Shown here: positions 1 through 56,641 of the stretch, piece after piece | Layout: each line of letters begins with the position of its first letter | How positions within the stretch are numbered: the stretch's first letter is position 1 | Assembly: GCA_022767345.1 (NCBI GenBank) | Contig: JALEOD010000012.1 | Coordinates: forward strand, 1 to 56,641 | Length of the DNA: 56,641 nucleotides | Direction of reading: 5' to 3' | DNA from: Emergencia sp. | Lineage (GTDB): Bacteria; Bacillota; Clostridia; Peptostreptococcales; Anaerovoracaceae | Position numbers and translations under genes: made by a program | Notes under the pieces: generated by a model | Databases searched by the model: none | Seen by the model: the letters and a program-made list of their open reading frames with translations, nothing else | What the model was told of the DNA's origin: nothing

Positions 1-148
1 GATAAAACTGTGGCAATACACTCCTTCAAATAGTCAAAGCTATAAAAAGCGATAAAAAGTCCACAGTGTTACTAACGATTATATCAAAGTTGAGAAGAAA
101 GGAGCGTATTGATGTATTTGGACTAAAGACATCATACAAGATTGTGCG

Positions 149-505
149 ATGAGAAAAATTACTTACACAGATAGAGATGGATATTTGTATCCTGACTTGA
201 AGCTTCATGAACAGGAAGAAATGGTTATTGGCAGATGGGGACAGAAGCATAAAAGATTTCTCAAGAAAACTAAAAAACTTACATACTACAGACTCCTGAC
301 CAGCGGAAAGCTGACTGCTTACCTTGTAGAAATTGACGAGCAAGCACAGGATATGTTTGATACTATCGTCAACCAGACAAAAGAAGTACACGGGATTACA
401 GAAAAATTGAAATCAGAAGATCCGATGGAATGGGTAAGGCAAATGAACTCGATAATGAATATGGCGGAGGAATTTGTGCTACAGGAGTTGGTGCATGACT
501 TATAA
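149..505 (+). CDS. TnpV-family transposon-associated protein
   Basis: The 118-residue product matches the TnpV family, small proteins of unknown biochemical function carried by clostridial mobilizable transposons. Family-like features are the N-terminal segment around DGYLYPDL, the central IGRWGQKHKRFL-like stretch, LLTSGKLTAYL near residue 50 and a C-terminal MEWVRQMN-like motif. Usual members are about this length, so it is probably whole, although no clear ribosome binding site precedes the chosen ATG. A better Shine-Dalgarno sequence (AAAGGAG near 100) serves a short frame that stops at once, which suggests the 5' end has been disturbed. It marks the left side of the accessory island. The family call is from recognised sequence pattern only. 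Confidence 0.6.
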   Translation: MRKITYTDRDGYLYPDLKLHEQEEMVIGRWGQKHKRFLKKTKKLTYYRLLTSGKLTAYLVEIDEQAQDMFDTIVNQTKEVHGITEKLKSEDPMEWVRQMNSIMNMAEEFVLQELVHDL

Positions 506-584
506 AAATATCAAAATCGCTATTTATGGTAAATACAAAATTGTCAATTTACTATAGAATGAATGTAAGATTGGAGGGGAGAAT

Positions 585-1046
585 ATGAATCAAAAAAGAA
601 TTGGCGATTTTGTTGCAACATTGCGAAAAGAAAAAGGAGTTACACAACAGGAATTAGGTGATTATCTCGGCGTTACAAATAAGACCGTTTCACGTTGGGA
701 GACTGGAAAATATATGCCGGATATAGCAATTATACCAGAACTGTGCAAGTTTTTTGGTATTAGCATAAATGAGTTGATTTGTGGTGAGCGTGTGGAAGAA
801 GAAATTTTCCGTAAACAAGCGGATTTGAACATACTAGACATCTTGACACGAGATAAAAGGTTACGGAGACAAAAGCAGTACAGTGAAATGTTGGGTGGAG
901 CAGGAACAGGATTGATTCTATCTGTTTTGTATAATCCTGATAGAGTCGAGACGACAGTTATTGCGGGGATCGGGCTAGTGATGATTGTTATTGGATGGTA
1001 TTTGCGAGCAAAGATAGATAAAAGTCCTGTAATGTTGAAAAGATAA
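585..1046 (+). CDS. XRE-family HTH regulator with C-terminal membrane segment
   Basis: The 153-residue protein begins with a helix-turn-helix domain (residues about 5-60: QQELGDYLGVTNKTVSRWE, then a KYMPD turn typical of the XRE/Cro family). After a charged linker, a hydrophobic stretch at about residues 108-136 should form one or two membrane helices. This layout is common among Firmicutes membrane-tethered XRE regulators encoded next to small membrane or toxin genes. The ATG follows a good ribosome binding site (TTGGAGGGGAG). The neighbour 160 bp downstream is a damaged LytTR regulator. The target is unknown; DNA binding is a family inference. Confidence 0.8.
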   Translation: MNQKRIGDFVATLRKEKGVTQQELGDYLGVTNKTVSRWETGKYMPDIAIIPELCKFFGISINELICGERVEEEIFRKQADLNILDILTRDKRLRRQKQYSEMLGGAGTGLILSVLYNPDRVETTVIAGIGLVMIVIGWYLRAKIDKSPVMLKR

Positions 1047-1204
1047 TAGGATGTGAAGATGTCAAAGATGAAAGGCGATAAGCTGTTATGCGGAGAACTT
1101 TCCCTTTTTCAATCTTCACCTGTCATATATTGTCCTCAAATGACATTGAATGGAGTTTCTATAAGATGTAAAATATATAGATAAATTTGTTTGGGGTGCT
1201 GCAT

Positions 1205-1900
1205 ATGATAGCGATTTTGATTGTTTCTCAAAATAACAAAATTAATGAGGTGTTGGCTTCAAGTATTATCGGAGGGGTAGAGGATACAGTAAGTATTATC
1301 TCCACAACGGATACTAATGAAGCAGAGAATATCATTAATAGTGAAAAAATTGACATTGATTTATTTATTTTTCAGGTTAAAATGAAACCCAAAAGTGGAA
1401 CAGTGCTTGAGTCTTTAATACGTCAGAAAAAGCGTTATCAGGACAAGCCCGTCTTACTTCTAACGAAACTTAGCTACAATATGGTAGGATATCCCCAACT
1501 TGCAGGATATGAAAGTTATAAGCGGAAAAACTATATTTCTATGCCAATAGAGAGAAATGATGTTCAAGCTAAATTATGTCTTTATTTGGACCAAATTCTA
1601 AAAGAGCAAAAAAAGCAGTTCCGAAATTTTATTTATCTTGAACACCAGCAAGGCGAGTTGGTTGTTGAAAGAAGGGATCTGCTTTATGCAGAGATACAAA
1701 ATAAACTTTTAACTATTCATTCGAACTCTGGAGTATTCGAGGTTAAAAGGACTACATTGCAGGAATTTTGTGCACAAGTCGGTTCGAATACCTTTGTGCA
1801 ATGCCATAAGAGTTTTGCTGTAAATGTAGAAGCCATCGACAAGATGATTCGCGATGGAAGACGCAACTGGATTGCTGTTTTCTCTGGAGGAGATACATGA
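1205..1900 (+). pseudogene. LytTR-type response regulator, truncated by in-frame TGA
   Basis: The open frame from ATG 1205 (ribosome binding site GGGGTG; an upstream TTG at 1187 is less likely) encodes 231 residues. A receiver-like N-terminal half (AILIVSQNNKINEVLASSI) is followed by a LytTR DNA-binding domain from about residue 135 (LEHQQGELVVERRDLLYAEIQ, then CHKSFAVNVEAIDKM). The frame stops at TGA 1898-1900. The same frame continues past it for 20 further codons to TAA 1961-1963, reading QISQTYYDDVKKKYMQTMTK, which matches the normal end of a LytTR domain (xISRxYYKxFKxKYM). The stop is therefore premature and removes the last strand/helix of the domain. The receiver half also lacks an obvious phosphoacceptor DD pair. 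Either it is a decaying gene or this is a sequencing error. Confidence 0.75.
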
Positions 1901-2045
1901 CAAATTTCACAAACATATTATGACGATGTGAAGAAAAAATATATGCAAACCATGACAAAATAAGGCGAATAAATCCCATTCGAGGCATCCCCATTGTATG
2001 AGTACCGCTACACTTCTATACTTATCTTCAATAGGAGGTAGCAAA

Positions 2046-2648
2046 ATGAAAAATAGAGTATTGACAGTTAAAGAGTATGGATTTTGGTATAAAAATCATC
2101 TTTGTGCAGATTTTCCAGCTAATGAGATTAAACCCTTAGAAGATATTATAGATCTTCAAGCAAGCGGGAAATACGATGTTATTGTATATGAGGAGGGAGA
2201 TTGTATTGTAGGGTATGCGACTATTTGGAAACACAAAGGTAATTCTGCATACTTACTGGATTATTTAGGAGTGCCTGAAAGCCTGCGAAATAAGGGTATA
2301 GGAAGAAAAATTTTGCGTAGCTTGAAAGCAGATGTTATTGCGTTGGAGCAGAACCTTAATATATGTCTAATTTTAGAATCTGAAACACCGTTTGAAAACG
2401 ACAATTCCGAAGAAAATGAAATTCGGAAGAGAAGAATCGGTTTTTATGAACGAAATGGGTGGGTAAAAATGTATGAAATGGCTACATGTGGTATGCGGTT
2501 TAATGCGATGTCCTATGAAGTTGTACCAGATAATCTTGATCTCATAAAGGTTGAACATAAAAAGGTTTATGAAGAAAAACGAACAGATGTAATCATACCT
2601 TTACCTAAAGGAGATATCCCGCCTTTGCCATATTGGATGAAAGAATAA
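2046..2648 (+). CDS. GNAT-family N-acetyltransferase
   Basis: This 200-residue protein is a Gcn5-related N-acetyltransferase, a family that transfers acetyl from acetyl-CoA to an amine. The acetyl-CoA binding motif is visible as LDYLGVPESLRNKGIGRKIL (residues about 75-95, the R/Q-x-x-G-x-G/A pattern), followed by the FYERNGW element seen near the end of GNAT folds. The start at 2046 is chosen because ATAGGAGGTAGC lies 5-12 bp upstream; an upstream ATG at 1998 lacks such a site. The substrate is unknown. Its lone position in an accessory island would suit a small-molecule or antibiotic-modifying role, but nothing in the sequence proves that. Confidence 0.8.
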   Translation: MKNRVLTVKEYGFWYKNHLCADFPANEIKPLEDIIDLQASGKYDVIVYEEGDCIVGYATIWKHKGNSAYLLDYLGVPESLRNKGIGRKILRSLKADVIALEQNLNICLILESETPFENDNSEENEIRKRRIGFYERNGWVKMYEMATCGMRFNAMSYEVVPDNLDLIKVEHKKVYEEKRTDVIIPLPKGDIPPLPYWMKE

Positions 2649-2754
2649 TTAGAAATTAGATATCTATTGGAATAAAAAAAGAAAAATATTTAGCAATATT
2701 TAACAAATAGCAATGAAACAGGTAAAATTGTCATTTTGATGATATATCAACATG

Positions 2755-2783
2755 TTGACAATACGCAACAAATGGAATAAAAT
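2755..2783 (+). promoter_or_regulatory. Near-consensus sigma-A promoter of an orphan transcript
   Basis: TTGACA (2755-2760), a 17-bp spacer and TAAAAT (2778-2783) make a near-perfect sigma-A promoter. No open frame follows before the strong terminator at 2846-2884, so the expected product is a roughly 90-nt RNA. Confidence 0.6.
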
Positions 2784-2787
2784 AAAA

Positions 2788-2884
2788 ACGTGGAAACCGG
2801 ACGGTTGCCACTAGAGATAACTAATCAACAAGAATTAATCTAATCAAATAGACCTCTGTTGCCGCAGACGGTCTATTTTTCTTT
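2788..2884 (+). ncRNA. Candidate small RNA, antisense to a convergent small ORF
   Basis: The segment is bounded by a consensus promoter (2755-2783) and a Rho-independent terminator (9-bp stem AAATAGACC/GGTCTATTT at 2846-2854 and 2870-2878, then TTTCTTTAT). There is no coding frame with a ribosome binding site. The RNA would end over the stop codon of a small hydrophobic ORF read from the opposite strand (stop 2873-2875). That convergent, 3'-overlapping layout is typical of Fst/TxpA-like type I toxin-antitoxin loci. Existence of the RNA is inferred from signals only. Confidence 0.4.
2846..2884 (+). terminator. Rho-independent terminator of the orphan transcript
   Basis: A perfect 9-bp stem (2846-2854 with 2870-2878) and a 15-nt loop are followed by TTTCTTTAT on the plus strand. 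The right arm overlaps the stop codon of the minus-strand small ORF. Confidence 0.75.
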
Positions 2885-2971
2885 ATCTGTAAAGAATCTA
2901 TTATATAACTCACAAATGATGTAAACAGCACTTATGATGCTACAAATATCTCCGAGATATGTAAGAAACAT
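2873..2971 (-). CDS. Small hydrophobic peptide, possible type I toxin
   Basis: On the minus strand an ATG at 2971 follows a GAAGGGGGT ribosome binding site and opens a 32-residue frame: MFLTYLGDICSIISAVYIIC, then ELYNRFF and a charged TDKEK tail. The layout is one membrane helix followed by a short polar end, as in Fst/holin-like peptides. The same frame extends upstream to an ATG at 3028 (51 residues), but that codon has no ribosome binding site. The stop lies inside the terminator of a convergent candidate RNA. I do not recognise the exact family; the toxin idea rests on size, hydrophobicity and layout. Confidence 0.4.
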   Translation of the reverse strand: MFLTYLGDICSIISAVYIICELYNRFFTDKEK

Positions 2972-3230
2972 AGTGTATCTACCCCCTTCAAGAAAATTTC
3001 CTGCGAGGTTAGATGCAGCTCCTTTCATTCTGCTGTCGCAGGATGGTAGAGCAACCGTCTTTTAACCGCAATCGCTTATAAAAATGAATGAAAAATTCAG
3101 CTTTAGCGATTGGTTTCCACATTGAACTATATTATAAAAATTATGATGAAGCCTGTCAAGATTTGTTGCTGCAGTTATAGTTATTTGCTAAAATAATTTA
3201 TAATAAAGAAAGTGAAAATGAGGGATTTGA

Positions 3231-3692
3231 ATGAAAGCGCAGATAAATATAATTCGCGTAATGAGCATAATGACAATTATAAGTTTGATAATTTATTTCT
3301 ATTGCTACAGCATAGGGGATACCGAGAATCTATGGAAATGGACAGATGCTGTCGAAAATATAGCTTTGGGTATATTTGGAGGCTCTTTGATTGCTGTTAT
3401 TATAGCACTTGTTTCATATTTTGTTGAGAGAAGTAAGGAACTGGAAATATACTTTAATCAATACAAGAAAATTTTAGAACATGGTAGAAAATATCCAAAA
3501 GGCAATTTGTATGATGAAAAAGTAGAATGGTTCAATGTATATAAGGATTTAATGATTAGCTTTTCATCTCAGGCATCACGCATAAGTTTTATTGTTGGGA
3601 CAAAAAGCAAGAAGTACTTGATGCGAATAGCACAGTATTTGGTCCTATGTCAAGATTTAGTACAAGTTAAAATGAGATTTTCCTCATCTTAA
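3231..3692 (+). CDS. Membrane protein of unknown function, 3' end replaced by IS sequence
   Basis: The 153-residue product has two N-terminal hydrophobic segments (about residues 8-28 and 45-68, the second reading ALGIFGGSLIAVIIALVSYF), then a soluble part rich in lysine and tyrosine. I do not recognise a family. The reading frame runs into a palindrome at 3664-3696 that belongs to the neighbouring transposase remnant, and the stop at 3690-3692 overlaps the transposase stop on the other strand. The last dozen residues are therefore probably IS-derived and the native C-terminus lost. The promoter region (TTTGCTAAAATAATTTATAATAAAG) immediately upstream is AT-rich and plausible. Confidence 0.5.
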   Translation: MKAQINIIRVMSIMTIISLIIYFYCYSIGDTENLWKWTDAVENIALGIFGGSLIAVIIALVSYFVERSKELEIYFNQYKKILEHGRKYPKGNLYDEKVEWFNVYKDLMISFSSQASRISFIVGTKSKKYLMRIAQYLVLCQDLVQVKMRFSSS

Positions 3693-3696
3693 CTTG
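3664..3696. repeat. Palindrome at the end of the IS remnant
   Basis: CAAGTTAAAATGAG (3664-3677) pairs with CTCATCTTAACTTG (3683-3696) around a short loop, with one mismatch. It lies across the stop codons of the convergent membrane-protein gene and transposase fragment. It may be an IS end structure or a transcription stop. Confidence 0.5.
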
Positions 3697-3963
3697 CCAC
3701 TAGCAATTCGTCATTCCGGATTCTGCGATACAATGCTTCGTAGTCATTTGGAGACATATAGTCGCAATGACTATGAATACGTTTTGTATTGTAGAAGGCT
3801 TCCAGATATTCGAAAACCAAGCGGTATGCATGATCATAATCGCGGATTTTGAAGCGGTTCAGCCATTCACGTTTGATCAATGAATGGAATGATTCAATAC
3901 ATGCGTTGTCCCAAGGGTAAGCTTTTTTCGAATAGCTACACTGTATACCGGCAGTTATCCTCT
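3689..3963 (-). mobile_element. IS3-family transposase C-terminal remnant
   Basis: The minus strand encodes the C-terminal third of an IS3-type (IS150-like) DDE transposase. Beginning near 3963 it reads GIQCSYSKKAYPWDNACIES, then FHSLIKREWLNRF and FYNTKRIHSHCDYMSPNDYE. These are the YS-K-DNA-ES-F-LK-E block carrying the catalytic glutamate and the usual HS-x-YxSP tail. The N-terminal helix-turn-helix and the first two catalytic aspartates are absent and the frame closes just upstream, so it cannot transpose. It separates the truncated membrane protein gene from the antitoxin gene and probably records the insertion that damaged the former. Confidence 0.85.
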
Positions 3964-4031
3964 ATACTGTTTTGAAGAGGGATTATGGAGAATACAAGAT
4001 CAAGGATTGAGCGTAAATTGGAGGTGCAGTC

Positions 4032-5057
4032 GTGAAGGTGATAGAAACAAAGATGAGACTTTGTGCAAGCTGCATGGAAGAGCATCCGGTTCAGGTTGTT
4101 CGTGTAGAGGAAGAGAATCGCTTCAAAGGTGAAACAATTCAATATGAGGGGTGTTATTGGTACTGCAATCGTTCAGATGAGTTTTATGCTGATGAACGAA
4201 TGATGTCGACAAATGATCAGGCGATGAAAGATACCTATCGAAGAAAGAAGGGCCTTTTAACTGCAGAGGATATTATTGCAATTCGTGGAAAATACAGTAT
4301 CATGCAGACGGATTTCTGTGTGCTTTTAGGCTGGGGAGCAAAGACAATTACTCGTTATGAAGGTCATCAGGTGCAAGATCAAGCACATGACAGTATTTTA
4401 AGAAAAATAGATCAGGATCCCGAGTGGTTTCTCTCACTGTTAAATTCGGCAAAACATTTGCTTCCGCAGGAAGCCTATCAAAAGTATCAGGCAGCAGGAT
4501 TAAGAGAGTTTGAAAAAAATCGAGACATCTATTTACAGAAAGCAATTCTTGCGAGCTATGCGCATTATACGGATAATCTATCGTATAATGGAGGAGCAGA
4601 GCTTTCCTTAGAGAAGGTAGCACAGGCTATACGCTATTTTGTAAACTCCGGGCAGGTAACAAGCCTTTATAAGATAAAGCTGATGAAACTGCTATGGTAT
4701 GCAGACGCACTTTCATATAAACGCAGAAATTTCGCAATGACAGGCCTTGTTTATAGGGCATTACCCATGGGCGCTGTTCCAATTGGTCATGGGGCAATCA
4801 TTGGATTGAGCGGAGTGCACTATGAGGAAATAGAAATAGGAGCTGGAATCGTGTATAAGTTCTTACCGACAGAGAATCGGGATTATTCTCTGCTTACAGT
4901 TGATGATCTGGATATTTTGGATACTGTGATACAACATTTTGGAAAGAAATCCAAAGACGAGATTGTAGAAAGTATGCGCCGGGAGGAGGCTTACAAGAAG
5001 ACTAAAATACGGGAAATTATCCGGTATGATGATACAAAGAGTCTAAGTATTGAGTAA
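4032..5057 (+). CDS. Zinc-finger/HTH/Panacea (DUF4065)-type antitoxin-like protein
   Basis: The 341-residue protein has three parts. An N-terminal zinc-ribbon has CxxC at residues about 11-14 and a CYWYC pair further on. A central MqsA/XRE-like helix-turn-helix reads YSIMQTDFCVLLGWGAKTIT followed by RYEGHQ (residues about 90-125). A C-terminal SocA/Panacea (DUF4065) domain (about 190-300) includes LYKIKLMKLLWYADALSYK. Panacea domains are known as versatile antitoxin modules that neutralise diverse adjacent toxins. The GTG start is supported by TTGGAGGTG. No intact toxin gene is next to it: upstream is an IS remnant and downstream a broken relative. It may be an orphan antitoxin or a regulator. 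Confidence 0.75.
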   Translation: MKVIETKMRLCASCMEEHPVQVVRVEEENRFKGETIQYEGCYWYCNRSDEFYADERMMSTNDQAMKDTYRRKKGLLTAEDIIAIRGKYSIMQTDFCVLLGWGAKTITRYEGHQVQDQAHDSILRKIDQDPEWFLSLLNSAKHLLPQEAYQKYQAAGLREFEKNRDIYLQKAILASYAHYTDNLSYNGGAELSLEKVAQAIRYFVNSGQVTSLYKIKLMKLLWYADALSYKRRNFAMTGLVYRALPMGAVPIGHGAIIGLSGVHYEEIEIGAGIVYKFLPTENRDYSLLTVDDLDILDTVIQHFGKKSKDEIVESMRREEAYKKTKIREIIRYDDTKSLSIE

Positions 5058-5144
5058 GAGAATACTGTTGCACACATAAATGCTGTGATATCTGTAAAGA
5101 GCTGAAGGGTTTGCTAATCAAGAAGTAAATTGGAGGTGACCGTT

Positions 5145-5394
5145 ATGACAGAAAAAGGAAGAAGAGATTTCTGTATAGAATGCAGAAAAGAAACTGCGTA
5201 TTTTTGCGGAAGAGGAACATTATAAAAAACATAAAGGATAAGGATTACACATTTGAAATTGCTGTGGCTGTTTGCGCTGAATGCGGTGAGGAAATGAGCA
5301 TTCCGGGTCTTATTGATAAGAATGTTCAGTAAATCGATGAGCAGTACAGAATGGCAGAAAGTCTTGTGTCGATTGAAGACATAGAAAAACTAGG
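5145..5394 (+). pseudogene. Degenerate second Panacea/MqsA-like antitoxin, N-terminal part
   Basis: ATG 5145 follows a good ribosome binding site (TTGGAGGTGACC) and starts MTEKGRRDFCIECRKETAYF. It is then thrown out of frame by a one-base loss in a T run; the next frame continues RKRNIIKNIKDKDYTFEIAV, then CAECGEEMSIPGLIDKNVQ. TAA replaces a sense codon at about 5329, after which IDEQYRMAESLVSIEDIEKL follows in frame. This is the zinc-ribbon N-terminus of the same family as the gene at 4032, but the HTH and Panacea domains are gone. A terminator-like hairpin follows at once. Confidence 0.75.
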
Positions 5395-5402
5395 AGTAAA
5401 TA

Positions 5403-5436
5403 AAAACTTAGGGGGAATTTCTCCTAAGTTTTAATT
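5403..5436 (+). terminator. Terminator-like hairpin after antitoxin pseudogene
   Basis: AAAACTTAGG (5403-5412) pairs with CCTAAGTTTT (5423-5432), a perfect 10-bp stem ending in a T run. Confidence 0.7.
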
Positions 5437-5449
5437 AGAGAGAGATTCT

Positions 5450-5584
5450 ATGAAGAAACTCATAAATAGAGCCCCCTACTTAAGCAGGCTGATTGATAAA
5501 AAAGAAAATGGCTTGATTAAGATTATTACTGGAAGTAAACGATGTGGAAAAAAACGAAGGGACTATCGCTTCGAACTGGCCTAA
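5450..5584 (+). pseudogene. AAA ATPase (DUF4143-type) N-terminal fragment
   Basis: ATG 5450 opens a 44-codon frame, MKKLINRAPYLSRLIDKKEN then GLIKIITGSKRCGKK. This is the usual start of the clostridial ATP-binding proteins with a C-terminal DUF4143 domain, where the Walker A reads GxRRxGKS. Here the serine/threonine after GK is replaced and the homology ends at once at a hairpin (from 5556). More than 350 residues are missing, so the fragment is a remnant. Confidence 0.6.
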
Positions 5585-5609
5585 TCGGTCAGCTATGCGA
5601 TGGTCCCTT
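5556..5609. repeat. Nested hairpin at the breakpoint of the ATPase fragment
   Basis: AAGGGACTATCGC pairs with GCGATGGTCCCTT across about 50 bp (one G-U), with an inner ACTGGCC/GGTCAGC pairing. It sits exactly where the ATPase homology ends and the convergent XRE pseudogene's tail begins. It could be an insertion scar, a mobile-element end or a two-way terminator. Confidence 0.45.
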
Positions 5610-5658
5610 CAGTCTTTCCATCAACATAGTCGCTGACAGATTTACAGCCTTGCCTTAG

Positions 5659-5891
5659 TTAGCGCTTCGCAGTATTTCCGAAGATTAAATAATCGACGGA
5701 AACATTTAGGATTTGGATGAGCAGTGCGAATTTTGGCATAGAGAGACCTCTGTTGCCGCATTCGATGTCAGCGAGAAACTTAGATGTAACATCCAAAGAC
5801 TCTGCGAGTTGCTCTCTGGAAAGATGTGCTTTTCTCTGCTGATGCGGATGCGTTCACCCATTCCTATCCGGTCAAATTCTTTTAATGTCAT
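5659..5891 (-). pseudogene. XRE-family HTH regulator broken by one-base frameshift
   Basis: The minus strand carries a good ribosome binding site (AAAGGAGG) and ATG 5891, reading MTLKEFDRIGMGERIRISRE. After a run of four A (plus-strand T 5830-5833) the frame must shift by one base to continue as HLSREQLAESLDVTSKFLAD, then IECGNRGLSMPKFALLIQIL and VSVDYLIFGNTAKR to TAA at 5659. With one A restored the product is a 77-residue helix-turn-helix protein of the common clostridial type (an RKAHLSREQLAE-like motif, then DIECGNRGLS). The loss of one A in a homopolymer could be a true mutation, phase variation or a read error. Confidence 0.8.
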
Positions 5892-6174
5892 ATCCTATTT
5901 ACCTCCTTTCGTTCTTGATGATTTTGGTATGACATAAGTAGCATGGCATTGTCAAGAATAAAAATGAGAATAGGTCAGATTGACCTAAAATACTGTAAAG
6001 ATTCGCCTAATCGGGAGATAATCAGGAGATTCTGGCGGGACTTTGGCGATTTTGCCTGGCTATTTTACCTGGCCTTTTTCGCTTTGTGTTAAAAAACTCC
6101 CTGTTTATCGCAAGCTATCTATGATATACTTGATGCAGAAATGATTTTTTTTAATGAACGGAGCACAATGCACG

Positions 6175-7647
6175 ATGCGAAATCTTGAACCGATTACGGA
6201 AACAGCTTATCTGACAGCGATCAATGCACCTCGTTACCGCAAGATTATGAGGATATTTTTTATTGAAAATGAAAAGATGCATTACAGATTGTATAAGGAA
6301 GACGTGTTGGAGCGGCTGCAGAGAGAAGAGGGCTACGAAAATTATCCCATGGAGCAGCTGAAACAGGATTTGGACGCTCTGGTAGAGTGGAAGAACCTGA
6401 CGCCGCTGCAGGATCCGAGGAGAGTTTATACCATTGCTGACTATAAGAATAAGCAGTTTCGTTATACCATGTCGGAGCGGGCTGTCGAAATTGAGCGGTT
6501 GACTGTGCGCCTTGAGAATTTATTTGTGGAGACAGGCAGTCTTTCGACCAATCTTTTCGTACGCCTGGCGGATAGTCTGAATTCAGCGCATCGCCTGCAG
6601 AACGGCAGTTTAAAAGAAGTCAACGAATGGTGGAAAAACCTGCAGGAGGATTTCAAGCGGCTGAATCAGAATTATAAAGATTATTTAAGAGAGTTTTATT
6701 CGGGAAAATCTGAAAAACTGTTAAAGTCTATCGAGTTTATTGTTCATAAGGATCGTTTTATTTCCTATTTGAAGGAGTTTGTGCAGGAACTGCAGCGGCA
6801 TGCAAACAGCATTACCTTAATTTTGGAGAGAGAATCTGAATTGATTGAAAAGACGCTGCTGGAGCGGGTTGTGGAGAGTGAAATGGATATTCCCCATGCG
6901 CTGTCTGAACAAAGCGATAACCGGGAAGACAGAATTCGCGAGTCGGTATATGGAAAATGGGAGACTTTGAAGGGCTGGTTTCTCGGATCGGCAGAAAGGA
7001 CCAGCGAGAGCAGCCAGATTCTGGAGATTACCAACGATATTATCAGAACGCTGATTCAGAATGCGTCACTGATTGTGCAGATGCAGAACTGGGGAATCAG
7101 CAGAAAAGAAGATTATTTAAAGTTTATGGAGCTGTTTAGCAGGTGTGCGAGTCTGGAAGAAGCCCACAAGTTGTCAGCCCATGTATTCGGTGTGCAGCAG
7201 ATTGCTCACCTGAAGGCAAACGGGGAACGGAGTACAGACAGAATTAGCAGCGGCGTTTATGAGGAGCCTGCCATGGAGTATCTGCTGAGGCCACATACCA
7301 GGTCGTATAAACCGAGGAAGGACAGGCAGGGATTTGCCGATAAAACCATGGAAAAGCTTGCCCAGAAGAATCGGTATCTGAGAAAGCTGGAAGACGAGAA
7401 AGCCATGGTGATGCGATATATTTGCGACGGCAAACTGGATGTTTCTTCCATTGAAGAAGTCGTGACGGAAACTGTCCGTATTACGCTGCTGCAGTGGATT
7501 TCGCAGGCTGCCCTTTCCGGCAGCAGGATGGGCCGGACAGAGTATGGACAGGCTTTTAGGCTGGCGCAAAAGCCTGGAACCTGCGTGTTGAAATGCGAAG
7601 ACGGTGATTTGACGATGCCTGCGTATGTGTTGGAGTTTGAAGAATGA
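6175..7647 (+). CDS. jetA: Wadjet anti-plasmid system protein JetA
   Basis: First gene of a four-gene Wadjet locus, an SMC-like system that recognises and cleaves closed circular plasmid DNA. The 490-residue acidic, helix-rich protein fits the JetA role, the kleisin-like partner equivalent to MukF/MksF, with a winged-helix-like N-terminus and long helical segments. I assign it mainly from size and position before JetB-JetC-JetD. The start at 6175 (MRNLEPITETAYLTAINAPR) is preferred over ATG 6154 because CGGAG at 6159-6163 lies upstream of it; spacing is a little long. jetB overlaps its stop by 4 bp (ATGA), implying translational coupling. A weak TATACT (6125-6130) is the best promoter candidate. 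Confidence 0.8.
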   Translation: MRNLEPITETAYLTAINAPRYRKIMRIFFIENEKMHYRLYKEDVLERLQREEGYENYPMEQLKQDLDALVEWKNLTPLQDPRRVYTIADYKNKQFRYTMSERAVEIERLTVRLENLFVETGSLSTNLFVRLADSLNSAHRLQNGSLKEVNEWWKNLQEDFKRLNQNYKDYLREFYSGKSEKLLKSIEFIVHKDRFISYLKEFVQELQRHANSITLILERESELIEKTLLERVVESEMDIPHALSEQSDNREDRIRESVYGKWETLKGWFLGSAERTSESSQILEITNDIIRTLIQNASLIVQMQNWGISRKEDYLKFMELFSRCASLEEAHKLSAHVFGVQQIAHLKANGERSTDRISSGVYEEPAMEYLLRPHTRSYKPRKDRQGFADKTMEKLAQKNRYLRKLEDEKAMVMRYICDGKLDVSSIEEVVTETVRITLLQWISQAALSGSRMGRTEYGQAFRLAQKPGTCVLKCEDGDLTMPAYVLEFEE

Positions 7648-8789
7648 ATGAAGTAAGAACATTGATAGAAAATTTCTGGGTGGTAAAAGACCAGGACAAG
7701 GATATGTATTATCGGGTGAAGCGTGATATTCCAAACTTTCGTAAATTTGTACGGGAACTGCTGGGGTGGAGACTGATCAGCAATGAACAGCTTTTGAAAC
7801 TGGAAAAGATACCTGCCCATGCGGAAAGCTTTATGGGAATCACAGAGTTTCAGGATATCCGGGATTACTGCATCCTTTGCGCGATCCTGATTTTTCTGGA
7901 AGATAAGGAAGAACAGGAGCAGTTTCTGCTCTCGGAGTTAGTGGACTTTATCGGGCTGCAGCTGAAAAATGTCATGGAAGTAGATTGGAATTCCTTTTCT
8001 CAACGAAAATCTCTGGTCCGCAGTCTGCAGTATGTGGAAGGCAAGGGAATTTTGAAGGCCTACGATGGCAGCAGCGACGCATTGAGTCAGGGAATGGGGC
8101 AGGAGATTCTATATGAGAATACGGGTCTTTCCAGATATTTTGCATCAAACTTTCCTTTTGATATTTCAGGCTACACATCTTACCAGGATTTTGAGAAAGA
8201 AGACAGAGGCGAGATGGAGATGGATCGGGGATATTTTCGAACTAACAGAGTGTACCGCCAGCTTGCTGTCTGTCCTGCCATGTACTGGAGGGACAACGAG
8301 GATGCGGATTCTCTCTATCTGAAAAATCAGCGTCAGTGGGTTGAAAAGTATTTGGAAGAAAATCTTGGCGGCAGACTGGATATTCACAGGAATGCGGCAT
8401 TCTGGATGGTTGAAGAGGACGATGTTTACGGCAGGGTTCATCCGAGAGACGCGATGCTGCCGGAGCTGATTGCGCTGCTGCAGGGAGAGATTCGCAGAGA
8501 AGTATCCGAAGGACGGCTTCAATGCGGAGAAGACGGAAGAATCTGTATGAAGACGGAAGCCTTCGATAATCTCCTGCTTGCCTTAAGAAGTAAGTGGAAG
8601 GATACTTTTAGCAAGGAGTTTCGGGAGATGGAGCAGGAAAAGCTGCTTAGAACGGTGAAAAGCTATCTGATCTCGTGGATGATGGCGGCTGAAGAGGGTG
8701 ACCGGATCTGGATTCTTCCTGCGGCAGGAAAGACGAGCGGATTTTATCCGAAGGATTATAAAGGAGCAAAGGAGAAGGAGCATGCATAA
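7644..8789 (+). CDS. jetB: Wadjet system protein JetB
   Basis: The 381-residue protein lies between jetA and the SMC gene with 4-bp and 8-bp overlaps. JetB proteins are the KITE/MukE-like winged-helix partners that bind the kleisin in Wadjet complexes. Here the N-terminal half (residues about 20-120, with FRKFVRELLGWRLISNEQLL and an ILCAILIFLED helix) resembles the DUF4194/MukE-like winged-helix region. The length exceeds that of type I JetB, so the locus belongs to another Wadjet subtype. Function is inferred from gene order and weak similarity. Confidence 0.75.
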   Translation: MNEVRTLIENFWVVKDQDKDMYYRVKRDIPNFRKFVRELLGWRLISNEQLLKLEKIPAHAESFMGITEFQDIRDYCILCAILIFLEDKEEQEQFLLSELVDFIGLQLKNVMEVDWNSFSQRKSLVRSLQYVEGKGILKAYDGSSDALSQGMGQEILYENTGLSRYFASNFPFDISGYTSYQDFEKEDRGEMEMDRGYFRTNRVYRQLAVCPAMYWRDNEDADSLYLKNQRQWVEKYLEENLGGRLDIHRNAAFWMVEEDDVYGRVHPRDAMLPELIALLQGEIRREVSEGRLQCGEDGRICMKTEAFDNLLLALRSKWKDTFSKEFREMEQEKLLRTVKSYLISWMMAAEEGDRIWILPAAGKTSGFYPKDYKGAKEKEHA

Positions 8790-11700
8790 TCGTTGGAAAA
8801 TGAACAGAATGGGATTTGTGAATTTCTGGTTGTATGATGAGGAAACCTTTGATCTGTCTGACGGAAAAATTTTGCTTCGGGGGCAGAACGGTGCGGGTAA
8901 ATCCATCGCGACACAGAGCTTTATTCCCTTTATTCTTGACGGGGATAAGACGCCCAGGAGACTGGATCCCTTCGGTACAAAGGACCGCCGCATGGAGTAT
9001 TACTTTTTAGGTGAAGGAGAATGGGAGAAAGAGGAATCTACGGGATATCTGTTTCTGGAATTTAAAAAGCCGGAGACGGATCAGTATCGGACCATCGGAA
9101 TCGGCCAGCGTGCGCAGCGGGGCAAGCCGATGAGTTTCTGGGGATTTATCATCTTGGACGGACGGCGGATCGGCTATGATCTGGATCTTTACCGGGAGGT
9201 CGGTTCAACGAAGATTCCTCATTCCAAGCAGGATTTGAAGAAAGTTTTGGGAGAAGATGCAGTCTTTACAGACGTGCAGGGTGAATATAAAGCGCTGGTC
9301 AACAAGTATCTCTTCGGATTTCCGAGAATGGATCAGTATGAGCAGTTTATTCAGCTGCTGATTAAAGTGAGGGCCCCGAAGCTTTCCAACGTGTTTAAAC
9401 CGAAAACGGTTTACGAGATTCTGAACGATTCTCTGCAGACTCTGGCAGATGAGGATCTCAGAGCTATGGTGGACGCCATGGAGAAGATGGACAGTATTCA
9501 GGGAAGTCTTGAAGATTTGCAGAATGCTTTGAAGGAGACCCAGATAATCCGCACGGAGTATATCCGTTATAACCAGTTTATGCTGGGACGAAAGGCGCAG
9601 AGTTACCTGAACGAAAAGCAGAATGCCGAAAAGGAGCAGGCGAAGATGGAGGCGGACAGCCGCCGTTTAGCAGGTCTTGAAACTGAGCTGCAGAAGAATA
9701 CCGAAGCACTGCATCTGGCAGAGGATCGGATAAAAGCATATGAAGCGGAGCTGGAAGAACTGGGTGACAGCGATCTGGATTCCGCGTCGGGCCGTCTGAG
9801 AAATGCGCAGACAGAAAAGGCGGATGCCCGGGTGGAGATGACGCAGCTGGATGGGGAGATTGAGCAGTGCAGAGACCAAATCCGCGCGTCAGAATATGTA
9901 CTGAAGGAGATTGAAAATCAGCAGTTCCTCAGCCGAAAAGAATTGTCAGAACAGAGGAAGGAACTGGAAGAGCTGCAGGAGATTGCTGCTTTTCCAGAAC
10001 ATGATGCGGTCATAGAAGAAATCAGGCAGGAGACGCCGAAGGACGGCGATATGCTGCGGCAGGCTTTGAAAACGCAGATACAGTCTGTATCGGACGGCAT
10101 GCAGGTGCTGAAGGAGCAGGCAGAATGGGAGCGCCGTTATGACAGAGCCATGGAAGAGCTGCAAAGACGTCGTCTTTTGGAAAAGGAACTGTCGGACAAG
10201 GTGGAGTCTGCCGCTGCTGCTGCAGAGGACTGCCGCGAGAAGATGATTGAGAAGTATTACCAGCAGGCAAAGGATTATCGGGAATTCAGACTGGAAAGCG
10301 AGGAACTGCGGCAGATTGAGAAGCTGGTTTCTGTTTGCAGCGGTGAGAAAGAGGAATCGGCAGTTAAAGCTTTGCTGGAGCGGCGAAGAGACGCACTGCG
10401 CAGTGCACTGCGGAACGAAAAGGTAGATACAAAGTATCAGGAAACGGCTTTGCGAGAACAGATCTGGGCGAAAGAAAAGGAACTGGCGGCACTGCAGTCA
10501 GCCAAAGATGTGGAGCCGCCGAGAAAGGAACGGACGGAGCAGGCACGCAAAGCGCTTACTGCGGCAGGTATTTCTTTTATCCCGTTTTTTAAGGCTGTGG
10601 AATTTTCTTCAGCACTCAGCGAGCCGGAGTGCGCACTCCTGGAGGCGCAGCTGTCAGACGCGGGAATTTTGGATGCACTGGTGCTGGATGATGAGAACAA
10701 GAGAAGAATCGGCGCTGATTTTTCGGATTTCAGTGATATATTTTTACAGGTAACGGGAGACGGAACGTCTGCCTTTGATGAACTTGTCGTAAATGACAGT
10801 CTGCCTGCCGGTCTGAAAAAGGAAACGAAGCGGATTTTATCCAATATTTACCGGACGGCGGGCAAAGAGGGCAGTCTATATTTGGGAACTCAGGGCAGTT
10901 TCAGAAATGGTATCGTCAGTGGTGTTTCACTGGGGGAAGAGAGCGCCAGCTATGTGGGCGTATTGGCCAGACAGAGAAAACGGCAGCAGATGATTGCTGA
11001 ACTGGAGACGGTTATTGCAGAACTGAAAGAAAATCTTCAGTGCATAATCCAGAAACGGCAGCATCTGGATACCCGAATCGAGAATCTGCAGCTGGAATAT
11101 CAGGAGCTGCCGGATTTCCTGCCTCTCCGGCAGGCCCTTGAGACGAACCGGCAGGTTGGCTGGCAGCTTGCCCAGGCGGAAAACAGCAGGAAGCAGGCGG
11201 AGACAGAGGCGGAGACACTGGAAAAAGAAAAGGACAAATGCAGGCAGCGGATGCTGCATGTGTGCCGTCATCTGCCCTACGAACGAACGACAGCGGCTTT
11301 TGAGGAAGCGAAGCAGGCGCTGGAGGAATATCGCGATTTGTGGATTGACGGACAGAATCGTTTAGGCCGCCTTGTGCATTTGCAGCTGCAGCAGAGCAGC
11401 GAGCAGGATAAAATTGATCGGGAGGAAGATGCCATCGACAGAGCGGAGCTTCGGGCAAGGAAGACCAGCAGTCGAATCAGGGAACTGGATACACGCATAC
11501 GGGAACTGCAGGATTATCTCGACAGGCCGGAGAACAAAGAAAGAGCGCAGCGTCTGATACAGGTGAAGGGTGATCTGGCAGATGCCAGAACATCTCTGCA
11601 GGAAATCAGCAGCAGCGGCGCCGTGCTGAAAAATGAAATCGACCGGCTTTGCGGGAAAAAGGAAGAAGTTCTAAAACGGGTGGCGGAGGCCATTGCCAGA

Positions 11701-12849
11701 GAGGAGCAGGTACGTCAGTACTTTGAGGAGGAACTGGATTTGAAGCTGGTGATTGTGCGGGAAAACCGCACCCTGGAAGAATGTGCGAAGGCTGCGCTGG
11801 AAAAACTGCGGGAAAGCGACCGGAAAAGGGAATCAGTCGAACTGTACACATCCCTGCACAGGGTATTCCAGCAGCATAACGGTAATCTTACTGCTTATGG
11901 AACGGCACTGGAGGACTGCTTTAACAGCACTGATCTGGAAAAGGAGCGAGTTATTCCGGATGCGCTGCGCAGGAGATACCTGTTTACAGCGGTATGGAAC
12001 GGAAAGAAAGTCCAGATGGAGGAATTCTATCAGACTTTGAAGGAGCGAATTGAAGAGACAGAACTGCTGATTCAGGAAAAGGATCGGGAACTTTTTGAAA
12101 ATATTCTGTCCAAAACATTGAGTCAGCAGCTGACAGACCGGATTGCCGAGAGCCGGCGCTGGGTTATGTCTATGTCTAGGCTGATGAAAGATATGGACAC
12201 TTCTATGGGTCTCAGTTTTTCTCTGGACTGGAAACCGAGGGAAGCGGAGACGGGACAGCAGCTAGACACCAGCGAACTGGAAAAGCTGCTTTTGCGGGAC
12301 AAAAATCTTCTGACATCAGAGGATATGGAAAAAGTTGCTTCTCATTTCCGCAGCAAAATCCATATGGAAAAACAGCGTGCGGAAGAAACCGGAGAAGCCA
12401 TTAATTATATGGATATGGTCAGAGAGGCGCTGGACTATCGAAAATGGTTTTCTTTCCAGATGGCCTATTACCGGAATCAGGATGGCAAGAAAACTTTGAC
12501 GGACAGTGCTTTCAACCGCTTCAGCGGCGGAGAAAAAGCCATGGCTATGTATGTGCCGCTGCTTGCCGCCCTCAATGCCCAGTATCAGAAAGCGGGAAAA
12601 GAAGATCATCCACGCCTTGTGGCGATGGATGAGGCTTTTGCCGGTGTAGACGATAAGAACATCAGCATTATGTTTGCCCTTGTGGAGCAGCTGGATCTTG
12701 ACTATATCATGAACTCTCAGTCTTTATGGGGCTGCTATGAGACGGTTCCGGCGCTGCATATCTCTGAACTTCACAGACCGGCCAATTCGCAGATGATATC
12801 GGTCATCAACTATGCATGGAACGGAAAAGAAAGGATTTTAGATGTGTAA
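8782..12849 (+). CDS. jetC: Wadjet SMC-like ATPase JetC
   Basis: The 1355-residue protein is an SMC/MukB-like ABC ATPase, the motor of the Wadjet complex. Walker A GQNGAGKS lies at residues about 34-41. Two very long coiled-coil arms (about 290-620 and 750-1130) flank a globular hinge region. The ABC signature FNRFSGGEKAM is at about 1244, and Walker B LVAMDEAFAGVD at about 1280. The start at 8782 (MHNRWKMNRMG) is taken because GGAGAAGGAG is directly upstream and it overlaps the jetB stop. Homologues carry names such as TIGR02680. By family knowledge JetC dimers extrude DNA loops until the JetD nuclease is triggered on small circles. Confidence 0.93.
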   Translation: MHNRWKMNRMGFVNFWLYDEETFDLSDGKILLRGQNGAGKSIATQSFIPFILDGDKTPRRLDPFGTKDRRMEYYFLGEGEWEKEESTGYLFLEFKKPETDQYRTIGIGQRAQRGKPMSFWGFIILDGRRIGYDLDLYREVGSTKIPHSKQDLKKVLGEDAVFTDVQGEYKALVNKYLFGFPRMDQYEQFIQLLIKVRAPKLSNVFKPKTVYEILNDSLQTLADEDLRAMVDAMEKMDSIQGSLEDLQNALKETQIIRTEYIRYNQFMLGRKAQSYLNEKQNAEKEQAKMEADSRRLAGLETELQKNTEALHLAEDRIKAYEAELEELGDSDLDSASGRLRNAQTEKADARVEMTQLDGEIEQCRDQIRASEYVLKEIENQQFLSRKELSEQRKELEELQEIAAFPEHDAVIEEIRQETPKDGDMLRQALKTQIQSVSDGMQVLKEQAEWERRYDRAMEELQRRRLLEKELSDKVESAAAAAEDCREKMIEKYYQQAKDYREFRLESEELRQIEKLVSVCSGEKEESAVKALLERRRDALRSALRNEKVDTKYQETALREQIWAKEKELAALQSAKDVEPPRKERTEQARKALTAAGISFIPFFKAVEFSSALSEPECALLEAQLSDAGILDALVLDDENKRRIGADFSDFSDIFLQVTGDGTSAFDELVVNDSLPAGLKKETKRILSNIYRTAGKEGSLYLGTQGSFRNGIVSGVSLGEESASYVGVLARQRKRQQMIAELETVIAELKENLQCIIQKRQHLDTRIENLQLEYQELPDFLPLRQALETNRQVGWQLAQAENSRKQAETEAETLEKEKDKCRQRMLHVCRHLPYERTTAAFEEAKQALEEYRDLWIDGQNRLGRLVHLQLQQSSEQDKIDREEDAIDRAELRARKTSSRIRELDTRIRELQDYLDRPENKERAQRLIQVKGDLADARTSLQEISSSGAVLKNEIDRLCGKKEEVLKRVAEAIAREEQVRQYFEEELDLKLVIVRENRTLEECAKAALEKLRESDRKRESVELYTSLHRVFQQHNGNLTAYGTALEDCFNSTDLEKERVIPDALRRRYLFTAVWNGKKVQMEEFYQTLKERIEETELLIQEKDRELFENILSKTLSQQLTDRIAESRRWVMSMSRLMKDMDTSMGLSFSLDWKPREAETGQQLDTSELEKLLLRDKNLLTSEDMEKVASHFRSKIHMEKQRAEETGEAINYMDMVREALDYRKWFSFQMAYYRNQDGKKTLTDSAFNRFSGGEKAMAMYVPLLAALNAQYQKAGKEDHPRLVAMDEAFAGVDDKNISIMFALVEQLDLDYIMNSQSLWGCYETVPALHISELHRPANSQMISVINYAWNGKERILDV

Positions 12850-14191
12850 GAGGGAAGCGTGTGTTGCCTATTTTAAGAAGGATAAAGGATTTGAACGGCC
12901 TTTTGTCATGATGCGAAGGAAATGGGAGTCTTTGGGCCGTACTGCCGGAACGGTAAAGCTGGCGCATTGCAGCCGGGAAGAGCGCCGTGCCATGGAGCAG
13001 CTTCTGGGACGATCCTGCCCGGAAGGGGATATTTCCTTTTCTCTGGCAGAATTTGAAACAGCTTTGGGTGAGACCAGGTTTCAGGGCATCTCACTGAAAG
13101 CACTGCTGGAACTGTATTTCGGTATGCCGATGGTATCGAATCGGGAAAGGCAGGATTGTAAGAGAGAGGAGAAGAAAGCTTTCTTTGAACGCTGCAGAGA
13201 AAGTTTTGCGGCAAGGGCGCAGACGGACGATGGATATCTGCATGCTGCGGAGTGGATCAGCTGTGCGGCGGAAGAAAAACAGTATGGATATCATACCGTT
13301 GTCGCGGAATGGAATAAAAATTCTGAGGCAGCAGAGAGGCTGGTTCGCCTTGCAGGCGAAGGCCTCAGCAGGACGGCACAGCTAATGAGGGACGGCGACA
13401 GCGTGCGGCTTGCAGTGCTGGCAGCACAGATCAGCGGAAATCCGCATTTTTTTGACAGAGGTACGACGGGAGGCCTTTTGTTCACCCATGCACTGTGCTG
13501 CCGGGTTAAGGCATCATTACCTGCAAATGCCAGTGAGTATGCAGCACTGTACGCTGAGAACGGAATACAGTTAGATGAAATTTCAAGTACTGCAGCGGCT
13601 TTCGGAGTTCATTTGGAAAAGAAAGACGGTATTCGGCATCCTGCCTTTGAGGGGTTTATCCAGGAAAAGGAAGCCTATGTAATCATGCAGGCAAATCTTG
13701 AAACGATTCAGCGCGCATATGGAGAGGGAACTTCCGTGTTCGTGGTGGAAAATGAAATGGTATTCAGTCATTTGTGCGCACAGGCACGGGACTATGCACC
13801 TTCCGCAGCGCTGGTGTGTACTTCGGGACAGCCCAGAAAAGCAGCCCTTCAGCTGCTGGATCTGCTTGTAAAATCCGGTATGCATATTTATTATGCCGGT
13901 GATCTGGATCCTGACGGACTTAGAATCGCAGATCGTTTGGCAGAAAAATACGGCGAGCGTCTTACGCTTTGGCATATGGCGCCGGAGGATTACCGAAAAG
14001 CCATATCTCATGAAGTGATTGATCAGCGGGGGCTTGCTAAGATGGAAAAGCTGAAATCACCGCTTCTGAGAGAAACAGCAGCATGTATTGCAGAGAAAGG
14101 TCGGGCAGGGTATCAGGAGAAGCTGCTTGATGATATGACAGCGGATCTGCAGGCTGTAGCTAAAGGAAAGCTTTATGAAAAGAGAGATTAG
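12842..14191 (+). CDS. jetD: Wadjet nuclease JetD (Toprim)
   Basis: This 449-residue protein starts inside the end of jetC (8-bp overlap). It has the two signatures of a C-terminal Toprim fold: a conserved glutamate in VFVVENEMVF at about residue 300, and the DxD motif in YYAGDLDPDGLRIADRLA at about 353. It therefore fits JetD, the topoisomerase-VI-like subunit that cuts DNA in Wadjet systems (DUF2399/TIGR02679-like C-terminus). All catalytic acidic residues that can be recognised are present, so the system should be active. A DUF3322-like N-terminal arm region is less clear. Confidence 0.88.
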   Translation: MCKREACVAYFKKDKGFERPFVMMRRKWESLGRTAGTVKLAHCSREERRAMEQLLGRSCPEGDISFSLAEFETALGETRFQGISLKALLELYFGMPMVSNRERQDCKREEKKAFFERCRESFAARAQTDDGYLHAAEWISCAAEEKQYGYHTVVAEWNKNSEAAERLVRLAGEGLSRTAQLMRDGDSVRLAVLAAQISGNPHFFDRGTTGGLLFTHALCCRVKASLPANASEYAALYAENGIQLDEISSTAAAFGVHLEKKDGIRHPAFEGFIQEKEAYVIMQANLETIQRAYGEGTSVFVVENEMVFSHLCAQARDYAPSAALVCTSGQPRKAALQLLDLLVKSGMHIYYAGDLDPDGLRIADRLAEKYGERLTLWHMAPEDYRKAISHEVIDQRGLAKMEKLKSPLLRETAACIAEKGRAGYQEKLLDDMTADLQAVAKGKLYEKRD

Positions 14192-14194
14192 CAG

Positions 14195-14572
14195 ATGAAC
14201 AATGAAGAATTGGTTCGGCGCGTGAAAGCATCGATGCAGAAGCAATGCGGGGAGAGAGGATATACTGCACCGGTGGATGTTTTGATTGATATAGGACTTC
14301 TGACAAAGGCAAACTATGAGAGGTGGAGGCGTGGTCAGGTAGATTATCTGGAGCGTCTGTGCAGTGGAACTTTGAATAAGCTGACGCTGGTATTGCGTGA
14401 GATGCGTGTATATGCACAAAAGAAAGGACTAAAACCTTCGTTCACTTATTACGGTTTATGGGGCAGTAAAAAAAGTGCGCTTCGTTTCAGCAAAAGTGGA
14501 AGACCGGAGATTGAGCGATGGTATGCGACTCACTTTGTGGACACGGAGTGGAGAAAGCAGAGTAAACAGTGA
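14195..14572 (+). CDS. Conserved hypothetical protein linked to Wadjet
   Basis: A 125-residue basic protein begins 3 bp after the jetD stop, so it must share the Wadjet transcript. It starts MNNEELVRRVKASMQKQCGE and contains GYTAPVDVLIDIGLLTKANY, a YERWRRGQVDYLE segment and a lysine/arginine-rich C-terminus (GSKKSALRFSKSGRPEIERW). I recall similar small proteins scattered in Firmicutes without assigned function. The positive charge suggests nucleic-acid contact, but this is inference. It could be an accessory Wadjet component, a regulator or a chance neighbour. Confidence 0.7.
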   Translation: MNNEELVRRVKASMQKQCGERGYTAPVDVLIDIGLLTKANYERWRRGQVDYLERLCSGTLNKLTLVLREMRVYAQKKGLKPSFTYYGLWGSKKSALRFSKSGRPEIERWYATHFVDTEWRKQSKQ

Positions 14573-14709
14573 GAGGAAGGATGAGTATTATAGTTGCACT
14601 GGCGCTTGTACAGCGTGCCCGGTTGTCTTTGAAATCTTCGAGGAACTGAAGGGGGCATATGGCTTTAGAAGTAGAAGATGAATTTGCCATAGCATCGATA
14701 CGGGAAAGA

Positions 14710-14718
14710 TGCTATAAT
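14710..14718 (+). promoter_or_regulatory. Extended -10 promoter for the DUF4869/P-loop pair
   Basis: TGCTATAAT is an exact extended -10 element about 80 bp before the gene at 14800. No good -35 is visible. The 227 bp between the Wadjet-linked gene and 14800 holds no gene that I recognise. Confidence 0.5.
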
Positions 14719-14799
14719 GTACCTGTCAAGCGGACAATCAAATAATGCAGAAGTATTTCAACTGATAATTTGCAGATACTAATTTTGAGGTGATAGATA

Positions 14800-15258
14800 A
14801 TGCTAAACATTTATTTTGGAGAAATGCCGGAAGCGGACTTTCCCAATTACGTCTATAATACAAGTGTATATTTTGACAATACGTATTTAGATGCCTGGAT
14901 TACGGATGAGTTTTCTAAAAAGATGATTAAAAATATAGATCAGGCTGATGTGATTAGTCCTAATGCTGTTGACAGCAGAGCATTAGGCGTGATTCCTGTT
15001 AAACACTTATCCGGTGGAGTAAAAACTTTGCTGCTTATCCAGCATGATGCATCTAAGATTTTCAATGCGTCTACTTGTGGAGACAACTGTGCAAAGTGGA
15101 TTCTTAGGCTTGCCAAGCGTTCAGATGGAGATATTGTAATTAATTTGCGTCACTTAATGGACTTTGGTGAAAAGCCTTTTGAATTTAAAATCATGAATAA
15201 CGGTAAAGTCGTCCGCAACATGCAGGAATATGTCTTGTCTGCGGGCATGTATTTGTAA
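14800..15258 (+). CDS. DUF4869-family protein
   Basis: The 152-residue protein starts MLNIYFGEMPEADFPNYVYN and is of the DUF4869 type, small proteins from clostridial mobile elements without known biochemistry. A ribosome binding site (TTTTGAGGTGATAG) precedes the ATG. A segment DADVISPNAV/ALGVIPVKHLSGGVKTLL and the C-terminal LRHLMDFGEKPFEFKIMNNG are typical. It is followed 12 bp later by a P-loop protein, and in other genomes the two are usually paired, which suggests a joint role. No toxin or defence activity can be shown from the sequence. Confidence 0.7.
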   Translation: MLNIYFGEMPEADFPNYVYNTSVYFDNTYLDAWITDEFSKKMIKNIDQADVISPNAVDSRALGVIPVKHLSGGVKTLLLIQHDASKIFNASTCGDNCAKWILRLAKRSDGDIVINLRHLMDFGEKPFEFKIMNNGKVVRNMQEYVLSAGMYL

Positions 15259-15270
15259 GGCGGTGAGAAA

Positions 15271-15780
15271 GTGAAAGGAAAGTATACCGTAGTGGTAAAA
15301 AATCGCCGGCTGCAATACAAGTTTTCAATTGAAAGAAACATTACGAATTTAAAGGGTGACAGCGCGACAGGAAAAACAACCCTGATTGATATGATTGCGT
15401 CTTATCAGCAGAATGGTGAAGCAAGTGGTATCACCCTCAATTGTGAGAAACCGTGCACAGTACTGACAGGACTGCGCTGGCAGGAAAATTTGTCTTTGAT
15501 TCATGACAGCATTGTATTTATTGACGAGGGAGATAAATTCGTACTTTCTGAAGAGTTTGCAAGAGCAATTAGGGGAACTGACAATTATTACGTCATTGCA
15601 ACGAGGGCGCCTTTATTCAATTTGCCATACAGCGTAAATGAAATTTATGGTATTAAAAACACGTCCGGAAATCATTATCAGGGAACAAAGCGTTTGTATG
15701 CAGAGTTTTACAATTTATGCGATGTTCATGTTGAATCGATTCCTAAACCGGATATTGTAATAAAGGAGCCGACATGGTGA
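15271..15780 (+). CDS. P-loop NTPase paired with DUF4869 protein
   Basis: A 169-residue protein with a GTG start after AAGGCGGTG. The N-terminal beta strand/P-loop GDSATGKTTL sits at about residues 30-39 and a Walker B-like hhhIDEGD (SIVFIDEGDKFVLS) at about 85-95. The core is a minimal AAA-like NTPase without sensor or lid domains. It is the usual downstream partner of DUF4869 proteins in mobile elements. The role is unknown; the pair might form an accessory, toxin-antitoxin-like or defence unit. Confidence 0.65.
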   Translation: MKGKYTVVVKNRRLQYKFSIERNITNLKGDSATGKTTLIDMIASYQQNGEASGITLNCEKPCTVLTGLRWQENLSLIHDSIVFIDEGDKFVLSEEFARAIRGTDNYYVIATRAPLFNLPYSVNEIYGIKNTSGNHYQGTKRLYAEFYNLCDVHVESIPKPDIVIKEPTW

Positions 15781-15830
15781 GAGTGACTCTTACATACTCC
15801 AAAGGGGTATTAAGGATTACTGTGAGCATG

Positions 15831-15868
15831 AAAAAACCGCCCAAGGCTGACAACCAAAGGCGGTTTAT
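15831..15868 (-). terminator. Terminator on the minus strand
   Basis: AAACCGCC (15834-15841) pairs with GGCGGTTT (15859-15866). The T6 tail lies on the minus-strand side (GGCGGTTTTTTC), so it ends a leftward transcript. No convincing gene for that transcript was found; see findings. Confidence 0.6.
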
Positions 15869-15954
15869 AAATCGTTAAGTCCAGCCGCTAGGCTTTCCTC
15901 TTGATATCAATATATCACAGAAAAGAAGAAAATTCAATAGCAAAACAATCTTTT

Positions 15955-15994
15955 CCACATAGCGCCAACTATGGGACAACTATGTGGATTTTTT
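15955..15994 (+). terminator. Terminator after the DUF4869/P-loop pair
   Basis: CCACATAG (15955-15962) pairs with CTATGTGG (15980-15987), followed by ATTTTTTC on the plus strand. Confidence 0.75.
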
Positions 15995-16242
15995 CTGCCC
16001 AAATTTCCAACCCTCTTCAAAATTTGAGAGTCTTTCAAAATCCATATATAATATTTATAGAAGATGAAAAAAGAAAGAATGTGTCAGGCGCATTTTCATT
16101 GCAAAGGAATCAACTTTAAAATTCATAGTGATTTTTGCAGCTGAAATTAGTAGAGGGTGCCGCAGTATACTTATACATATATATAGAAGTAATATAATAT
16201 ATTGATTTTTTCTCTGCGGCATTGCCGTTTTAAATATATATA

Positions 16243-16285
16243 AAGCGTGTGGAGAACCTCTACCTGCCACACGCTTCTTTTTTTG
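16243..16285 (+). terminator. Rho-independent terminator
   Basis: AAGCGTGTGG (16243-16252) pairs with CCACACGCTT (16267-16276), followed by CTTTTTTTGCC. The DNA between 15995 and 16243 is AT-rich and shows no gene. Confidence 0.8.
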
Positions 16286-16321
16286 CCTCTTCAAAGAAAT
16301 TTTATTTAGGAGAACTTTATA

Positions 16322-16536
16322 GTGAAGTACAAACAAAGTTTTGTTCTTTATGAAAGTGTTTATGCGCAATTTGAAAGCCTTTTAAAGGCAGACAAATTAG
16401 AGGGCGCAATTATAATTATCATTCTCTTTTGCCTTCTCATTCATATTCTCTTTCTGATTCACATTCTACTTTTCTAGGAAATGAGAAAGAAGATAGTGAA
16501 GATATGATGAGCAAGGCAAGGGAATTAGGATTTTAA
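16322..16536 (+). pseudogene. Remnant of a phage/ICE replication-associated gene
   Basis: GTG 16322 follows AGGAG and starts MKYKQSFVLYESVYAQFESL then LKADKL, the N-terminus of DUF6291-like proteins found in phages and conjugative elements. The frame then turns into an unusual hydrophobic stretch of isoleucine, leucine and histidine ending at TAG 16475-16477. In another frame the DNA ends with NEKEDSEDMMSKARELGF, like the normal C-terminus of these proteins. The middle (about 150 residues) is deleted or rearranged: the DNA looks like the reverse complement of the low-complexity Asn/Glu linker usual in the family. Confidence 0.45.
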
Positions 16537-16548
16537 GGAGGACGTGAG

Positions 16549-16602
16549 ATGGAAGATAGGTTTCCAAAAAAAGTTGATGGTATCTATAGAATTTTTTCGT
16601 AG
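16549..16602 (+). pseudogene. N-terminal scrap of a conjugative-element gene
   Basis: A strong ribosome binding site (TTAAGGAGGACGTGAG) leads to ATG 16549 and only 17 codons, MEDRFPKKVDGIYRIFS, before TAG. Proteins starting this way are common next to the preceding gene in conjugative elements, where they run on for some 60 residues, so this is probably a truncated relic. Confidence 0.35.
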
Positions 16603-16698
16603 AACACATGTTGCCGAGGTAAAATAGTTTCAATTTAGAAATTTGCTCTTTTCCCAGAATATATCCCCCCCCCAGCCCGCCAAAATGAATACAATGTA

Positions 16699-16727
16699 TT
16701 GACATGGTGTGAAAAAAGAAGTACAAT
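16699..16727 (+). promoter_or_regulatory. Promoter of the relB-yoeB pair
   Basis: TTGACA (16699-16704), 17 bp and TACAAT (16722-16727), 22 bp before the antitoxin start. RelB-type antitoxins usually bind palindromes overlapping such promoters. Confidence 0.7.
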
Positions 16728-16749
16728 AATCTTGAAAGGAGTTGATAAT

Positions 16750-17016
16750 ATGGCTACTGTTTCCATTAGAATGGATGATAATCTGAAAAAAGATGTTGAG
16801 AATGTATGTGATGAACTGGGTTTAAGCATGACCGCAGCATTTACTATTTTTGCCAAGAAACTTAGCAGGGAGAAGAGAATTCCTTTTGACGTTTCTATAG
16901 ACCCGTTTTACAGTGATATGAATATGCTTGCTTTGCATGAAAGCATTGAGCAAATGGAAAAGGGGAACGTTATAGTGAAAACGATGGAAGAATTAGAGGC
17001 AATGGCTGATGAGTAA
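16750..17016 (+). CDS. relB: RelB/DinJ-family antitoxin
   Basis: An 88-residue protein with the ribbon-helix-helix start MATVSIRMDDNLKKDVENVC and the LGLSMTAAFTIFAKK helix typical of RelB/DinJ antitoxins. The acidic C-terminus would bind the toxin. ATG 16750 is chosen because AAAGGAGTTG lies upstream; an in-frame ATG at 16699 overlaps the promoter. Its last 8 bp overlap the toxin start, the usual antitoxin-first, translationally coupled layout. By family knowledge it represses its own promoter, more tightly when bound to the toxin. Confidence 0.9.
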   Translation: MATVSIRMDDNLKKDVENVCDELGLSMTAAFTIFAKKLSREKRIPFDVSIDPFYSDMNMLALHESIEQMEKGNVIVKTMEELEAMADE

Positions 17017-17272
17017 AATCATTTTTACTGAGAAGGCTTTTGAAGAATATCTTTATTGGCAGTCGCAGGATAAGAAAACTTTGAAAAGAATCAATACTTT
17101 GCTTAAAGACATAGGTCGCAATCCTTTTGAAGGAATTGGAAAACCTGAAGGATTAAAAGGAAATCTGAATGGTTACTGGAGCAGACGAATAGACAGCACA
17201 AATCGTTTGGTTTATCGTATCATAGGTGGAGAAATAGAAGTCTATCAGTGCAAAGGTCACTATGGGAACTAA
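17009..17272 (+). CDS. yoeB: YoeB-family mRNA interferase toxin
   Basis: The 87-residue protein is a Txe/YoeB RelE-fold toxin, a ribosome-dependent endoribonuclease. It shows the family pattern MSKIIFTEKAFEEYLYWQSQ, then NPFEGIGKPEGLKGNLNGYW, SRRIDSTNRLVYRI and the C-terminal CKGHYGN. The glutamate of the GKPE motif, the arginine of the RLVYR stretch and the His-Tyr close to the C-terminus are catalytic or substrate residues in YoeB, and all are present, so the toxin should be active. It overlaps the antitoxin gene by 8 bp and is followed by a terminator. Confidence 0.93.
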   Translation: MSKIIFTEKAFEEYLYWQSQDKKTLKRINTLLKDIGRNPFEGIGKPEGLKGNLNGYWSRRIDSTNRLVYRIIGGEIEVYQCKGHYGN

Positions 17273-17283
17273 TTCAAAAACGC

Positions 17284-17326
17284 AGAAAAGGCGTGGCTAC
17301 TTTTGTAGTCATACCTTTTCTTTTTC
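17284..17326 (+). terminator. Terminator after relB-yoeB
   Basis: AGAAAAGG...GGCTAC pairs with GTAGTC...CCTTTTCT with a small internal mismatch, followed by TTTTTC. Confidence 0.65.
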
Positions 17327-17524
17327 TTATGCGGCATTTGCGGTAACTTCCTTTAAAATGCGGTCGGCGGCGCTTAAATCGTATTGTGGAATGAGATTTC
17401 CTTCTTCGCCAAATGAAGGGAGCTCTTCGTAGGCTGGGAAAGTTTTTTCAAACCAGTTTTTGACGAAGTTGTATGGGGAAGGTGTTCCTTTTGATAATTC
17501 TCTAACTTCTGCGAACCTCTTCAA
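17327..17524 (-). pseudogene. Unidentified gene fragment
   Basis: On the minus strand a frame starting only with TTG and without a ribosome binding site encodes about 65 residues (KRFAEVRELSKGTPSPYNFV, then KNWFEKTFPAYEELPSFGEE). The composition looks like a real protein and reads as a C-terminal end. I do not recognise the family, and the upstream DNA does not continue it convincingly. It is best treated as a remnant. Confidence 0.3.
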
Positions 17525-17618
17525 CAGAATGAGATATATTTTACCATTTTGTCATAGGTGATTCGCTTAATTTACAAGGAGTTTTCAAGAATTTAGAAGG
17601 CTTGATGTCGGAAATCTA

Positions 17619-17647
17619 TTGAAATTTCAACGTTTATATGGTATAAT
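17619..17647 (+). promoter_or_regulatory. Orphan promoter before GTGACAA repeats
   Basis: TTGAAA (17619-17624), 17 bp and TATAAT (17642-17647) form a strong promoter. Downstream come four GTGACAA copies (17661, 17676, 17717, 17728) and no recognisable gene before the convergent rubrerythrin gene. The stretch 17525-17840 otherwise holds only a terminator. Confidence 0.5.
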
Positions 17648-17765
17648 TATATCAGAAAATGTGACAAGCCTAAAAGTGACAACTTTTATTAATTTTGTGA
17701 TTGCACATGGGGAGAAGTGACAATAAAGTGACAATACGAATTGCGCTAAAGTCCCGCATCTCCAA

Positions 17766-17796
17766 AGAAAAAAGGAGACCCTTTCGAGCCTCCTCT
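17766..17796 (-). terminator. Terminator of rubrerythrin
   Basis: Read on the minus strand, GGAGGC...GTCTCC forms a short stem followed by TTTTTTC, about 45 bp after the rubrerythrin stop. Confidence 0.55.
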
Positions 17797-17840
17797 ATCT
17801 TCTAAGTATTGAATTTTCAACAACTCTCAGGCAATGGCTT

Positions 17841-18383
17841 TTAGCCGAAGTATCTCTTCAAAAGACCTTCGAAAGCAGCGCCATGTCTTGCTTCATCCTT
17901 AGCCATTTCGTGAACGGTATCGTGGATTGCATCCAGGTTCTGCTGTTTCGCCATAGTAGCCAGAGCTTTCTTGCCGGCGCAAGCGCCTGCTTCAGCTTCT
18001 ACTCTCATTTCCAGGTTCTTCTTAGTGGAGTCAGTTACCACTTCACCTAATAACTCTGCAAATTTAGCAGCGTGTTCAGCTTCTTCCCAAGCAGCCTTTT
18101 CCCAGTACAGGCCGATTTCAGGATAGCCTTCTCTGTGTGCAACTCTAGCCATAGCCAGATACATACCAACTTCGGAGCATTCTCCTTCAAAGTTAGCGCG
18201 AAGACCGTCGATGATTTCCTGGTCAACACCCTGAGCAACGCCAACAACGTGCTTGTCAGCAAATTCTACTTTTCCTTCTTCCTGTTTGATAAACTTATCA
18301 GCAGGTACTTTGCACTGTGGACATTTTTCTGGAGCCTGATCTCCTTCGTGAACGTAACCGCATACGGAACATACCCATTTCAT
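17841..18383 (-). CDS. rbr: Rubrerythrin, reversed domain order
   Basis: A 180-residue non-haem iron protein that reduces hydrogen peroxide in anaerobes. Its order is reversed: an N-terminal rubredoxin-type FeS4 site (CSVCGY at residues about 4-9 and CPQCKVP at 21-27), then a four-helix ferritin-like di-iron domain ([20 protein letters not shown], then [18 protein letters not shown] and later [17 protein letters not shown]) carrying the ExxH ligand pairs. Start 18383 is chosen because AAGGAGG lies 9 bp upstream; an earlier in-frame ATG at 18392 overlaps that site. Together with the flavodiiron protein at 24416 it is oxygen/peroxide defence of a strict anaerobe. Confidence 0.95.
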
Positions 18384-18646
18384 AATATTCATCCTCCTTA
18401 ATTTGTGCTTTTTTCTTTTGTAAACATATTGTACCACACTTTTCTGTAAAACTAACAAAAATTTTTGTAAAAGTTTCATGAATTTTTGGGAGGAAACTAA
18501 GGGCCGCAAAATATAGTGAAATACGTGGATTTGAAGAACAGATGAGGGTTTGGGGGATGGCTTAGAACTGTCGCTTTTTTGCTTCATAATTTTATGTTCT
18601 GTTTTTTTTGCCCTGCACATAGACTGTTTGCAGGAGGCGGTTTGGA

Positions 18647-19159
18647 ATGAAAACAGAAATAAGGACAATCACTCTGGTTCTTTGCATGGCGGCGATGCTG
18701 CTGCTTATGTCTGGCTGCAGAGACAGCGTACAGGTGCAGACAAAAGGGCAGGTTTTGATGGAGAAAAGCAGCGCGCCCTGGACCGAGGTCATCGAAGAGG
18801 CGTGTGAAATCAAAGGCTTTGGCAGACCCTGCGGCACGGCAAAAGAGGTGCTGGAAGAAGTGGACGGTACATATAATATTCTCTTTGAAATTGATGAGGA
18901 GATGGATCAGGCGCTGGTGGACGGCTATGCGCAGTCAGTGTGGCGCGCTTGTGAACGGCGAAGCGGTGAATCCAACCAGAGCAGCAGCGGATATCACTAC
19001 GCCAGCATGTCGGAAGCTTCCAAACGACAGGAACCGCTTAATTATTATATCTGGTATTATAAAGCAGGCGAGCAGAGATTCCGGCTAGGGCTTTATCCTA
19101 CTGCCATGGAGACGGGTGTTCCCGGAGGTCTGGTGCTTCGGATTGAACCCTGGAAGTAA
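18647..19159 (+). CDS. Putative lipoprotein of unknown function
   Basis: The 170-residue protein has a lipoprotein signal: positive start, hydrophobic core ([13 protein letters not shown]) and lipobox MSGC at residues about 21-25. It would be exported and lipidated. The mature part is soluble, with no domain that I can name ([20 protein letters not shown], then [20 protein letters not shown]). The ATG is supported by CAGGAGGCGG. It stands alone between divergent rubrerythrin and the B3/B4 gene; the 254 bp after it contain a CGTTTTTTGCAAAAAAACG palindrome (19234-19252) and no gene. Confidence 0.75.
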
Positions 19160-19413
19160 CGTAGAAGGCAAGCAGAGGCAACACGGCAGATGTATGAATT
19201 CCCTTCCTGCGAAATGTAGGACTAGTACCTTTAGTCGTTTTTTGCAAAAAAACGGATTAGGTATGAAAATCCAATATCCATGGCATTTCACAGGTTTGCC
19301 GTGTCAGAAGTAAAATATACTCTTGCACTTTATCGCATAGCTGTGTTAAACTGAAAAAATAGGAGAAGTTGTAGACTTTACTGGGGCAAAAAATGTAAAG
19401 GAGACAAAGAAAT

Positions 19414-20118
19414 ATGAAATTTGAAATTGCAAAAGACGTATTTGATTTGCTGCCTAACGGGTATTTTGGTATTGTAGCAGTAAAGGGCATGGACAATACT
19501 AAGGAAATTCCGGAGCTTGCGGCTATGCTGCAGGCTAATATCGAGGTCTGTGAAAATGATTTTGAGGGTATAAAAGTAAAAAATGCAGATGATATTGTAC
19601 CTTACAGAGAGGCGTTTCGTGCCATGGGCATCAATCCGAACCGGTATATGTGCTCCATTGAGGCGCTTTTAGACCGCATCGCAAAGGGCAAAGGATTTCC
19701 TCATATCAACGCAATCGTAGATATGGGGAACGCAGTATCTATTAAATATCATCTTCCAATCGGCGCCCACGATATGGCGACCATCGATGAAGCGCTGGAA
19801 GTACGCCACGCAGAACCGGAGGATACTTTCATTCCTTTTGGAAACGGAGAAATGGAAAAACCGGAAGAGGGCGAAGTGGTCTATGTTTCCGGAGGAGAGG
19901 TGAGGACCCGCCGCTGGACATGGAGACAGAGCGAAATCGGAAAAATCACCGAGGCGACCTGCGATGTGCTGTTTCCGATTGACGGGTTTACCGATTTGAA
20001 CAAGGAGAAAGTTGAAGAGGCGGCGCAGGAACTGGCTGCCCTTGCAGAAAAATTTTTTGGTGTGAAAGCTTCTGTCGGCTATATCGACAAGGACAACAGA
20101 GTCTTTGAAGTAGAATAG
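19414..20118 (+). CDS. B3/B4 tRNA-binding-domain protein
   Basis: The 234-residue protein is a stand-alone B3/B4 domain like that in the beta subunit of phenylalanyl-tRNA synthetase. Typical segments are PYREAFRAMGINPNRYMCSI, then GKGFPHINAIVDMGNAVSIK and the LPIGAHDMATI motif. In the synthetase this domain edits mischarged Tyr-tRNAPhe; free copies are presumed editing or amino-acid-binding proteins, without a firmly known role. The ATG follows GTAAAGGAGACA. A hairpin terminator follows the stop. Confidence 0.85.
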   Translation: MKFEIAKDVFDLLPNGYFGIVAVKGMDNTKEIPELAAMLQANIEVCENDFEGIKVKNADDIVPYREAFRAMGINPNRYMCSIEALLDRIAKGKGFPHINAIVDMGNAVSIKYHLPIGAHDMATIDEALEVRHAEPEDTFIPFGNGEMEKPEEGEVVYVSGGEVRTRRWTWRQSEIGKITEATCDVLFPIDGFTDLNKEKVEEAAQELAALAEKFFGVKASVGYIDKDNRVFEVE

Positions 20119-20158
20119 GGTTCGTGGTTGACTTTACAGCCAATTATTGAGATAATAA

Positions 20159-20190
20159 TACCGCAGCAGGGAAGCTGCGGTATATATTTT
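20159..20190 (+). terminator. Terminator after B3/B4 gene
   Basis: TACCGCAG (20159-20166) pairs with CTGCGGTA (20175-20182), followed by TATATTTT. Confidence 0.65.
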
Positions 20191-20213
20191 GTCAAAAAGG
20201 GGAAGAGAAAGAA

Positions 20214-20642
20214 GTGGAGCAATTATCAAAGAAGGAAAATCGTATGCAGGTAGCAAAGTTTGTATTATTTTCCATATCAGCAGGGGTCATTCAAACGGCA
20301 GTGTTTACTTTGCTCAACGAGCTGACGGAATGGAAATACTGGCCTTGTTATCTGATTGCGCTGACTGCGTCAGTGCTTTGGAATTTCACACTGAACAGAG
20401 AATTTACCTTTAAATCAGCGGGCAATGTGCCTGCCGCTATGATAAAAGTATTCGCCTTTTACTGCGTCTTTACACCCCTTTCCACATGGTGGGGAAATGA
20501 GCTGACTGAGATTGGCACCAATGAATATCTGGTGCTCTTCGGCACTATGGCGGTAAATCTGACGACGGAATTTCTGTACGACAGGTTTTTTGTATTCAGA
20601 AACAGTATCAATACGAATAAGAGGGCAAAAATAAGAGGATAG
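20214..20642 (+). CDS. GtrA-family membrane protein
   Basis: This 142-residue protein has four predicted membrane helices (KFVLFSISAGVIQTAVFTLL, then WPCYLIALTASVLWNFTLN, AMIKVFAFYCVFTPL, LVLFGTMAVNLTTEFLYDRF). The NFTLNREFTFK and DRFFVF motifs are characteristic of GtrA, small flippase-like proteins of polyprenyl-linked sugars. The GTG start has a GGGGAAG site upstream; an ATG at 20244 (MQVAKF) is the alternative. The next gene starts 5 bp after it, but a functional link to the aldolase-like genes is not obvious. Confidence 0.8.
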   Translation: MEQLSKKENRMQVAKFVLFSISAGVIQTAVFTLLNELTEWKYWPCYLIALTASVLWNFTLNREFTFKSAGNVPAAMIKVFAFYCVFTPLSTWWGNELTEIGTNEYLVLFGTMAVNLTTEFLYDRFFVFRNSINTNKRAKIRG

Positions 20643-20646
20643 AACA

Positions 20647-21291
20647 ATGAATCAAGATGTTTTTCAAATGATAAAGAAATATGCGGGGCAGCTGTCTCAA
20701 ATGGATACCTGGTGCTGCGCCGGGGGAAAGATTTTGATCCGTCTTGCCGGAGAACTTTACGCTACAAGAGACGGCAGCAATTTTGTGAACTTGCAGCCTT
20801 CAGATATTGTGACGGCAGATGCGGCTGCTTTTCAGACGGAGAAGGAGAACTATCCTGTAGAAATAGCTTTGCTGGCAGACAGCGGGACGGATTTGGCGCT
20901 GGTCCTTTCAGGCACCAAGTACTGCAGCGAAATTGCAGAGCGGCAGAAGTCTCTACCAGCGTCCCTTGACGACATGGCGCAGATTGTAGGTGCCACGGCA
21001 GAGGTGACAGCATACGACCTATGTCAAATCAGAGGCGCTCTGGAGGAATCGGCGGCATGTTTTGCAGCAGAGAAATACACCGTTACTTGCGGGCGCAGTC
21101 TTTTTGAGGCAGTTACAGCTTTGGAAGTGCTTGAGAAGCAGGCAGAGGTTCATTTAAAGGCCTGTTGTCTGGGTGGCTGCGTACCGCTTTCTGAGGAAGA
21201 AGCCAAAGCTATGCGGCGCAATTACCTGCAAAATTATTCTAAGGCGGAACACGCTGTGAAGTCCCAGGAAGGGAGGGGCGGTCATGAGTGA
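20647..21291 (+). CDS. Degenerate class II aldolase-like protein
   Basis: The 214-residue protein is a distant paralogue of the following class II aldolase. The region LALVLSGTKYCSEIAERQKS aligns with VGAVIHTHSKYCSVFAAARK of its neighbour, so the metal-binding His-x-His is replaced by Ser-Gly-Thr. The C-terminal HGM motif is replaced by a CCLGGCV segment. The loss of metal ligands points to a non-catalytic partner or regulatory subunit. It overlaps the next gene by 8 bp, consistent with coupled translation and complex formation. This is my reading of the pair, not an established annotation. Confidence 0.55.
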   Translation: MNQDVFQMIKKYAGQLSQMDTWCCAGGKILIRLAGELYATRDGSNFVNLQPSDIVTADAAAFQTEKENYPVEIALLADSGTDLALVLSGTKYCSEIAERQKSLPASLDDMAQIVGATAEVTAYDLCQIRGALEESAACFAAEKYTVTCGRSLFEAVTALEVLEKQAEVHLKACCLGGCVPLSEEEAKAMRRNYLQNYSKAEHAVKSQEGRGGHE

Positions 21292-21868
21292 TGATATAAG
21301 AAAAAAAGCAGGAAAGTCCCTGGTGGAATATGGAATGAAGCTGGTGGAAACCGGTCTGGTGCAGGGCACCTGGGGCAACTTGTCTGTCAGGGTCTCAGAT
21401 ACCTCTATGCTGGTAACCCCTTCAGGGCTGGACTACGCAGGGCTGACACCGGAGGATATGGTAGAGGTTGATGTGACGTCACTGGAATATAGAGGTATTC
21501 TTCCTCCGACCTCGGAAAAAGGTGTACATGCCGGGATTTACAGGATGCGCAGCGATGTGGGGGCGGTCATTCACACCCATTCGAAATACTGCTCAGTTTT
21601 TGCGGCGGCTAGAAAAAGCGTGCCCATTGAGGAGCCGGAGCTGCAGAAGGTTTTCGGAAGGACAGTGCGTCTGGCTGCGTACGCACTGCCGGGAACAGAG
21701 CAGCTTTGGGAAAATACGCTGCAGGCGCTTTCGGAAAACAGCGGATGCGTTATGGCAGGTCACGGCATGCTGTGCGTAGGCAGAACACTGCAGGAGGCTT
21801 TTGAAAACTGCTGCAGGCTGGAAGATTACTGCGGCAGATATATCGAAAGCAGATACATGAAAAGATGA
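21284..21868 (+). CDS. Class II aldolase/adducin family (FucA-like) protein
   Basis: The 194-residue protein has the standard class II aldolase pattern: GNLSVRVSDTSMLVTPSGLD (substrate loop), EKGVHAGIYRMRSDVGAVIH, zinc-binding HTHSKYC at about residue 98 and the second histidine pair in VMAGHGMLCVG near residue 158. Family members cleave fuculose- or rhamnulose-phosphate, or act on methylthioribulose-phosphate. The product would be an aldehyde, and an aldehyde dehydrogenase gene follows 19 bp later, which fits a lactaldehyde-like product. The real substrate cannot be read from sequence. Confidence 0.85.
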   Translation: MSDDIRKKAGKSLVEYGMKLVETGLVQGTWGNLSVRVSDTSMLVTPSGLDYAGLTPEDMVEVDVTSLEYRGILPPTSEKGVHAGIYRMRSDVGAVIHTHSKYCSVFAAARKSVPIEEPELQKVFGRTVRLAAYALPGTEQLWENTLQALSENSGCVMAGHGMLCVGRTLQEAFENCCRLEDYCGRYIESRYMKR

Positions 21869-21886
21869 ATAAAAAGGTGAGCGGAT

Positions 21887-23254
21887 ATGGAATTACATGA
21901 GATTTTAGAAAAACAGAGAATTTTTTTTCGGGAGGGAATCAGCAGAAATCTGAACTATAGAAGGCAGAGTCTTCTGCGCCTTTCCGAGAATCTTAAGCGT
22001 TACGAGGAAGAACTTTATGAGGCGCTGGAAAAAGACTTGGGGAAGTCCCGCTACGAGGCCTACGGAACGGAGTTGGGACTGGTTTACAGTGAGATTTCCT
22101 ATATGCTGCGGCATCTGTCCCGGATGGCAAAGCCAAGGCGTGTCCATACACCGCTGATGAATTTTCCGTCGAAAAGCATCATTTATAAAGAACCTTACGG
22201 CGTGGTGCTGATTATGTCGCCGTGGAATTATCCGGTGCAGCTGACTTTAGTGCCCCTCATCGGCGCAGTGGCTGCGGGAAACTGCGCTGTTGTAAAGCCA
22301 TCGGCGTATTCTCCGGAAGTTTCTAAGGTTCTTGCGAAGATTTTATGGGCTACTTTCAGCGAGAGTCATGTATATATTGTAACCGGTGGAAGAGAGGTCA
22401 ACCGGAATCTCCTGATGGAAAAATTTGACTATATTTTCTTTACCGGCGGAAAGACGGTAGGCCATACTGTCATGGAAGCTGCGGCTAAGCATTTGACGCC
22501 GGTGACGCTGGAACTGGGCGGCAAGAGCCCCTGCATTGTGGATGAGAGCGCGGATATTGCTGTGGCGGCGCGGCGCATCGTATGGGGAAAATTCCTGAAC
22601 TGCGGGCAGACCTGTGTTGCGCCTGACTATGTGCTGGTGCACAGCAGCGTAAAGGAAAAGCTTCTTGAAGCCATGGTCAGAAATATCGAAGCCCTTTACG
22701 GTGAGAATCCGCTGGAAAGCAAGGATTACGGAAAGATAATAAACGAGAAACACTTCGACAGGTTAGGCCGCCTTCTGGAAGGAGAAACGCCTTATTACTT
22801 TGGCGGAGCGGACCCGGATAAGTGTAAAATCGGACCTGTGATTCTGGATGATGGGAACTGGGAGTCTCCGGCTATGCAGGAGGAAATTTTCGGACCGATT
22901 CTGCCGGTGCTGTCCTTTGAAAGTCTGGAAAGTGTCAAGACAGAGATTGAAGCAGGCCCCAGACCGCTGGCTCTGTATCTGTTTACAAAGCGAAAAGAAG
23001 CAGAACAGTATATTTTGGACAATCTGTCTTTTGGCGGTGGTTGTGTCAATGATACGGTCATGCACCTTGCCGGTTCTTCTATGCCTTTTGGCGGCGTAGG
23101 GGCAAGCGGTATGGGCAGCTATCACGGAAAATACAGCTTTAGAACCTTTTCACATGAAAAAAGCGTGTTGAAAAAATCCACTGTTATTGATATACCAATG
23201 CGTTATGCACCTTATCCGGAGAGCCTCAGAATAATAAAAAAATTTTTGAAATAA
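21887..23254 (+). CDS. Aldehyde dehydrogenase, class 3 type
   Basis: The 455-residue enzyme oxidises aldehydes with NAD(P). It has the short class-3 architecture. Landmarks are MSPWNYPVQLTLVPLIGAVA (cofactor site), VTLELGGKSPCIVDESADI with the general-base glutamate at about residue 208, and NCGQTCVAPDY with the catalytic cysteine near 242. The C-terminus ends KKFLK without a long membrane anchor. The gene follows the aldolase closely and precedes glutaminase by 26 bp, so it may share the transcript from gtrA onward. The ribosome binding site is AAAAGGTGAGCG. Confidence 0.9.
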   Translation: MELHEILEKQRIFFREGISRNLNYRRQSLLRLSENLKRYEEELYEALEKDLGKSRYEAYGTELGLVYSEISYMLRHLSRMAKPRRVHTPLMNFPSKSIIYKEPYGVVLIMSPWNYPVQLTLVPLIGAVAAGNCAVVKPSAYSPEVSKVLAKILWATFSESHVYIVTGGREVNRNLLMEKFDYIFFTGGKTVGHTVMEAAAKHLTPVTLELGGKSPCIVDESADIAVAARRIVWGKFLNCGQTCVAPDYVLVHSSVKEKLLEAMVRNIEALYGENPLESKDYGKIINEKHFDRLGRLLEGETPYYFGGADPDKCKIGPVILDDGNWESPAMQEEIFGPILPVLSFESLESVKTEIEAGPRPLALYLFTKRKEAEQYILDNLSFGGGCVNDTVMHLAGSSMPFGGVGASGMGSYHGKYSFRTFSHEKSVLKKSTVIDIPMRYAPYPESLRIIKKFLK

Positions 23255-23280
23255 ATTAAGATTTAGAGGAGAGTTTGAAA

Positions 23281-24192
23281 ATGGAAAGATTTTTACAGGA
23301 AGTGCTGGAAGATTGCAGAAGATATACCCTGGAGGGACAGGTGGCGTCTTATATTCCTGAACTTGCTAAGGCAGACAATGAAAAGATTGGTATCTATGTC
23401 GCTTCTAATGAGGGAGAGTACTTTGCCGGCGACTGGGATAAAAACTTTACGATTCAGAGCATCGCCAAAACAATCTTTCTCATGCTGGCTGCCATCGATA
23501 ACGGAATTGACGTGGTGAAATCTCATGTAGGCGTAGAGGCGACGGGAAAACCGTTTAATGCTATCGACTACGGCGATTCGGTTATTTTGAAGGAGCATAT
23601 CAATCCCATGGTGAATATCGGCGCTATTGCAGTCTGCGGCATGGTAAAGGCAAAAGATAACGAGGAAAGGTTTCGGCGGCTTTTGGAGTTTTCAAAGAAA
23701 ATCACAGGAAATCCTGATCTGGAAATTGACAGGGAAGTCTACCGGTCTGAACGGGAGACAGGCAACAAGAACCGGGCGCTGGGTTATCTCCTCAAAAATT
23801 CCGGCATGATTTACGGCAGCGTGGAAGAACTTTTGGATGTGTACTTTGCGATGTGCTCTATGAAGGTGAATTGCAGAGATCTTGCAAATATCGCTCTAAT
23901 GCTTGCGAATCATGGAAAAAACAGCAAAGGAGAGCAGATTATTCCAAAGGAAGACGCGCGCTTTGTCAATGCTGTGCTGATTACAAGCGGCATGTACGAC
24001 GGTTCTGGTCTGTTTGCTACGACAGTGGGCATTCCTGCAAAGAGTGGTGTAGGCGGCGGTATTATGGCTGACTGTCCGGGCAGAATGGGAATCGGAATTT
24101 ATTCTCCGGCTCTGGACAAAAAAGGAAACAGTGTTGCCGGTATCAAAATGCTGGAAGCACTGAGCAGGGAATGGGATTTGAGCATCTTCTGA
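23281..24192 (+). CDS. glsA: Glutaminase A
   Basis: The 303-residue enzyme hydrolyses glutamine to glutamate and ammonia. It belongs to the serine-dependent glutaminase family with a beta-lactamase-like fold. The SxxK catalytic motif is seen in FTIQSIAKTIFLMLAAIDNG (residues about 60-63), followed by the conserved NPMVNIGAIAV, a YRSE-like glutamate and tyrosine region, and the C-terminal KSGVGGGIMADCPGRMGIGI. The ATG at 23281 is preferred because AGAGGAGAG is 8 bp upstream; a TTG two codons earlier is too near. The stop is followed by a short GATTTTCCGGCAATATTTCCGGCAATT direct repeat. Confidence 0.93.
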   Translation: MERFLQEVLEDCRRYTLEGQVASYIPELAKADNEKIGIYVASNEGEYFAGDWDKNFTIQSIAKTIFLMLAAIDNGIDVVKSHVGVEATGKPFNAIDYGDSVILKEHINPMVNIGAIAVCGMVKAKDNEERFRRLLEFSKKITGNPDLEIDREVYRSERETGNKNRALGYLLKNSGMIYGSVEELLDVYFAMCSMKVNCRDLANIALMLANHGKNSKGEQIIPKEDARFVNAVLITSGMYDGSGLFATTVGIPAKSGVGGGIMADCPGRMGIGIYSPALDKKGNSVAGIKMLEALSREWDLSIF

Positions 24193-24343
24193 TTTTTCTT
24201 TTGATTTTCCGGCAATATTTCCGGCAATTTTTGTATTTGAAATGGAAATTATGGGGTATATAAGGACAGAGACGATTTAAAAATGTATTAGGGAAAATTA
24301 TATTTATGTCGGGAACTTTCATGTTTTTCATAAGAGAGAGCCT

Positions 24344-24371
24344 TTGACATTGGAAAACTCTGTGATAAAAT
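24344..24371 (+). promoter_or_regulatory. Promoter of the flavodiiron gene
   Basis: TTGACA (24344-24349), 16 bp and TAAAAT (24366-24371), 45 bp before the gene start. Confidence 0.65.
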
Positions 24372-24415
24372 GATTAAGATTAGAGCAATACGATATAAAG
24401 GAGGATTAAAGCATC

Positions 24416-25612
24416 ATGCATTGTGTTAGAAAAGTGACAGAGGACCTCTATTGGGTTGGAGCAAACGACAAGAGACTAAATTTATTTGAAAATATTCATC
24501 CGATTCCGAGAGGAACATCCTACAATTCCTATCTGCTGATGGACGAGCAGACGGTATTGTTTGATACGGTGGACTGGTCTGTCTGCAGGCAGTTCCTGGA
24601 CAATATGGAATATGTGCTTGACGGCAGAAAACTGGATTACATGGTAATCAACCATATGGAGCCGGATCACGGTGCGTCCATCGAGGAAATTCTGCTCAGA
24701 TATCCGGATGTAAAAATCATCTGCAGCGTGAAGGCTGCTGATTTTATGAGACAGTTCAGATTCCATACAGAGAACGTAGAAACGGTAAAAGAGGGCGATG
24801 TGAAGTCTTTTGGAAAACATCAGGTGACTTTTGTGATGGCGCCGATGGTACACTGGCCGGAAGCAATGGTATCCTTCGACACCACAAACGGCGTGCTCTT
24901 TGCCGCTGACGCCTTCGGCTCTTTTGGCTCTCTGGACGGCAAACTTTTCGCAGACGAAGTCAACTTTGACAGAGACTGGCTGGATGACGCCAGAAGATAT
25001 TATACCAATATTGTTGGAAAGTTCGGCGCAAACGTGCAGAATCTGCTGAAAAAAGCCGCCGGTCTTGATATCAAATACATCTGCCCGCTTCACGGGCCGG
25101 TTTGGAGACAGGATTTCGACTACATTCTGGATAAATATAACAAGTGGTCTACCTATACACCGGAAGAAAACGGCGTGATGATTGCTTACGCTTCCATGTA
25201 TGGAAATACAGAAGCGGCTGCCAATATTCTGGCCACAAAGCTGTGCGAAAAGGGCGTTACTAACGTAGCGCTTTATGATGTGTCCTGCACCCACGTTTCC
25301 TATCTCATTGCGGAAGCGTTTAAGTACAGCCACATGGCGCTGTTTTCCGTTACTTACAATTTGAATGTGTTCCCGGTTATGGCAAATTTCCTGGAAGATA
25401 TGGCTGCGCTGAACCTGCAGAATCGAACTGTGGCTGCAGTCTGCAATGGCACATGGGCGCCGCAGGCAGGTCCAAAGCTGATTGAAGCTGTGAACAAGAT
25501 GAAGAATACGACTCTCCTGGGTGACGTTCTGACCATCACATCTTCCCTGAACGATGAAACCTATGCAAAGCTGGATGAACTGGCTGACACCATCGCAGAA
25601 AGTCTCAAGTAA
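24416..25612 (+). CDS. fprA: Flavodiiron protein (A-type flavoprotein, FprA)
   Basis: The 398-residue soluble enzyme reduces O2 to water (or NO) in anaerobes. The N-terminal metallo-beta-lactamase-like domain has the di-iron ligand motif HMEPDH at about residues 79-84, with further ligands in MVHWPEAMV, ADAFGSFGS and LHGPVW. The C-terminal flavodoxin domain begins around residue 255 with the FMN phosphate loop YASMYGNTEAAA. It has its own consensus promoter, ribosome binding site (AAAGGAGG) and terminator, so it is a single-gene unit. The adjacent NADH-dependent hydrogenases may share its electron pool. Confidence 0.95.
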   Translation: MHCVRKVTEDLYWVGANDKRLNLFENIHPIPRGTSYNSYLLMDEQTVLFDTVDWSVCRQFLDNMEYVLDGRKLDYMVINHMEPDHGASIEEILLRYPDVKIICSVKAADFMRQFRFHTENVETVKEGDVKSFGKHQVTFVMAPMVHWPEAMVSFDTTNGVLFAADAFGSFGSLDGKLFADEVNFDRDWLDDARRYYTNIVGKFGANVQNLLKKAAGLDIKYICPLHGPVWRQDFDYILDKYNKWSTYTPEENGVMIAYASMYGNTEAAANILATKLCEKGVTNVALYDVSCTHVSYLIAEAFKYSHMALFSVTYNLNVFPVMANFLEDMAALNLQNRTVAAVCNGTWAPQAGPKLIEAVNKMKNTTLLGDVLTITSSLNDETYAKLDELADTIAESLK

Positions 25613-25652
25613 AATAATAAGGATGAATTGCGATAAAATAGGATTATTACCC

Positions 25653-25690
25653 AAAAACTGCTGCTAAAAAGTGGCAGTTTTTGTTGTTTT
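25653..25690 (+). terminator. Terminator of fprA
   Basis: AAAAACTGC (25653-25661) pairs with GCAGTTTTT (25674-25682), followed by a T-rich tail. Confidence 0.85.
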
Positions 25691-25734
25691 TACGCATTTT
25701 TATATATTTTTTTGGATAAATTCGCGTTTGCCTG

Positions 25735-25763
25735 TTGACAAGTAAATATCAAACCAATAGAAT
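25735..25763 (+). promoter_or_regulatory. Promoter of hydrogenase operon 1
   Basis: TTGACA (25735-25740), 17 bp and TAGAAT (25758-25763). The -35 region GTTGACAAGT is identical to that of the second hydrogenase operon. Confidence 0.75.
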
Positions 25764-25840
25764 GAAAGTATAACAAAAAGATAGAAAGGAAAAGGCATCG
25801 CTTTTGCCAAAAAGGCATTGATGCAAGGTGTACGACAAAC

Positions 25841-26314
25841 ATGCTGGAAAAAGAGTATTACGACAAAACCGATGAAATCATTGCGTCCCATGGGCGAACC
25901 CAGAAGGATCTGATTCCAATTATACAGGAGATACAAGAAGAGTATCGCTACCTTCCGCCGGAGCTTCTCAGTTATGTTGCAGGTGAACTGAACATACCGG
26001 AGTCCCAGGCCTACAGTGTAGCGACTTTTTATGAAAATTTCTCTTTTGAGCCAAAGGGCAAATATCTGATTAAAGTCTGTGACGGAACTGCCTGTCATGT
26101 GCGTAAGTCCATTCCGATTCTGGAAGCGCTGTACAGTGAGCTGGGGCTTTTCAAGGGGAAGCAGACCACTGAGGACATGATGTTTACTTTAGAAACCGTA
26201 TCCTGTTTAGGTGCATGCGGACTGGCGCCGGTGCTGACCGTGAATGACAAGGTATATCCGGCTATGACACCGGAAAAAGCGATTGCTTTAGTCCGCGAAT
26301 TGAGAGGAGCGTAA
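25841..26314 (+). CDS. hydC: NADH-dependent [FeFe]-hydrogenase 1, NuoE-like subunit
   Basis: This 157-residue protein is the thioredoxin-fold [2Fe-2S] subunit of a trimeric hydrogenase (HydC type, homologous to NuoE). The four cluster cysteines are CDGTAC at about residues 83-88 and CLGAC at about 125-129, in the family spacing. An N-terminal helical domain begins DEIIASHGRTQKDLIPIIQE. The start has only a weak ribosome binding site (AAGGTG), which may mean lower translation or a different upstream start. It is the first gene of a three-gene operon with one-base spacing to the NuoF-like gene. Confidence 0.93.
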   Translation: MLEKEYYDKTDEIIASHGRTQKDLIPIIQEIQEEYRYLPPELLSYVAGELNIPESQAYSVATFYENFSFEPKGKYLIKVCDGTACHVRKSIPILEALYSELGLFKGKQTTEDMMFTLETVSCLGACGLAPVLTVNDKVYPAMTPEKAIALVRELRGA

Positions 26315-26315
26315 A

Positions 26316-28202
26316 ATGAATAAAATTACAGACAGACAGTCTCTCGCTAAAGTTCGTGAGGCTTCCAAAAAAGAAATAGAAAGCAACAAATGCAGAATTT
26401 TAATCTGTGCCGGAACCGGCTGTATCGCCGGTGGTTCTGCGCAGATTTACGATAAAATGTGCGAGCTGGTTGCGCAGAATCCCGACGTAGAAGTTGTATT
26501 TGAACCGGAAGTTGCTCACGGTGACGGTGATGTTGTCGTTCGCAAGAGCGGCTGCCATGGATTCTGTGAGATGGGACCTCTGATGAAGATTGAGCCGCAG
26601 GATATCCTTTACACCAAGGTAAAGCTGGAGGACTGCGAAGAGATTTTCCACAGAACTATCGAAAGAGGGGAACTCATTACCAGACTGGTGTTCCAGCAGG
26701 ACGGCAAAGAATGTCCAAAGCAGAATGAGATTCATTTCTACGAAAAACAGCACAGAAGCGTACTGAAGAACTGCGGTTCCATCGACGCGGAACACATTCA
26801 GGAATACATCGCTATCGGCGGTTATACCGCTTTGGAAAAGGCTTTGTTTGAAATGACACCGCAGCAGGTCATCGATGAAGTGCTTGCAGCAGGTCTTCGC
26901 GGCAGAGGCGGCGCGGGTTTTCCTACTGGAAAGAAGTGGACCCAGGTTGCAAGACAGGAAGAAAAGAAGCGTTACGTTGTCTGCAACGGTGACGAAGGCG
27001 ACCCTGGCGCATTTATGGACAGAAGTATCATGGAAGGCGACCCCCACAAGATGATTGAAGGTATGGCGCTGGCTGCTTATGCTGTAGGCTCTGATGAAGG
27101 CTATATCTACGTTCGCGCAGAGTATCCTCTGGCAATCAGCCGTCTGAAAAATGCCATTGCACAGGCAGAAGAAGCAGGGCTTCTGGGCGATAACATCATG
27201 GGCACAGACTTTTCCTTTAAGTTACATATCAATAGAGGCGCAGGCGCCTTTGTATGCGGTGAAGGAAGCGCGCTGACCTCCTCCATCGAAGGCAACCGCG
27301 GCATGCCGAGAGTAAAACCGCCTAGAACTGTAGAGCAGGGACTCTTTGACAAACCTACCGTTCTGAACAATGTAGAAACCTATGCAAATGTACCGACTAT
27401 CATCGCGGAGGGCGCAGAAAAATTTGCAAGCATTGGAACAGAAAACAACTCCGGCACCAAGGCATTCGCTCTGACCGGAAGTGTAAAACATACAGGACTG
27501 ATTGAAGTACCGATGGGAACCACTTTGCGCGAAGTCATCTTCGATATCGGCGGCGGCATCAAGGACGACAGAAAGTTTAAGGCAGTACAGATTGGAGGAC
27601 CTTCCGGCGGCTGTCTGACTGAAGAACATCTGGACATGAAACTGGACTTCGACTCTCTGAAGAAGATTGGAGCGATGATCGGTTCCGGCGGTATGGTAGT
27701 TATGGACGAGAATACCTGTATGGTAGAGGTATCCCGTTTCTTCATGAACTTTACCCAGAACGAGAGCTGCGGCAAGTGCGTTCCGTGTCGTGAAGGTACG
27801 AAACGTATGCTGGAAATCTTAGAGAGAATCGTCGGCGGCAAAGGCACTCTGGAAGATTTAGACATGCTGGAAGAGCTGGCAGAGACTATCACGGATACAG
27901 CTCTTTGCGGCCTTGGAAAGTGCGCGGCGCAGCCGGTTATGAGTACGCTGAAATTCTTCCGCGAGGAGTATGAACAGCACGTACTGGAAAAGAGATGTAT
28001 TTCCAGAAACTGCACAGCGCTGCAGAAATTTATCATTGACCCTGACAAGTGCAAAGGCTGCAGCAAGTGCGCGAGAAACTGCCCGGCAGGCGCGATTTCC
28101 GGTCAAATCAGAAAAGCATATCATATTGACACTGATGCTTGTATCAAGTGCGGCGCATGTCTGTCTGACTGCGCATTTGATGCAATTCATATCGAGTGGT
28201 AG
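26316..28202 (+). CDS. hydB: NADH-dependent [FeFe]-hydrogenase 1, NuoF-like subunit
   Basis: The 628-residue flavoprotein subunit passes electrons between NAD(H) and the hydrogenase subunit. In order: an N-terminal thioredoxin-like [2Fe-2S] domain (CAGTGC...GCHGFCEMGP), the FMN/NAD Rossmann-like core (GLRGRGGAGFPTG; VCNGDEGDPGAF), a [4Fe-4S] site SCGKCVPCREG, and a C-terminal 2x[4Fe-4S] ferredoxin domain (CKGCSKCARNC; CIKCGACLSDC). This is the layout of electron-bifurcating HydB proteins. One difference from its paralogue at 30937: the loop normally CGEETAL reads CGEGSAL, removing a glutamate near the NADH site. Confidence 0.95.
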   Translation: MNKITDRQSLAKVREASKKEIESNKCRILICAGTGCIAGGSAQIYDKMCELVAQNPDVEVVFEPEVAHGDGDVVVRKSGCHGFCEMGPLMKIEPQDILYTKVKLEDCEEIFHRTIERGELITRLVFQQDGKECPKQNEIHFYEKQHRSVLKNCGSIDAEHIQEYIAIGGYTALEKALFEMTPQQVIDEVLAAGLRGRGGAGFPTGKKWTQVARQEEKKRYVVCNGDEGDPGAFMDRSIMEGDPHKMIEGMALAAYAVGSDEGYIYVRAEYPLAISRLKNAIAQAEEAGLLGDNIMGTDFSFKLHINRGAGAFVCGEGSALTSSIEGNRGMPRVKPPRTVEQGLFDKPTVLNNVETYANVPTIIAEGAEKFASIGTENNSGTKAFALTGSVKHTGLIEVPMGTTLREVIFDIGGGIKDDRKFKAVQIGGPSGGCLTEEHLDMKLDFDSLKKIGAMIGSGGMVVMDENTCMVEVSRFFMNFTQNESCGKCVPCREGTKRMLEILERIVGGKGTLEDLDMLEELAETITDTALCGLGKCAAQPVMSTLKFFREEYEQHVLEKRCISRNCTALQKFIIDPDKCKGCSKCARNCPAGAISGQIRKAYHIDTDACIKCGACLSDCAFDAIHIEW

Positions 28203-28216
28203 GAGGAAGAATAATC

Positions 28217-29908
28217 ATGGGATTTATGACAATCAACAATAGAAAAGTAGAATTTACAGATGAAAAAAATGTGCTGACGGTCATTCGTAATGCAGGCATT
28301 GACATCCCTACTTTCTGTTATCACTCCGAACTTTCTACCCACGGCGCATGTCGTCTGTGCGTAGTGGAGGATGACAAGGGAAAAGTCTTTGCGTCTTGCT
28401 CGGAAAGACCAAGAGACGGCATGAAGATTTTTACACATACACGTAAAATTCAGCATCACAGAAAGATGGTAATCGAGCTGCTGCTGGCTGCCCACTGCAG
28501 AGACTGCACAACCTGTGCGGCAAACGGTGTCTGCGACCTGCAGAATCTGGCAAACCGACTGGGCGTGACCAATATTCGTTTTGACAACTACAGAGAACAG
28601 TATCCGCTGGATACTACATCTCCTTGTGTTGTAAGAGACGCAAATAAGTGTATTCTTTGCGGTGACTGCGTGCGTATGTGTCACGAGGTAGAGGGCGTCG
28701 GCGTTTTGGGCTTTACCAACAGAGGTTCCAACATGCTGATGACCACGCCGTTTTTGAGAGACTTAAATGAAACCAACTGTGTCGGCTGCGGACAGTGCCG
28801 CGTGGTTTGTCCGACCGGTGCAATCACAATTAAATCCGATACGGAACCTGTATGGAAGCTTTTGGAAGATAAAAACGTTCGTGTTGTTGCGCAGATTGCG
28901 CCGGCAGTTCGTGTAGCCATCGGCGAAGCTTTCGGTATGGAAAAGGGCGTCAACGCACTGGGTCATCTGGCGGCGGCAATGAGATATATCGGCTTTGAGG
29001 AAGTTTACGACACAGATTTCGGCGCTGACCTTACCGTAATTGAAGAGGGCAAGGAACTTGTGGAACGCCTGAAATCCGGCGAAAATCTGCCCCTGTTCAC
29101 TTCCTGCTGCCCGGCATGGGTAAAGTTCTGTGAAGACAGATATCCGGAGTTTGCAAAGAATATTTCCACCTGCCGCAGCCCGCAGCAGATGTTTGGCGCG
29201 CTGATTAAAGAAGAAGCCAGAATGAAGAAAGGCGAAGATTCCAGAAGGACAGTTGTGGTTTCTATTATGCCTTGTACTGCAAAGAAAGGCGAAATTCTTC
29301 GTCCGGAACACTTCACTGAAGGTGAACAGAATGTTGACTACGTTCTGACTACTACAGAAATTGCCGAGATGATTAAATCTATCGGTATCGACATGGCAAA
29401 GCTGACACCGGAAGCCCTCGATATGCCGTTCGGTATGTCCTCCGGTGCGGGTGCAATCTTCGGAAACACCGGTGGTGTAACAGAAGCGGTTCTTCGTTTC
29501 CTGATGAACAGCAACAAACCGGAAGAACTGGATGAAATTAAATTTTCCGGCGTTCGCGGCAACGACGCGATTAAGGAAGCAACGGTAAATCTTGACGGCA
29601 AGGATGTAAGAATTGCCATCGTAAACGGTCTGGGCAATGCCAGCAAGATTTTGGACGAGATGAAGGAAGGTATTGTAAAGTACGACTTTATCGAAGTGAT
29701 GACCTGCAGACACGGCTGTGTCAACGGCGGCGGACAGCCGGTTTCCCTCGGACAGGAACCGACTACTGCAGTGGCAAGACAGAACGGTCTCTATCGTTTT
29801 GACAGCCGTTCCCAGATTAAATCTTCCGGACAGAACCCGGTAGCGCTGAATCTGTACGAAGGCATTCTCAAAGGAAAAGAACATAAGCTTCTGCATAACG
29901 AAAAATAA
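28217..29908 (+). CDS. hydA: [FeFe]-hydrogenase 1 catalytic subunit
   Basis: The 563-residue catalytic subunit reduces protons or oxidises H2. An N-terminal [2Fe-2S] ferredoxin domain (CYHSELSTHGACRLC) is followed by a His-ligated [4Fe-4S] (H-x3-C-x2-C in HCRDCTTC) and two [4Fe-4S] sites (CILCGDCVRMC; CVGCGQCRVVC). The H-domain has all three signatures: TSCCPAW at about residue 295, MPCTAKKGE at 350 and EVMTCRHGCVNGGGQP at 493. ATG 28217 is chosen because AGGAGGAAG lies upstream. Organisation with NuoE/NuoF-like partners places it among NADH-linked, possibly ferredoxin-confurcating, group A hydrogenases. Maturation genes HydEFG are not in the window. Confidence 0.96.
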   Translation: MGFMTINNRKVEFTDEKNVLTVIRNAGIDIPTFCYHSELSTHGACRLCVVEDDKGKVFASCSERPRDGMKIFTHTRKIQHHRKMVIELLLAAHCRDCTTCAANGVCDLQNLANRLGVTNIRFDNYREQYPLDTTSPCVVRDANKCILCGDCVRMCHEVEGVGVLGFTNRGSNMLMTTPFLRDLNETNCVGCGQCRVVCPTGAITIKSDTEPVWKLLEDKNVRVVAQIAPAVRVAIGEAFGMEKGVNALGHLAAAMRYIGFEEVYDTDFGADLTVIEEGKELVERLKSGENLPLFTSCCPAWVKFCEDRYPEFAKNISTCRSPQQMFGALIKEEARMKKGEDSRRTVVVSIMPCTAKKGEILRPEHFTEGEQNVDYVLTTTEIAEMIKSIGIDMAKLTPEALDMPFGMSSGAGAIFGNTGGVTEAVLRFLMNSNKPEELDEIKFSGVRGNDAIKEATVNLDGKDVRIAIVNGLGNASKILDEMKEGIVKYDFIEVMTCRHGCVNGGGQPVSLGQEPTTAVARQNGLYRFDSRSQIKSSGQNPVALNLYEGILKGKEHKLLHNEK

Positions 29909-30035
29909 GAAAGTCAGCTATGCCGATTCTTTTTAGCGGCAGACTTTCTTGATATTGCGGAAACATCGACATTTTCGATACAAAAAGAAACTTAATTTTA
30001 AATGCCGGAGCAGGCGACTCTCCGGCATTTTGTTG
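29907..30035 (+). terminator. Tandem terminators of hydrogenase operon 1
   Basis: First stem: AAGAAAGTC (29907-29915) with GACTTTCTT (29942-29950). Second: AATGCCGGAG (30001-30010) with CTCCGGCATT (30020-30029), followed by TTGTTG. Confidence 0.75.
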
Positions 30036-30290
30036 TGCGGATTTTTTTCTATGACTGGCATCTTTGCGTTATTCGGAATAATATCGGGAATCGGGCGATA
30101 CGATATTCAGCTTACGCTGAAGCAGCAGAAGAAGGGTCTTCCTGGCATTCTGATTGAGCTGAAAGCAGCAGGGCTCTTCACTTTTGCCTATTCACACAAA
30201 TCAGAAATTTCGCAGTACTGAGAGGTAAAATTTGTGGTTTATTAACAAATTGTGCTTTAGTATAATAAAATTTTATGGATTTTCGCCTGA
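30036..30290. other. Intergenic stretch without recognised gene
   Basis: Between the tandem terminators and the promoter of hydrogenase operon 2. A plus-strand frame exists but starts inside the terminators and has no ribosome binding site. I see no gene, RNA or repeat here. Confidence 0.5.
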
Positions 30291-30297
30291 CTAAAAG

Positions 30298-30326
30298 TTG
30301 ACAAGTCAGAAAATTTGTTATAAAAT
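30298..30326 (+). promoter_or_regulatory. Promoter of hydrogenase operon 2
   Basis: TTGACA (30298-30303), 17 bp and TAAAAT (30321-30326), about 110 bp before the first gene. The leader is AT-rich. Confidence 0.75.
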
Positions 30327-30437
30327 GAAAACGGTGGCAGAAGTTAAAAAAATAACTAATTTGAGTTAAAAATTTAACGATATATTGCTGCTTAATGTCA
30401 TTATATCTATATCTATTTATTTTCGAAGGAGAGAAAC

Positions 30438-30923
30438 ATGTGTAACTGCAAAGAAATGACTGCAAAGTTCGCGCAGCTTGATGAAATCATCAAAAAGCAC
30501 AAAGATGAAAGAGGCGCACTGATTCCAATCCTCCACGAAGCGCAGGAAGTTTTTGGCTACCTGCCGTATGAGGTGCAGGAAAGGATTGCCGACGGGCTTG
30601 GCGTTTCCATGGCGAAAGTTTACGGCGTCGTAACTTTTTATTCCCAATTTTCCCTGAAAAAGAAAGGAAAGTACAAGATTAATGTCTGTATGGGTACAGC
30701 CTGCTATGTAAAAGGCGCCGGAGATATTCTGGGAAAATTCCTGGAGCGGCTTTCTATTGATGTTGGGGAATGCACACCTGACGGAAAATTTTCCCTTGAC
30801 TCCTGCCGGTGTATCGGCGCTTGCGGTCTGGCTCCTGTTGTCACCATCAACGACGAGGTTTACGGAAGACTGACCCCGGAACAGGTTGACGAAATCATGA
30901 ATCAGTATGAACTTATGGAATAG
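30438..30923 (+). CDS. hydC: NADH-dependent [FeFe]-hydrogenase 2, NuoE-like subunit
   Basis: A 161-residue paralogue of the gene at 25841, with the same [2Fe-2S] cysteine pattern (CMGTACY near residue 85; CRCIGACGLAPV near 125) and N-terminal helical domain (RGALIPILHEAQEVFGYLPY). It has a far better ribosome binding site (GAAGGAGAG) than its paralogue. It begins a second complete hydrogenase operon, and the NuoF-like gene follows after 13 bp. The two copies differ at many positions, so the duplication is old or one set was acquired. Confidence 0.94.
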   Translation: MCNCKEMTAKFAQLDEIIKKHKDERGALIPILHEAQEVFGYLPYEVQERIADGLGVSMAKVYGVVTFYSQFSLKKKGKYKINVCMGTACYVKGAGDILGKFLERLSIDVGECTPDGKFSLDSCRCIGACGLAPVVTINDEVYGRLTPEQVDEIMNQYELME

Positions 30924-30936
30924 CGGGAGGATACCA

Positions 30937-32772
30937 ATGGCTAAAACAATGAAAGATATCCAGAAGATTAAAGAAGAAACCCTGCAGTCTTTTGGCAATA
31001 GAATCGGAAACGATGACGACAGAATTTATATCATGACCTGCTGCGGTACGGGCTGTACTTCATCAGGCGCAATTAAAAATAGAGAAAAGCTAAATGAGCT
31101 GATGGACAGAGACGGCTTCCATGACAAAGTACATATCGTGCAGACCGGCTGCTTCGGTCTTTGCGCTGAAGGCCCGATTCTGATGGTTTATCCGGAAAAC
31201 GTCATGTACACCAACGTTACGCCGGATGATATCAACGAAATCTGGGAAGCACACATCAGAAACGGCAGAGTTGTTGAACGTCTGCGTTCTGAAAATGAGC
31301 TGGACTTCTTCTCCAAACAGATGCGTATTTCTCTCAGAAACTGCGGCAGAATCGACCCTGAAAATATCGATGAATACATCGCTTACGGCGGTTATGAGGC
31401 CCTGGGCAAGGTTTTGACCGAAATGGAACCGGAAGATGTCATTAAAACTATGAAAGACGCAGGTCTTCGCGGAAGAGGCGGCGGTGGATTTCCTACCGGC
31501 GTAAAATGGCAGTTTGCCGCAGACCAGCAGGAAAAAGAAAAATATGTCGTATGTAATGCGGACGAGGGCGACCCGGGTGCATTTATGGATAGATCTGTAC
31601 TGGAGGGCGACCCTCATGCGGTAATCGAGGCGATGGCCATCGCAGGCTATGCAATCGGTGCGACCCAGGGTTATGTATATGTCCGTGCGGAATATCCTAT
31701 TGCGGTACAGAGACTGGCGCTTGCTATCGAACAGGCGAGAGAATACGGACTTCTCGGCGATAACGTGCTGGGCTTAAAGTTCAAGTTTGACCTGGATATC
31801 AGACTGGGCGCCGGCGCATTTGTCTGCGGTGAAGAAACAGCGCTGCTGACTTCCATCGAGGGAAATCGTGGCGAGCCGAGACTGAAACCGCCGTTTCCTG
31901 CAGTGGAGGGTCTCTTTGCAAAACCGACCATCATTAATAACGTAGAAACCCTTTCCAACATTCCGCAGATTATCTTAAAGGGTGCGGACTGGTTTGCGGG
32001 AATCGGTACAGAAAAATCCAAAGGCACCAAGGTCTTTGCTTTGGGTGGAAAAATCAACAACACAGGTCTTGTGGAAGTGCCGATGGGAACCACTCTGCGC
32101 GAAATTATTTATGAAATCGGCGGCGGCATTCCCAACGGAAAGAAGTTCAAGGCTGTGCAGACAGGCGGACCTTCCGGCGGCTGTATTCCGGCAGAATTCT
32201 TGGATTCCCCGATAGACTACGATTCCCTCATTGAACTGCAGTCCATGATGGGTTCCGGCGGTATGATTGTTATGGACGAAGATACATGTATGGTAGATAT
32301 TGCTAAATTCTATCTGGAATTTACCGTAGATGAATCCTGCGGAAAATGTCCTCCTTGCCGTATCGGTACGAAGAGAATGCTGGAAATTTTGACAAAGATT
32401 ACCGATGGAAAAGGAACTTTGGAAGACCTTGACGAACTGGAATATCTGGCAAAGAACATCAAGAAAGGCGCTCTTTGCGGTCTGGGTCAGACTGCGCCGA
32501 ATCCTGTTCTTTCCACACTGAAATATTTCCGCGACGAGTACGAGGCTCACGTAGTTGAAAAGAAATGTCCTGCAGGAGTTTGCGTATCCATGCTGCGCTT
32601 TGTGGTACATGACGAGCTGTGTAAACACTGTGGTCTTTGCGCTAGAAACTGTCCTGCACAGTGTATCTCCGGCAGCAAGACAACGCCTTACGTGATTGAT
32701 AATGAAAAATGTCTCAAATGCGGCGTATGTATGGAAAAATGTCCATTTAAGGCTATCATGAAGAACGCATAA
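30937..32772 (+). CDS. hydB: NADH-dependent [FeFe]-hydrogenase 2, NuoF-like subunit
   Basis: The 611-residue flavoprotein has the same four-part architecture as the copy at 26316: N-terminal [2Fe-2S] (CGTGCTSSG...GCFGLCAEGP), FMN/NAD core (GLRGRGGGGFPTG; VCNADEGDPGAF), [4Fe-4S] SCGKCPPCRIG and a C-terminal two-cluster ferredoxin domain (CKHCGLCARNC; CLKCGVCMEKC). Here the NADH-loop reads the canonical CGEETALL. ATG 30937 is chosen after GCGGGAGGATACC; a longer frame from 30907 has no such site and overlaps the previous gene. It should reduce or oxidise NAD(H) for HydA2. Confidence 0.95.
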   Translation: MAKTMKDIQKIKEETLQSFGNRIGNDDDRIYIMTCCGTGCTSSGAIKNREKLNELMDRDGFHDKVHIVQTGCFGLCAEGPILMVYPENVMYTNVTPDDINEIWEAHIRNGRVVERLRSENELDFFSKQMRISLRNCGRIDPENIDEYIAYGGYEALGKVLTEMEPEDVIKTMKDAGLRGRGGGGFPTGVKWQFAADQQEKEKYVVCNADEGDPGAFMDRSVLEGDPHAVIEAMAIAGYAIGATQGYVYVRAEYPIAVQRLALAIEQAREYGLLGDNVLGLKFKFDLDIRLGAGAFVCGEETALLTSIEGNRGEPRLKPPFPAVEGLFAKPTIINNVETLSNIPQIILKGADWFAGIGTEKSKGTKVFALGGKINNTGLVEVPMGTTLREIIYEIGGGIPNGKKFKAVQTGGPSGGCIPAEFLDSPIDYDSLIELQSMMGSGGMIVMDEDTCMVDIAKFYLEFTVDESCGKCPPCRIGTKRMLEILTKITDGKGTLEDLDELEYLAKNIKKGALCGLGQTAPNPVLSTLKYFRDEYEAHVVEKKCPAGVCVSMLRFVVHDELCKHCGLCARNCPAQCISGSKTTPYVIDNEKCLKCGVCMEKCPFKAIMKNA

Positions 32773-32796
32773 TCGGAAAGGACGGAGGACTAAGTG

Positions 32797-34554
32797 ATGA
32801 AAAATAAAAAAAGAGTACAATTAACCATAGACGGCATGGACGTAAACGTGCCTGAGGATTATACCATTTTGCAGGCGGCAAAGCAGGTCAACATCAAAAT
32901 TCCGACCTTATGCTTTCTGAAAGATATCTGTGAAATCGGCTGCTGCCGTATGTGTCTTGTTGAAGTGGAGGGCGCAAAGAACTGGCAGGCTTCCTGCGTG
33001 CAGAAAGTCGCTGACGGCATGGTTGTAAAAACCCACACCCCGGATATTCTCAACTTCAGAAAGAAGAATCTGGAACTGATTCTTTCCAACCACCCGGCAA
33101 TGTGCCAGAGCTGTAACAGAGGATCTACAGGCTGCGAGCTGAAAACTTTAGCAAACACCATGGATACTGAATTTGCAAACTATGCAAAGAATCAGGAAAT
33201 CGTAACTGCAAATCAGGTTATGGAAATCGACAACGGCATTTCCATCATGCGTGACCCGAACCGCTGCATTCTCTGCAGAAGATGTATCAGCGTCTGTCAC
33301 AACGTACAGACTGTCGGCGCAATCGACGTCATCAACAGAGGCTTCAGCACAGTGGTAAGCACCACCTTTAACCGTCCGATTGACGAGTCGAAATGCGTCA
33401 ACTGCGGACAGTGCATCAATGTTTGTCCAACCGGCGCTCTTCAGGAGCACTCCAGCCTTGATGAACTTTGGGAAATCATGAAAGACCCTGCTAAACACGT
33501 TGTAGTGCAGACTGCACCGGCTGTCAGGGCGGCTCTTGGCGAAGAATTCGATATGCCGCTGGGCACAGATGTGACCGGAAAGATGGTAACCGCGCTGCGC
33601 ATGATTGGCTTTGACAAAGTATTTGATACAGATACCGGCGCTGACCTTACGATTATGGAAGAGGGAACAGAACTTCTGGATCGCTTGAACAACGGCGGAA
33701 AGCTGCCTCTGATTACATCCTGCTCACCGGGCTGGATTAAGTTCTGTGAGCATTTCTTCCCGGATATGCTGGATAATCTGTCTTCCTGCAAATCTCCGCA
33801 CGAAATGCTGGGTGCGATGATTAAATCCTACTATGCTGAAAAAGCAGGCATCGACCCTGCAAACATTGTAGTGGTTTCTGTAATGCCTTGTACAGCAAAG
33901 AAATTCGAGGCCCAGAGAGAGGAACTGGCAGCAAACGGCTATCCGGATGTTGATCTGGTTTTGACTACCAGAGAGCTTGCTAAGGCAATTCAGGCTTTCG
34001 GTATCGATTTCCCTGCACTGCCTGACAGCGATTTTGACAATCCTCTTGGTGTTTCCACCGGTGCGGCAACTATCTTTGGCGCGACCGGCGGCGTTATGGA
34101 AGCAGCACTGCGTACTGTGGCTGACATCATTACCGGTGAAAGTTCTGATTCTATCGATTACATGGATGTACGCGGAAAAGAAAAGGGAATCAAGGAAGTG
34201 GAACTTACCATTGGCGATGTGAAATTGAAAGCAGCTGCCGCCCATGGTCTTGGCAACGCAAGAAAGCTGATGGAAAGAATTCAGGCAGGCGAACATTTTG
34301 ACTTTGTAGAAGTCATGGCTTGTCCTGGTGGCTGTGTCAACGGCGGCGGTCAGCCGCAGCAGCCATCTTCTGTCCGCAACTGGATGGATTTGGGCGCAGA
34401 AAGAGCGAAGGCGCTGTATAAGAGTGACCACGAAAGCTTCGTGAGAAAATCTCACAAGAACCCGGTAATCAAAGAAATCTACAAGACTTATCTGGAAAAA
34501 CCAGGCAGTGAAAAGGCGCATCACCTGCTTCACACGCATTATCATGCAAGATAA
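32797..34554 (+). CDS. hydA: [FeFe]-hydrogenase 2 catalytic subunit
   Basis: The 585-residue paralogue of the gene at 28217 has the same N-terminal iron-sulfur domains (CFLKDICEIGCCRMC; HPAMCQSCNRGSTGC; CILCRRCISVC; CVNCGQCINVC). The H-cluster motifs are MPCTAKKFE (about residue 362) and EVMACPGGCVNGGGQP (about 505), but the first is TSCSPGW (about 306) instead of TSCCPxW. A serine therefore replaces one of two neighbouring cysteines that serve as cluster ligand and proton relay. The Cys/Ser alternative is, to my memory, known among clostridial hydrogenases. ATG 32797 has GGAGG 8 bp upstream. Confidence 0.95.
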   Translation: MKNKKRVQLTIDGMDVNVPEDYTILQAAKQVNIKIPTLCFLKDICEIGCCRMCLVEVEGAKNWQASCVQKVADGMVVKTHTPDILNFRKKNLELILSNHPAMCQSCNRGSTGCELKTLANTMDTEFANYAKNQEIVTANQVMEIDNGISIMRDPNRCILCRRCISVCHNVQTVGAIDVINRGFSTVVSTTFNRPIDESKCVNCGQCINVCPTGALQEHSSLDELWEIMKDPAKHVVVQTAPAVRAALGEEFDMPLGTDVTGKMVTALRMIGFDKVFDTDTGADLTIMEEGTELLDRLNNGGKLPLITSCSPGWIKFCEHFFPDMLDNLSSCKSPHEMLGAMIKSYYAEKAGIDPANIVVVSVMPCTAKKFEAQREELAANGYPDVDLVLTTRELAKAIQAFGIDFPALPDSDFDNPLGVSTGAATIFGATGGVMEAALRTVADIITGESSDSIDYMDVRGKEKGIKEVELTIGDVKLKAAAAHGLGNARKLMERIQAGEHFDFVEVMACPGGCVNGGGQPQQPSSVRNWMDLGAERAKALYKSDHESFVRKSHKNPVIKEIYKTYLEKPGSEKAHHLLHTHYHAR

Positions 34555-34577
34555 TAGATTATAATAGACATTCTCGG

Positions 34578-34616
34578 AAAACGCTCTGACAATAAAGAGT
34601 CAGAGTGTTTTCTATT
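34578..34616 (+). terminator. Terminator of hydrogenase operon 2
   Basis: AAAACGCTCTGAC (34578-34590) pairs with GTCAGAGTGTTTT (34599-34611), 13 bp including a G-U. The 370 bp from 34617 to 34983 contain no gene that I can support. Confidence 0.9.
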
Positions 34617-34983
34617 GCGGCCAAACTGTTGATATTTTTCGCTTACGGAAAAGTACGCCGAAATTAATTTCTCTTTTGCAGAAAAAAGCAAAAATATCTT
34701 GAAAAAATGCAAAAGGAATGCCCGGAGGATGGATGGAAAGCTATATATTCCGGCTAGGCGAGGAAATTTGTACAAAAATTAAGTGTGATTAGATGCTTTT
34801 CTATCGTTCTGACGGGAAATACGCGCTTCGAAGACCTGTACCGGGGCTGTCATCTGCGAACTTTCCTTTTTTTGAGGCAGCAAGGGGTAAAGTTCTGCAA
34901 TGCAGGAATTATTTTCGGCATTTGAACCGAAACGAAGCGGCTTTATGTTAGTTTGAACTGCAGAGGTACGCACATAAACCGCC

Positions 34984-35034
34984 GATTATAAAAAAGAGAT
35001 TAGCCGTTTTCGGACTAATCTCTTTTTTATAATC
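34984..35034. terminator. Strong bidirectional terminator before kal
   Basis: A perfect 20-bp inverted repeat (34984-35003 with 35015-35034) around CCGTTTTCGGA has A/T-rich outer ends on both strands. It terminates the minus-strand kal transcript and insulates it from the hydrogenase operon. Confidence 0.9.
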
Positions 35035-35035
35035 A

Positions 35036-35428
35036 TTATTTTCTCTTGAAATCTTTCGGAGTTACGCAGGTACCAGTAGCTCTTGCAACTACGATTGGTT
35101 CTTCTAAGAAATCAGCAGCGGAAGCGTTGATGTCTTTTCTGGAAACGATAACTTTTCTAGCTTCGAAAGTCATCTTTCTGGAAGTGTTTCCGATCTTAGT
35201 GATTTCGCCGTAAGCTTCGATATAGTCGCCAGCGTAAGTAGGAGCTAAGAATTCTACGTTGTCATAAGCGCAGAACAGACCTTCGTCTCCGTCCAGTTTG
35301 ATTAACAGTTCAGTAGCAACATCGCCGAACAGGTGAACCATGTGTGCGCCGTCAACCAGCTCTCCACCGTAGTGAGCATCTTTAGCGGACATTCTAACTC
35401 TGATTAATGATGTGATTTTCTCTTCCAT
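35036..35428 (-). CDS. kal: 3-aminobutyryl-CoA ammonia-lyase (Kal)
   Basis: The 130-residue hot-dog-fold protein matches Kal of the lysine fermentation pathway, which eliminates ammonia from L-3-aminobutyryl-CoA to give crotonyl-CoA. Typical are the [20 protein letters not shown] segment, [20 protein letters not shown] and the [11 protein letters not shown] strand. It is divergent from the sigma-54 activator, and its promoter is a perfect -24/-12 element (35501-35516, minus) with an operator upstream (35546-35563). It is therefore the most clearly sigma-54-controlled gene here. The ribosome binding site is AAGGAGAAT. Canonical clusters carry kal next to kce; kce is missing in this window. Confidence 0.93.
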
Positions 35429-35500
35429 TTTTAATTCTCCTTATCATGTAAAAAAGTTACTTTTATTATATAACCAAAAAGATTATCTGTAAATAATAAT

Positions 35501-35516
35501 TGCAAATTATGTGCCA
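35501..35516 (-). promoter_or_regulatory. Sigma-54 promoter of kal
   Basis: On the minus strand TGGCAC-ATAAT-TTGCA is an exact -24/-12 match. The transcript would start about 60 nt before the kal ATG. Confidence 0.88.
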
Positions 35517-35545
35517 ATGGGTTATCATTGAAATTACGAAGGGGA

Positions 35546-35563
35546 TGAACCGAAAAAGGTTCA
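35546..35563. promoter_or_regulatory. Operator site 1 for the Kdd-domain activator
   Basis: TGAACCGAAAAAGGTTCA has perfect outer palindrome arms (TGAACC/GGTTCA). It lies upstream of the kal -24 element and 24 bp before the activator's own start codon, so it could serve both activation of kal and autoregulation. Confidence 0.75.
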
Positions 35564-35586
35564 CACGAAAAAGGAGTGAAGCAAAA

Positions 35587-37662
35587 ATGACCCATAATTA
35601 TGGAACGAATCGCGTATTGGAGCCGCAGCATGTTTTGCCGACTTCGGCATGGAGACTCGACAACAGCCGCAAATTGGCGCCGGCGGAAATCCGTGTGGAT
35701 ATCAAGCGAATTCATATTGAGGGAACCAGCTTCAAGCAGATTTGCCTGGAAGCTAATGATAACGACCAGCGAATCAAGCAGAAGATTATGGACATTGTAA
35801 TCAGACGCGGAAAACTGCACAATCCGGTTACGGATACAGGAGGCCTGGTATATGGTACAGTATCGGAAATCGGGCCTGAATACGACAATAAAAAAAGTTT
35901 TGCGCCGGGCGAAGAAGTGGTATGCAACGCCTCTCTTGCTTCGGTGCCGATTTATATCGATAAAATTCTTTCCATTGACAGAGCTTTTGGACAGATAGAA
36001 GTAGAGGGTTACGCCATTTTATACGATGAAGTACCGCTGGTTCGAAGACCTGTAGGAATCCCGATTAATCTGCTGCTGTTTGCTTTTAACGAGTCGGGAA
36101 CTCTTTACAGAATCAGTAATACAGCTGTCGGCAAGAGAAAGTTTCTCATCGTAGGAAACAACCTTTTGTCTAACCTCCTCTTTGGCTATGCAGTACGGAA
36201 AGTTGCACGCGAGGACGCGGAAGTGGTGTGTCTGCTGGATAAAAAGACCGACACGGTATTGCGCGGAAAGTCTATCGACGATTTGATTGCAAAGGTGTTC
36301 ACCAAAGTGCATTATGTGGATATTCTGAAACCGATGGAGTGCCTTTCCGGGCTGCAGGCAGACTCGCTGTTTGATTTGTCTATTAACTGTGCAGATATTC
36401 CGGGGGCTGAAACCATCAATATTCTTGCTACCAAAAGCGGCGGAACCGTTGTATTTGCAAATCTGATTAACAACTATAATATCGCTCTTTATATCACGGA
36501 ATCTATTTCCAGACAGCTGGATATCAGGTGTGCCGATGGTTATTTGGAGGCGTATGATGAGTTCGATATTGAAATCGTCAAGGATTTAGTGCCGTATATT
36601 GAAAAGGCTGAAACTACGGACAGAAGTGTGGATGATGACCCATCGTATCCTATTAACAGACAGACTAGACTGATGGAAGTTTCCGGCATGCGGCAAACCT
36701 TGCTTGAGGATTTCGTGTGTGAAAGCAGGGCTATGGCAAGTGTTCTGGATGAAATTTTGACCGTTTCTAAATATGACTGCAACGTGCTGATTACAGGGGA
36801 TACCGGTGTTGGTAAAGAGAAGGTTGCCAATATCATTCACAAAAACAGCAACAGAAAGATGCAGCCTTTTATCAAAGTGAACTGTGCTTCTATCTCGCCG
36901 ACTTTGATAGAATCTGAATTCTTCGGATACGAGAAAGGTGCTTTTACCGGCGCCAGCGCAGCGGGCAAGAAAGGGTATTTTGAACTTGCGGACAACGGGG
37001 ATATTTTTCTTGATGAAATCGGTGAACTGCAGGCGGATATGCAGGCGAAACTCCTTCGAGTGATTCAGGACGGTGAATTTTTTAGGGTTGGGGGCACTAC
37101 GCCGATTAAGACAAATGTGAGGATTCTGTCGGCGACCAACCGGGATCTTGAGGATATGATAGAAGAACAGCGCTTTCGGCGTGACCTTTACTACAGACTT
37201 AATGTAGTCCGCCTTAAAGTGCCAAACCTCAGGGAACGTTCCGGGGATATTCCGGCCTTGGTGAATCATTTTCTTAAAAAGTACAGCGACAAGTTCGAGA
37301 TTCAGAGAAAAATTGATGACGATGCTGTGGAATACCTGAAACAGTGCGAATGGCCGGGCAATATCAGGGAGCTTGAGAACATGGTGCAGAGACTGATGAT
37401 TTCGGCAAAGGGTGAGCAGATTACCCTTCTTGATGTCATGCGGGAACTTCATGCAGAGGTCTTTGAAACCAGCAGTCTGGACTTTGCATCGATACAGGAC
37501 GAGAGCGGAAAAGTGATGGACTTGGAGAAGATGGTAGATAACTTTGAGAAAAACATTATTAAGCACGCCTGCGAAAAATACGGGTCGACCAGAAAAGTCG
37601 CCAAAGCCATTGGAATCAGCCAGACGCAGCTGGTACGAAAAAAGAAAAAGTATGAGCTTTAA
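35587..37662 (+). CDS. Sigma-54 activator with Kdd-derived sensor domain
   Basis: The 691-residue protein has an unusual build. Residues about 1-345 are homologous to L-erythro-3,5-diaminohexanoate dehydrogenase (YGTNRVLEP against YGTHRVISP in Kdd; KLHNPVTDTGGLVYGTVSEI against KHKNPWTGSGGMLIGKVKEI). However, the NAD-binding glycine motif GGGGKSG is replaced by GNNLLSN. Residues about 395-630 are a sigma-54-interacting AAA+ domain with Walker A GDTGVGKE, the GAFTGA loop and Walker B IFLDEIGEL. The C-terminus is a Fis-type helix-turn-helix (STRKVAKAIGISQTQLVRKK). ATG 35587 follows AAAGGAGTG. I infer that it senses a lysine-pathway intermediate and activates kal and kdd through the TGAAC-N7-GGTTC sites. 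Confidence 0.92.
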   Translation: MTHNYGTNRVLEPQHVLPTSAWRLDNSRKLAPAEIRVDIKRIHIEGTSFKQICLEANDNDQRIKQKIMDIVIRRGKLHNPVTDTGGLVYGTVSEIGPEYDNKKSFAPGEEVVCNASLASVPIYIDKILSIDRAFGQIEVEGYAILYDEVPLVRRPVGIPINLLLFAFNESGTLYRISNTAVGKRKFLIVGNNLLSNLLFGYAVRKVAREDAEVVCLLDKKTDTVLRGKSIDDLIAKVFTKVHYVDILKPMECLSGLQADSLFDLSINCADIPGAETINILATKSGGTVVFANLINNYNIALYITESISRQLDIRCADGYLEAYDEFDIEIVKDLVPYIEKAETTDRSVDDDPSYPINRQTRLMEVSGMRQTLLEDFVCESRAMASVLDEILTVSKYDCNVLITGDTGVGKEKVANIIHKNSNRKMQPFIKVNCASISPTLIESEFFGYEKGAFTGASAAGKKGYFELADNGDIFLDEIGELQADMQAKLLRVIQDGEFFRVGGTTPIKTNVRILSATNRDLEDMIEEQRFRRDLYYRLNVVRLKVPNLRERSGDIPALVNHFLKKYSDKFEIQRKIDDDAVEYLKQCEWPGNIRELENMVQRLMISAKGEQITLLDVMRELHAEVFETSSLDFASIQDESGKVMDLEKMVDNFEKNIIKHACEKYGSTRKVAKAIGISQTQLVRKKKKYEL

Positions 37663-37680
37663 CTAAACGTTGAACGCGAA

Positions 37681-37698
37681 TGAACATAAAACGGTTCG
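37681..37698. promoter_or_regulatory. Operator site 2 (upstream of kdd1)
   Basis: TGAACATAAAACGGTTCG matches TGAAC-N7-GGTTC, 112 bp before the -24 element of kdd1. Confidence 0.75.
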
Positions 37699-37711
37699 CA
37701 TAAAAAATTTG

Positions 37712-37729
37712 TGAACATAAATCGGTTCG
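37712..37729. promoter_or_regulatory. Operator site 3 (upstream of kdd1)
   Basis: TGAACATAAATCGGTTCG, 31 bp after site 2, that is three helical turns, so two dimers would bind the same DNA face. Confidence 0.75.
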
Positions 37730-37792
37730 AAAAAATCGAGAGATACAAGATGAAAAATAATGAACCCATTGGAAACAGTGGGTTTTTATTTT

Positions 37793-37808
37793 TGGCACGC
37801 AATTTGCG
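37793..37808 (+). promoter_or_regulatory. Sigma-54 promoter of kdd1
   Basis: TTGGCAC-GCAAT-TTGCG contains TGGCAC (37793-37798) and TTGC (37804-37807) at the exact -24/-12 spacing, about 55 bp before the start codon. Confidence 0.9.
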
Positions 37809-37861
37809 TTACAGAATGGACGTTGCACAAATACGTTAATATAATGAAAAAGGAGATATAT

Positions 37862-38908
37862 ATGGAAAGCAAAACTTACAAAAAAGGTGACATTTACGGT
37901 ACACACAGAGTTATCAGCCCGAAAGGAGCGCTTCCGCAGCCGGCAGATGTCCTCGATAACACAATGGAAATTTATGATAACGAGGTTTTAATTGATGTTC
38001 ACACCCTGAACATTGACTCCGCTTCCTTTACTGAAATTGAAAAGAGAGCAGAAGGGGACGTAGAAAAAATCAAAGAAATCATTCTGGGTATTGTAGAAAA
38101 GACAGGAAAGCACAAGAATCCTTGGACGGGTTCCGGCGGTATGCTGATTGGTAAAGTAAAAGAAATTGGACCTAACTACGAAGGAGACCTGCGTGTTGGT
38201 GATAAAATTGCAACATTGGTGTCTCTGTCTCTGACACCGCTGAGAATTGATGAAATTAAAGAAGTAAGACCTGACATTGACCAGGTTGATATTAAAGGAC
38301 AGGCGATTTTGTTCCAGTCTGGTCTTTATGGTATCCTGCCAAAAGATATGCCGAAAGAATTGGCTCTGTCTGTTCTTGACGTTGCCGGCGCACCTGCGCA
38401 GACTGCAAAAATCTGCAAGCCCGGCGATACTGTTGTCGTAATGGGCGGCGGCGGAAAATCCGGTATCCTGTGCTGCTGGCAGGCTAAGAAGCAGGTAGGT
38501 ATTAATGGTAAAGTTATCTGCGTTGACGGTTTTAAGAAATCTCTGAACAGAGCAATGTCCGTAAAATGCGCTGACGAATATATGGTTGTTAATGCAACTG
38601 ATGCGGTTGAAATGTACAATGAAATCATGGAAGCAACTGACGGCGAACTGGCTGATGTTGTTATCAACGTAGTTAATATCCCTAATACAGAAATGGCTTC
38701 TATTATGGCATGCAAAGATGGCGGTATGGTATACTTCTTCTCTATGGCAACCAACTTTACAAAGGCAGCTTTGGGTGCAGAAGGCGTTGGTAAGGATGTC
38801 AACATGTTGATCGGAAATGGCTATACGAAAGGACATGCGAACGCAGCGCTGCAGGTTCTCAGGGAAGACGAAAGAATCATGAGATTGTTTGCAGAGCTTT
38901 ACGCATAA
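37862..38908 (+). CDS. kdd: L-erythro-3,5-diaminohexanoate dehydrogenase, copy 1
   Basis: The 348-residue NAD-dependent enzyme oxidatively deaminates L-erythro-3,5-diaminohexanoate to 3-keto-5-aminohexanoate plus ammonia, the third step of lysine fermentation. The N-terminal GTHRVISPKGALPQPADVLD and NPWTGSGGMLIG are characteristic. The Rossmann glycine motif is VVMGGGGKSGILCCW at about residue 196. ATG 37862 is taken since AAAAAGGAGATA precedes it. It is controlled by a sigma-54 promoter with two operators. A second copy follows; a degenerate third relative is the sensor domain of the activator just upstream. Confidence 0.94.
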   Translation: MESKTYKKGDIYGTHRVISPKGALPQPADVLDNTMEIYDNEVLIDVHTLNIDSASFTEIEKRAEGDVEKIKEIILGIVEKTGKHKNPWTGSGGMLIGKVKEIGPNYEGDLRVGDKIATLVSLSLTPLRIDEIKEVRPDIDQVDIKGQAILFQSGLYGILPKDMPKELALSVLDVAGAPAQTAKICKPGDTVVVMGGGGKSGILCCWQAKKQVGINGKVICVDGFKKSLNRAMSVKCADEYMVVNATDAVEMYNEIMEATDGELADVVINVVNIPNTEMASIMACKDGGMVYFFSMATNFTKAALGAEGVGKDVNMLIGNGYTKGHANAALQVLREDERIMRLFAELYA

Positions 38909-38930
38909 GGGAGGCTTAATCCGACTAAAC

Positions 38931-38980
38931 AAAGCGTATTGCTGGCAGATTTTCTGTCGGCAGTGCGGCGCTTTAATGTT
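38931..38980 (+). terminator. Putative terminator or attenuator after kdd1
   Basis: Outer AAAGCG/CGCTTT and inner ATTGCTG-CAGA/TCTG-CGGCAGT arms form a branched hairpin after the kdd1 stop, separating the two kdd transcripts. Confidence 0.5.
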
Positions 38981-39000
38981 GGCGCTGGCTTCTAAAAATG

Positions 39001-39018
39001 TGAACCGAAAATGGTTCT
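39001..39018. promoter_or_regulatory. Operator site 4 (upstream of kdd2)
   Basis: TGAACCGAAAATGGTTCT matches TGAAC-N7-GGTTC. Confidence 0.72.
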
Positions 39019-39032
39019 TGACTTTTAAAAAA

Positions 39033-39050
39033 TGAACACAAAATGGTTCG
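39033..39050. promoter_or_regulatory. Operator site 5 (upstream of kdd2)
   Basis: TGAACACAAAATGGTTCG, 32 bp after site 4, repeating the paired arrangement before kdd1. Confidence 0.72.
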
Positions 39051-39095
39051 ATTGTTAATTTAAAAATTATTTGGAAGTGAGCTCAAATTGGACTA

Positions 39096-39124
39096 TAGAC
39101 ACTAAGCGGCAACAGTTTTATAAT
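39096..39124 (+). promoter_or_regulatory. Possible sigma-A promoter of kdd2
   Basis: TAGACA (39096-39101), 17 bp and TATAAT (39119-39124). A degenerate -24-like TTGGCAT (39147-39153) lies downstream but its -12 reads TTAA rather than TTGC. kdd2 may thus use sigma-A despite having operators. Confidence 0.5.
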
Positions 39125-39196
39125 ATAGATAGTCATAAATTATGCCTTGGCATAGATTTTAAAAGAGTTAATATTTTTTCTAGGAGGATGATTATT

Positions 39197-40264
39197 ATGA
39201 AAAAAGGATGCCCTTACGGAACCCACAGAGTTATTTCACCAAAAGGTGTTTTACCGCAGCCAGCAGATGTAATCGACAACACTATGGAAATCTATGATAA
39301 TGAAGTTCTGATCGATGTTCAGACTCTGAACGTTGACTCCGCTTCTTTCACAGAAATCGTTAGAAGATCCTGCGATGGCAAGAAGCCAGCTGATATTGAA
39401 AATTCCCCTGAAGATCAGGAAAAGGTTAAGCAGACAATGATGAACATCGTTGCAAAAGCTGGTAAGCACAAGAACCCTTGGACTGGTTCCGGCGGTATGC
39501 TGCTGGGTACTGTTAAAGAAATCGGACCTAACTATGTTGGAGATCTGAAAGTTGGCGACAAGATTGCTACATTAGTATCCCTGTCCCTGACTCCGCTGAA
39601 GATTGATGAAATCTTAGAGATGAGACCAAGCATTGACCAGGTTGATATCAAAGGGCAGGCTATCCTGTTCCAGAGCGGTATCTACGGAATCATTCCTGAC
39701 GATATGCCGGAAGGACTTGCTTTATCCGCATTAGACGTTGCCGGTGCTCCTGCACAGGCTGCTAAGCTGTGCCAGTCCGGCCAGAAGATTCTGGTTATCG
39801 GCGGCGGCGGAAAATCCGGTCTGCTGTGCTTATACGAAGCAAAGAAGAGAGCTGGCGTAACTGGTTTAGTTGTTTGCGCTGCTGGTTCCCAGAAGTCCGA
39901 AGACAGAGCTAGAGCATTAGATCTGGCCGATGAATACTTCCACATGGACGCTACAGATGCAGTTGGCATGTACAACAAAGCTATGGAATTAACGGGCGGC
40001 GAACTGTTCGACGTAGTTATCAACTGTGTAAACATTGAAAACACTGAAATGGCTTCCATCCTGTCCTGTAAGGATGACGGAACTGTATACTTCTTCTCCA
40101 TGGCTACTTCCTTCACTAAGGCAGCTCTGGGCGCAGAAGGCGTTGGCAAAGACGTTAACATGATCGTTGGTAACGGTTACACTAAGGGTCACGCAGCAAT
40201 CACTCTGCAGTGCCTGAGAGAACACGAAGGACTGAGAAAGTTATTCGAAGAAATGTACGCATAA
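39197..40264 (+). CDS. kdd: L-erythro-3,5-diaminohexanoate dehydrogenase, copy 2
   Basis: The 355-residue enzyme is a close paralogue of the upstream gene: GTHRVISPKGVLPQPADVID, NPWTGSGGMLLG, Rossmann motif VIGGGGKSGLLCLYEAKKRA and a C-terminus ending KLFEEMYA. It carries a small insertion after about residue 60 (RRSCDGKKPADIENSPEDQE) absent from copy 1. Synonymous choice is strikingly biased to the codons used in kamA and kamDE (for example GCT/TCC/CTG), suggesting high expression and that this is the main pathway enzyme. ATG 39197 follows TAGGAGGATG. Confidence 0.94.
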   Translation: MKKGCPYGTHRVISPKGVLPQPADVIDNTMEIYDNEVLIDVQTLNVDSASFTEIVRRSCDGKKPADIENSPEDQEKVKQTMMNIVAKAGKHKNPWTGSGGMLLGTVKEIGPNYVGDLKVGDKIATLVSLSLTPLKIDEILEMRPSIDQVDIKGQAILFQSGIYGIIPDDMPEGLALSALDVAGAPAQAAKLCQSGQKILVIGGGGKSGLLCLYEAKKRAGVTGLVVCAAGSQKSEDRARALDLADEYFHMDATDAVGMYNKAMELTGGELFDVVINCVNIENTEMASILSCKDDGTVYFFSMATSFTKAALGAEGVGKDVNMIVGNGYTKGHAAITLQCLREHEGLRKLFEEMYA

Positions 40265-40306
40265 TGGTGCGTGCCACAGTTTTCGCAGAAAACTGATGGA
40301 AGACCT

Positions 40307-40520
40307 TATGCTTTAGCGGCCCAAGAACGAAAGTGGCAGTAAAATTCACAAAATCAAAGATTTTGGAATTTTGTGCATGAGACCTGCCAGCGGTTCACGG
40401 TGTGAACCGGGCTAGGGCTTCAATTGGCGAGCCGCTAGTCGTATAAGCATAGTATAAAACATTAACAATATAACTCAAACTTTACTGCCACGGCTTCCTT
40501 TTCGGAAGCTGTGGCTATCA
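40307..40520 (+). promoter_or_regulatory. Structured leader upstream of kamA
   Basis: The 326-bp gap between kdd2 and kamA is full of pairing arms: TATGCTTTAGCGGC (from 40307) with GCCGCTA...AAGCATA (ending near 40452); TGGCAG with CTGCCA; CACAAAAT with ATTTTGTG; a GGTTCAC-GGT-GTGAACC hairpin; and GCCACGGCTTCC/GGAAGCTGTGGC (40488-40517). GTGGCAGTAAA (about 40331-40341) is also complementary to TTTACTGCCAC (about 40481-40491), which competes with the last hairpin. This looks like a multi-junction RNA with alternative folds. I cannot match it to a known riboswitch. Confidence 0.5.
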
Positions 40521-40590
40521 TAAGAAAAAACTTCAATTTAATTTATAATCATACACATTTAAATCACAAGTTTTAAGGAGATTTATCATT

Positions 40591-41850
40591 ATGGCAAAGA
40601 GAAATTGGAAAGACATTCCTCTGTTTAAGGATGTTACTGATGAACAGTGGAATGACTGGCATTGGCAGGTTTCCCACAGACTTTCCACAGTGGAAGACAT
40701 TGAAAAGGTTATCAACCTGACTGAACAGGAAAAGGCTGACATCGAAAAGGTTATCGGCGGATTCAGAGTAGGTATCACTCCTTACTATGCATCCCTGATG
40801 GATCCTGACGATCCGAGAGATCCGGTTAGAATGCAGGCAGTTCCTACACTGGCTGAAATGCACAGATCCGAAGCTGACGACGCTGACCCGCTTCACGAAG
40901 ATGCTGACTCCCCGGCTCCTGGTCTGACTCACAGATATCCGGACAGAGTTCTGTTCCTGATCACTGACCAGTGCTCCATGTACTGCAGACACTGCACCAG
41001 AAGAAGACTTGCTGGTGAAACTGACGGTGCTAGATCCAGAGAAGATATCGATGCATGTCTTGATTACATCAGAAGAACACCGGTTGTAAGAGACGTTCTG
41101 CTTTCCGGCGGTGACGCTCTGCTCGTAGAAGATGATACATTAGAATACATCATCAGCGAACTGAGAAAGATTCCTCATGTAGAAATCGTAAGACTTGGTT
41201 CCAGAACTCCGGTTGTAATGCCGATGAGAATTACCGACAACCTGGTTAACATGCTGAAGAAGTATCACCCAATCTGGCTGAACACTCACTTCAACCACCC
41301 GAACGAAATCACAGAAGATTCCGCAGAAGCATGCCGCAAGCTGGCTGACGCCGGTATCCCTCTTGGCAACCAGTCCGTACTGCTCAGAGGCGTTAATGAC
41401 TGTAAGCACATCATGAGAGAACTGGTTCAGAAACTGGTTCAGATCAGAGTAAGACCTTACTACATCTACATCTGCGACCTGTCCGTAGGTATCGAACACT
41501 TCAGAACTTCTGTTGCTAAGGGTATCGAAATCATCGAAGGTCTGAGAGGACATACTTCCGGCTACTGCGTACCTACATTCGTAGTTGACGCTCCTGGCGG
41601 CGGCGGTAAGACTCCGGTAATGCCTCAGTACATCATTTCCGAAACACCTGATAAGGTAATTCTGAGAAACTACGAAGGCGTTATCACTACTTATACTCAG
41701 CCTCGTCTGCCGGATCTGAAGTGCACTTGTGACTACTGCACCGGCAAGAAGACTTATAAGTATCAGGGTGTATCTGCATTAGGCGAAGGATTACAGATCA
41801 AATCTATGGAACCTTCCAACCTGGCAAGACACGAAAGAAACAAACACTAA
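40591..41850 (+). CDS. kamA: L-lysine 2,3-aminomutase
   Basis: The 419-residue radical SAM enzyme converts L-lysine to L-beta-lysine, the first step of lysine fermentation, with [4Fe-4S], SAM and PLP. The cluster motif CSMYCRHC (CxxxCxxC) is at about residues 128-135. The SAM-binding LLSGGDALL lies near 172, the PLP lysine is in DAPGGGGKTPV near 340, and the C-terminal zinc-site cysteines are CTCDYC. Length matches clostridial homologues (about 416). The ATG follows TTAAGGAGATT. It is preceded by the structured leader and followed by a hairpin. The highly expressed codon bias supports a central catabolic role. Confidence 0.97.
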   Translation: MAKRNWKDIPLFKDVTDEQWNDWHWQVSHRLSTVEDIEKVINLTEQEKADIEKVIGGFRVGITPYYASLMDPDDPRDPVRMQAVPTLAEMHRSEADDADPLHEDADSPAPGLTHRYPDRVLFLITDQCSMYCRHCTRRRLAGETDGARSREDIDACLDYIRRTPVVRDVLLSGGDALLVEDDTLEYIISELRKIPHVEIVRLGSRTPVVMPMRITDNLVNMLKKYHPIWLNTHFNHPNEITEDSAEACRKLADAGIPLGNQSVLLRGVNDCKHIMRELVQKLVQIRVRPYYIYICDLSVGIEHFRTSVAKGIEIIEGLRGHTSGYCVPTFVVDAPGGGGKTPVMPQYIISETPDKVILRNYEGVITTYTQPRLPDLKCTCDYCTGKKTYKYQGVSALGEGLQIKSMEPSNLARHERNKH

Positions 41851-41863
41851 TTTGTGTGCATGC

Positions 41864-41896
41864 GTATAGGGAGGCCTGGGTCTCCCTATACCTTTA
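41864..41896 (+). terminator. Hairpin between kamA and kamB
   Basis: GTATAGGGAG (41864-41873) pairs perfectly with CTCCCTATAC (41882-41891), with a weak T tail (CTTTAT). It probably reduces read-through into kamB. Confidence 0.65.
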
Positions 41897-41949
41897 TAAC
41901 GAGAAATACAGAAATTTTAGAACAAATTTAGCATAAACAGGGATAGAAA

Positions 41950-42966
41950 ATGGGTTTACTTTACGATTTGTCACAAAAATATAAAACGCTTTCCATCGTC
42001 GGCATGGCGAAGAATGCAGGAAAGACCACAGCACTCAACTATCTGATTGAGGAAGCTGACGATGAGGGGATTACCCTGGGCATTACTTCTACCGGCAGAG
42101 ACGGTGAAACTCAGGACTTAGTAACAGGAACCGAAAAACCAAAGGTATATCTTTACGAAGATACCATCGTGTCCGTTCCGACCCAGCTTTATGATTTGGC
42201 GGAAGCAGGACTTGAAATCGTAAAAAAATCAGATTACAGAACTTCTATCGGAGATTTGCTCCTCTGCAGAGTTGCTGACAGCGGCTATGTGCAGATTGCA
42301 GGACCTGTGGCAACTGCCCACACGAAGAAAATGTGCGAAGAAATGTTTGATATGGGATGTGAACTGATTCTCATCGATGGAGCCATCGACAGAAAGTCTA
42401 TTGCTTCACCGGAGACATCGGACGCAATTATCTTATCCACCGGCGCAGTTTTGTCCCGCAGCATGAAGAAAGTAATCGAAGATACGGCGCATATCATCGG
42501 CCTTTATAGTCTTCCTGAACTGGAGGAGTGCAGGGCAAGAACCCTTATTGCAGAACACATGGAGCTGGACAAGATTCTCCTCGTGAAAGGGGATAAGGTT
42601 GAAGCCCTGGATCTTGTAACAGGTCTTGGCGCAAGCCGGTTTATCGATGAAGCCATTGACGATGAAACGGATTATGTATATATTCCCGGCGCATTTACAA
42701 ACAGCGTAATTGCGGATATTAACCCAAATAAGCTGAAAAGAGTGCACTTCGTGCTCAAAGACCCGACCAAGATTTTCATCAATCAGATGGACTTCGGGAA
42801 ACTTCGCAAGAGAAGATTTCAGGTCAGCGTCATGAAGAACATCAAGGTTGCGGCGGTGACAGTCAACCCGATTGCGCCGAGCGGCTACTCTTTTGACCAC
42901 AAGGCACTGCGGGATGCAATGCAGGAAGCGCTGCCGGAAATCCCGGTGATTGACGTTAGAATATAA
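41950..42966 (+). CDS. kamB: KamB, P-loop protein of the lysine cluster
   Basis: The 338-residue protein occupies the position of kamB of lysine-fermenting bacteria. A P-loop is at residues about 18-25 (GMAKNAGKTTALN), followed by STGRDGETQD. A nucleotide-binding fold continues through LILIDGAIDRKS, which has a possible Walker B-like aspartate. Its biochemistry is not established; linkage to the AdoCbl-dependent aminomutase suggests cofactor delivery or enzyme reactivation. The ribosome binding site is weak (CAGGGATAG). kamC follows after 39 bp. Confidence 0.82.
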   Translation: MGLLYDLSQKYKTLSIVGMAKNAGKTTALNYLIEEADDEGITLGITSTGRDGETQDLVTGTEKPKVYLYEDTIVSVPTQLYDLAEAGLEIVKKSDYRTSIGDLLLCRVADSGYVQIAGPVATAHTKKMCEEMFDMGCELILIDGAIDRKSIASPETSDAIILSTGAVLSRSMKKVIEDTAHIIGLYSLPELEECRARTLIAEHMELDKILLVKGDKVEALDLVTGLGASRFIDEAIDDETDYVYIPGAFTNSVIADINPNKLKRVHFVLKDPTKIFINQMDFGKLRKRRFQVSVMKNIKVAAVTVNPIAPSGYSFDHKALRDAMQEALPEIPVIDVRI

Positions 42967-43005
42967 GCTAAGAATAAAGTTAGAAAACAAACAGAAGGAG
43001 GGTTT

Positions 43006-44649
43006 ATGAAACACGGTTCAAACAGGCGGCTTGCCAACGTGAAGACCAGGTCGGAAACAGGTCTTGACTATGTGATGCAGCAGATTGACCTAAATACCCC
43101 TTTTGGTAAAAATATATTAAAAGAAACCAAACCTTTTTTTCCGGGACAGGAAGAAGAACTGCGGGCCGAGCTTGACAAAGTTGAGCATATGATTGCCTTT
43201 GCGAAGGAAAATCAGCGTTCCGTGGAGATGCTTTCCGAAGCGTTCATGGAAGTTAAGGATGCGACATACACCATTGAACGGAGCAGCAGAAACGCACTTT
43301 CCGTAGTGGAACTTTACGAGATTAAGACGCTGCTTCTGATGATGAGAAAAATCAGCAAAATTTGTGCTGATACAGAAACCGAGGTTCCAAAAGAGTTTCT
43401 GCTGGAGCCTACTGAGGAACTTCTGGACGTGCTGGATCCCAGCGGAGACAGAATCAATACTTTCTATATCTATGATGAATTTTCCGAGAAACTGGCGCAG
43501 CTCAGAAAGGAAAAACACAGCATAGAAGTGTCAATCAGAAAGACGCAGAAGGCCAGAAAAGCAGAAATTCAGAAAGAATACGGCATCATTCTGACACCGA
43601 AGTTTGACTGTGCCGTATCAAAGACCGGCGGAGAGCTGGAAAAGTACAAAGCGGTGCCGGATCTGCAGCAGGTGGACGAAGATTACATGACAGTAACCTT
43701 TGCATTGAAGCCTGATGAAAAGATCTACGCACTGACGGAGCAGATGGAAAATCTGGTTACCGAAATCGAGGAGGAGGAAGCTGTCGTGAGACAGCAGCTT
43801 TCCTTAAAAATAGCTGAGTTTGCCGATGTGCTTCTGCGCAACTGCAGACGAATCGGCATGCTGGATGTGGCGCTTGGCAAAGCCCTTTACGCAATTAAAC
43901 ATAGCTGCGTAAAACCGGAAATCACAGATGAGCATATCATTGAGATTGTGGAAGGCAGACAGTCAAAGGTGGAAGATGTGCTGAACTCAAAAGGAAAGAC
44001 TTACTGTCCGGTCAGCATTTCCCTTTCTGACGGCGTTACCTGTATTACAGGCGCCAACATGGGCGGAAAGACCATTTCACTGAAGCTTTCCGGACTGGTG
44101 CCGATTCTGGCGCAGTATGGATTTTTCGTACCTTGTCAGCGTGCGAAAGTGGGACTTTCCAACTATATGCAGATTCTCATCGGTGACAGCCAGTCAGTAG
44201 AACGAGGACTTTCCAGTTTCGGAAGCGAAATGGAAGAACTCAAAGAAATTTTAGATAACAGCGAGGAACGTTCCCTGCTTCTCATCGACGAGATTGCCAG
44301 TGGAACCAATCCGATCGAGGGTCTGGCGCTGACCAGAAGCCTTGTGGATTACCTCAAAGACAAACCGTATATTACCCTCATGACTACGCATTTTGAGGCG
44401 GTGACCGAGGAAAACGGCGTCAAGAATATGCAGGTGAGAGGCCTTGCGGACGTTGACTTCCGTAAACTCGACAGCGAGCTCAAATATGCCAATAGGAAAG
44501 AGCGGATTAATATAATTTCCAAGTATATGGACTATCGTCTGTATATGGTGGAAAAACAGGGACAAATACCAAAAGACGCGTTAAATATCGCGAAGATGTT
44601 AGGCATCAATAAGGAAATTATTGATGGAGCACAAAAATATATAAAATAA
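43006..44649 (+). CDS. kamC: KamC, MutS-like ATPase of the lysine cluster
   Basis: The 547-residue protein ends in a MutS-type ATPase domain: Walker A GANMGGKTIS at about residue 352, Walker B LLLIDEIASGTNPIEG at about 425 and the TLMTTHFEAV sensor at about 460. The N-terminal half holds long helices, as in MutS lever/clamp domains, but there is no mismatch-recognition domain. Such MutS homologues sit next to lysine and ornithine aminomutases, and a role in aminomutase repair or reactivation has been suspected. It is co-transcribed with kamB and kamD (14-bp gap). DNA repair is unlikely in this setting. Confidence 0.85.
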   Translation: MKHGSNRRLANVKTRSETGLDYVMQQIDLNTPFGKNILKETKPFFPGQEEELRAELDKVEHMIAFAKENQRSVEMLSEAFMEVKDATYTIERSSRNALSVVELYEIKTLLLMMRKISKICADTETEVPKEFLLEPTEELLDVLDPSGDRINTFYIYDEFSEKLAQLRKEKHSIEVSIRKTQKARKAEIQKEYGIILTPKFDCAVSKTGGELEKYKAVPDLQQVDEDYMTVTFALKPDEKIYALTEQMENLVTEIEEEEAVVRQQLSLKIAEFADVLLRNCRRIGMLDVALGKALYAIKHSCVKPEITDEHIIEIVEGRQSKVEDVLNSKGKTYCPVSISLSDGVTCITGANMGGKTISLKLSGLVPILAQYGFFVPCQRAKVGLSNYMQILIGDSQSVERGLSSFGSEMEELKEILDNSEERSLLLIDEIASGTNPIEGLALTRSLVDYLKDKPYITLMTTHFEAVTEENGVKNMQVRGLADVDFRKLDSELKYANRKERINIISKYMDYRLYMVEKQGQIPKDALNIAKMLGINKEIIDGAQKYIK

Positions 44650-44663
44650 GGAGAGAGAAAAGG

Positions 44664-46217
44664 ATGAAAAGCAAATTAAACCTTGACCCAAAAGTAGTTG
44701 ACAGTGCTCGTCAGCATGCGGCAAACATTGCACACGACATGCAGGACTTCATTGACAGACACACTACTGTCAGCACAGAGAGAACCATTCTGAGACTTTT
44801 GGGAGTTGACGGTGTAGACGATGTTGACACACCGCTGCCAAACGTAGTAGTAGATCATCTGAAAGAAGCAGGCGCACTGGCTACAGGCGCAGCTTACTGG
44901 ATGGGTAATGCAATCGTACAGACCGGCAAAGCTCCGCAGGAAATCGCTGAGGAAATTGCTGCAGGCAAACTGGATATCACAAAACTTCCAACCTGCTCTC
45001 AGGCAGAAGCTGCAGAAGCATTAAAACCTGCAATCAAAGCTACTTTCGAAAGAATCGATGCACAGAAGGCAAAGCGTCAGGAATATCTTGACACCATCGG
45101 TGAAGGTTCCGAACCTTACATCTACGTAATCGTTGCTACAGGCAACATTTACGAAGACGTTATCCAGGCACAGGCTGCAGCAAGACAGGGCGCTGATATC
45201 ATCGCTGTAATCAGAACTACTGCACAGTCACTGCTTGACTATGTACCTTACGGTGCAACTACAGAAGGTTTCGGCGGTACATACGCTACACAGGAAAACT
45301 TCAGAATCATGAGAAAAGCACTGGACGAAGTTGGTGAAGAAGTTGGCAGATATATCAGACTCTGCAACTACTCCTCCGGCATGTGCATGCCTGAAATCGC
45401 TGCAATGGGCGCACTGGAAAGACTGGACGTTATGCTGAATGACGCCATCTACGGTATCCTGTTCAGAGACATCAACATGCAGAGAACACTGGTTGACCAG
45501 TTCATGTCCAGAGTTATCATCGGTTACTGCGGCATCATCTTCAACTCCGGTGAAGATAACTACCTGACAACTGACGATGCAATTGAAGCTGCTCATACAG
45601 TAACTGCTTCCCAGTTCATCAACGAACAGTTCGCAGTACTTGCTAACATTCCGGAAAATCAGATGGGTCTGGGTCATGCATTTGAAATGGATCCTTCCAC
45701 TGAGGACGGCTTCCTCCTTGAACTGTCTCAGGCACAGATGGCAAGAGAAATCTTCCCGAATGCAAGACTGAAATACATGCCTCCTACAAAGTTTATGACA
45801 GGCAACATTTTCAGAGGCCACCTGCAGGATGCACTGTTCAACCTGGTAACTGTATGGACGCATCAGTCCTTACTGCTGACCGGTATGCTGACAGAAGCAA
45901 TCCATACACCGCTGATGCAGGACAGATATCTGTCCATCGAAAATGCACGTTACATCTTCAATAACTGCAGACACATCGGTGACGAAGTTGAATTCAAGGA
46001 AGACGGTATCATTCAGAAGAGAGCACAGGAAGTTCTGGGCAAAGCAGACGCGCTCCTTGCTGAAGTAGAAAAAGAAGGTCTCTTCTCCACAATCGAAAAG
46101 GGTATCTTCGGCGGCGTAAAACGTCCGTTTGACGGTGGTCACGGTCTGGAAGGCGTTTCCACTAAGGGTGAAAACTACTTCAATCCGTTTATCGAATTGT
46201 TTATGGATCATGAATAA
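44664..46217 (+). CDS. kamD: Beta-lysine 5,6-aminomutase alpha subunit
   Basis: The 517-residue large subunit of the AdoCbl- and PLP-dependent mutase moves the terminal amino group of L-beta-lysine (or D-lysine) from C6 to C5, giving 3,5-diaminohexanoate. Sequence typical of KamD includes KSKLNLDPKVVDSARQHAAN at the start and the TIM-barrel core (PYIYVIVATGNIYEDVIQAQ; ADIIAVIRTTAQSLLDYVPY; LKYMPPTKFMTGNIFRGHLQ). Its length agrees with the family (about 515). It is followed 17 bp later by the beta subunit. A good AAGGAGAGAG ribosome binding site is present. Confidence 0.97.
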   Translation: MKSKLNLDPKVVDSARQHAANIAHDMQDFIDRHTTVSTERTILRLLGVDGVDDVDTPLPNVVVDHLKEAGALATGAAYWMGNAIVQTGKAPQEIAEEIAAGKLDITKLPTCSQAEAAEALKPAIKATFERIDAQKAKRQEYLDTIGEGSEPYIYVIVATGNIYEDVIQAQAAARQGADIIAVIRTTAQSLLDYVPYGATTEGFGGTYATQENFRIMRKALDEVGEEVGRYIRLCNYSSGMCMPEIAAMGALERLDVMLNDAIYGILFRDINMQRTLVDQFMSRVIIGYCGIIFNSGEDNYLTTDDAIEAAHTVTASQFINEQFAVLANIPENQMGLGHAFEMDPSTEDGFLLELSQAQMAREIFPNARLKYMPPTKFMTGNIFRGHLQDALFNLVTVWTHQSLLLTGMLTEAIHTPLMQDRYLSIENARYIFNNCRHIGDEVEFKEDGIIQKRAQEVLGKADALLAEVEKEGLFSTIEKGIFGGVKRPFDGGHGLEGVSTKGENYFNPFIELFMDHE

Positions 46218-46234
46218 TAAGGAGGTGCAAGGTC

Positions 46235-47029
46235 ATGACAACAGAATGCAAAGCAACTAGCAGTGTAGATTTAACATGCGTAAAGCCTTACGGCGACGCA
46301 CTTAACGACGGTAAAGTTCAGTTAGCCTTCACTCTTCCTGTACCTTACGGTGAAGAAGCTGAAGAATGCGCAAAACAGTATGCAAAGAAATTAGGTTTGG
46401 CTGAGCCAAACGTAGCTTACTACTGCGAACTGACAACCGGATATACATTCTTTAACATTTACGGCTCCGCTCAGCCGACGATCGATTATACAGCAATCAA
46501 CGTACCTAAGGTTGAAGGTACTGTAATGGATCGTGTTGAATGCGGCGAATGGATCGGCGAACACATCGGCAGAGATATCACCGTAGTAGGTGCTTCCATC
46601 GAATCCGATGCACATACCGTAGGTATCGACGCTATCATCCAGATGAAGGGCTTCCACGGTCACTTCGGTCTGGAAAGATTTAAGAATGTTGTTCCTTACA
46701 ACATGGGTTCCCAGGTTCCTTGCGAACAGTTAATCGCAAAAGCAAAGGAAGTAAACGCTGACGCTATCCTGGTATCCCAGACTGTAACACAGAAAGACAT
46801 CCACATCCAGCAGCTGACCAAGATGGTTGAACTGATGGAAGCAGAAGGTCTGCGTGACAAAATCATCCTGACCTGCGGCGGACCTAGAATTTCCCACGAA
46901 CTGGCTCAGGAATTAGGTTACGATGCCGGTTTCGGTCCTGGAAAATATGCAGAACATGTTATGTCCTACATTATGCAGGAAGTGGAAAAGAGAGGCTGGC
47001 AGGACAAGGCAAATATTGCTGACCGCTAA
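46235..47029 (+). CDS. kamE: Beta-lysine 5,6-aminomutase beta subunit
   Basis: The 264-residue small subunit binds adenosylcobalamin base-off/His-on. The B12 motif DxHxxG is DAHTVG at residues 125-130, with SQT and the CGGPRISHELAQELGYDAGF loop further on. K138 in QMKG lies 11 residues after the cobalt-binding H127, matching the H133/K144 spacing of the clostridial enzyme, in which that lysine forms the PLP imine. All key residues are present. The start follows an ideal AAGGAGGTG. After the stop comes a 184-bp gap with small hairpins (AAGTGC/GCACTT at about 47046-47070) before the CoA-transferase genes. Confidence 0.97.
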   Translation: MTTECKATSSVDLTCVKPYGDALNDGKVQLAFTLPVPYGEEAEECAKQYAKKLGLAEPNVAYYCELTTGYTFFNIYGSAQPTIDYTAINVPKVEGTVMDRVECGEWIGEHIGRDITVVGASIESDAHTVGIDAIIQMKGFHGHFGLERFKNVVPYNMGSQVPCEQLIAKAKEVNADAILVSQTVTQKDIHIQQLTKMVELMEAEGLRDKIILTCGGPRISHELAQELGYDAGFGPGKYAEHVMSYIMQEVEKRGWQDKANIADR

Positions 47030-47213
47030 ATCATAATCAGAACACAAGTGCGTTTCGGGCGTCTGCACTTTTAAGGGCAGCGCCCATTCTCACATGGAGA
47101 CTTCATGTTCTGCGGACGAGATTGCCTCTTGCAAGATGGACGCATTTGGTGTATGATTTTCTTAGTAAAGTTTATTCAATAAAACTAAAATGAAATAGAA
47201 AGGTTGATTTGCA

Positions 47214-47939
47214 ATGATTAACAAAATTATGACTGCTGACGAAGCAGTTGCAGGCGTTAAAGACGGTATGACCATCATGGTCGGCGGCTTTTTGGCAACC
47301 GGTTCTCCGGAAGTTATCATGGACGCATTAGTAAGAAAAGGCGTAAAACATCTGACTGTTATCGGTAACGACGGTGGTCTTGATGCTGGACAGCCTGCCG
47401 GCGAATTTGCAGGAAAGACTGCAAGAGGTATCGGTAAGCTCTTAGAAAACCACATGGTAGATCATCTGATCGCATCCCATATCGGTGTAAACCCTAAAAT
47501 CAACGAACAGATCGCTGAAGGTACTCTGAAATATACACTGGTTCCACAGGGAACTCTGGCTGAAAAGATCAGAGCAGCAGCTTATGGTCTTGGCGGCGTA
47601 CTGACTCCGACCGGCGTAGCGACACCGATGGAGACTGAGCTTGATGAGCTGGGCAGAGAGAAGAAGGTAATGGAAATCGAAGGAAAGAAGTACCTGTTTG
47701 AAATGCCTCTCTACGCAGACTACGCATTCATCAGACCGAGCGTTGCAGATAAGTTTGGTAACTACTACTGCTCCAAAGCTACGAAGAACTTTAACTATGT
47801 AATGGCAGGCGCTGCAAAGCACACTATCATTGCACCTGAAAAGATTGTTGAAGTTGGCGAAATCGATCCGGATTATTTCGCTGTAGCAGGCGTACTGGTA
47901 GAATCTATTGTGGAAGGAGAAAAGAAATGGCAGATTTAA
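47214..47939 (+). CDS. atoD: CoA-transferase alpha subunit (AtoD-like)
   Basis: The 241-residue protein is the alpha subunit of a class I CoA-transferase. Motifs are VGGFLATGSPEVIMDALVRK, DGGLDAGQPAGEFAGKTARG and PQGTLAEKIRAAAYGLGGVL. In lysine fermentation the corresponding enzyme moves CoA from butyryl-CoA to acetoacetate and regenerates acetoacetyl-CoA. It is followed directly, with a 13-bp overlap, by the beta subunit. Substrate assignment rests on gene context. The ribosome binding site is GAAAGGTTG. Confidence 0.92.
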   Translation: MINKIMTADEAVAGVKDGMTIMVGGFLATGSPEVIMDALVRKGVKHLTVIGNDGGLDAGQPAGEFAGKTARGIGKLLENHMVDHLIASHIGVNPKINEQIAEGTLKYTLVPQGTLAEKIRAAAYGLGGVLTPTGVATPMETELDELGREKKVMEIEGKKYLFEMPLYADYAFIRPSVADKFGNYYCSKATKNFNYVMAGAAKHTIIAPEKIVEVGEIDPDYFAVAGVLVESIVEGEKKWQI

Positions 47940-48583
47940 AGACAAGAATCGCGAAGAGATGCGCGAAAGAATTCAAAGATGGAGATTTTATCAATCTGGG
48001 AATCGGTCTGCCGACAATGGTTGCTGACTACCTTCCTGATGATATTATGGTAACCTGCCACTCCGAAAACGGTTTTGCCGGTATTGACGCTGTTGCAGAC
48101 GCTTCCAATCTGGATGTGGATATCATCAACTCCGGCGGTACTTATGTAACTGCTGTTGACAGAGTTAAATATTTTGATACTGCTGAGTCTTTCGGTCTTG
48201 TTAGAGGCGGTCACGTAAGAGCTACAGTACTGGGCGCAATGCAGGTTGCTGAAAACGGTGACCTGGCTAACTGGATTGTACCTGGAAAGAAAGTTGCCGG
48301 CATGGGCGGCGCTATGGACCTTTGCGCAGGTTGTCCTGAAGTCATCATCGTTATGCTGCACACCCAGAAAGGCAACCACAAGATCTTAGAAAAATGCACA
48401 CTGCCTTTAACTGCAGAAAAATGTGTCAGCAAGATCATCACTGAGATGGGCGTTATGGAAGTCAGAGAAGACGGTATCTGGGTAGTAGAACTGCACCCGG
48501 ATTTCACAAAGGAAGACATCCAGGCAGCAACAGGCTGCACACTCCACTTCGATCCTGATATGAAGGTAATGGAAGAGGAATAA
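47927..48583 (+). CDS. atoA: CoA-transferase beta subunit (AtoA-like)
   Basis: The 218-residue beta subunit carries the catalytic glutamate that forms the glutamyl-CoA thioester, in the SENG motif (E47 of HSENGFAGIDAV). Further typical segments are NLGIGLPTMVADYLPDD, FDTAESFGLVRGGHVRATVL and GAMDLCAGCPEVIIVMLHTQ. The start codon lies within the end of the alpha gene, so both are made in equal amounts. With kal it would close the pathway from 3-aminobutyryl-CoA through crotonyl-CoA and butyryl-CoA to butyrate; butyryl-CoA dehydrogenase is not in the window. Confidence 0.94.
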   Translation: MADLKTRIAKRCAKEFKDGDFINLGIGLPTMVADYLPDDIMVTCHSENGFAGIDAVADASNLDVDIINSGGTYVTAVDRVKYFDTAESFGLVRGGHVRATVLGAMQVAENGDLANWIVPGKKVAGMGGAMDLCAGCPEVIIVMLHTQKGNHKILEKCTLPLTAEKCVSKIITEMGVMEVREDGIWVVELHPDFTKEDIQAATGCTLHFDPDMKVMEEE

Positions 48584-48616
48584 ACTCCGGAAAGGATGAA
48601 AATCTGATTTAGGATA

Positions 48617-48655
48617 TCGAGAGGGGACCCGCATGCGGATCTCCTCTTTGTTAGG
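48617..48655 (+). terminator. Terminator of the kam/ato operon
   Basis: GAGGGGACCCGCATGCGGATCTCCTC folds into a long stem with two mismatches, followed by TTTGTT. Confidence 0.7.
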
Positions 48656-48664
48656 TAAAAAGCT

Positions 48665-49573
48665 ATGAAAAATCATTTAAACAAAGGTTATCTCTATGTA
48701 TTTGCCGCTGGCTGTCTTTGGGGAACCCTTGGCCTTTTTGTCAATCTCCTTGGAAATTACGGTATTTCCGGAGGCACAGTAGTATTTCTGCGTATGACAA
48801 CCGCGACCCTTTGGATTGTACCATTTATGCTTTTGACCGGCGGCACAAAGCTGTTTCGCATTGACAGAAAAGGATTGCTGCTTTGTGTGGTTTTAGGTGT
48901 AATCTGTCAGGCGCTGTTTAATTATTCTTATACTGAGGCGATCAATCACATCGGTGTCGCGACGGCGGCTGTACTGCTTTACACATCTCCGGTCTTTGTC
49001 AGCATCATGAGCCGGATTTTCTTTCGGGAGGCAATTGGGATACGAAAGGTCGCAGGACTTATTGTCAATGTAATCGGATGCGCCCTTACGGTGACCGGCG
49101 GTAATTTCACCGGCGTTACAATCGGATATGGCGTACTCATTGGAATTGCGGCAGGATTTTTGTATTCTCTCATGACAATTTTCGGAACCATCGCCAAGGA
49201 TTACGACACGACTACCGTGACCTTTTACAGCTTTCTGTTTGCGGCCATTGCTATGGGAATTACCGCAAATCCATGGTCGGAAGTCGCCTCGGCAGGTTCA
49301 CCTGCATTCTTTGCGACTGCCTTTGCTTATGGGCTGATTACAGCCGTCATGGCATACTTTATCTATATGAAAGGTCTTTCAATGAATCTGGAAACTTCTA
49401 AGGTGCCGGTCATCGCTTCTGTAGAAACCATTGTGGCGGCGGTCATTGGCTTTGCGGTGTTCCAGGAGGATTTATCCCTGTGGAAACTGACAGGTATCAT
49501 CCTGGTATTGGCATCCATTGGAATCATGAATCTGGGCGCTGCAGGAAAAGACGCGTCCGAAGAAAAGAATTAA
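48665..49573 (+). CDS. EamA/DMT-family transporter
   Basis: The 302-residue integral membrane protein has about ten predicted helices in two EamA repeats: GCLWGTLGLFVNLLGNYGIS in the first (residues about 10-135) and GVLIGIAAGFLYSLMTIFGT in the second (about 150-290). Members of the drug/metabolite transporter superfamily export metabolites or amino acids. Its position directly after the lysine cluster makes uptake or export of a pathway compound possible, but the family's known role is mostly efflux. It may instead be independent: a terminator lies between it and atoA. Confidence 0.85.
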   Translation: MKNHLNKGYLYVFAAGCLWGTLGLFVNLLGNYGISGGTVVFLRMTTATLWIVPFMLLTGGTKLFRIDRKGLLLCVVLGVICQALFNYSYTEAINHIGVATAAVLLYTSPVFVSIMSRIFFREAIGIRKVAGLIVNVIGCALTVTGGNFTGVTIGYGVLIGIAAGFLYSLMTIFGTIAKDYDTTTVTFYSFLFAAIAMGITANPWSEVASAGSPAFFATAFAYGLITAVMAYFIYMKGLSMNLETSKVPVIASVETIVAAVIGFAVFQEDLSLWKLTGIILVLASIGIMNLGAAGKDASEEKN

Positions 49574-49593
49574 AAAACAATTGAAACAACGAA

Positions 49594-49625
49594 AAAACAC
49601 CTGTCAGCGCAGGTGTTTTTCTATT
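49594..49625. terminator. Shared terminator of EamA gene and alaX
   Basis: AAAACACCTG (49594-49603) pairs with CAGGTGTTTT (49610-49619). T/A tails lie on both sides. The stop codon of the convergent alaX (49604-49606) is in the loop. Confidence 0.85.
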
Positions 49626-50809
49626 AGATCTATAAATGTGTCCACATAATCCGCCTTGGAGAAAATCGCTCTGGCGGAAGTTTTGTTTCCTCCGCCTTTG
49701 CCGCCATAGATGTGGGCATTTTCTTTTACCAGTTTGCCGCAGTCGTGTTTGTCTGAAAACAGCAGCACAGTGTTGGACGGCTGATGTACAAGAAATGCGA
49801 TGGTAGGAATACAGCCGGTCAGGTTTCTGCCAATATCCAATATATCGTTAATAGACAATTTATCGTACTTTCTGACAAAAGCAGGGGCAATCTGCGCTTT
49901 TATATCTTCTGTTTCGCGGCTGATGATCCATTTCTTCAGATGGTAAAGCTCATCGCGGACTCCCTTGTTTTTTTCCTGTTGGGAGGTAAACTTGTCCAGC
50001 AGGTCGGCCGTACCGGCGGACAATTTGTTTTCCAGTGTGGTAAGTACATCGAAGCGGCTCTGATACTGACAGAAAGCACGCTTGCCTGCCTCAAAATAAA
50101 TACGGTACATGCCTTTGTTTGACTCCACCTTGTAGATTTTTAACATGCCTACCTGGCCGGCGGTACTTGGGTGGGTGCCGCAGCAGGCGACACAGTCGGC
50201 GGGATTTTCCACATTTCCTACGCAGACGATGGTGATGTCTTCATCGAAAGCGAGGGCTTTGCGCAGGGGCAGATGTTCGGCTTCTGCTCTGTCATCAAAG
50301 TGGCGGGTGATAACAGGGAGGTTCTGCCAGATGACTTCGTTAGTGGCAAGTTCTGCCTCTTTTGCCATTTCCCAAGTAACTTTATCATATGCGGGATTTT
50401 CCTCCAGACTGATGTCGATGGTCATATAATCGTCGCCCATATGAAAACCGCGGTTGACGCCGCCAAAGAGCTCAAAGAATTTTCCGGACAGGATATGCTC
50501 TCCGCAGTGCCTCTGCATGTTGTCAAATCTATGCTGCCAATCTATTGAAATATCTACTTCATCGCCTATCGACAATGTACTCTCCTTTTCGACACAGCAG
50601 TGATAGATATGGTCTTTTTCCTCATAGACGTGTGTGACTGTCAGAGTTCCGATGGTGCCGATATCGCTGCTTTGACCGCCGCCTTCAGGGAAAAAGATAG
50701 TCTGATTGAGGACTGCAATCAGACCCTTTTCTGATGGGATAAGATCTGTAATGACTGCTCTGGCGTTTTTTTGGTATACATCTTCCTTAAATAATCTTCT
50801 CGTTTTCAT
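49604..50809 (-). CDS. alaX: Alanyl-tRNA editing protein, long AlaX type
   Basis: A 401-residue trans-editing protein related to the alanyl-tRNA synthetase editing domain; it hydrolyses Ser- or Gly-tRNAAla. The zinc motif is HCGEHILSG (HxxxH near residue 101) and CCGTHPS (CxxxH near 208). The FFPEGGGQSSD segment is the usual N-terminal signature. A coiled-coil region (about 255-300) is followed by a DHHA1-like C-terminal domain (SDKHDCGKLVKENAHIYGGK with GGGNKTSARA). All expected motifs are present. The start follows AAGGAGTGC. It converges on the EamA gene and shares its terminator. Confidence 0.93.
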   Translation of the reverse strand: MKTRRLFKEDVYQKNARAVITDLIPSEKGLIAVLNQTIFFPEGGGQSSDIGTIGTLTVTHVYEEKDHIYHCCVEKESTLSIGDEVDISIDWQHRFDNMQRHCGEHILSGKFFELFGGVNRGFHMGDDYMTIDISLEENPAYDKVTWEMAKEAELATNEVIWQNLPVITRHFDDRAEAEHLPLRKALAFDEDITIVCVGNVENPADCVACCGTHPSTAGQVGMLKIYKVESNKGMYRIYFEAGKRAFCQYQSRFDVLTTLENKLSAGTADLLDKFTSQQEKNKGVRDELYHLKKWIISRETEDIKAQIAPAFVRKYDKLSINDILDIGRNLTGCIPTIAFLVHQPSNTVLLFSDKHDCGKLVKENAHIYGGKGGGNKTSARAIFSKADYVDTFIDLIEKHLR

Positions 50810-50918
50810 AATGCACTCCTTTTTCTTCTCCTCAGTATACCACAGCTTTAGGCAGAAAACATCTACATGATTTCACTTTTTCATTCATATATTGAAAAAA
50901 GAAGGAAGGAGAGAGAAT

Positions 50919-51668
50919 TTGATATTGAAAAAGGGAGTGGCCGTTCTTTTACTGCTTGCATTTGTCTGTCTGAGTCCGGGATACAGTAAGATGGCTGAAA
51001 CGGCGGGAAAGATGAAAGCCCCTGTGACTTTAGTACTGGATGCAGGACACGGCGGAATGGACGGCGGCGCTATCGGCAGCGATGGAACCAAAGAACAGAA
51101 GATAAACTTAGATATCGTAAAGGCTATGGAGGAAGAGGCGGGAAACTATGGCATGCAGGTGGTTTTAACCAGGAAAACAGAAGATGGACTTGTAGAGGAA
51201 GATGCGGGCAAATGGACAAAGGTGGGAGACCTGAAAGTCCGAAGGAAAGTCATCGAGGAGACTTCTCCCGATATGACAATCAGCGTGCATCTCAACAGTT
51301 TTCCGTCAGATACCAGCGTCCATGGGGCACAGGTATTTTATCCGAAAGAGGCAGAGTCTGTGCTGCAGGAGGAAAGCAAAGAGATTGCAGAAAAGATACA
51401 GGACAGTCTGAAGGAAAAGCTGGGAGACGGTGCTGACAGAATTGTGCTTCCCAAAAGCGGGATGTATTTATTTCGAGAGGCGGAGCACCCGATGATTCTG
51501 GTGGAATGTGGATTTTTATCTAACCCGGAGGATTTGGGAAATTTGAAAACGCAAGGGTATCAGCAAAAAATAGCAGAAGGCATCATAGGCGCGGTAGCAG
51601 AATATTTTCATTTATCTGTACAGAAAAACAAAAGAACAAAGGTTGTAGACAGTCGAACAAATCCGTGA
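50919..51668 (+). CDS. cwlD: N-acetylmuramoyl-L-alanine amidase, CwlD-like
   Basis: The 249-residue exported amidase of the Amidase_3 family cleaves the amide between MurNAc and the peptide. A signal anchor (GVAVLLLLAFVCLSPGY) is at the N-terminus. Zinc ligands appear in LDAGHGGMDGGAI, the following glutamate segment and ISVHLNSFP; the catalytic glutamate is in ILVECGFLSNPEDL. The domain and size match CwlD, which makes muramic-delta-lactam in spore cortex, so the host may sporulate. Start TTG 50919 is chosen because AAGGAGAG lies 7 bp upstream; TTG 50925 is possible, and no ATG is available. Confidence 0.87.
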   Translation: MILKKGVAVLLLLAFVCLSPGYSKMAETAGKMKAPVTLVLDAGHGGMDGGAIGSDGTKEQKINLDIVKAMEEEAGNYGMQVVLTRKTEDGLVEEDAGKWTKVGDLKVRRKVIEETSPDMTISVHLNSFPSDTSVHGAQVFYPKEAESVLQEESKEIAEKIQDSLKEKLGDGADRIVLPKSGMYLFREAEHPMILVECGFLSNPEDLGNLKTQGYQQKIAEGIIGAVAEYFHLSVQKNKRTKVVDSRTNP

Positions 51669-51687
51669 GGATAATTCATACAAAAAT

Positions 51688-51820
51688 TGTGGATAACTTC
51701 CTATTGACAAAATTGATATACATAAATTAGTGTTGAAAAATCAACGTTTAATCCATGGCAAATTATCCACAACCTAATGCGGGGAAAATTGTATACAATC
51801 AAGGTTATCCTTGTGGATAA
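51688..51820. promoter_or_regulatory. Cluster of three perfect DnaA boxes
   Basis: TTATCCACA or its complement occurs at 51688-51696, 51763-51771 and 51812-51820, with an imperfect box at 51805-51813. A small hairpin GTTGAAAAATCAAC lies between boxes 1 and 2. The 269-bp region contains no gene. It could be an origin-associated region, a DnaA-titration site or DnaA-controlled promoters. Confidence 0.6.
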
Positions 51821-51879
51821 GTCGTTGGAATGTCTGAATTTAAGGGAGTTCTCCTTGTTGAAAAATCTTCGGCAAAAAA

Positions 51880-51922
51880 AGAACACAGGTTGACATAAAA
51901 CTGCAGCCTGTGTTTTTTTATG
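51880..51922. terminator. Terminator between cwlD side and the unknown gene
   Basis: AACACAGG pairs with CCTGTGTT. T runs flank it on the plus side, and an A run on the left gives a T tail for the minus-strand gene. Confidence 0.65.
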
Positions 51923-51937
51923 AGTGCAAAATAGGGA

Positions 51938-53131
51938 TTAGATTTTATCATCGGAACTGCTCTGAATGATATCTACAAAGTTCTCAAAACGGTCCATACT
52001 GCTCTGAATGAACTCATAAAGAACTGGTTCCTGAAATTCATAGCGCTGGGTTGGTATCAGGCTTTTAGCGATGGAAGCACCTGCAAGATCCTGTTCCAGA
52101 AGGTAAATATCTTCCAGTGTATAAGCAGCGGCAATGAGCTGTCCTTCATCGGAAATGAAGTACATGCCCAGCACATCTTCGTTAAGCCGATATTCTTTTC
52201 GCGCGACATGTTTGTTGTCAGAATGAAAAATCATATATAGATTTCCGGTGTCATGGGGTGTTACCATTGCGGACATCGCCATTTTTGTGGTTTCTGAAGA
52301 AAAGGCATCGGGATTTTCCAGCATCTCATAGACGGTAACAAACTCGGAGCGGGACAGCAGCATGGCAGCTTCCATTGGAGAAATTTTCATGATACTGTTT
52401 CTTGTAAACCCGCAAACCATCAAGCCGGATAAAGTGATTTCGGTCAGTGCGATGTAATAGGAATTGTGAAATTCAATCAGGGACTGACACAGGTAAGTAT
52501 CCGGCGCTCCGGCAGGTTCTATGGTGTTCTTGCAAAAAGTTCCCGCGCCGTATTCCGGAAAAATGTCCAGCTGGGTTTTTCCATCTGTGAGAAAGGACGC
52601 CGCACTGAAATCTTTGCCGAAAATGCGCATGAGAAAATAGTTGATCACTTCGTAAGCATTTTCAGGACTGATGCACTGTTTCTGCATTAGAATGTAAAGG
52701 TCAGGTTCAGAAAGGGTGACCTTGTCTGACAAGAGAAATTCATATTCAGAGAGACCCTCCGGCAGAGGGATATTGTGCGCGCGATTAAAAGCGGCATATT
52801 CCTGCAGCAGGCAGCGTGCCTGCTCTTCGGTGATTGGAATTTTTCTGCCGCCGAGACCGCCAATCAGAGAACTTTCGATTTCAAAGACGCGTACTCTGTT
52901 TTCGCCCAGAACGCTGTGATAGGTTTCAAAACCGTATTCCTCAGCATCGAAATAAAAAAACTGATGGAGGTCTTTCTGGACAAAATTGTCTGGTAATTTA
53001 AAATGTATATACATACCCAGCACGCCCATCAGACGGGTATTGGTTACATAAGCTGATACAAATTCTTTTCTGCTGGTAGCGGCACTGTCGAGCAAGCCGC
53101 CGCGTAAAACTGTAAATTGATTCTTTTCCAA
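51938..53131 (-). CDS. Unrecognised conserved-looking cytosolic protein
   Basis: The 397-residue protein has no membrane segment, signal peptide or motif known to me. It begins MEKNQFTVLRGGLLDSAATS and contains FYFDAEEYGFETYHSVLGEN, a SLIGGLGGRKIPIT loop and a long helical middle. Composition and length are those of a genuine gene, and synonymous usage is like its neighbours. It is transcribed away from metK; the gap between holds the metK promoter and riboswitch. The ribosome binding site (AGGTGGACTT) is fair. I offer no function. Confidence 0.7.
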   Translation of the reverse strand: MEKNQFTVLRGGLLDSAATSRKEFVSAYVTNTRLMGVLGMYIHFKLPDNFVQKDLHQFFYFDAEEYGFETYHSVLGENRVRVFEIESSLIGGLGGRKIPITEEQARCLLQEYAAFNRAHNIPLPEGLSEYEFLLSDKVTLSEPDLYILMQKQCISPENAYEVINYFLMRIFGKDFSAASFLTDGKTQLDIFPEYGAGTFCKNTIEPAGAPDTYLCQSLIEFHNSYYIALTEITLSGLMVCGFTRNSIMKISPMEAAMLLSRSEFVTVYEMLENPDAFSSETTKMAMSAMVTPHDTGNLYMIFHSDNKHVARKEYRLNEDVLGMYFISDEGQLIAAAYTLEDIYLLEQDLAGASIAKSLIPTQRYEFQEPVLYEFIQSSMDRFENFVDIIQSSSDDKI

Positions 53132-53212
53132 AAGTCCACCTCAACAAGCTAAAATTTTTAAATGGTCCAATAAATAGAGTATATCCTATTTTGACAAAAA
53201 TACAATATGTCA

Positions 53213-53240
53213 TTGACAAAGATTTTTAAAAGAGTATAAT
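53213..53240 (+). promoter_or_regulatory. Promoter of metK
   Basis: TTGACA (53213-53218), 16 bp and TATAAT (53235-53240), about 10 bp before the riboswitch. Confidence 0.8.
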
Positions 53241-53249
53241 TTAGATGAT

Positions 53250-53425
53250 AATCCTTATCAAGAGCGGCTGAGGGAATAGGCCCTGCGAAGCCCGGCAACC
53301 TAGGTGCCAGCAAGACTGACAGAAAAGGTGCTAAATCCTACAGAATTATCTTATTCTGAAAGATGAGGAATGATGACCGATAATCAGACCTTTTCTTTCA
53401 TGCGAGAGGAAAGGTTTTTGTTTGG
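53250..53425 (+). promoter_or_regulatory. SAM-I riboswitch (S-box) with terminator
   Basis: The leader contains the S-box core: CTTATCAAGAGCGGCTGAGG, then CCTGCGAAGCCCGGCAACC, GGTGCTAAATCC and GAAAGATGAGG, the P1 strands being 53250-53259 and about 53362-53372. An expression platform follows: ACCTTTTCTT (53388-53397) pairs with GAGGAAAGGT and a T run. By family knowledge, bound S-adenosylmethionine allows the terminator to form and stops metK transcription. Confidence 0.95.
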
Positions 53426-53448
53426 TAATATTTGGGAGGAAATAAACT

Positions 53449-54630
53449 ATGAAGAAATTATTTACATCAGAATCCGTAACTGAAGGACATCCTGATAAAA
53501 TCTGCGACCAGATTTCTGACGCAATTCTGGATGCAATTATGGAACAGGATCCATATGGCAGGGTTGCCTGTGAGACGACAACGACTACAGGCTATGCCAT
53601 GGTTATGGGAGAAATCAGCACCAAGTGCTACATTGACATTCCGAAGATTGTCAGAAATGTCATTCTTGACATCGGTTATGACAGAGGCAAATACGGTTTT
53701 GACGGAAGCACCTGCGCAGTGCTGACTGCCATTGACGAGCAGTCCGGTGATATTGCAATGGGCGTTGATAAAGCGCTGGAATATAAGGACGGCACCCTTG
53801 ATGACCAGATTGACACCATCGGCGCAGGAGACCAGGGTATTATGTTTGGCTATGCCTGCAATGAAACTGCGGAATATATGCCTATGCCGATTCAGATGGC
53901 ACATGAGCTGGCGTTGCAGCTGACCAAAGTCAGAAAGGACGGCACTTTAAAATATCTGCGTCCTGACGGAAAAACCCAGGTGACTGTAGAATATGACGGA
54001 AATAAGGTAAAGAGAATCGACACTGTGCTGATTTCCACACAGCACGATCCAGAGGCAACGCAGGAACAGATTAGAAATGATCTGATTGAATACGTCATTA
54101 AGCCGATTATTCCTGCAGAACTTTTAGACGACGAAACCAAGTATTATGTAAATCCAACCGGCAGATTTGTCATCGGAGGACCTCACGGTGACTCGGGTCT
54201 CACCGGCAGAAAAATCATCGTCGATACCTACGGCGGCTATGCGCGCCACGGCGGCGGCGCTTTTTCCGGCAAAGACCCTACAAAGGTAGACCGCTCTGCT
54301 TCTTATGCGGCAAGATACGCGGCAAAGAATATAGTCGCTGCCGGTCTTGCTGACAAGTGTGAAATTCAGCTGGCTTATGCAATCGGTGTGGCAAAACCGG
54401 TATCTATCATGGTAGATACTTTCGGCACCGGAAAACTGACAGACGAAGAGATTGCTGATATCGTAAGCAAGCACTTCGACATGAGACCTGCTGCAATCAT
54501 TCGTGACCTCAATCTGCGCAGACCGATTTACAGACAGACTGCTGCTTACGGCCACTTTGGCAGAAAAGACGTGCAGCTGCCTTGGGAGGAACTGGACAAG
54601 GTTGAAGAACTGAAGGCTTACTTGAAATAA
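53449..54630 (+). CDS. metK: S-adenosylmethionine synthetase
   Basis: The 393-residue enzyme makes SAM from methionine and ATP. Signatures are [20 protein letters not shown] at the N-terminus, [12 protein letters not shown] near residue 125 and [20 protein letters not shown]-like sequence (here RSASYAARY) near 268. Length and motifs are standard and complete. The gene is controlled by the SAM-I riboswitch in front of it. SAM is also the cofactor of KamA, so SAM supply and lysine catabolism may be linked in demand, though regulation is separate. Confidence 0.98.
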
Positions 54631-54757
54631 GAGATAGTATTTAATTTTGTGTTATCGAAAAACTTAAATTTTGGAAATTGTTGCAGTGTTGACTTTTTCG
54701 CAGATTAAGACCATTAAAACAAAATAAGCAGTAACAAAGGAATATCCATGCTGTTTG

Positions 54758-54790
54758 AGGGTGAAAACACCGAGTGCTTTCACCCTTTTG
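54758..54790 (+). terminator. Terminator of metK
   Basis: AGGGTGAAA (54758-54766) pairs with TTTCACCCT (54778-54786), followed by TTTTG. Confidence 0.75.
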
Positions 54791-54880
54791 TCTATTCCAC
54801 AAATAAGCGCAGACCCATTCGTCAACGACAGATGGTTCTGCTGTTTATCCAATCGGAATTTGTTGCCAGGAGAGATTGTA

Positions 54881-55723
54881 ATGAGTGTGCGTATTATTGA
54901 TACATTGCAGAGTATTGATAAGTGCTTTATAGATACAGAATTTTGCAAAGAAAAATGGAATCAGTATATTAGTTATTACTTGCCGTATGCAAAAGAAATG
55001 ATTGAAAAAGACGGAGCGAAATATAATTTTGAGAAACAAGTTTTGCCTGTCTTAAATGCTGTTCATGATCAAAAGAAGGAAGTTATAAAACTGCATGAGT
55101 CATTCTTGTATTTGATGAACAATATCGAAGAAAAGATTAGACAAAAGCTTCAAACACCGATAGATGCCATTGTTGTTCTTTACATTGGATTGTGTAATGG
55201 TGCGGGATGGGTTGTATCATTTTCGGGCATGCCGCATATTCTTCTTGGAATAGAAAAAATCCTTGAACTGAATTGGCACAATGAAAATGAAATGAAGGGT
55301 TTAATCTATCATGAATTAGGACATGTTTGGCACAAACAGAACAGAACTGTTGCTTTTCCTTCACTTAACACACCAAAGGACAAGGCACTATGGCAGCTCT
55401 ATAGTGAAGGCGTTGCCATGTACTGTGAACAGCTGCTTTGCGATAACGACCAATTTTATCATCAAAATAAAGATGGTTGGTTGGTCTGGTGTAATGAAAA
55501 CAGAACTTTGCTGTTTGAGGAGTATATTCGGGTAATTGAAAACCAGGAGAATCACCAAAAATTTTTTGGCGATTGGTGTAGTTATCTTAATAAATCTGAT
55601 ATTGGTTATTATTTGGGTTGTGAACTTGTTAAGACAGCTTGTGAAACAAGAACAATATCTCAAGTTCTTAATCTGACTTTGAATGAAATCGAAGCAATAT
55701 TATATAAATGTATTCATAGATAA
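54881..55723 (+). CDS. Putative zinc metallopeptidase
   Basis: The 280-residue protein contains HELGH (residues about 144-148, in GLIYHELGHVWHKQN), the HExxH zinc motif. EGVAMYCEQLL about 40 residues later can supply the third ligand of a gluzincin-like site. No signal peptide is seen, so it is probably cytosolic. The fold resembles DUF2268/putative zinc protease families, but I cannot assign one. The ATG follows CAGGAGAGATTG. Its AT-rich base composition differs from the neighbouring metK, hinting at acquisition. Confidence 0.7.
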   Translation: MSVRIIDTLQSIDKCFIDTEFCKEKWNQYISYYLPYAKEMIEKDGAKYNFEKQVLPVLNAVHDQKKEVIKLHESFLYLMNNIEEKIRQKLQTPIDAIVVLYIGLCNGAGWVVSFSGMPHILLGIEKILELNWHNENEMKGLIYHELGHVWHKQNRTVAFPSLNTPKDKALWQLYSEGVAMYCEQLLCDNDQFYHQNKDGWLVWCNENRTLLFEEYIRVIENQENHQKFFGDWCSYLNKSDIGYYLGCELVKTACETRTISQVLNLTLNEIEAILYKCIHR

Positions 55724-55775
55724 AAAGAATATTCAAAGCCTAGAGATATCTCCGATTAGCTTTGGCGGTTGAAAG

Positions 55776-55830
55776 ATAATGCTGGCCCTGAAAAAGGTGA
55801 AGAGCATCATCGGGGTCGGTATTTTGTCAT
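55776..55830 (+). terminator. Terminator after metallopeptidase gene
   Basis: AATGCTGGCCCTGA pairs with TCGGGGTCGGTATT (several G-U pairs), followed by TTTTG. Confidence 0.6.
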
Positions 55831-55926
55831 TTGAAAAATAAAAATTGATTTTTTCATTTTCTTTTCATTTTTCGGCGGTATAGTAAAGCCATACTAAACA
55901 AGAATCTGATTTAGGAGGATAGAAAA

Positions 55927-56460
55927 ATGACAAAGAACAGAACTGGAAAAGTAATGTTAAGCATACTGCTTTCTTTATCGCTGGTAGTGACAGCTTTTGC
56001 ATATGCAGGTGCGGCAGGCGCTGCTGATGTAAACGCGGCGTCCAAGATTTCATGGAGTAAAGCCAAGGCGATATTTAAGGAAGAACTGCCGACAGGAGCG
56101 ACTGTAAAATATGTCCATTTGACCAGAGATGACGGCATGAGAGTTTATAAAGGTAAAGCCGTAAAGGGCAAGCATGTTTACTCTATCGAAATAGCGGCAT
56201 CTGACGGTACCATTTTAGAGAAGGATAAGGACAACGAGGGTTCCAGATACACCGCTTCTAAAGTTGGCGCTGTAAGCAAGACTACGATTAAAAATAAGAT
56301 AAAAGACAAGGTGCCCGGCGCTATTATCATTTACGTAAAACTGACCAGAGATGACGGCAGATATGTATATGAGGCAGAGGCCTATAAAGATGGCTATGAA
56401 TACGACTTTGAATATTCCAAGAGAGGATCACTCTTGGAGTATGAGAGGGATAAAGTGTAA
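55927..56460 (+). CDS. Secreted PepSY-repeat protein
   Basis: The 177-residue protein has a Sec signal peptide (MTKNRTGKVMLSILLSLSLV, cleavage probably after AGAAGAADVNA) and two PepSY-like repeats (residues about 40-100 and 108-175). Both begin with an SK/KIK helix and contain VKYVHLTRDDGMRVYKGKA or IIYVKLTRDDGRYVYEAEAY. PepSY domains bind or inhibit secreted peptidases. It could regulate extracellular proteolysis, which would suit an amino-acid fermenter. The ribosome binding site is TTAGGAGG. A near-perfect terminator follows at 56550-56597. Confidence 0.85.
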   Translation: MTKNRTGKVMLSILLSLSLVVTAFAYAGAAGAADVNAASKISWSKAKAIFKEELPTGATVKYVHLTRDDGMRVYKGKAVKGKHVYSIEIAASDGTILEKDKDNEGSRYTASKVGAVSKTTIKNKIKDKVPGAIIIYVKLTRDDGRYVYEAEAYKDGYEYDFEYSKRGSLLEYERDKV

Positions 56461-56549
56461 AGATTTAAAGTAATGTAAGGTGGAAAGAGACAGTGCAAAA
56501 GCCAATGTCATTAAGTTAAGCTGACATTGTGAAAGAGGCTTCCGACACA

Positions 56550-56597
56550 ATCAAAACGGATATATCATTGAGAAGTGGTATGTCCGTTTTTGTATGT
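56550..56597 (+). terminator. Terminator after the PepSY gene
   Basis: AAAACGGATATA pairs with TATGTCCGTTTT with a T tail. A second hairpin (CAATGTCA/TGACATTG, about 56501-56529) lies between the stop and this terminator. Confidence 0.7.
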
Positions 56598-56641
56598 TTT
56601 GAAGCATCAAAAGAGCACCTATGCTTACCATCATAGGCGAT

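Follow-up and report, generated by a model that had tools for sequence, protein, structure and literature searches.

Anaerobes, including gut species, use lysine fermentation as a route to butyrate. A 56,641-nucleotide stretch of DNA from Emergencia sp. (assembly GCA_022767345.1, contig JALEOD010000012.1; the window below) carries genes of this pathway, and among them lies a gene for a putative σ54 activator with an N-terminal half that resembles 3,5-diaminohexanoate dehydrogenase (Kdd), an enzyme of the same pathway. The locus raises the question of whether an enzyme has become the sensor of the regulator that controls its own pathway, and if so what it reads. A literature search, mostly without subscription papers, returned nothing in print on the regulation of lysine fermentation in these bacteria. 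The analysis makes it probable that the protein is a pathway-specific σ54 activator of lysine fermentation, with a sensor that originated from a Kdd-type enzyme (medium-chain dehydrogenase fold) and reads a lysine-derived beta-diamino acid.

Domain organization of the regulator

The open reading frame, its frame and its coordinates were correctly given by an earlier reading of the sequence alone (Table 1). Residues 373-691 form the σ54 activator part, in which a Pfam search places PF00158 on residues 378-543 with 226 bits, and Walker A, Walker B, the FRRDLYYR arginines and GAFTGA are all present. Together with the Fis-type HTH these features bear out the assignment of the protein to the σ54 activators, and ATP-dependent activation of σ54 transcription, the activity that defines the family, is predicted from them.

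Table 1. Features of the regulator and its surroundings in the window
Feature	Position	Strand	Basis or detail
kal, 3-aminobutyryl-CoA ammonia lyase	35036-35428	-	NF052388, 191 bits, cut-off 160
σ70-like element before kal, TTTACA-17-TATAAT	35465-35493	-	consensus match only
σ54 -24/-12 element of kal, TTGGCACATAATTTGCA	35501-35517	-	consensus match, no mismatch
Operator GAACCGAAAAAGGTTC, between kal and regulator	35547-35562	+	motif match
Regulator open reading frame	35587-37662	+	691 aa, ATG at 35587, stop ending 37662
Kdd-like sensor domain, residues 1-345	35587-36621	+	sequence matches and predicted fold
GNNLLSN, residues 190-196, replacing the Kdd dinucleotide loop GGGGKSG	36154-36174	+	alignment
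Disordered linker, residues 347-372	36625-36702	+	pLDDT <50
AAA+ σ54 interaction domain and lid, residues 373-625	36703-37461	+	PF00158 and predicted structure
GAFTGA loop, residues 451-456	36937-36954	+	sequence
Fis-type HTH, residues 644-691	37516-37659	+	PF18024
Operator GAACATAAAACGGTTC, before kdd1	37682-37697	+	motif match
Operator GAACATAAATCGGTTC, before kdd1, 31 bp from GAACATAAAACGGTTC	37713-37728	+	motif match
σ54 -24/-12 element of kdd1, TTGGCACGCAATTTGCG	37792-37808	+	consensus match, one mismatch
σ70-like element before kdd1, TGGACG-17-TATAAT	37817-37845	+	consensus match only
kdd1, 3,5-diaminohexanoate dehydrogenase	37862-38908	+	NF052381, 259 bits
Operator GAACCGAAAATGGTTC, before kdd2	39002-39017	+	motif match
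Operator GAACACAAAATGGTTC, before kdd2	39034-39049	+	motif match
σ70-like promoter before kdd2, TAGACA-17-TATAAT	39096-39124	+	consensus match
kdd2	39197-40264	+	NF052381, 237 bits
kamA, lysine 2,3-aminomutase	40591-41850	+	TIGR03820, over cut-off
kamB and kamC, lysine 5,6-aminomutase reactivase	41950-44649	+	NF052386, NF052383
kamD and kamE, lysine 5,6-aminomutase	44664-47029	+	NF052384, NF052385
Two CoA-transferase subunits	47214-48583	+	TIGR02429, TIGR02428

Residues 1-345 align along their length with both Kdd enzymes encoded downstream, as the sequence-only reading had proposed (88/332 identical positions and E 1e-40 for Kdd1; 96/345 and E 3e-45 for Kdd2). The best NCBIfam family by far is the Kdd model NF052381 (136-138 bits, E 3e-40, under its curated cut-off of 200), with the next family at E 0.017. 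In a PDB sequence search the only significant chains are those of Kdd (7dl0, 7dl1, 7dl3 and 7dl7; E 3e-26) and the sole other match has an E value of 0.96. The AlphaFold model (mean pLDDT 89.9, pTM 0.87) predicts the Kdd fold over the whole sensor: Foldseek ranks seven Kdd chains first (7dl0_B, TM 0.85/0.82, E 1e-28), and the next family follows at E 8e-11 and a TM of about 0.5. That the N-terminal region comes from another family, its likeness to Kdd being due to chance or to a generic Rossmann fold, might be argued from the Pfam search, which found no domain, PAS included, at E<=1 on residues 1-345; this is hardly credible against the gap between the Kdd model and the next family and against seven listed Kdd chains that stand 16 to 18 orders of magnitude before the next structure. 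The landmarks YGTxRV and NPxTxxGG, picked out from the letters alone, are largely family-wide; GPxY is not, as many orthologs have GAEY, GEEY or GKAY, and it was rejected as a diagnostic landmark.

Ancestry of the sensor and fate of the cofactor site

Sensors and Kdd enzymes separate cleanly in an unrooted tree (branch support 100/99), and every one of the 32 sampled sensors falls on the same side of that branch. The first tree held 30 of 94 sensors and 33 of 123 Kdds, without the window sensor; the second added the window sensor, one more sensor of the sister subfamily REG3, and Kdd1. Left out of the Kdd set are K_L026, which is a sensor interrupted by an internal stop, and K_L107, which lies at a contig end. 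The sequence-only reading had called the sensor a degenerate copy of Kdd. Homology to Kdd stands. Recent duplication of the neighbouring kdd was rejected since the sensors form their own branch; on this phylogeny the sensor belongs to an old, separate branch and did not decay from the local enzyme. A viral home of the regulator was rejected as well, as a single-sequence query of viral_contigs, which reaches close relatives only, found no relative.

The replacement of the NAD(P)-binding loop GGGGKSG by GNNLLSN is real. Not one of the 79 close orthologs (REG1, the subfamily of the window protein) retains loop glycine 2, loop glycine 3 or the loop lysine, whereas all three are present in 122/122 Kdds compared. 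Residues H8, N43, D45, K194 and H323 (window numbering), invariant in Kdd, are likewise all replaced in the window protein. Oxidation of 3,5-diaminohexanoate, the reaction that defines Kdd, is judged from these replaced residues to be an unlikely activity of the window sensor. In 31 columns the 79 close orthologs and 122 Kdds agree to at least 95%; these columns include fold-keeping glycines and are therefore no proof of a pocket. With the column border drawn by the analyst, substrate-side columns match Kdd more closely (identity 0.33) than Rossmann columns do (0.22), but Kdds among themselves lean the same way (0.76 versus 0.67). L044, L045_747 and L046_2224 of the 94 sensors were left out of the column comparison.

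Two conserved acidic residues are puzzling. D218 is aspartate in 79/79 REG1 and 9/9 REG2 rows and in 0/122 Kdds, at a position which we take to be where dinucleotide enzymes often hold the adenosine ribose. E305, which aligns with Kdd Glu310, is glutamate in 79/79 REG1, 9/9 REG2 and 3/3 REG3 rows. Kdd Glu310 binds the NADPH amide (PMC9902596), so its invariance is unexpected in a sensor without the cofactor loop. Of the four REG3 members, two have an intact loop (GANGKIG in L043, GAGGKIG in L158) and two have kept half of it (GAWTKLG in L041 and L042). Two REG3 proteins score 190.7 and 219.7 bits on NF052381, the latter (L158) above the Kdd cut-off of 200.

The conserved locus, its operator and its promoters

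The sensor-activator fusion is a conserved family, found in 79 of the best 80 loci, the remaining locus being a contig end. The usual arrangement among these 80 is kal<-regulator->kdd-kam. Where the contig reaches far enough, kal is divergent in 68/71 loci, kdd is next downstream in 65/70, kamA lies downstream in 57/60 and kamD in 46/49. L062, L064, L083, L090 and L114 are without kdd as the next gene downstream; in L064 kdd sits beyond kal, and in L090 it follows further on.

Comparison of the loci predicts a conserved operator, the inverted repeat GAACC-N6-GGTTC. All five sites in the window with at most one mismatch lie inside the gaps of kal-regulator-kdd1-kdd2. Across loci, an operator with at most two mismatches is present in 48/52 on the kal side and 56/59 on the kdd side (Markov shuffles, about 4% and 8%), and with at most one mismatch in 34/52 and 50/59. 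The window genome (G000) has rpoN, and -24/-12 elements precede kal and kdd1; no σ54 element was found in the gap before kdd2. The exact σ54 consensus occurs 20 times in the 2.6 Mb genome and its reversed control not at all. The three σ54 matches in the window alone are reached by 23/100 shuffles and are not above chance, and the weight therefore rests on the comparison across loci. The count of σ54 elements across loci took in 78 regulators, those of 77 loci plus that of the window; no open frame >600 aa was picked in L063, L083 and L107. Where the regulator has the GAFTGA loop, a σ54 element with at most one mismatch is present before kal in 45/51 loci, and thus not found in 6/51, and before kdd in 57/57; exact elements number 44/51 and 40/57. 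When recounted on a different set of rows that included outgroups, the figures were 57/68 and 61/68. The proposal that the protein controls its own pathway is backed by the conserved synteny, the operator in all gaps and the σ54 elements before kal and kdd1, and from these comparisons the regulator appears to control the lysine-fermentation genes.

Loss of GAFTGA and a proposed change of sigma factor

Unexpectedly, the σ54-contacting GAFTGA loop is lost in 13/79 REG1 orthologs. Their loci have lost the σ54 promoters too and keep the operator, and most have a σ70-type promoter before kdd. The association of loop and σ54 promoter is strong by Fisher tests that treat related loci as independent (2e-9 for kal, 7e-13 for kdd). 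A tree-aware comparison has two independent loop-loss pairs on starred branches and five on the best tree; the promoter follows the loop on average in 1.8 of the 2 pairs for kdd and 1.3 of 2 for kal, and a sign test cannot reach 0.05 with these. GAFTGA appears to have been lost multiple times, since the best quick tree has five changes, two of them forced by starred branches, and the lesions differ in sequence between orthologs. A σ70 score test, again with related loci treated as independent, was positive at kdd in 10/11 loop-less loci versus 3/55 with the loop, and at kal in 8/13 versus 12/44 (borderline, p 0.051, kinship ignored). Where the loop is present, part of the high scores at kal arise because TTGGCA of the σ54 element is taken as the -35 hexamer. 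Loss of σ54 itself was rejected as the cause, as rpoN is present in all six GAFTGA-less relatives among the genomes searched (G001, G003, G008, G010, G012 and G023). Promoters and operators were counted for the loop-less regulators L057-L061, L064-L067, L069, L072, L085 and L087; the tree set of 13 has L011 for L072 and the copies L009, L010 and L012-L014 for L057-L061. L065 is the ortholog from Aminicella lysinilytica. The 83 rows of the tree comprise 79 of REG1, three outgroups and the window protein, whose sequence recurs as L001.

Proposed mechanism and alternatives

The sensor would bind a lysine-derived beta-diamino acid in what was once the substrate cleft, and would do so without NAD. 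Beta-lysine is the most likely candidate and 3,5-diaminohexanoate the next; the sequence-only reading had proposed 3,5-diaminohexanoate or the keto acid. Two genomes, G044 and G055, have such regulators before kamA and, in a protein search with a first-look filter, no match to the lysine 5,6-aminomutase alpha subunit, which favours beta-lysine or lysine, or a changed specificity, over 3,5-diaminohexanoate. A divergent KamD may escape this protein search, since G130 yielded a KamE match at 51% and none for KamD. Closure of the cleft could be relayed through the 26-residue linker to the AAA+ ring, which, held on the operators, would open RNA polymerase-σ54 at kal and kdd1. Since the operators at kdd2 precede a σ70-type promoter, the regulator may also act there without σ54. 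An operator 24 bp before the regulator's own start codon suggests negative autoregulation.

It is conceivable, though unlikely, that the sensor has kept the ability to bind NAD(H) or a different nucleotide, and that it senses redox state jointly with the amino acid. The invariant E305, the newly invariant D218, and the whole or partial loops of REG3, one member of which passes the Kdd cut-off, point in this direction; the replacement of the key loop residues throughout REG1, the window's own group, points away from it. Alternatively, the sensor could use the ancestral subunit interface to pair with a true Kdd and read the occupancy of the enzyme in place of a free ligand. The homologous fold and the adjoining of regulator and enzyme in most loci agree with such pairing, which is nonetheless improbable, given that the G044 and G055 regulators precede kamA in a cluster that has no kdd. 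A trigger enzyme, that is, a working dehydrogenase that also regulates, is plausible for those REG3 proteins that have an intact loop and most improbable for the window protein, in which the cofactor loop and the five invariant residues are all replaced.

Binding of a diamino acid without NAD can be placed in a broader history, which is possible although we stop just short of favouring it as a whole. An exapted-enzyme regulator family would read lysine-derived diamino acids and drive σ54 or σ70 promoters from one operator; the sensor would still be NAD(P)-capable in REG3 and no longer so in REG1 and REG2, and REG1 lineages would several times have lost GAFTGA jointly with the -24/-12 elements, retaining the operator, the HTH and the sensor. 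The family offers a direct test of the passage from enzyme to sensor, as its living relatives range from a cofactor loop that looks NAD-competent to one that does not, and Kdd crystal structures can be set beside them. The GAFTGA-less orthologs provide a natural experiment on how a promoter changes its sigma factor with signal and operator kept. If the ligand is confirmed, the sensor would at once supply a biosensor for beta-lysine or 3,5-diaminohexanoate.

Comparison with known systems

The regulator resembles σ54 enhancer-binding proteins in its AAA+ domain with GAFTGA and its Fis-type HTH, and the best NCBIfam match of its C-terminal part is PrdR (proline). It also shares with them an inverted-repeat operator upstream of -24/-12 promoters and an amino-acid catabolism target (PMC6615313). 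The sensors listed in a survey of 57 Clostridiales species are PAS, GAF, HPr, PrpR_N, ACT, CBS, Fer4, Fe-hydrogenase, FeS, V4R and receiver domains, whereas the sensor of the window regulator is a dehydrogenase fold; the word lysine is absent from the main text of the survey (PMC6615313). KamR of Bacillus thuringiensis is a σ54 activator of kamA, and differs in its PAS sensor and its operon (PMC4428206); the window regulator has the Kdd fold in place of PAS. L-erythro-3,5-diaminohexanoate dehydrogenase itself (PDB 7dl0/1/3/7) shares the fold over the whole sensor, YGxxRV, GK, NPxTxxGG and the conserved Glu, while the sensor differs in its replaced cofactor loop and polar residues, its fusion to an activator and its separate branch.

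TyrR and DhaR are activator-family proteins that work with σ70. They act without σ54 contact, as the loop-less orthologs presumably do, but here the loss of the loop accompanies loss of the σ54 element within one orthologous locus. Gal3 of yeast and the MocR/GabR regulators are pathway enzymes or enzyme folds turned sensor; these have kinase and aminotransferase folds and are not σ54 activators. The literature search, with most subscription papers out of reach, found no earlier description of a Kdd-derived sensor on a σ54 activator, in agreement with the sequence-only reading, which knew of no regulator family of this kind. The Kdd-like domain is read as a new sensor class within a known kind of regulator, the σ54 activators, with repeated sigma-factor switching.

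A sigma-54 activator with a Kdd-like sensor

The regulator is a 691-aa protein whose N-terminal sensor (residues 1-345) aligns almost end to end with Kdd1 (27% identity, E 1e-40) and Kdd2 (28% identity, E 3e-45), the L-erythro-3,5-diaminohexanoate dehydrogenases (Kdds) encoded by kdd1 and kdd2. The sequence-only reading had described this alignment and had taken the AAA+ domain with GAFTGA plus HTH for that of a sigma-54 activator, and both assignments held. Profile and PDB searches with residues 1-345 returned Kdd as the best family: the NCBIfam Kdd model scored 137.9 bits (cut-off 200), and Kdd chains alone had significant E-values in the PDB sequence search (E 3e-26). A sensor structure predicted from 53 aligned sequences, two of which were Kdds, had a mean pLDDT of 89.9 and a pTM of 0.87; its top seven Foldseek matches were Kdd chains (7dl0_B, TM 0.85), followed by generic medium-chain dehydrogenases at TM of about 0.5. 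Since it falls below the Kdd cut-off and lacks the cofactor loop, the window protein is classed by sequence as a Kdd homolog and not a Kdd enzyme.

Residues 373-691 comprise PF00158, the lid and the HTH, and the features of a sigma-54 activator that are open to sequence testing are present. The full-length model (pLDDT 79.6) places a disordered linker at residues 347-372, and no reading of domain packing is drawn because its pTM is only 0.52. The window genes kal, kdd1, kdd2, kamA, kamB, kamC, kamD and kamE all score above their NCBIfam equivalog cut-offs; the kam genes were reportedly named in a 2007 paper.

Coordinates of the regulator, predicted control elements and related loci
Feature	Position	Strand	Basis or remark
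Two successive gene sets, NADH-dependent iron hydrogenase-like	26316-34554		directly upstream of lysine cluster; ORF translations only
Exact -24/-12 element toward kal	35501-35517		kal-regulator gap; sequence match
Regulator ORF	35587-37662	+	691 aa
GAFTGA	36937-36954		residues 451-456
-24/-12 element toward kdd1, one mismatch	37792-37808		regulator-kdd1 gap; sequence match
Candidate sigma-70-type promoter TAGACA-17-TATAAT and two operators before kdd2	38909-39196 (gap)		sequence match
REG2, second copy in the window's genome	C54:29441-31516		
REG3 regulator of locus L158	L158:7777-9843		

Distribution and origin

The sensor found matches in 44 of 61 genomes of relatives, bare Kdds counted in. 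When named genomes were scanned with an alignment of 21 sensor rows as query, 593 loci were confirmed; the best 80 of these, assigned by record title to Clostridia or other Bacillota, were used. Sensor and activator are in frame in 79 of the best 80, the remaining locus lying at a contig end. Where the contigs of these 80 reach far enough, kal is divergent from the regulator in 68 of 71, kdd is the next gene downstream in 65 of 70, and the locus includes kamA (57/60), kamD (46/49) and kamE (46/49). The sensor class is real and conserved, on a known kind of regulator.

Within a phylum-wide sample of 398 genomes, 78 matched the sensor; the window's genome aside, genome G130 had the sole fusion-length open frame among the matches listed, and the other complete matches listed were frames of about 340-440 aa. 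Within the 61-genome set, fused frames among the 24 genomes of the same order were confined to G044 and G055, both of family f9. Across the sampled genomes, then, Kdd occurs widely and fusions cluster in the window's family, f9 and G130, a pattern suggesting that the enzyme is older than the sensor-activator fusion. The sensor had been proposed to be a degenerate copy of the local Kdd. This was ruled out by a tree built from 32 sensors together with 34 Kdds (root not inferred), in which one branch (100/99, present in 200 of 200 bootstrap trees) parts both kinds, placing sensors and neighboring enzymes on opposite sides. On the evidence of this tree, the sensors share a single origin at the depth sampled.

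Probable control of the kal and kdd genes

The three sigma-54 matches in the window are no more than chance, being reached by 23 of 100 shuffles; genome-wide, the exact consensus has 20 matches compared with none for the reversed pattern. Where the regulator bears the GAFTGA loop, 45 of 51 loci have a sigma-54 element (at most one mismatch) before kal and 57 of 57 have one before kdd; a second row set gives 57/68 and 61/68. Reading of the kal and kdd gaps led to a candidate operator, GAACC-N6-GGTTC. The window has five sites with one mismatch or none, every one of them in one of three gaps (kal-regulator, regulator-kdd1 or kdd1-kdd2), and at two mismatches or fewer there are 31 matches (17.5 expected), a number equaled by none of the shuffles. 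In loop-bearing loci the looser operator occurs between kal and the regulator in 48 of 52 cases and before kdd in 56 of 59; Markov shuffles give it in about 4% and 8%. These two counts are partly circular because the motif was derived from such gaps. Independent of motif discovery are the counts in loop-less loci (see below) and the spacing of paired sites: these lie 31-32 bp (three helical turns) apart in the window, and likewise in the six loop-less loci whose kdd is preceded by two. A narrower pattern, GAACCGAAAANGGTTC, has exact genome matches at two sites only, both in the window; when as many as two mismatches are allowed, it has 12 forward and 11 control matches, so weak sites elsewhere in the genome are meaningless. 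The proposal that the regulator controls its own pathway is well supported by these predicted elements, with the kal/kdd lysine-fermentation genes as the target.

GAFTGA is absent from 13 of 79 orthologs in the window regulator's subfamily (REG1), replaced by DDENGI, PDANGEK, GVLSGE, YDLNGR, longer pieces of unrelated sequence, or a gap. In some of them Walker B DE has become NE or DD, and the HTH is nearly unaltered. Loop-less orthologs occur at L057-L061, L064-L067, L069, L072, L085 and L087, the 13 loci scanned for promoters, and at L011; among named carriers, Aminicella lysinilytica (L065) is loop-less and E. timonensis (L049) loop-bearing. The scanned loop-less loci have no sigma-54 element before kal (0/13) or kdd (0/11), and keep both the sensor and the operator (at most one mismatch; 13/13 kal, 11/11 kdd). 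A strong -35/-10 match precedes kdd in 10 of 11 loop-less versus 3 of 55 loop-bearing loci, and kal in 8 of 13 versus 12 of 44. Loss of sigma-54 was rejected as the cause of GAFTGA loss in the six loop-less genomes searched, since rpoN was found in all of them. The best tree needs five changes of the loop, two of which are forced by starred branches, and an independent-pairs test of loop against promoter had too few pairs for significance.

No sigma-54 element was found in the window's kdd1-kdd2 gap, while kdd1 has one. Sigma-70-like matches also lie directly downstream of the kal and kdd1 sigma-54 elements; single matches of this kind are weak, as there are 32 in 14 kb versus 21 expected. An operator and promoter as in the window precede kdd2 in eight other two-kdd loci that bear the loop (L049-L056); nine two-kdd loci that are more distant (L086, L088, L095, L096, L099, L102, L104, L106 and L110) lack an operator before kdd2. 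Given the shared operator, the sigma-70-type promoter at kdd2 and the sigma-54 element at kdd1, one regulator may serve both kinds of promoter in the window's clade, and the kdd2 arrangement may show a route of sigma-factor switching.

Subfamilies and sensor residues

REG1, REG2 and REG3 are our own labels. REG1 adjoins kal, kdd and kam. REG2, present in the window's genome (39% identity over the full length) and in relatives, has an exact sigma-54 element that points to an NhaC/ArcD-like transporter at L034-L037, L039 and L040 (six of the seven loci; family assigned by profile in L034 and L040, by length and start in the others), and to other genes in L038. In L035, L037, L039 and L040 the gene directly after the regulator encodes about 1590 aa; the L040 protein is partly nicotinate-nucleotide adenylyltransferase-like, and its gene is followed by a lactate-dehydrogenase-like gene. 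REG3 (L041-L043 and L158) also has exact sigma-54 elements, with kdd, kce and kal nearby in three of four loci and a transporter in all four (the L043 contig stops past the transporter genes); these calls rest on profiles for kce and the TRAP gene of L041 and on translations for the others.

Thirty-one columns agree to 95% or more across 79 REG1 sensors and 122 Kdds, among them G6, R9, P13, A21, D25, N26, E34, F49, G75, K76, N79, P80, T82, G85, G86, G90, S116, P121, E275, F290, E305 and G318. Kdd-invariant positions replaced in the sensors include H8, N43, D45 (E in 79/79 REG1) and H323 (Y in 79/79 REG1). The sequence-only reading was also right that the NAD loop is replaced: its second and third glycines and lysine are kept in 122 of 122 Kdds, 0 of 79 REG1 and 0 of 9 REG2 sensors. 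The REG3 loops read GANGKIG, GAGGKIG and GAWTKLG (twice), and the Kdd model gives 190.7 bits for L043 and 219.7, above the cut-off, for L158. The subfamilies seem to form a gradation, from a sensor that may be competent for the cofactor to one that is not. The L158 regulator retains GAGGKIG and is possibly a hybrid of enzyme and regulator; automated annotation might label it as Kdd.

At substrate-side columns the sensor-Kdd identity is 0.33, at Rossmann columns 0.22; since Kdds lean alike among themselves (0.76 and 0.67), this is weak support for retention of the pocket. E305, which is E in every sensor row checked, aligns with Kdd Glu310, a residue that binds the NADPH amide (PMC9902596). D218 is D in 79/79 REG1 and 9/9 REG2 rows and in no Kdd. 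As aligned, these two residues are at odds with a cofactor site that is simply dead.

Candidate ligand

The Kdd substrate 3,5-diaminohexanoate requires lysine 5,6-aminomutase, and beta-lysine, the KamA product, is a 3-amino acid as is the Kdd substrate. In G044 (100% complete) and G055 (98%), kamA is preceded by tandem REG1-like regulators and an exact sigma-54 element, and their KamA matches at 67-68% identity. Protein searches found no KamD match in either genome, no KamE match in G044 and just partial matches of 31-32% in G055; the KamD search may miss divergent proteins, because G130 has a 51% KamE match with no KamD match. Both genomes carry kdd, kce and kal at another place, adjoining REG3. 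The genomes of L041, L042, L045 and L046 (G055 and G044) hold kdd, kce, kal, kamA and a TRAP transporter, with no match for KamD. We hypothesize that beta-lysine or lysine is the simplest ligand to fit both the kamA and the kdd settings; alternatively, the G044 and G055 regulators may have changed specificity. Beta-lysine is ranked first, at a likelihood somewhat short of even, and 3,5-diaminohexanoate second, as a less likely ligand.

Comparison with known regulators

Judged from listings of the open-licence literature, no description of a regulator with a Kdd-type sensor was found, in agreement with the earlier remark, made from the sequence alone, that no such family was known to its author; as far as that literature is searchable, this sensor class on a sigma-54 activator is undescribed. 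In the available part of a survey that covers 490 activators from 57 Clostridiales species, no sensor of Kdd or dehydrogenase type is named, and the word lysine is missing from its main text (PMC6615313). KamR of B. thuringiensis is a kamA activator with a PAS sensor (PMC4428206), whereas the sensor of the window regulator is Kdd-like.
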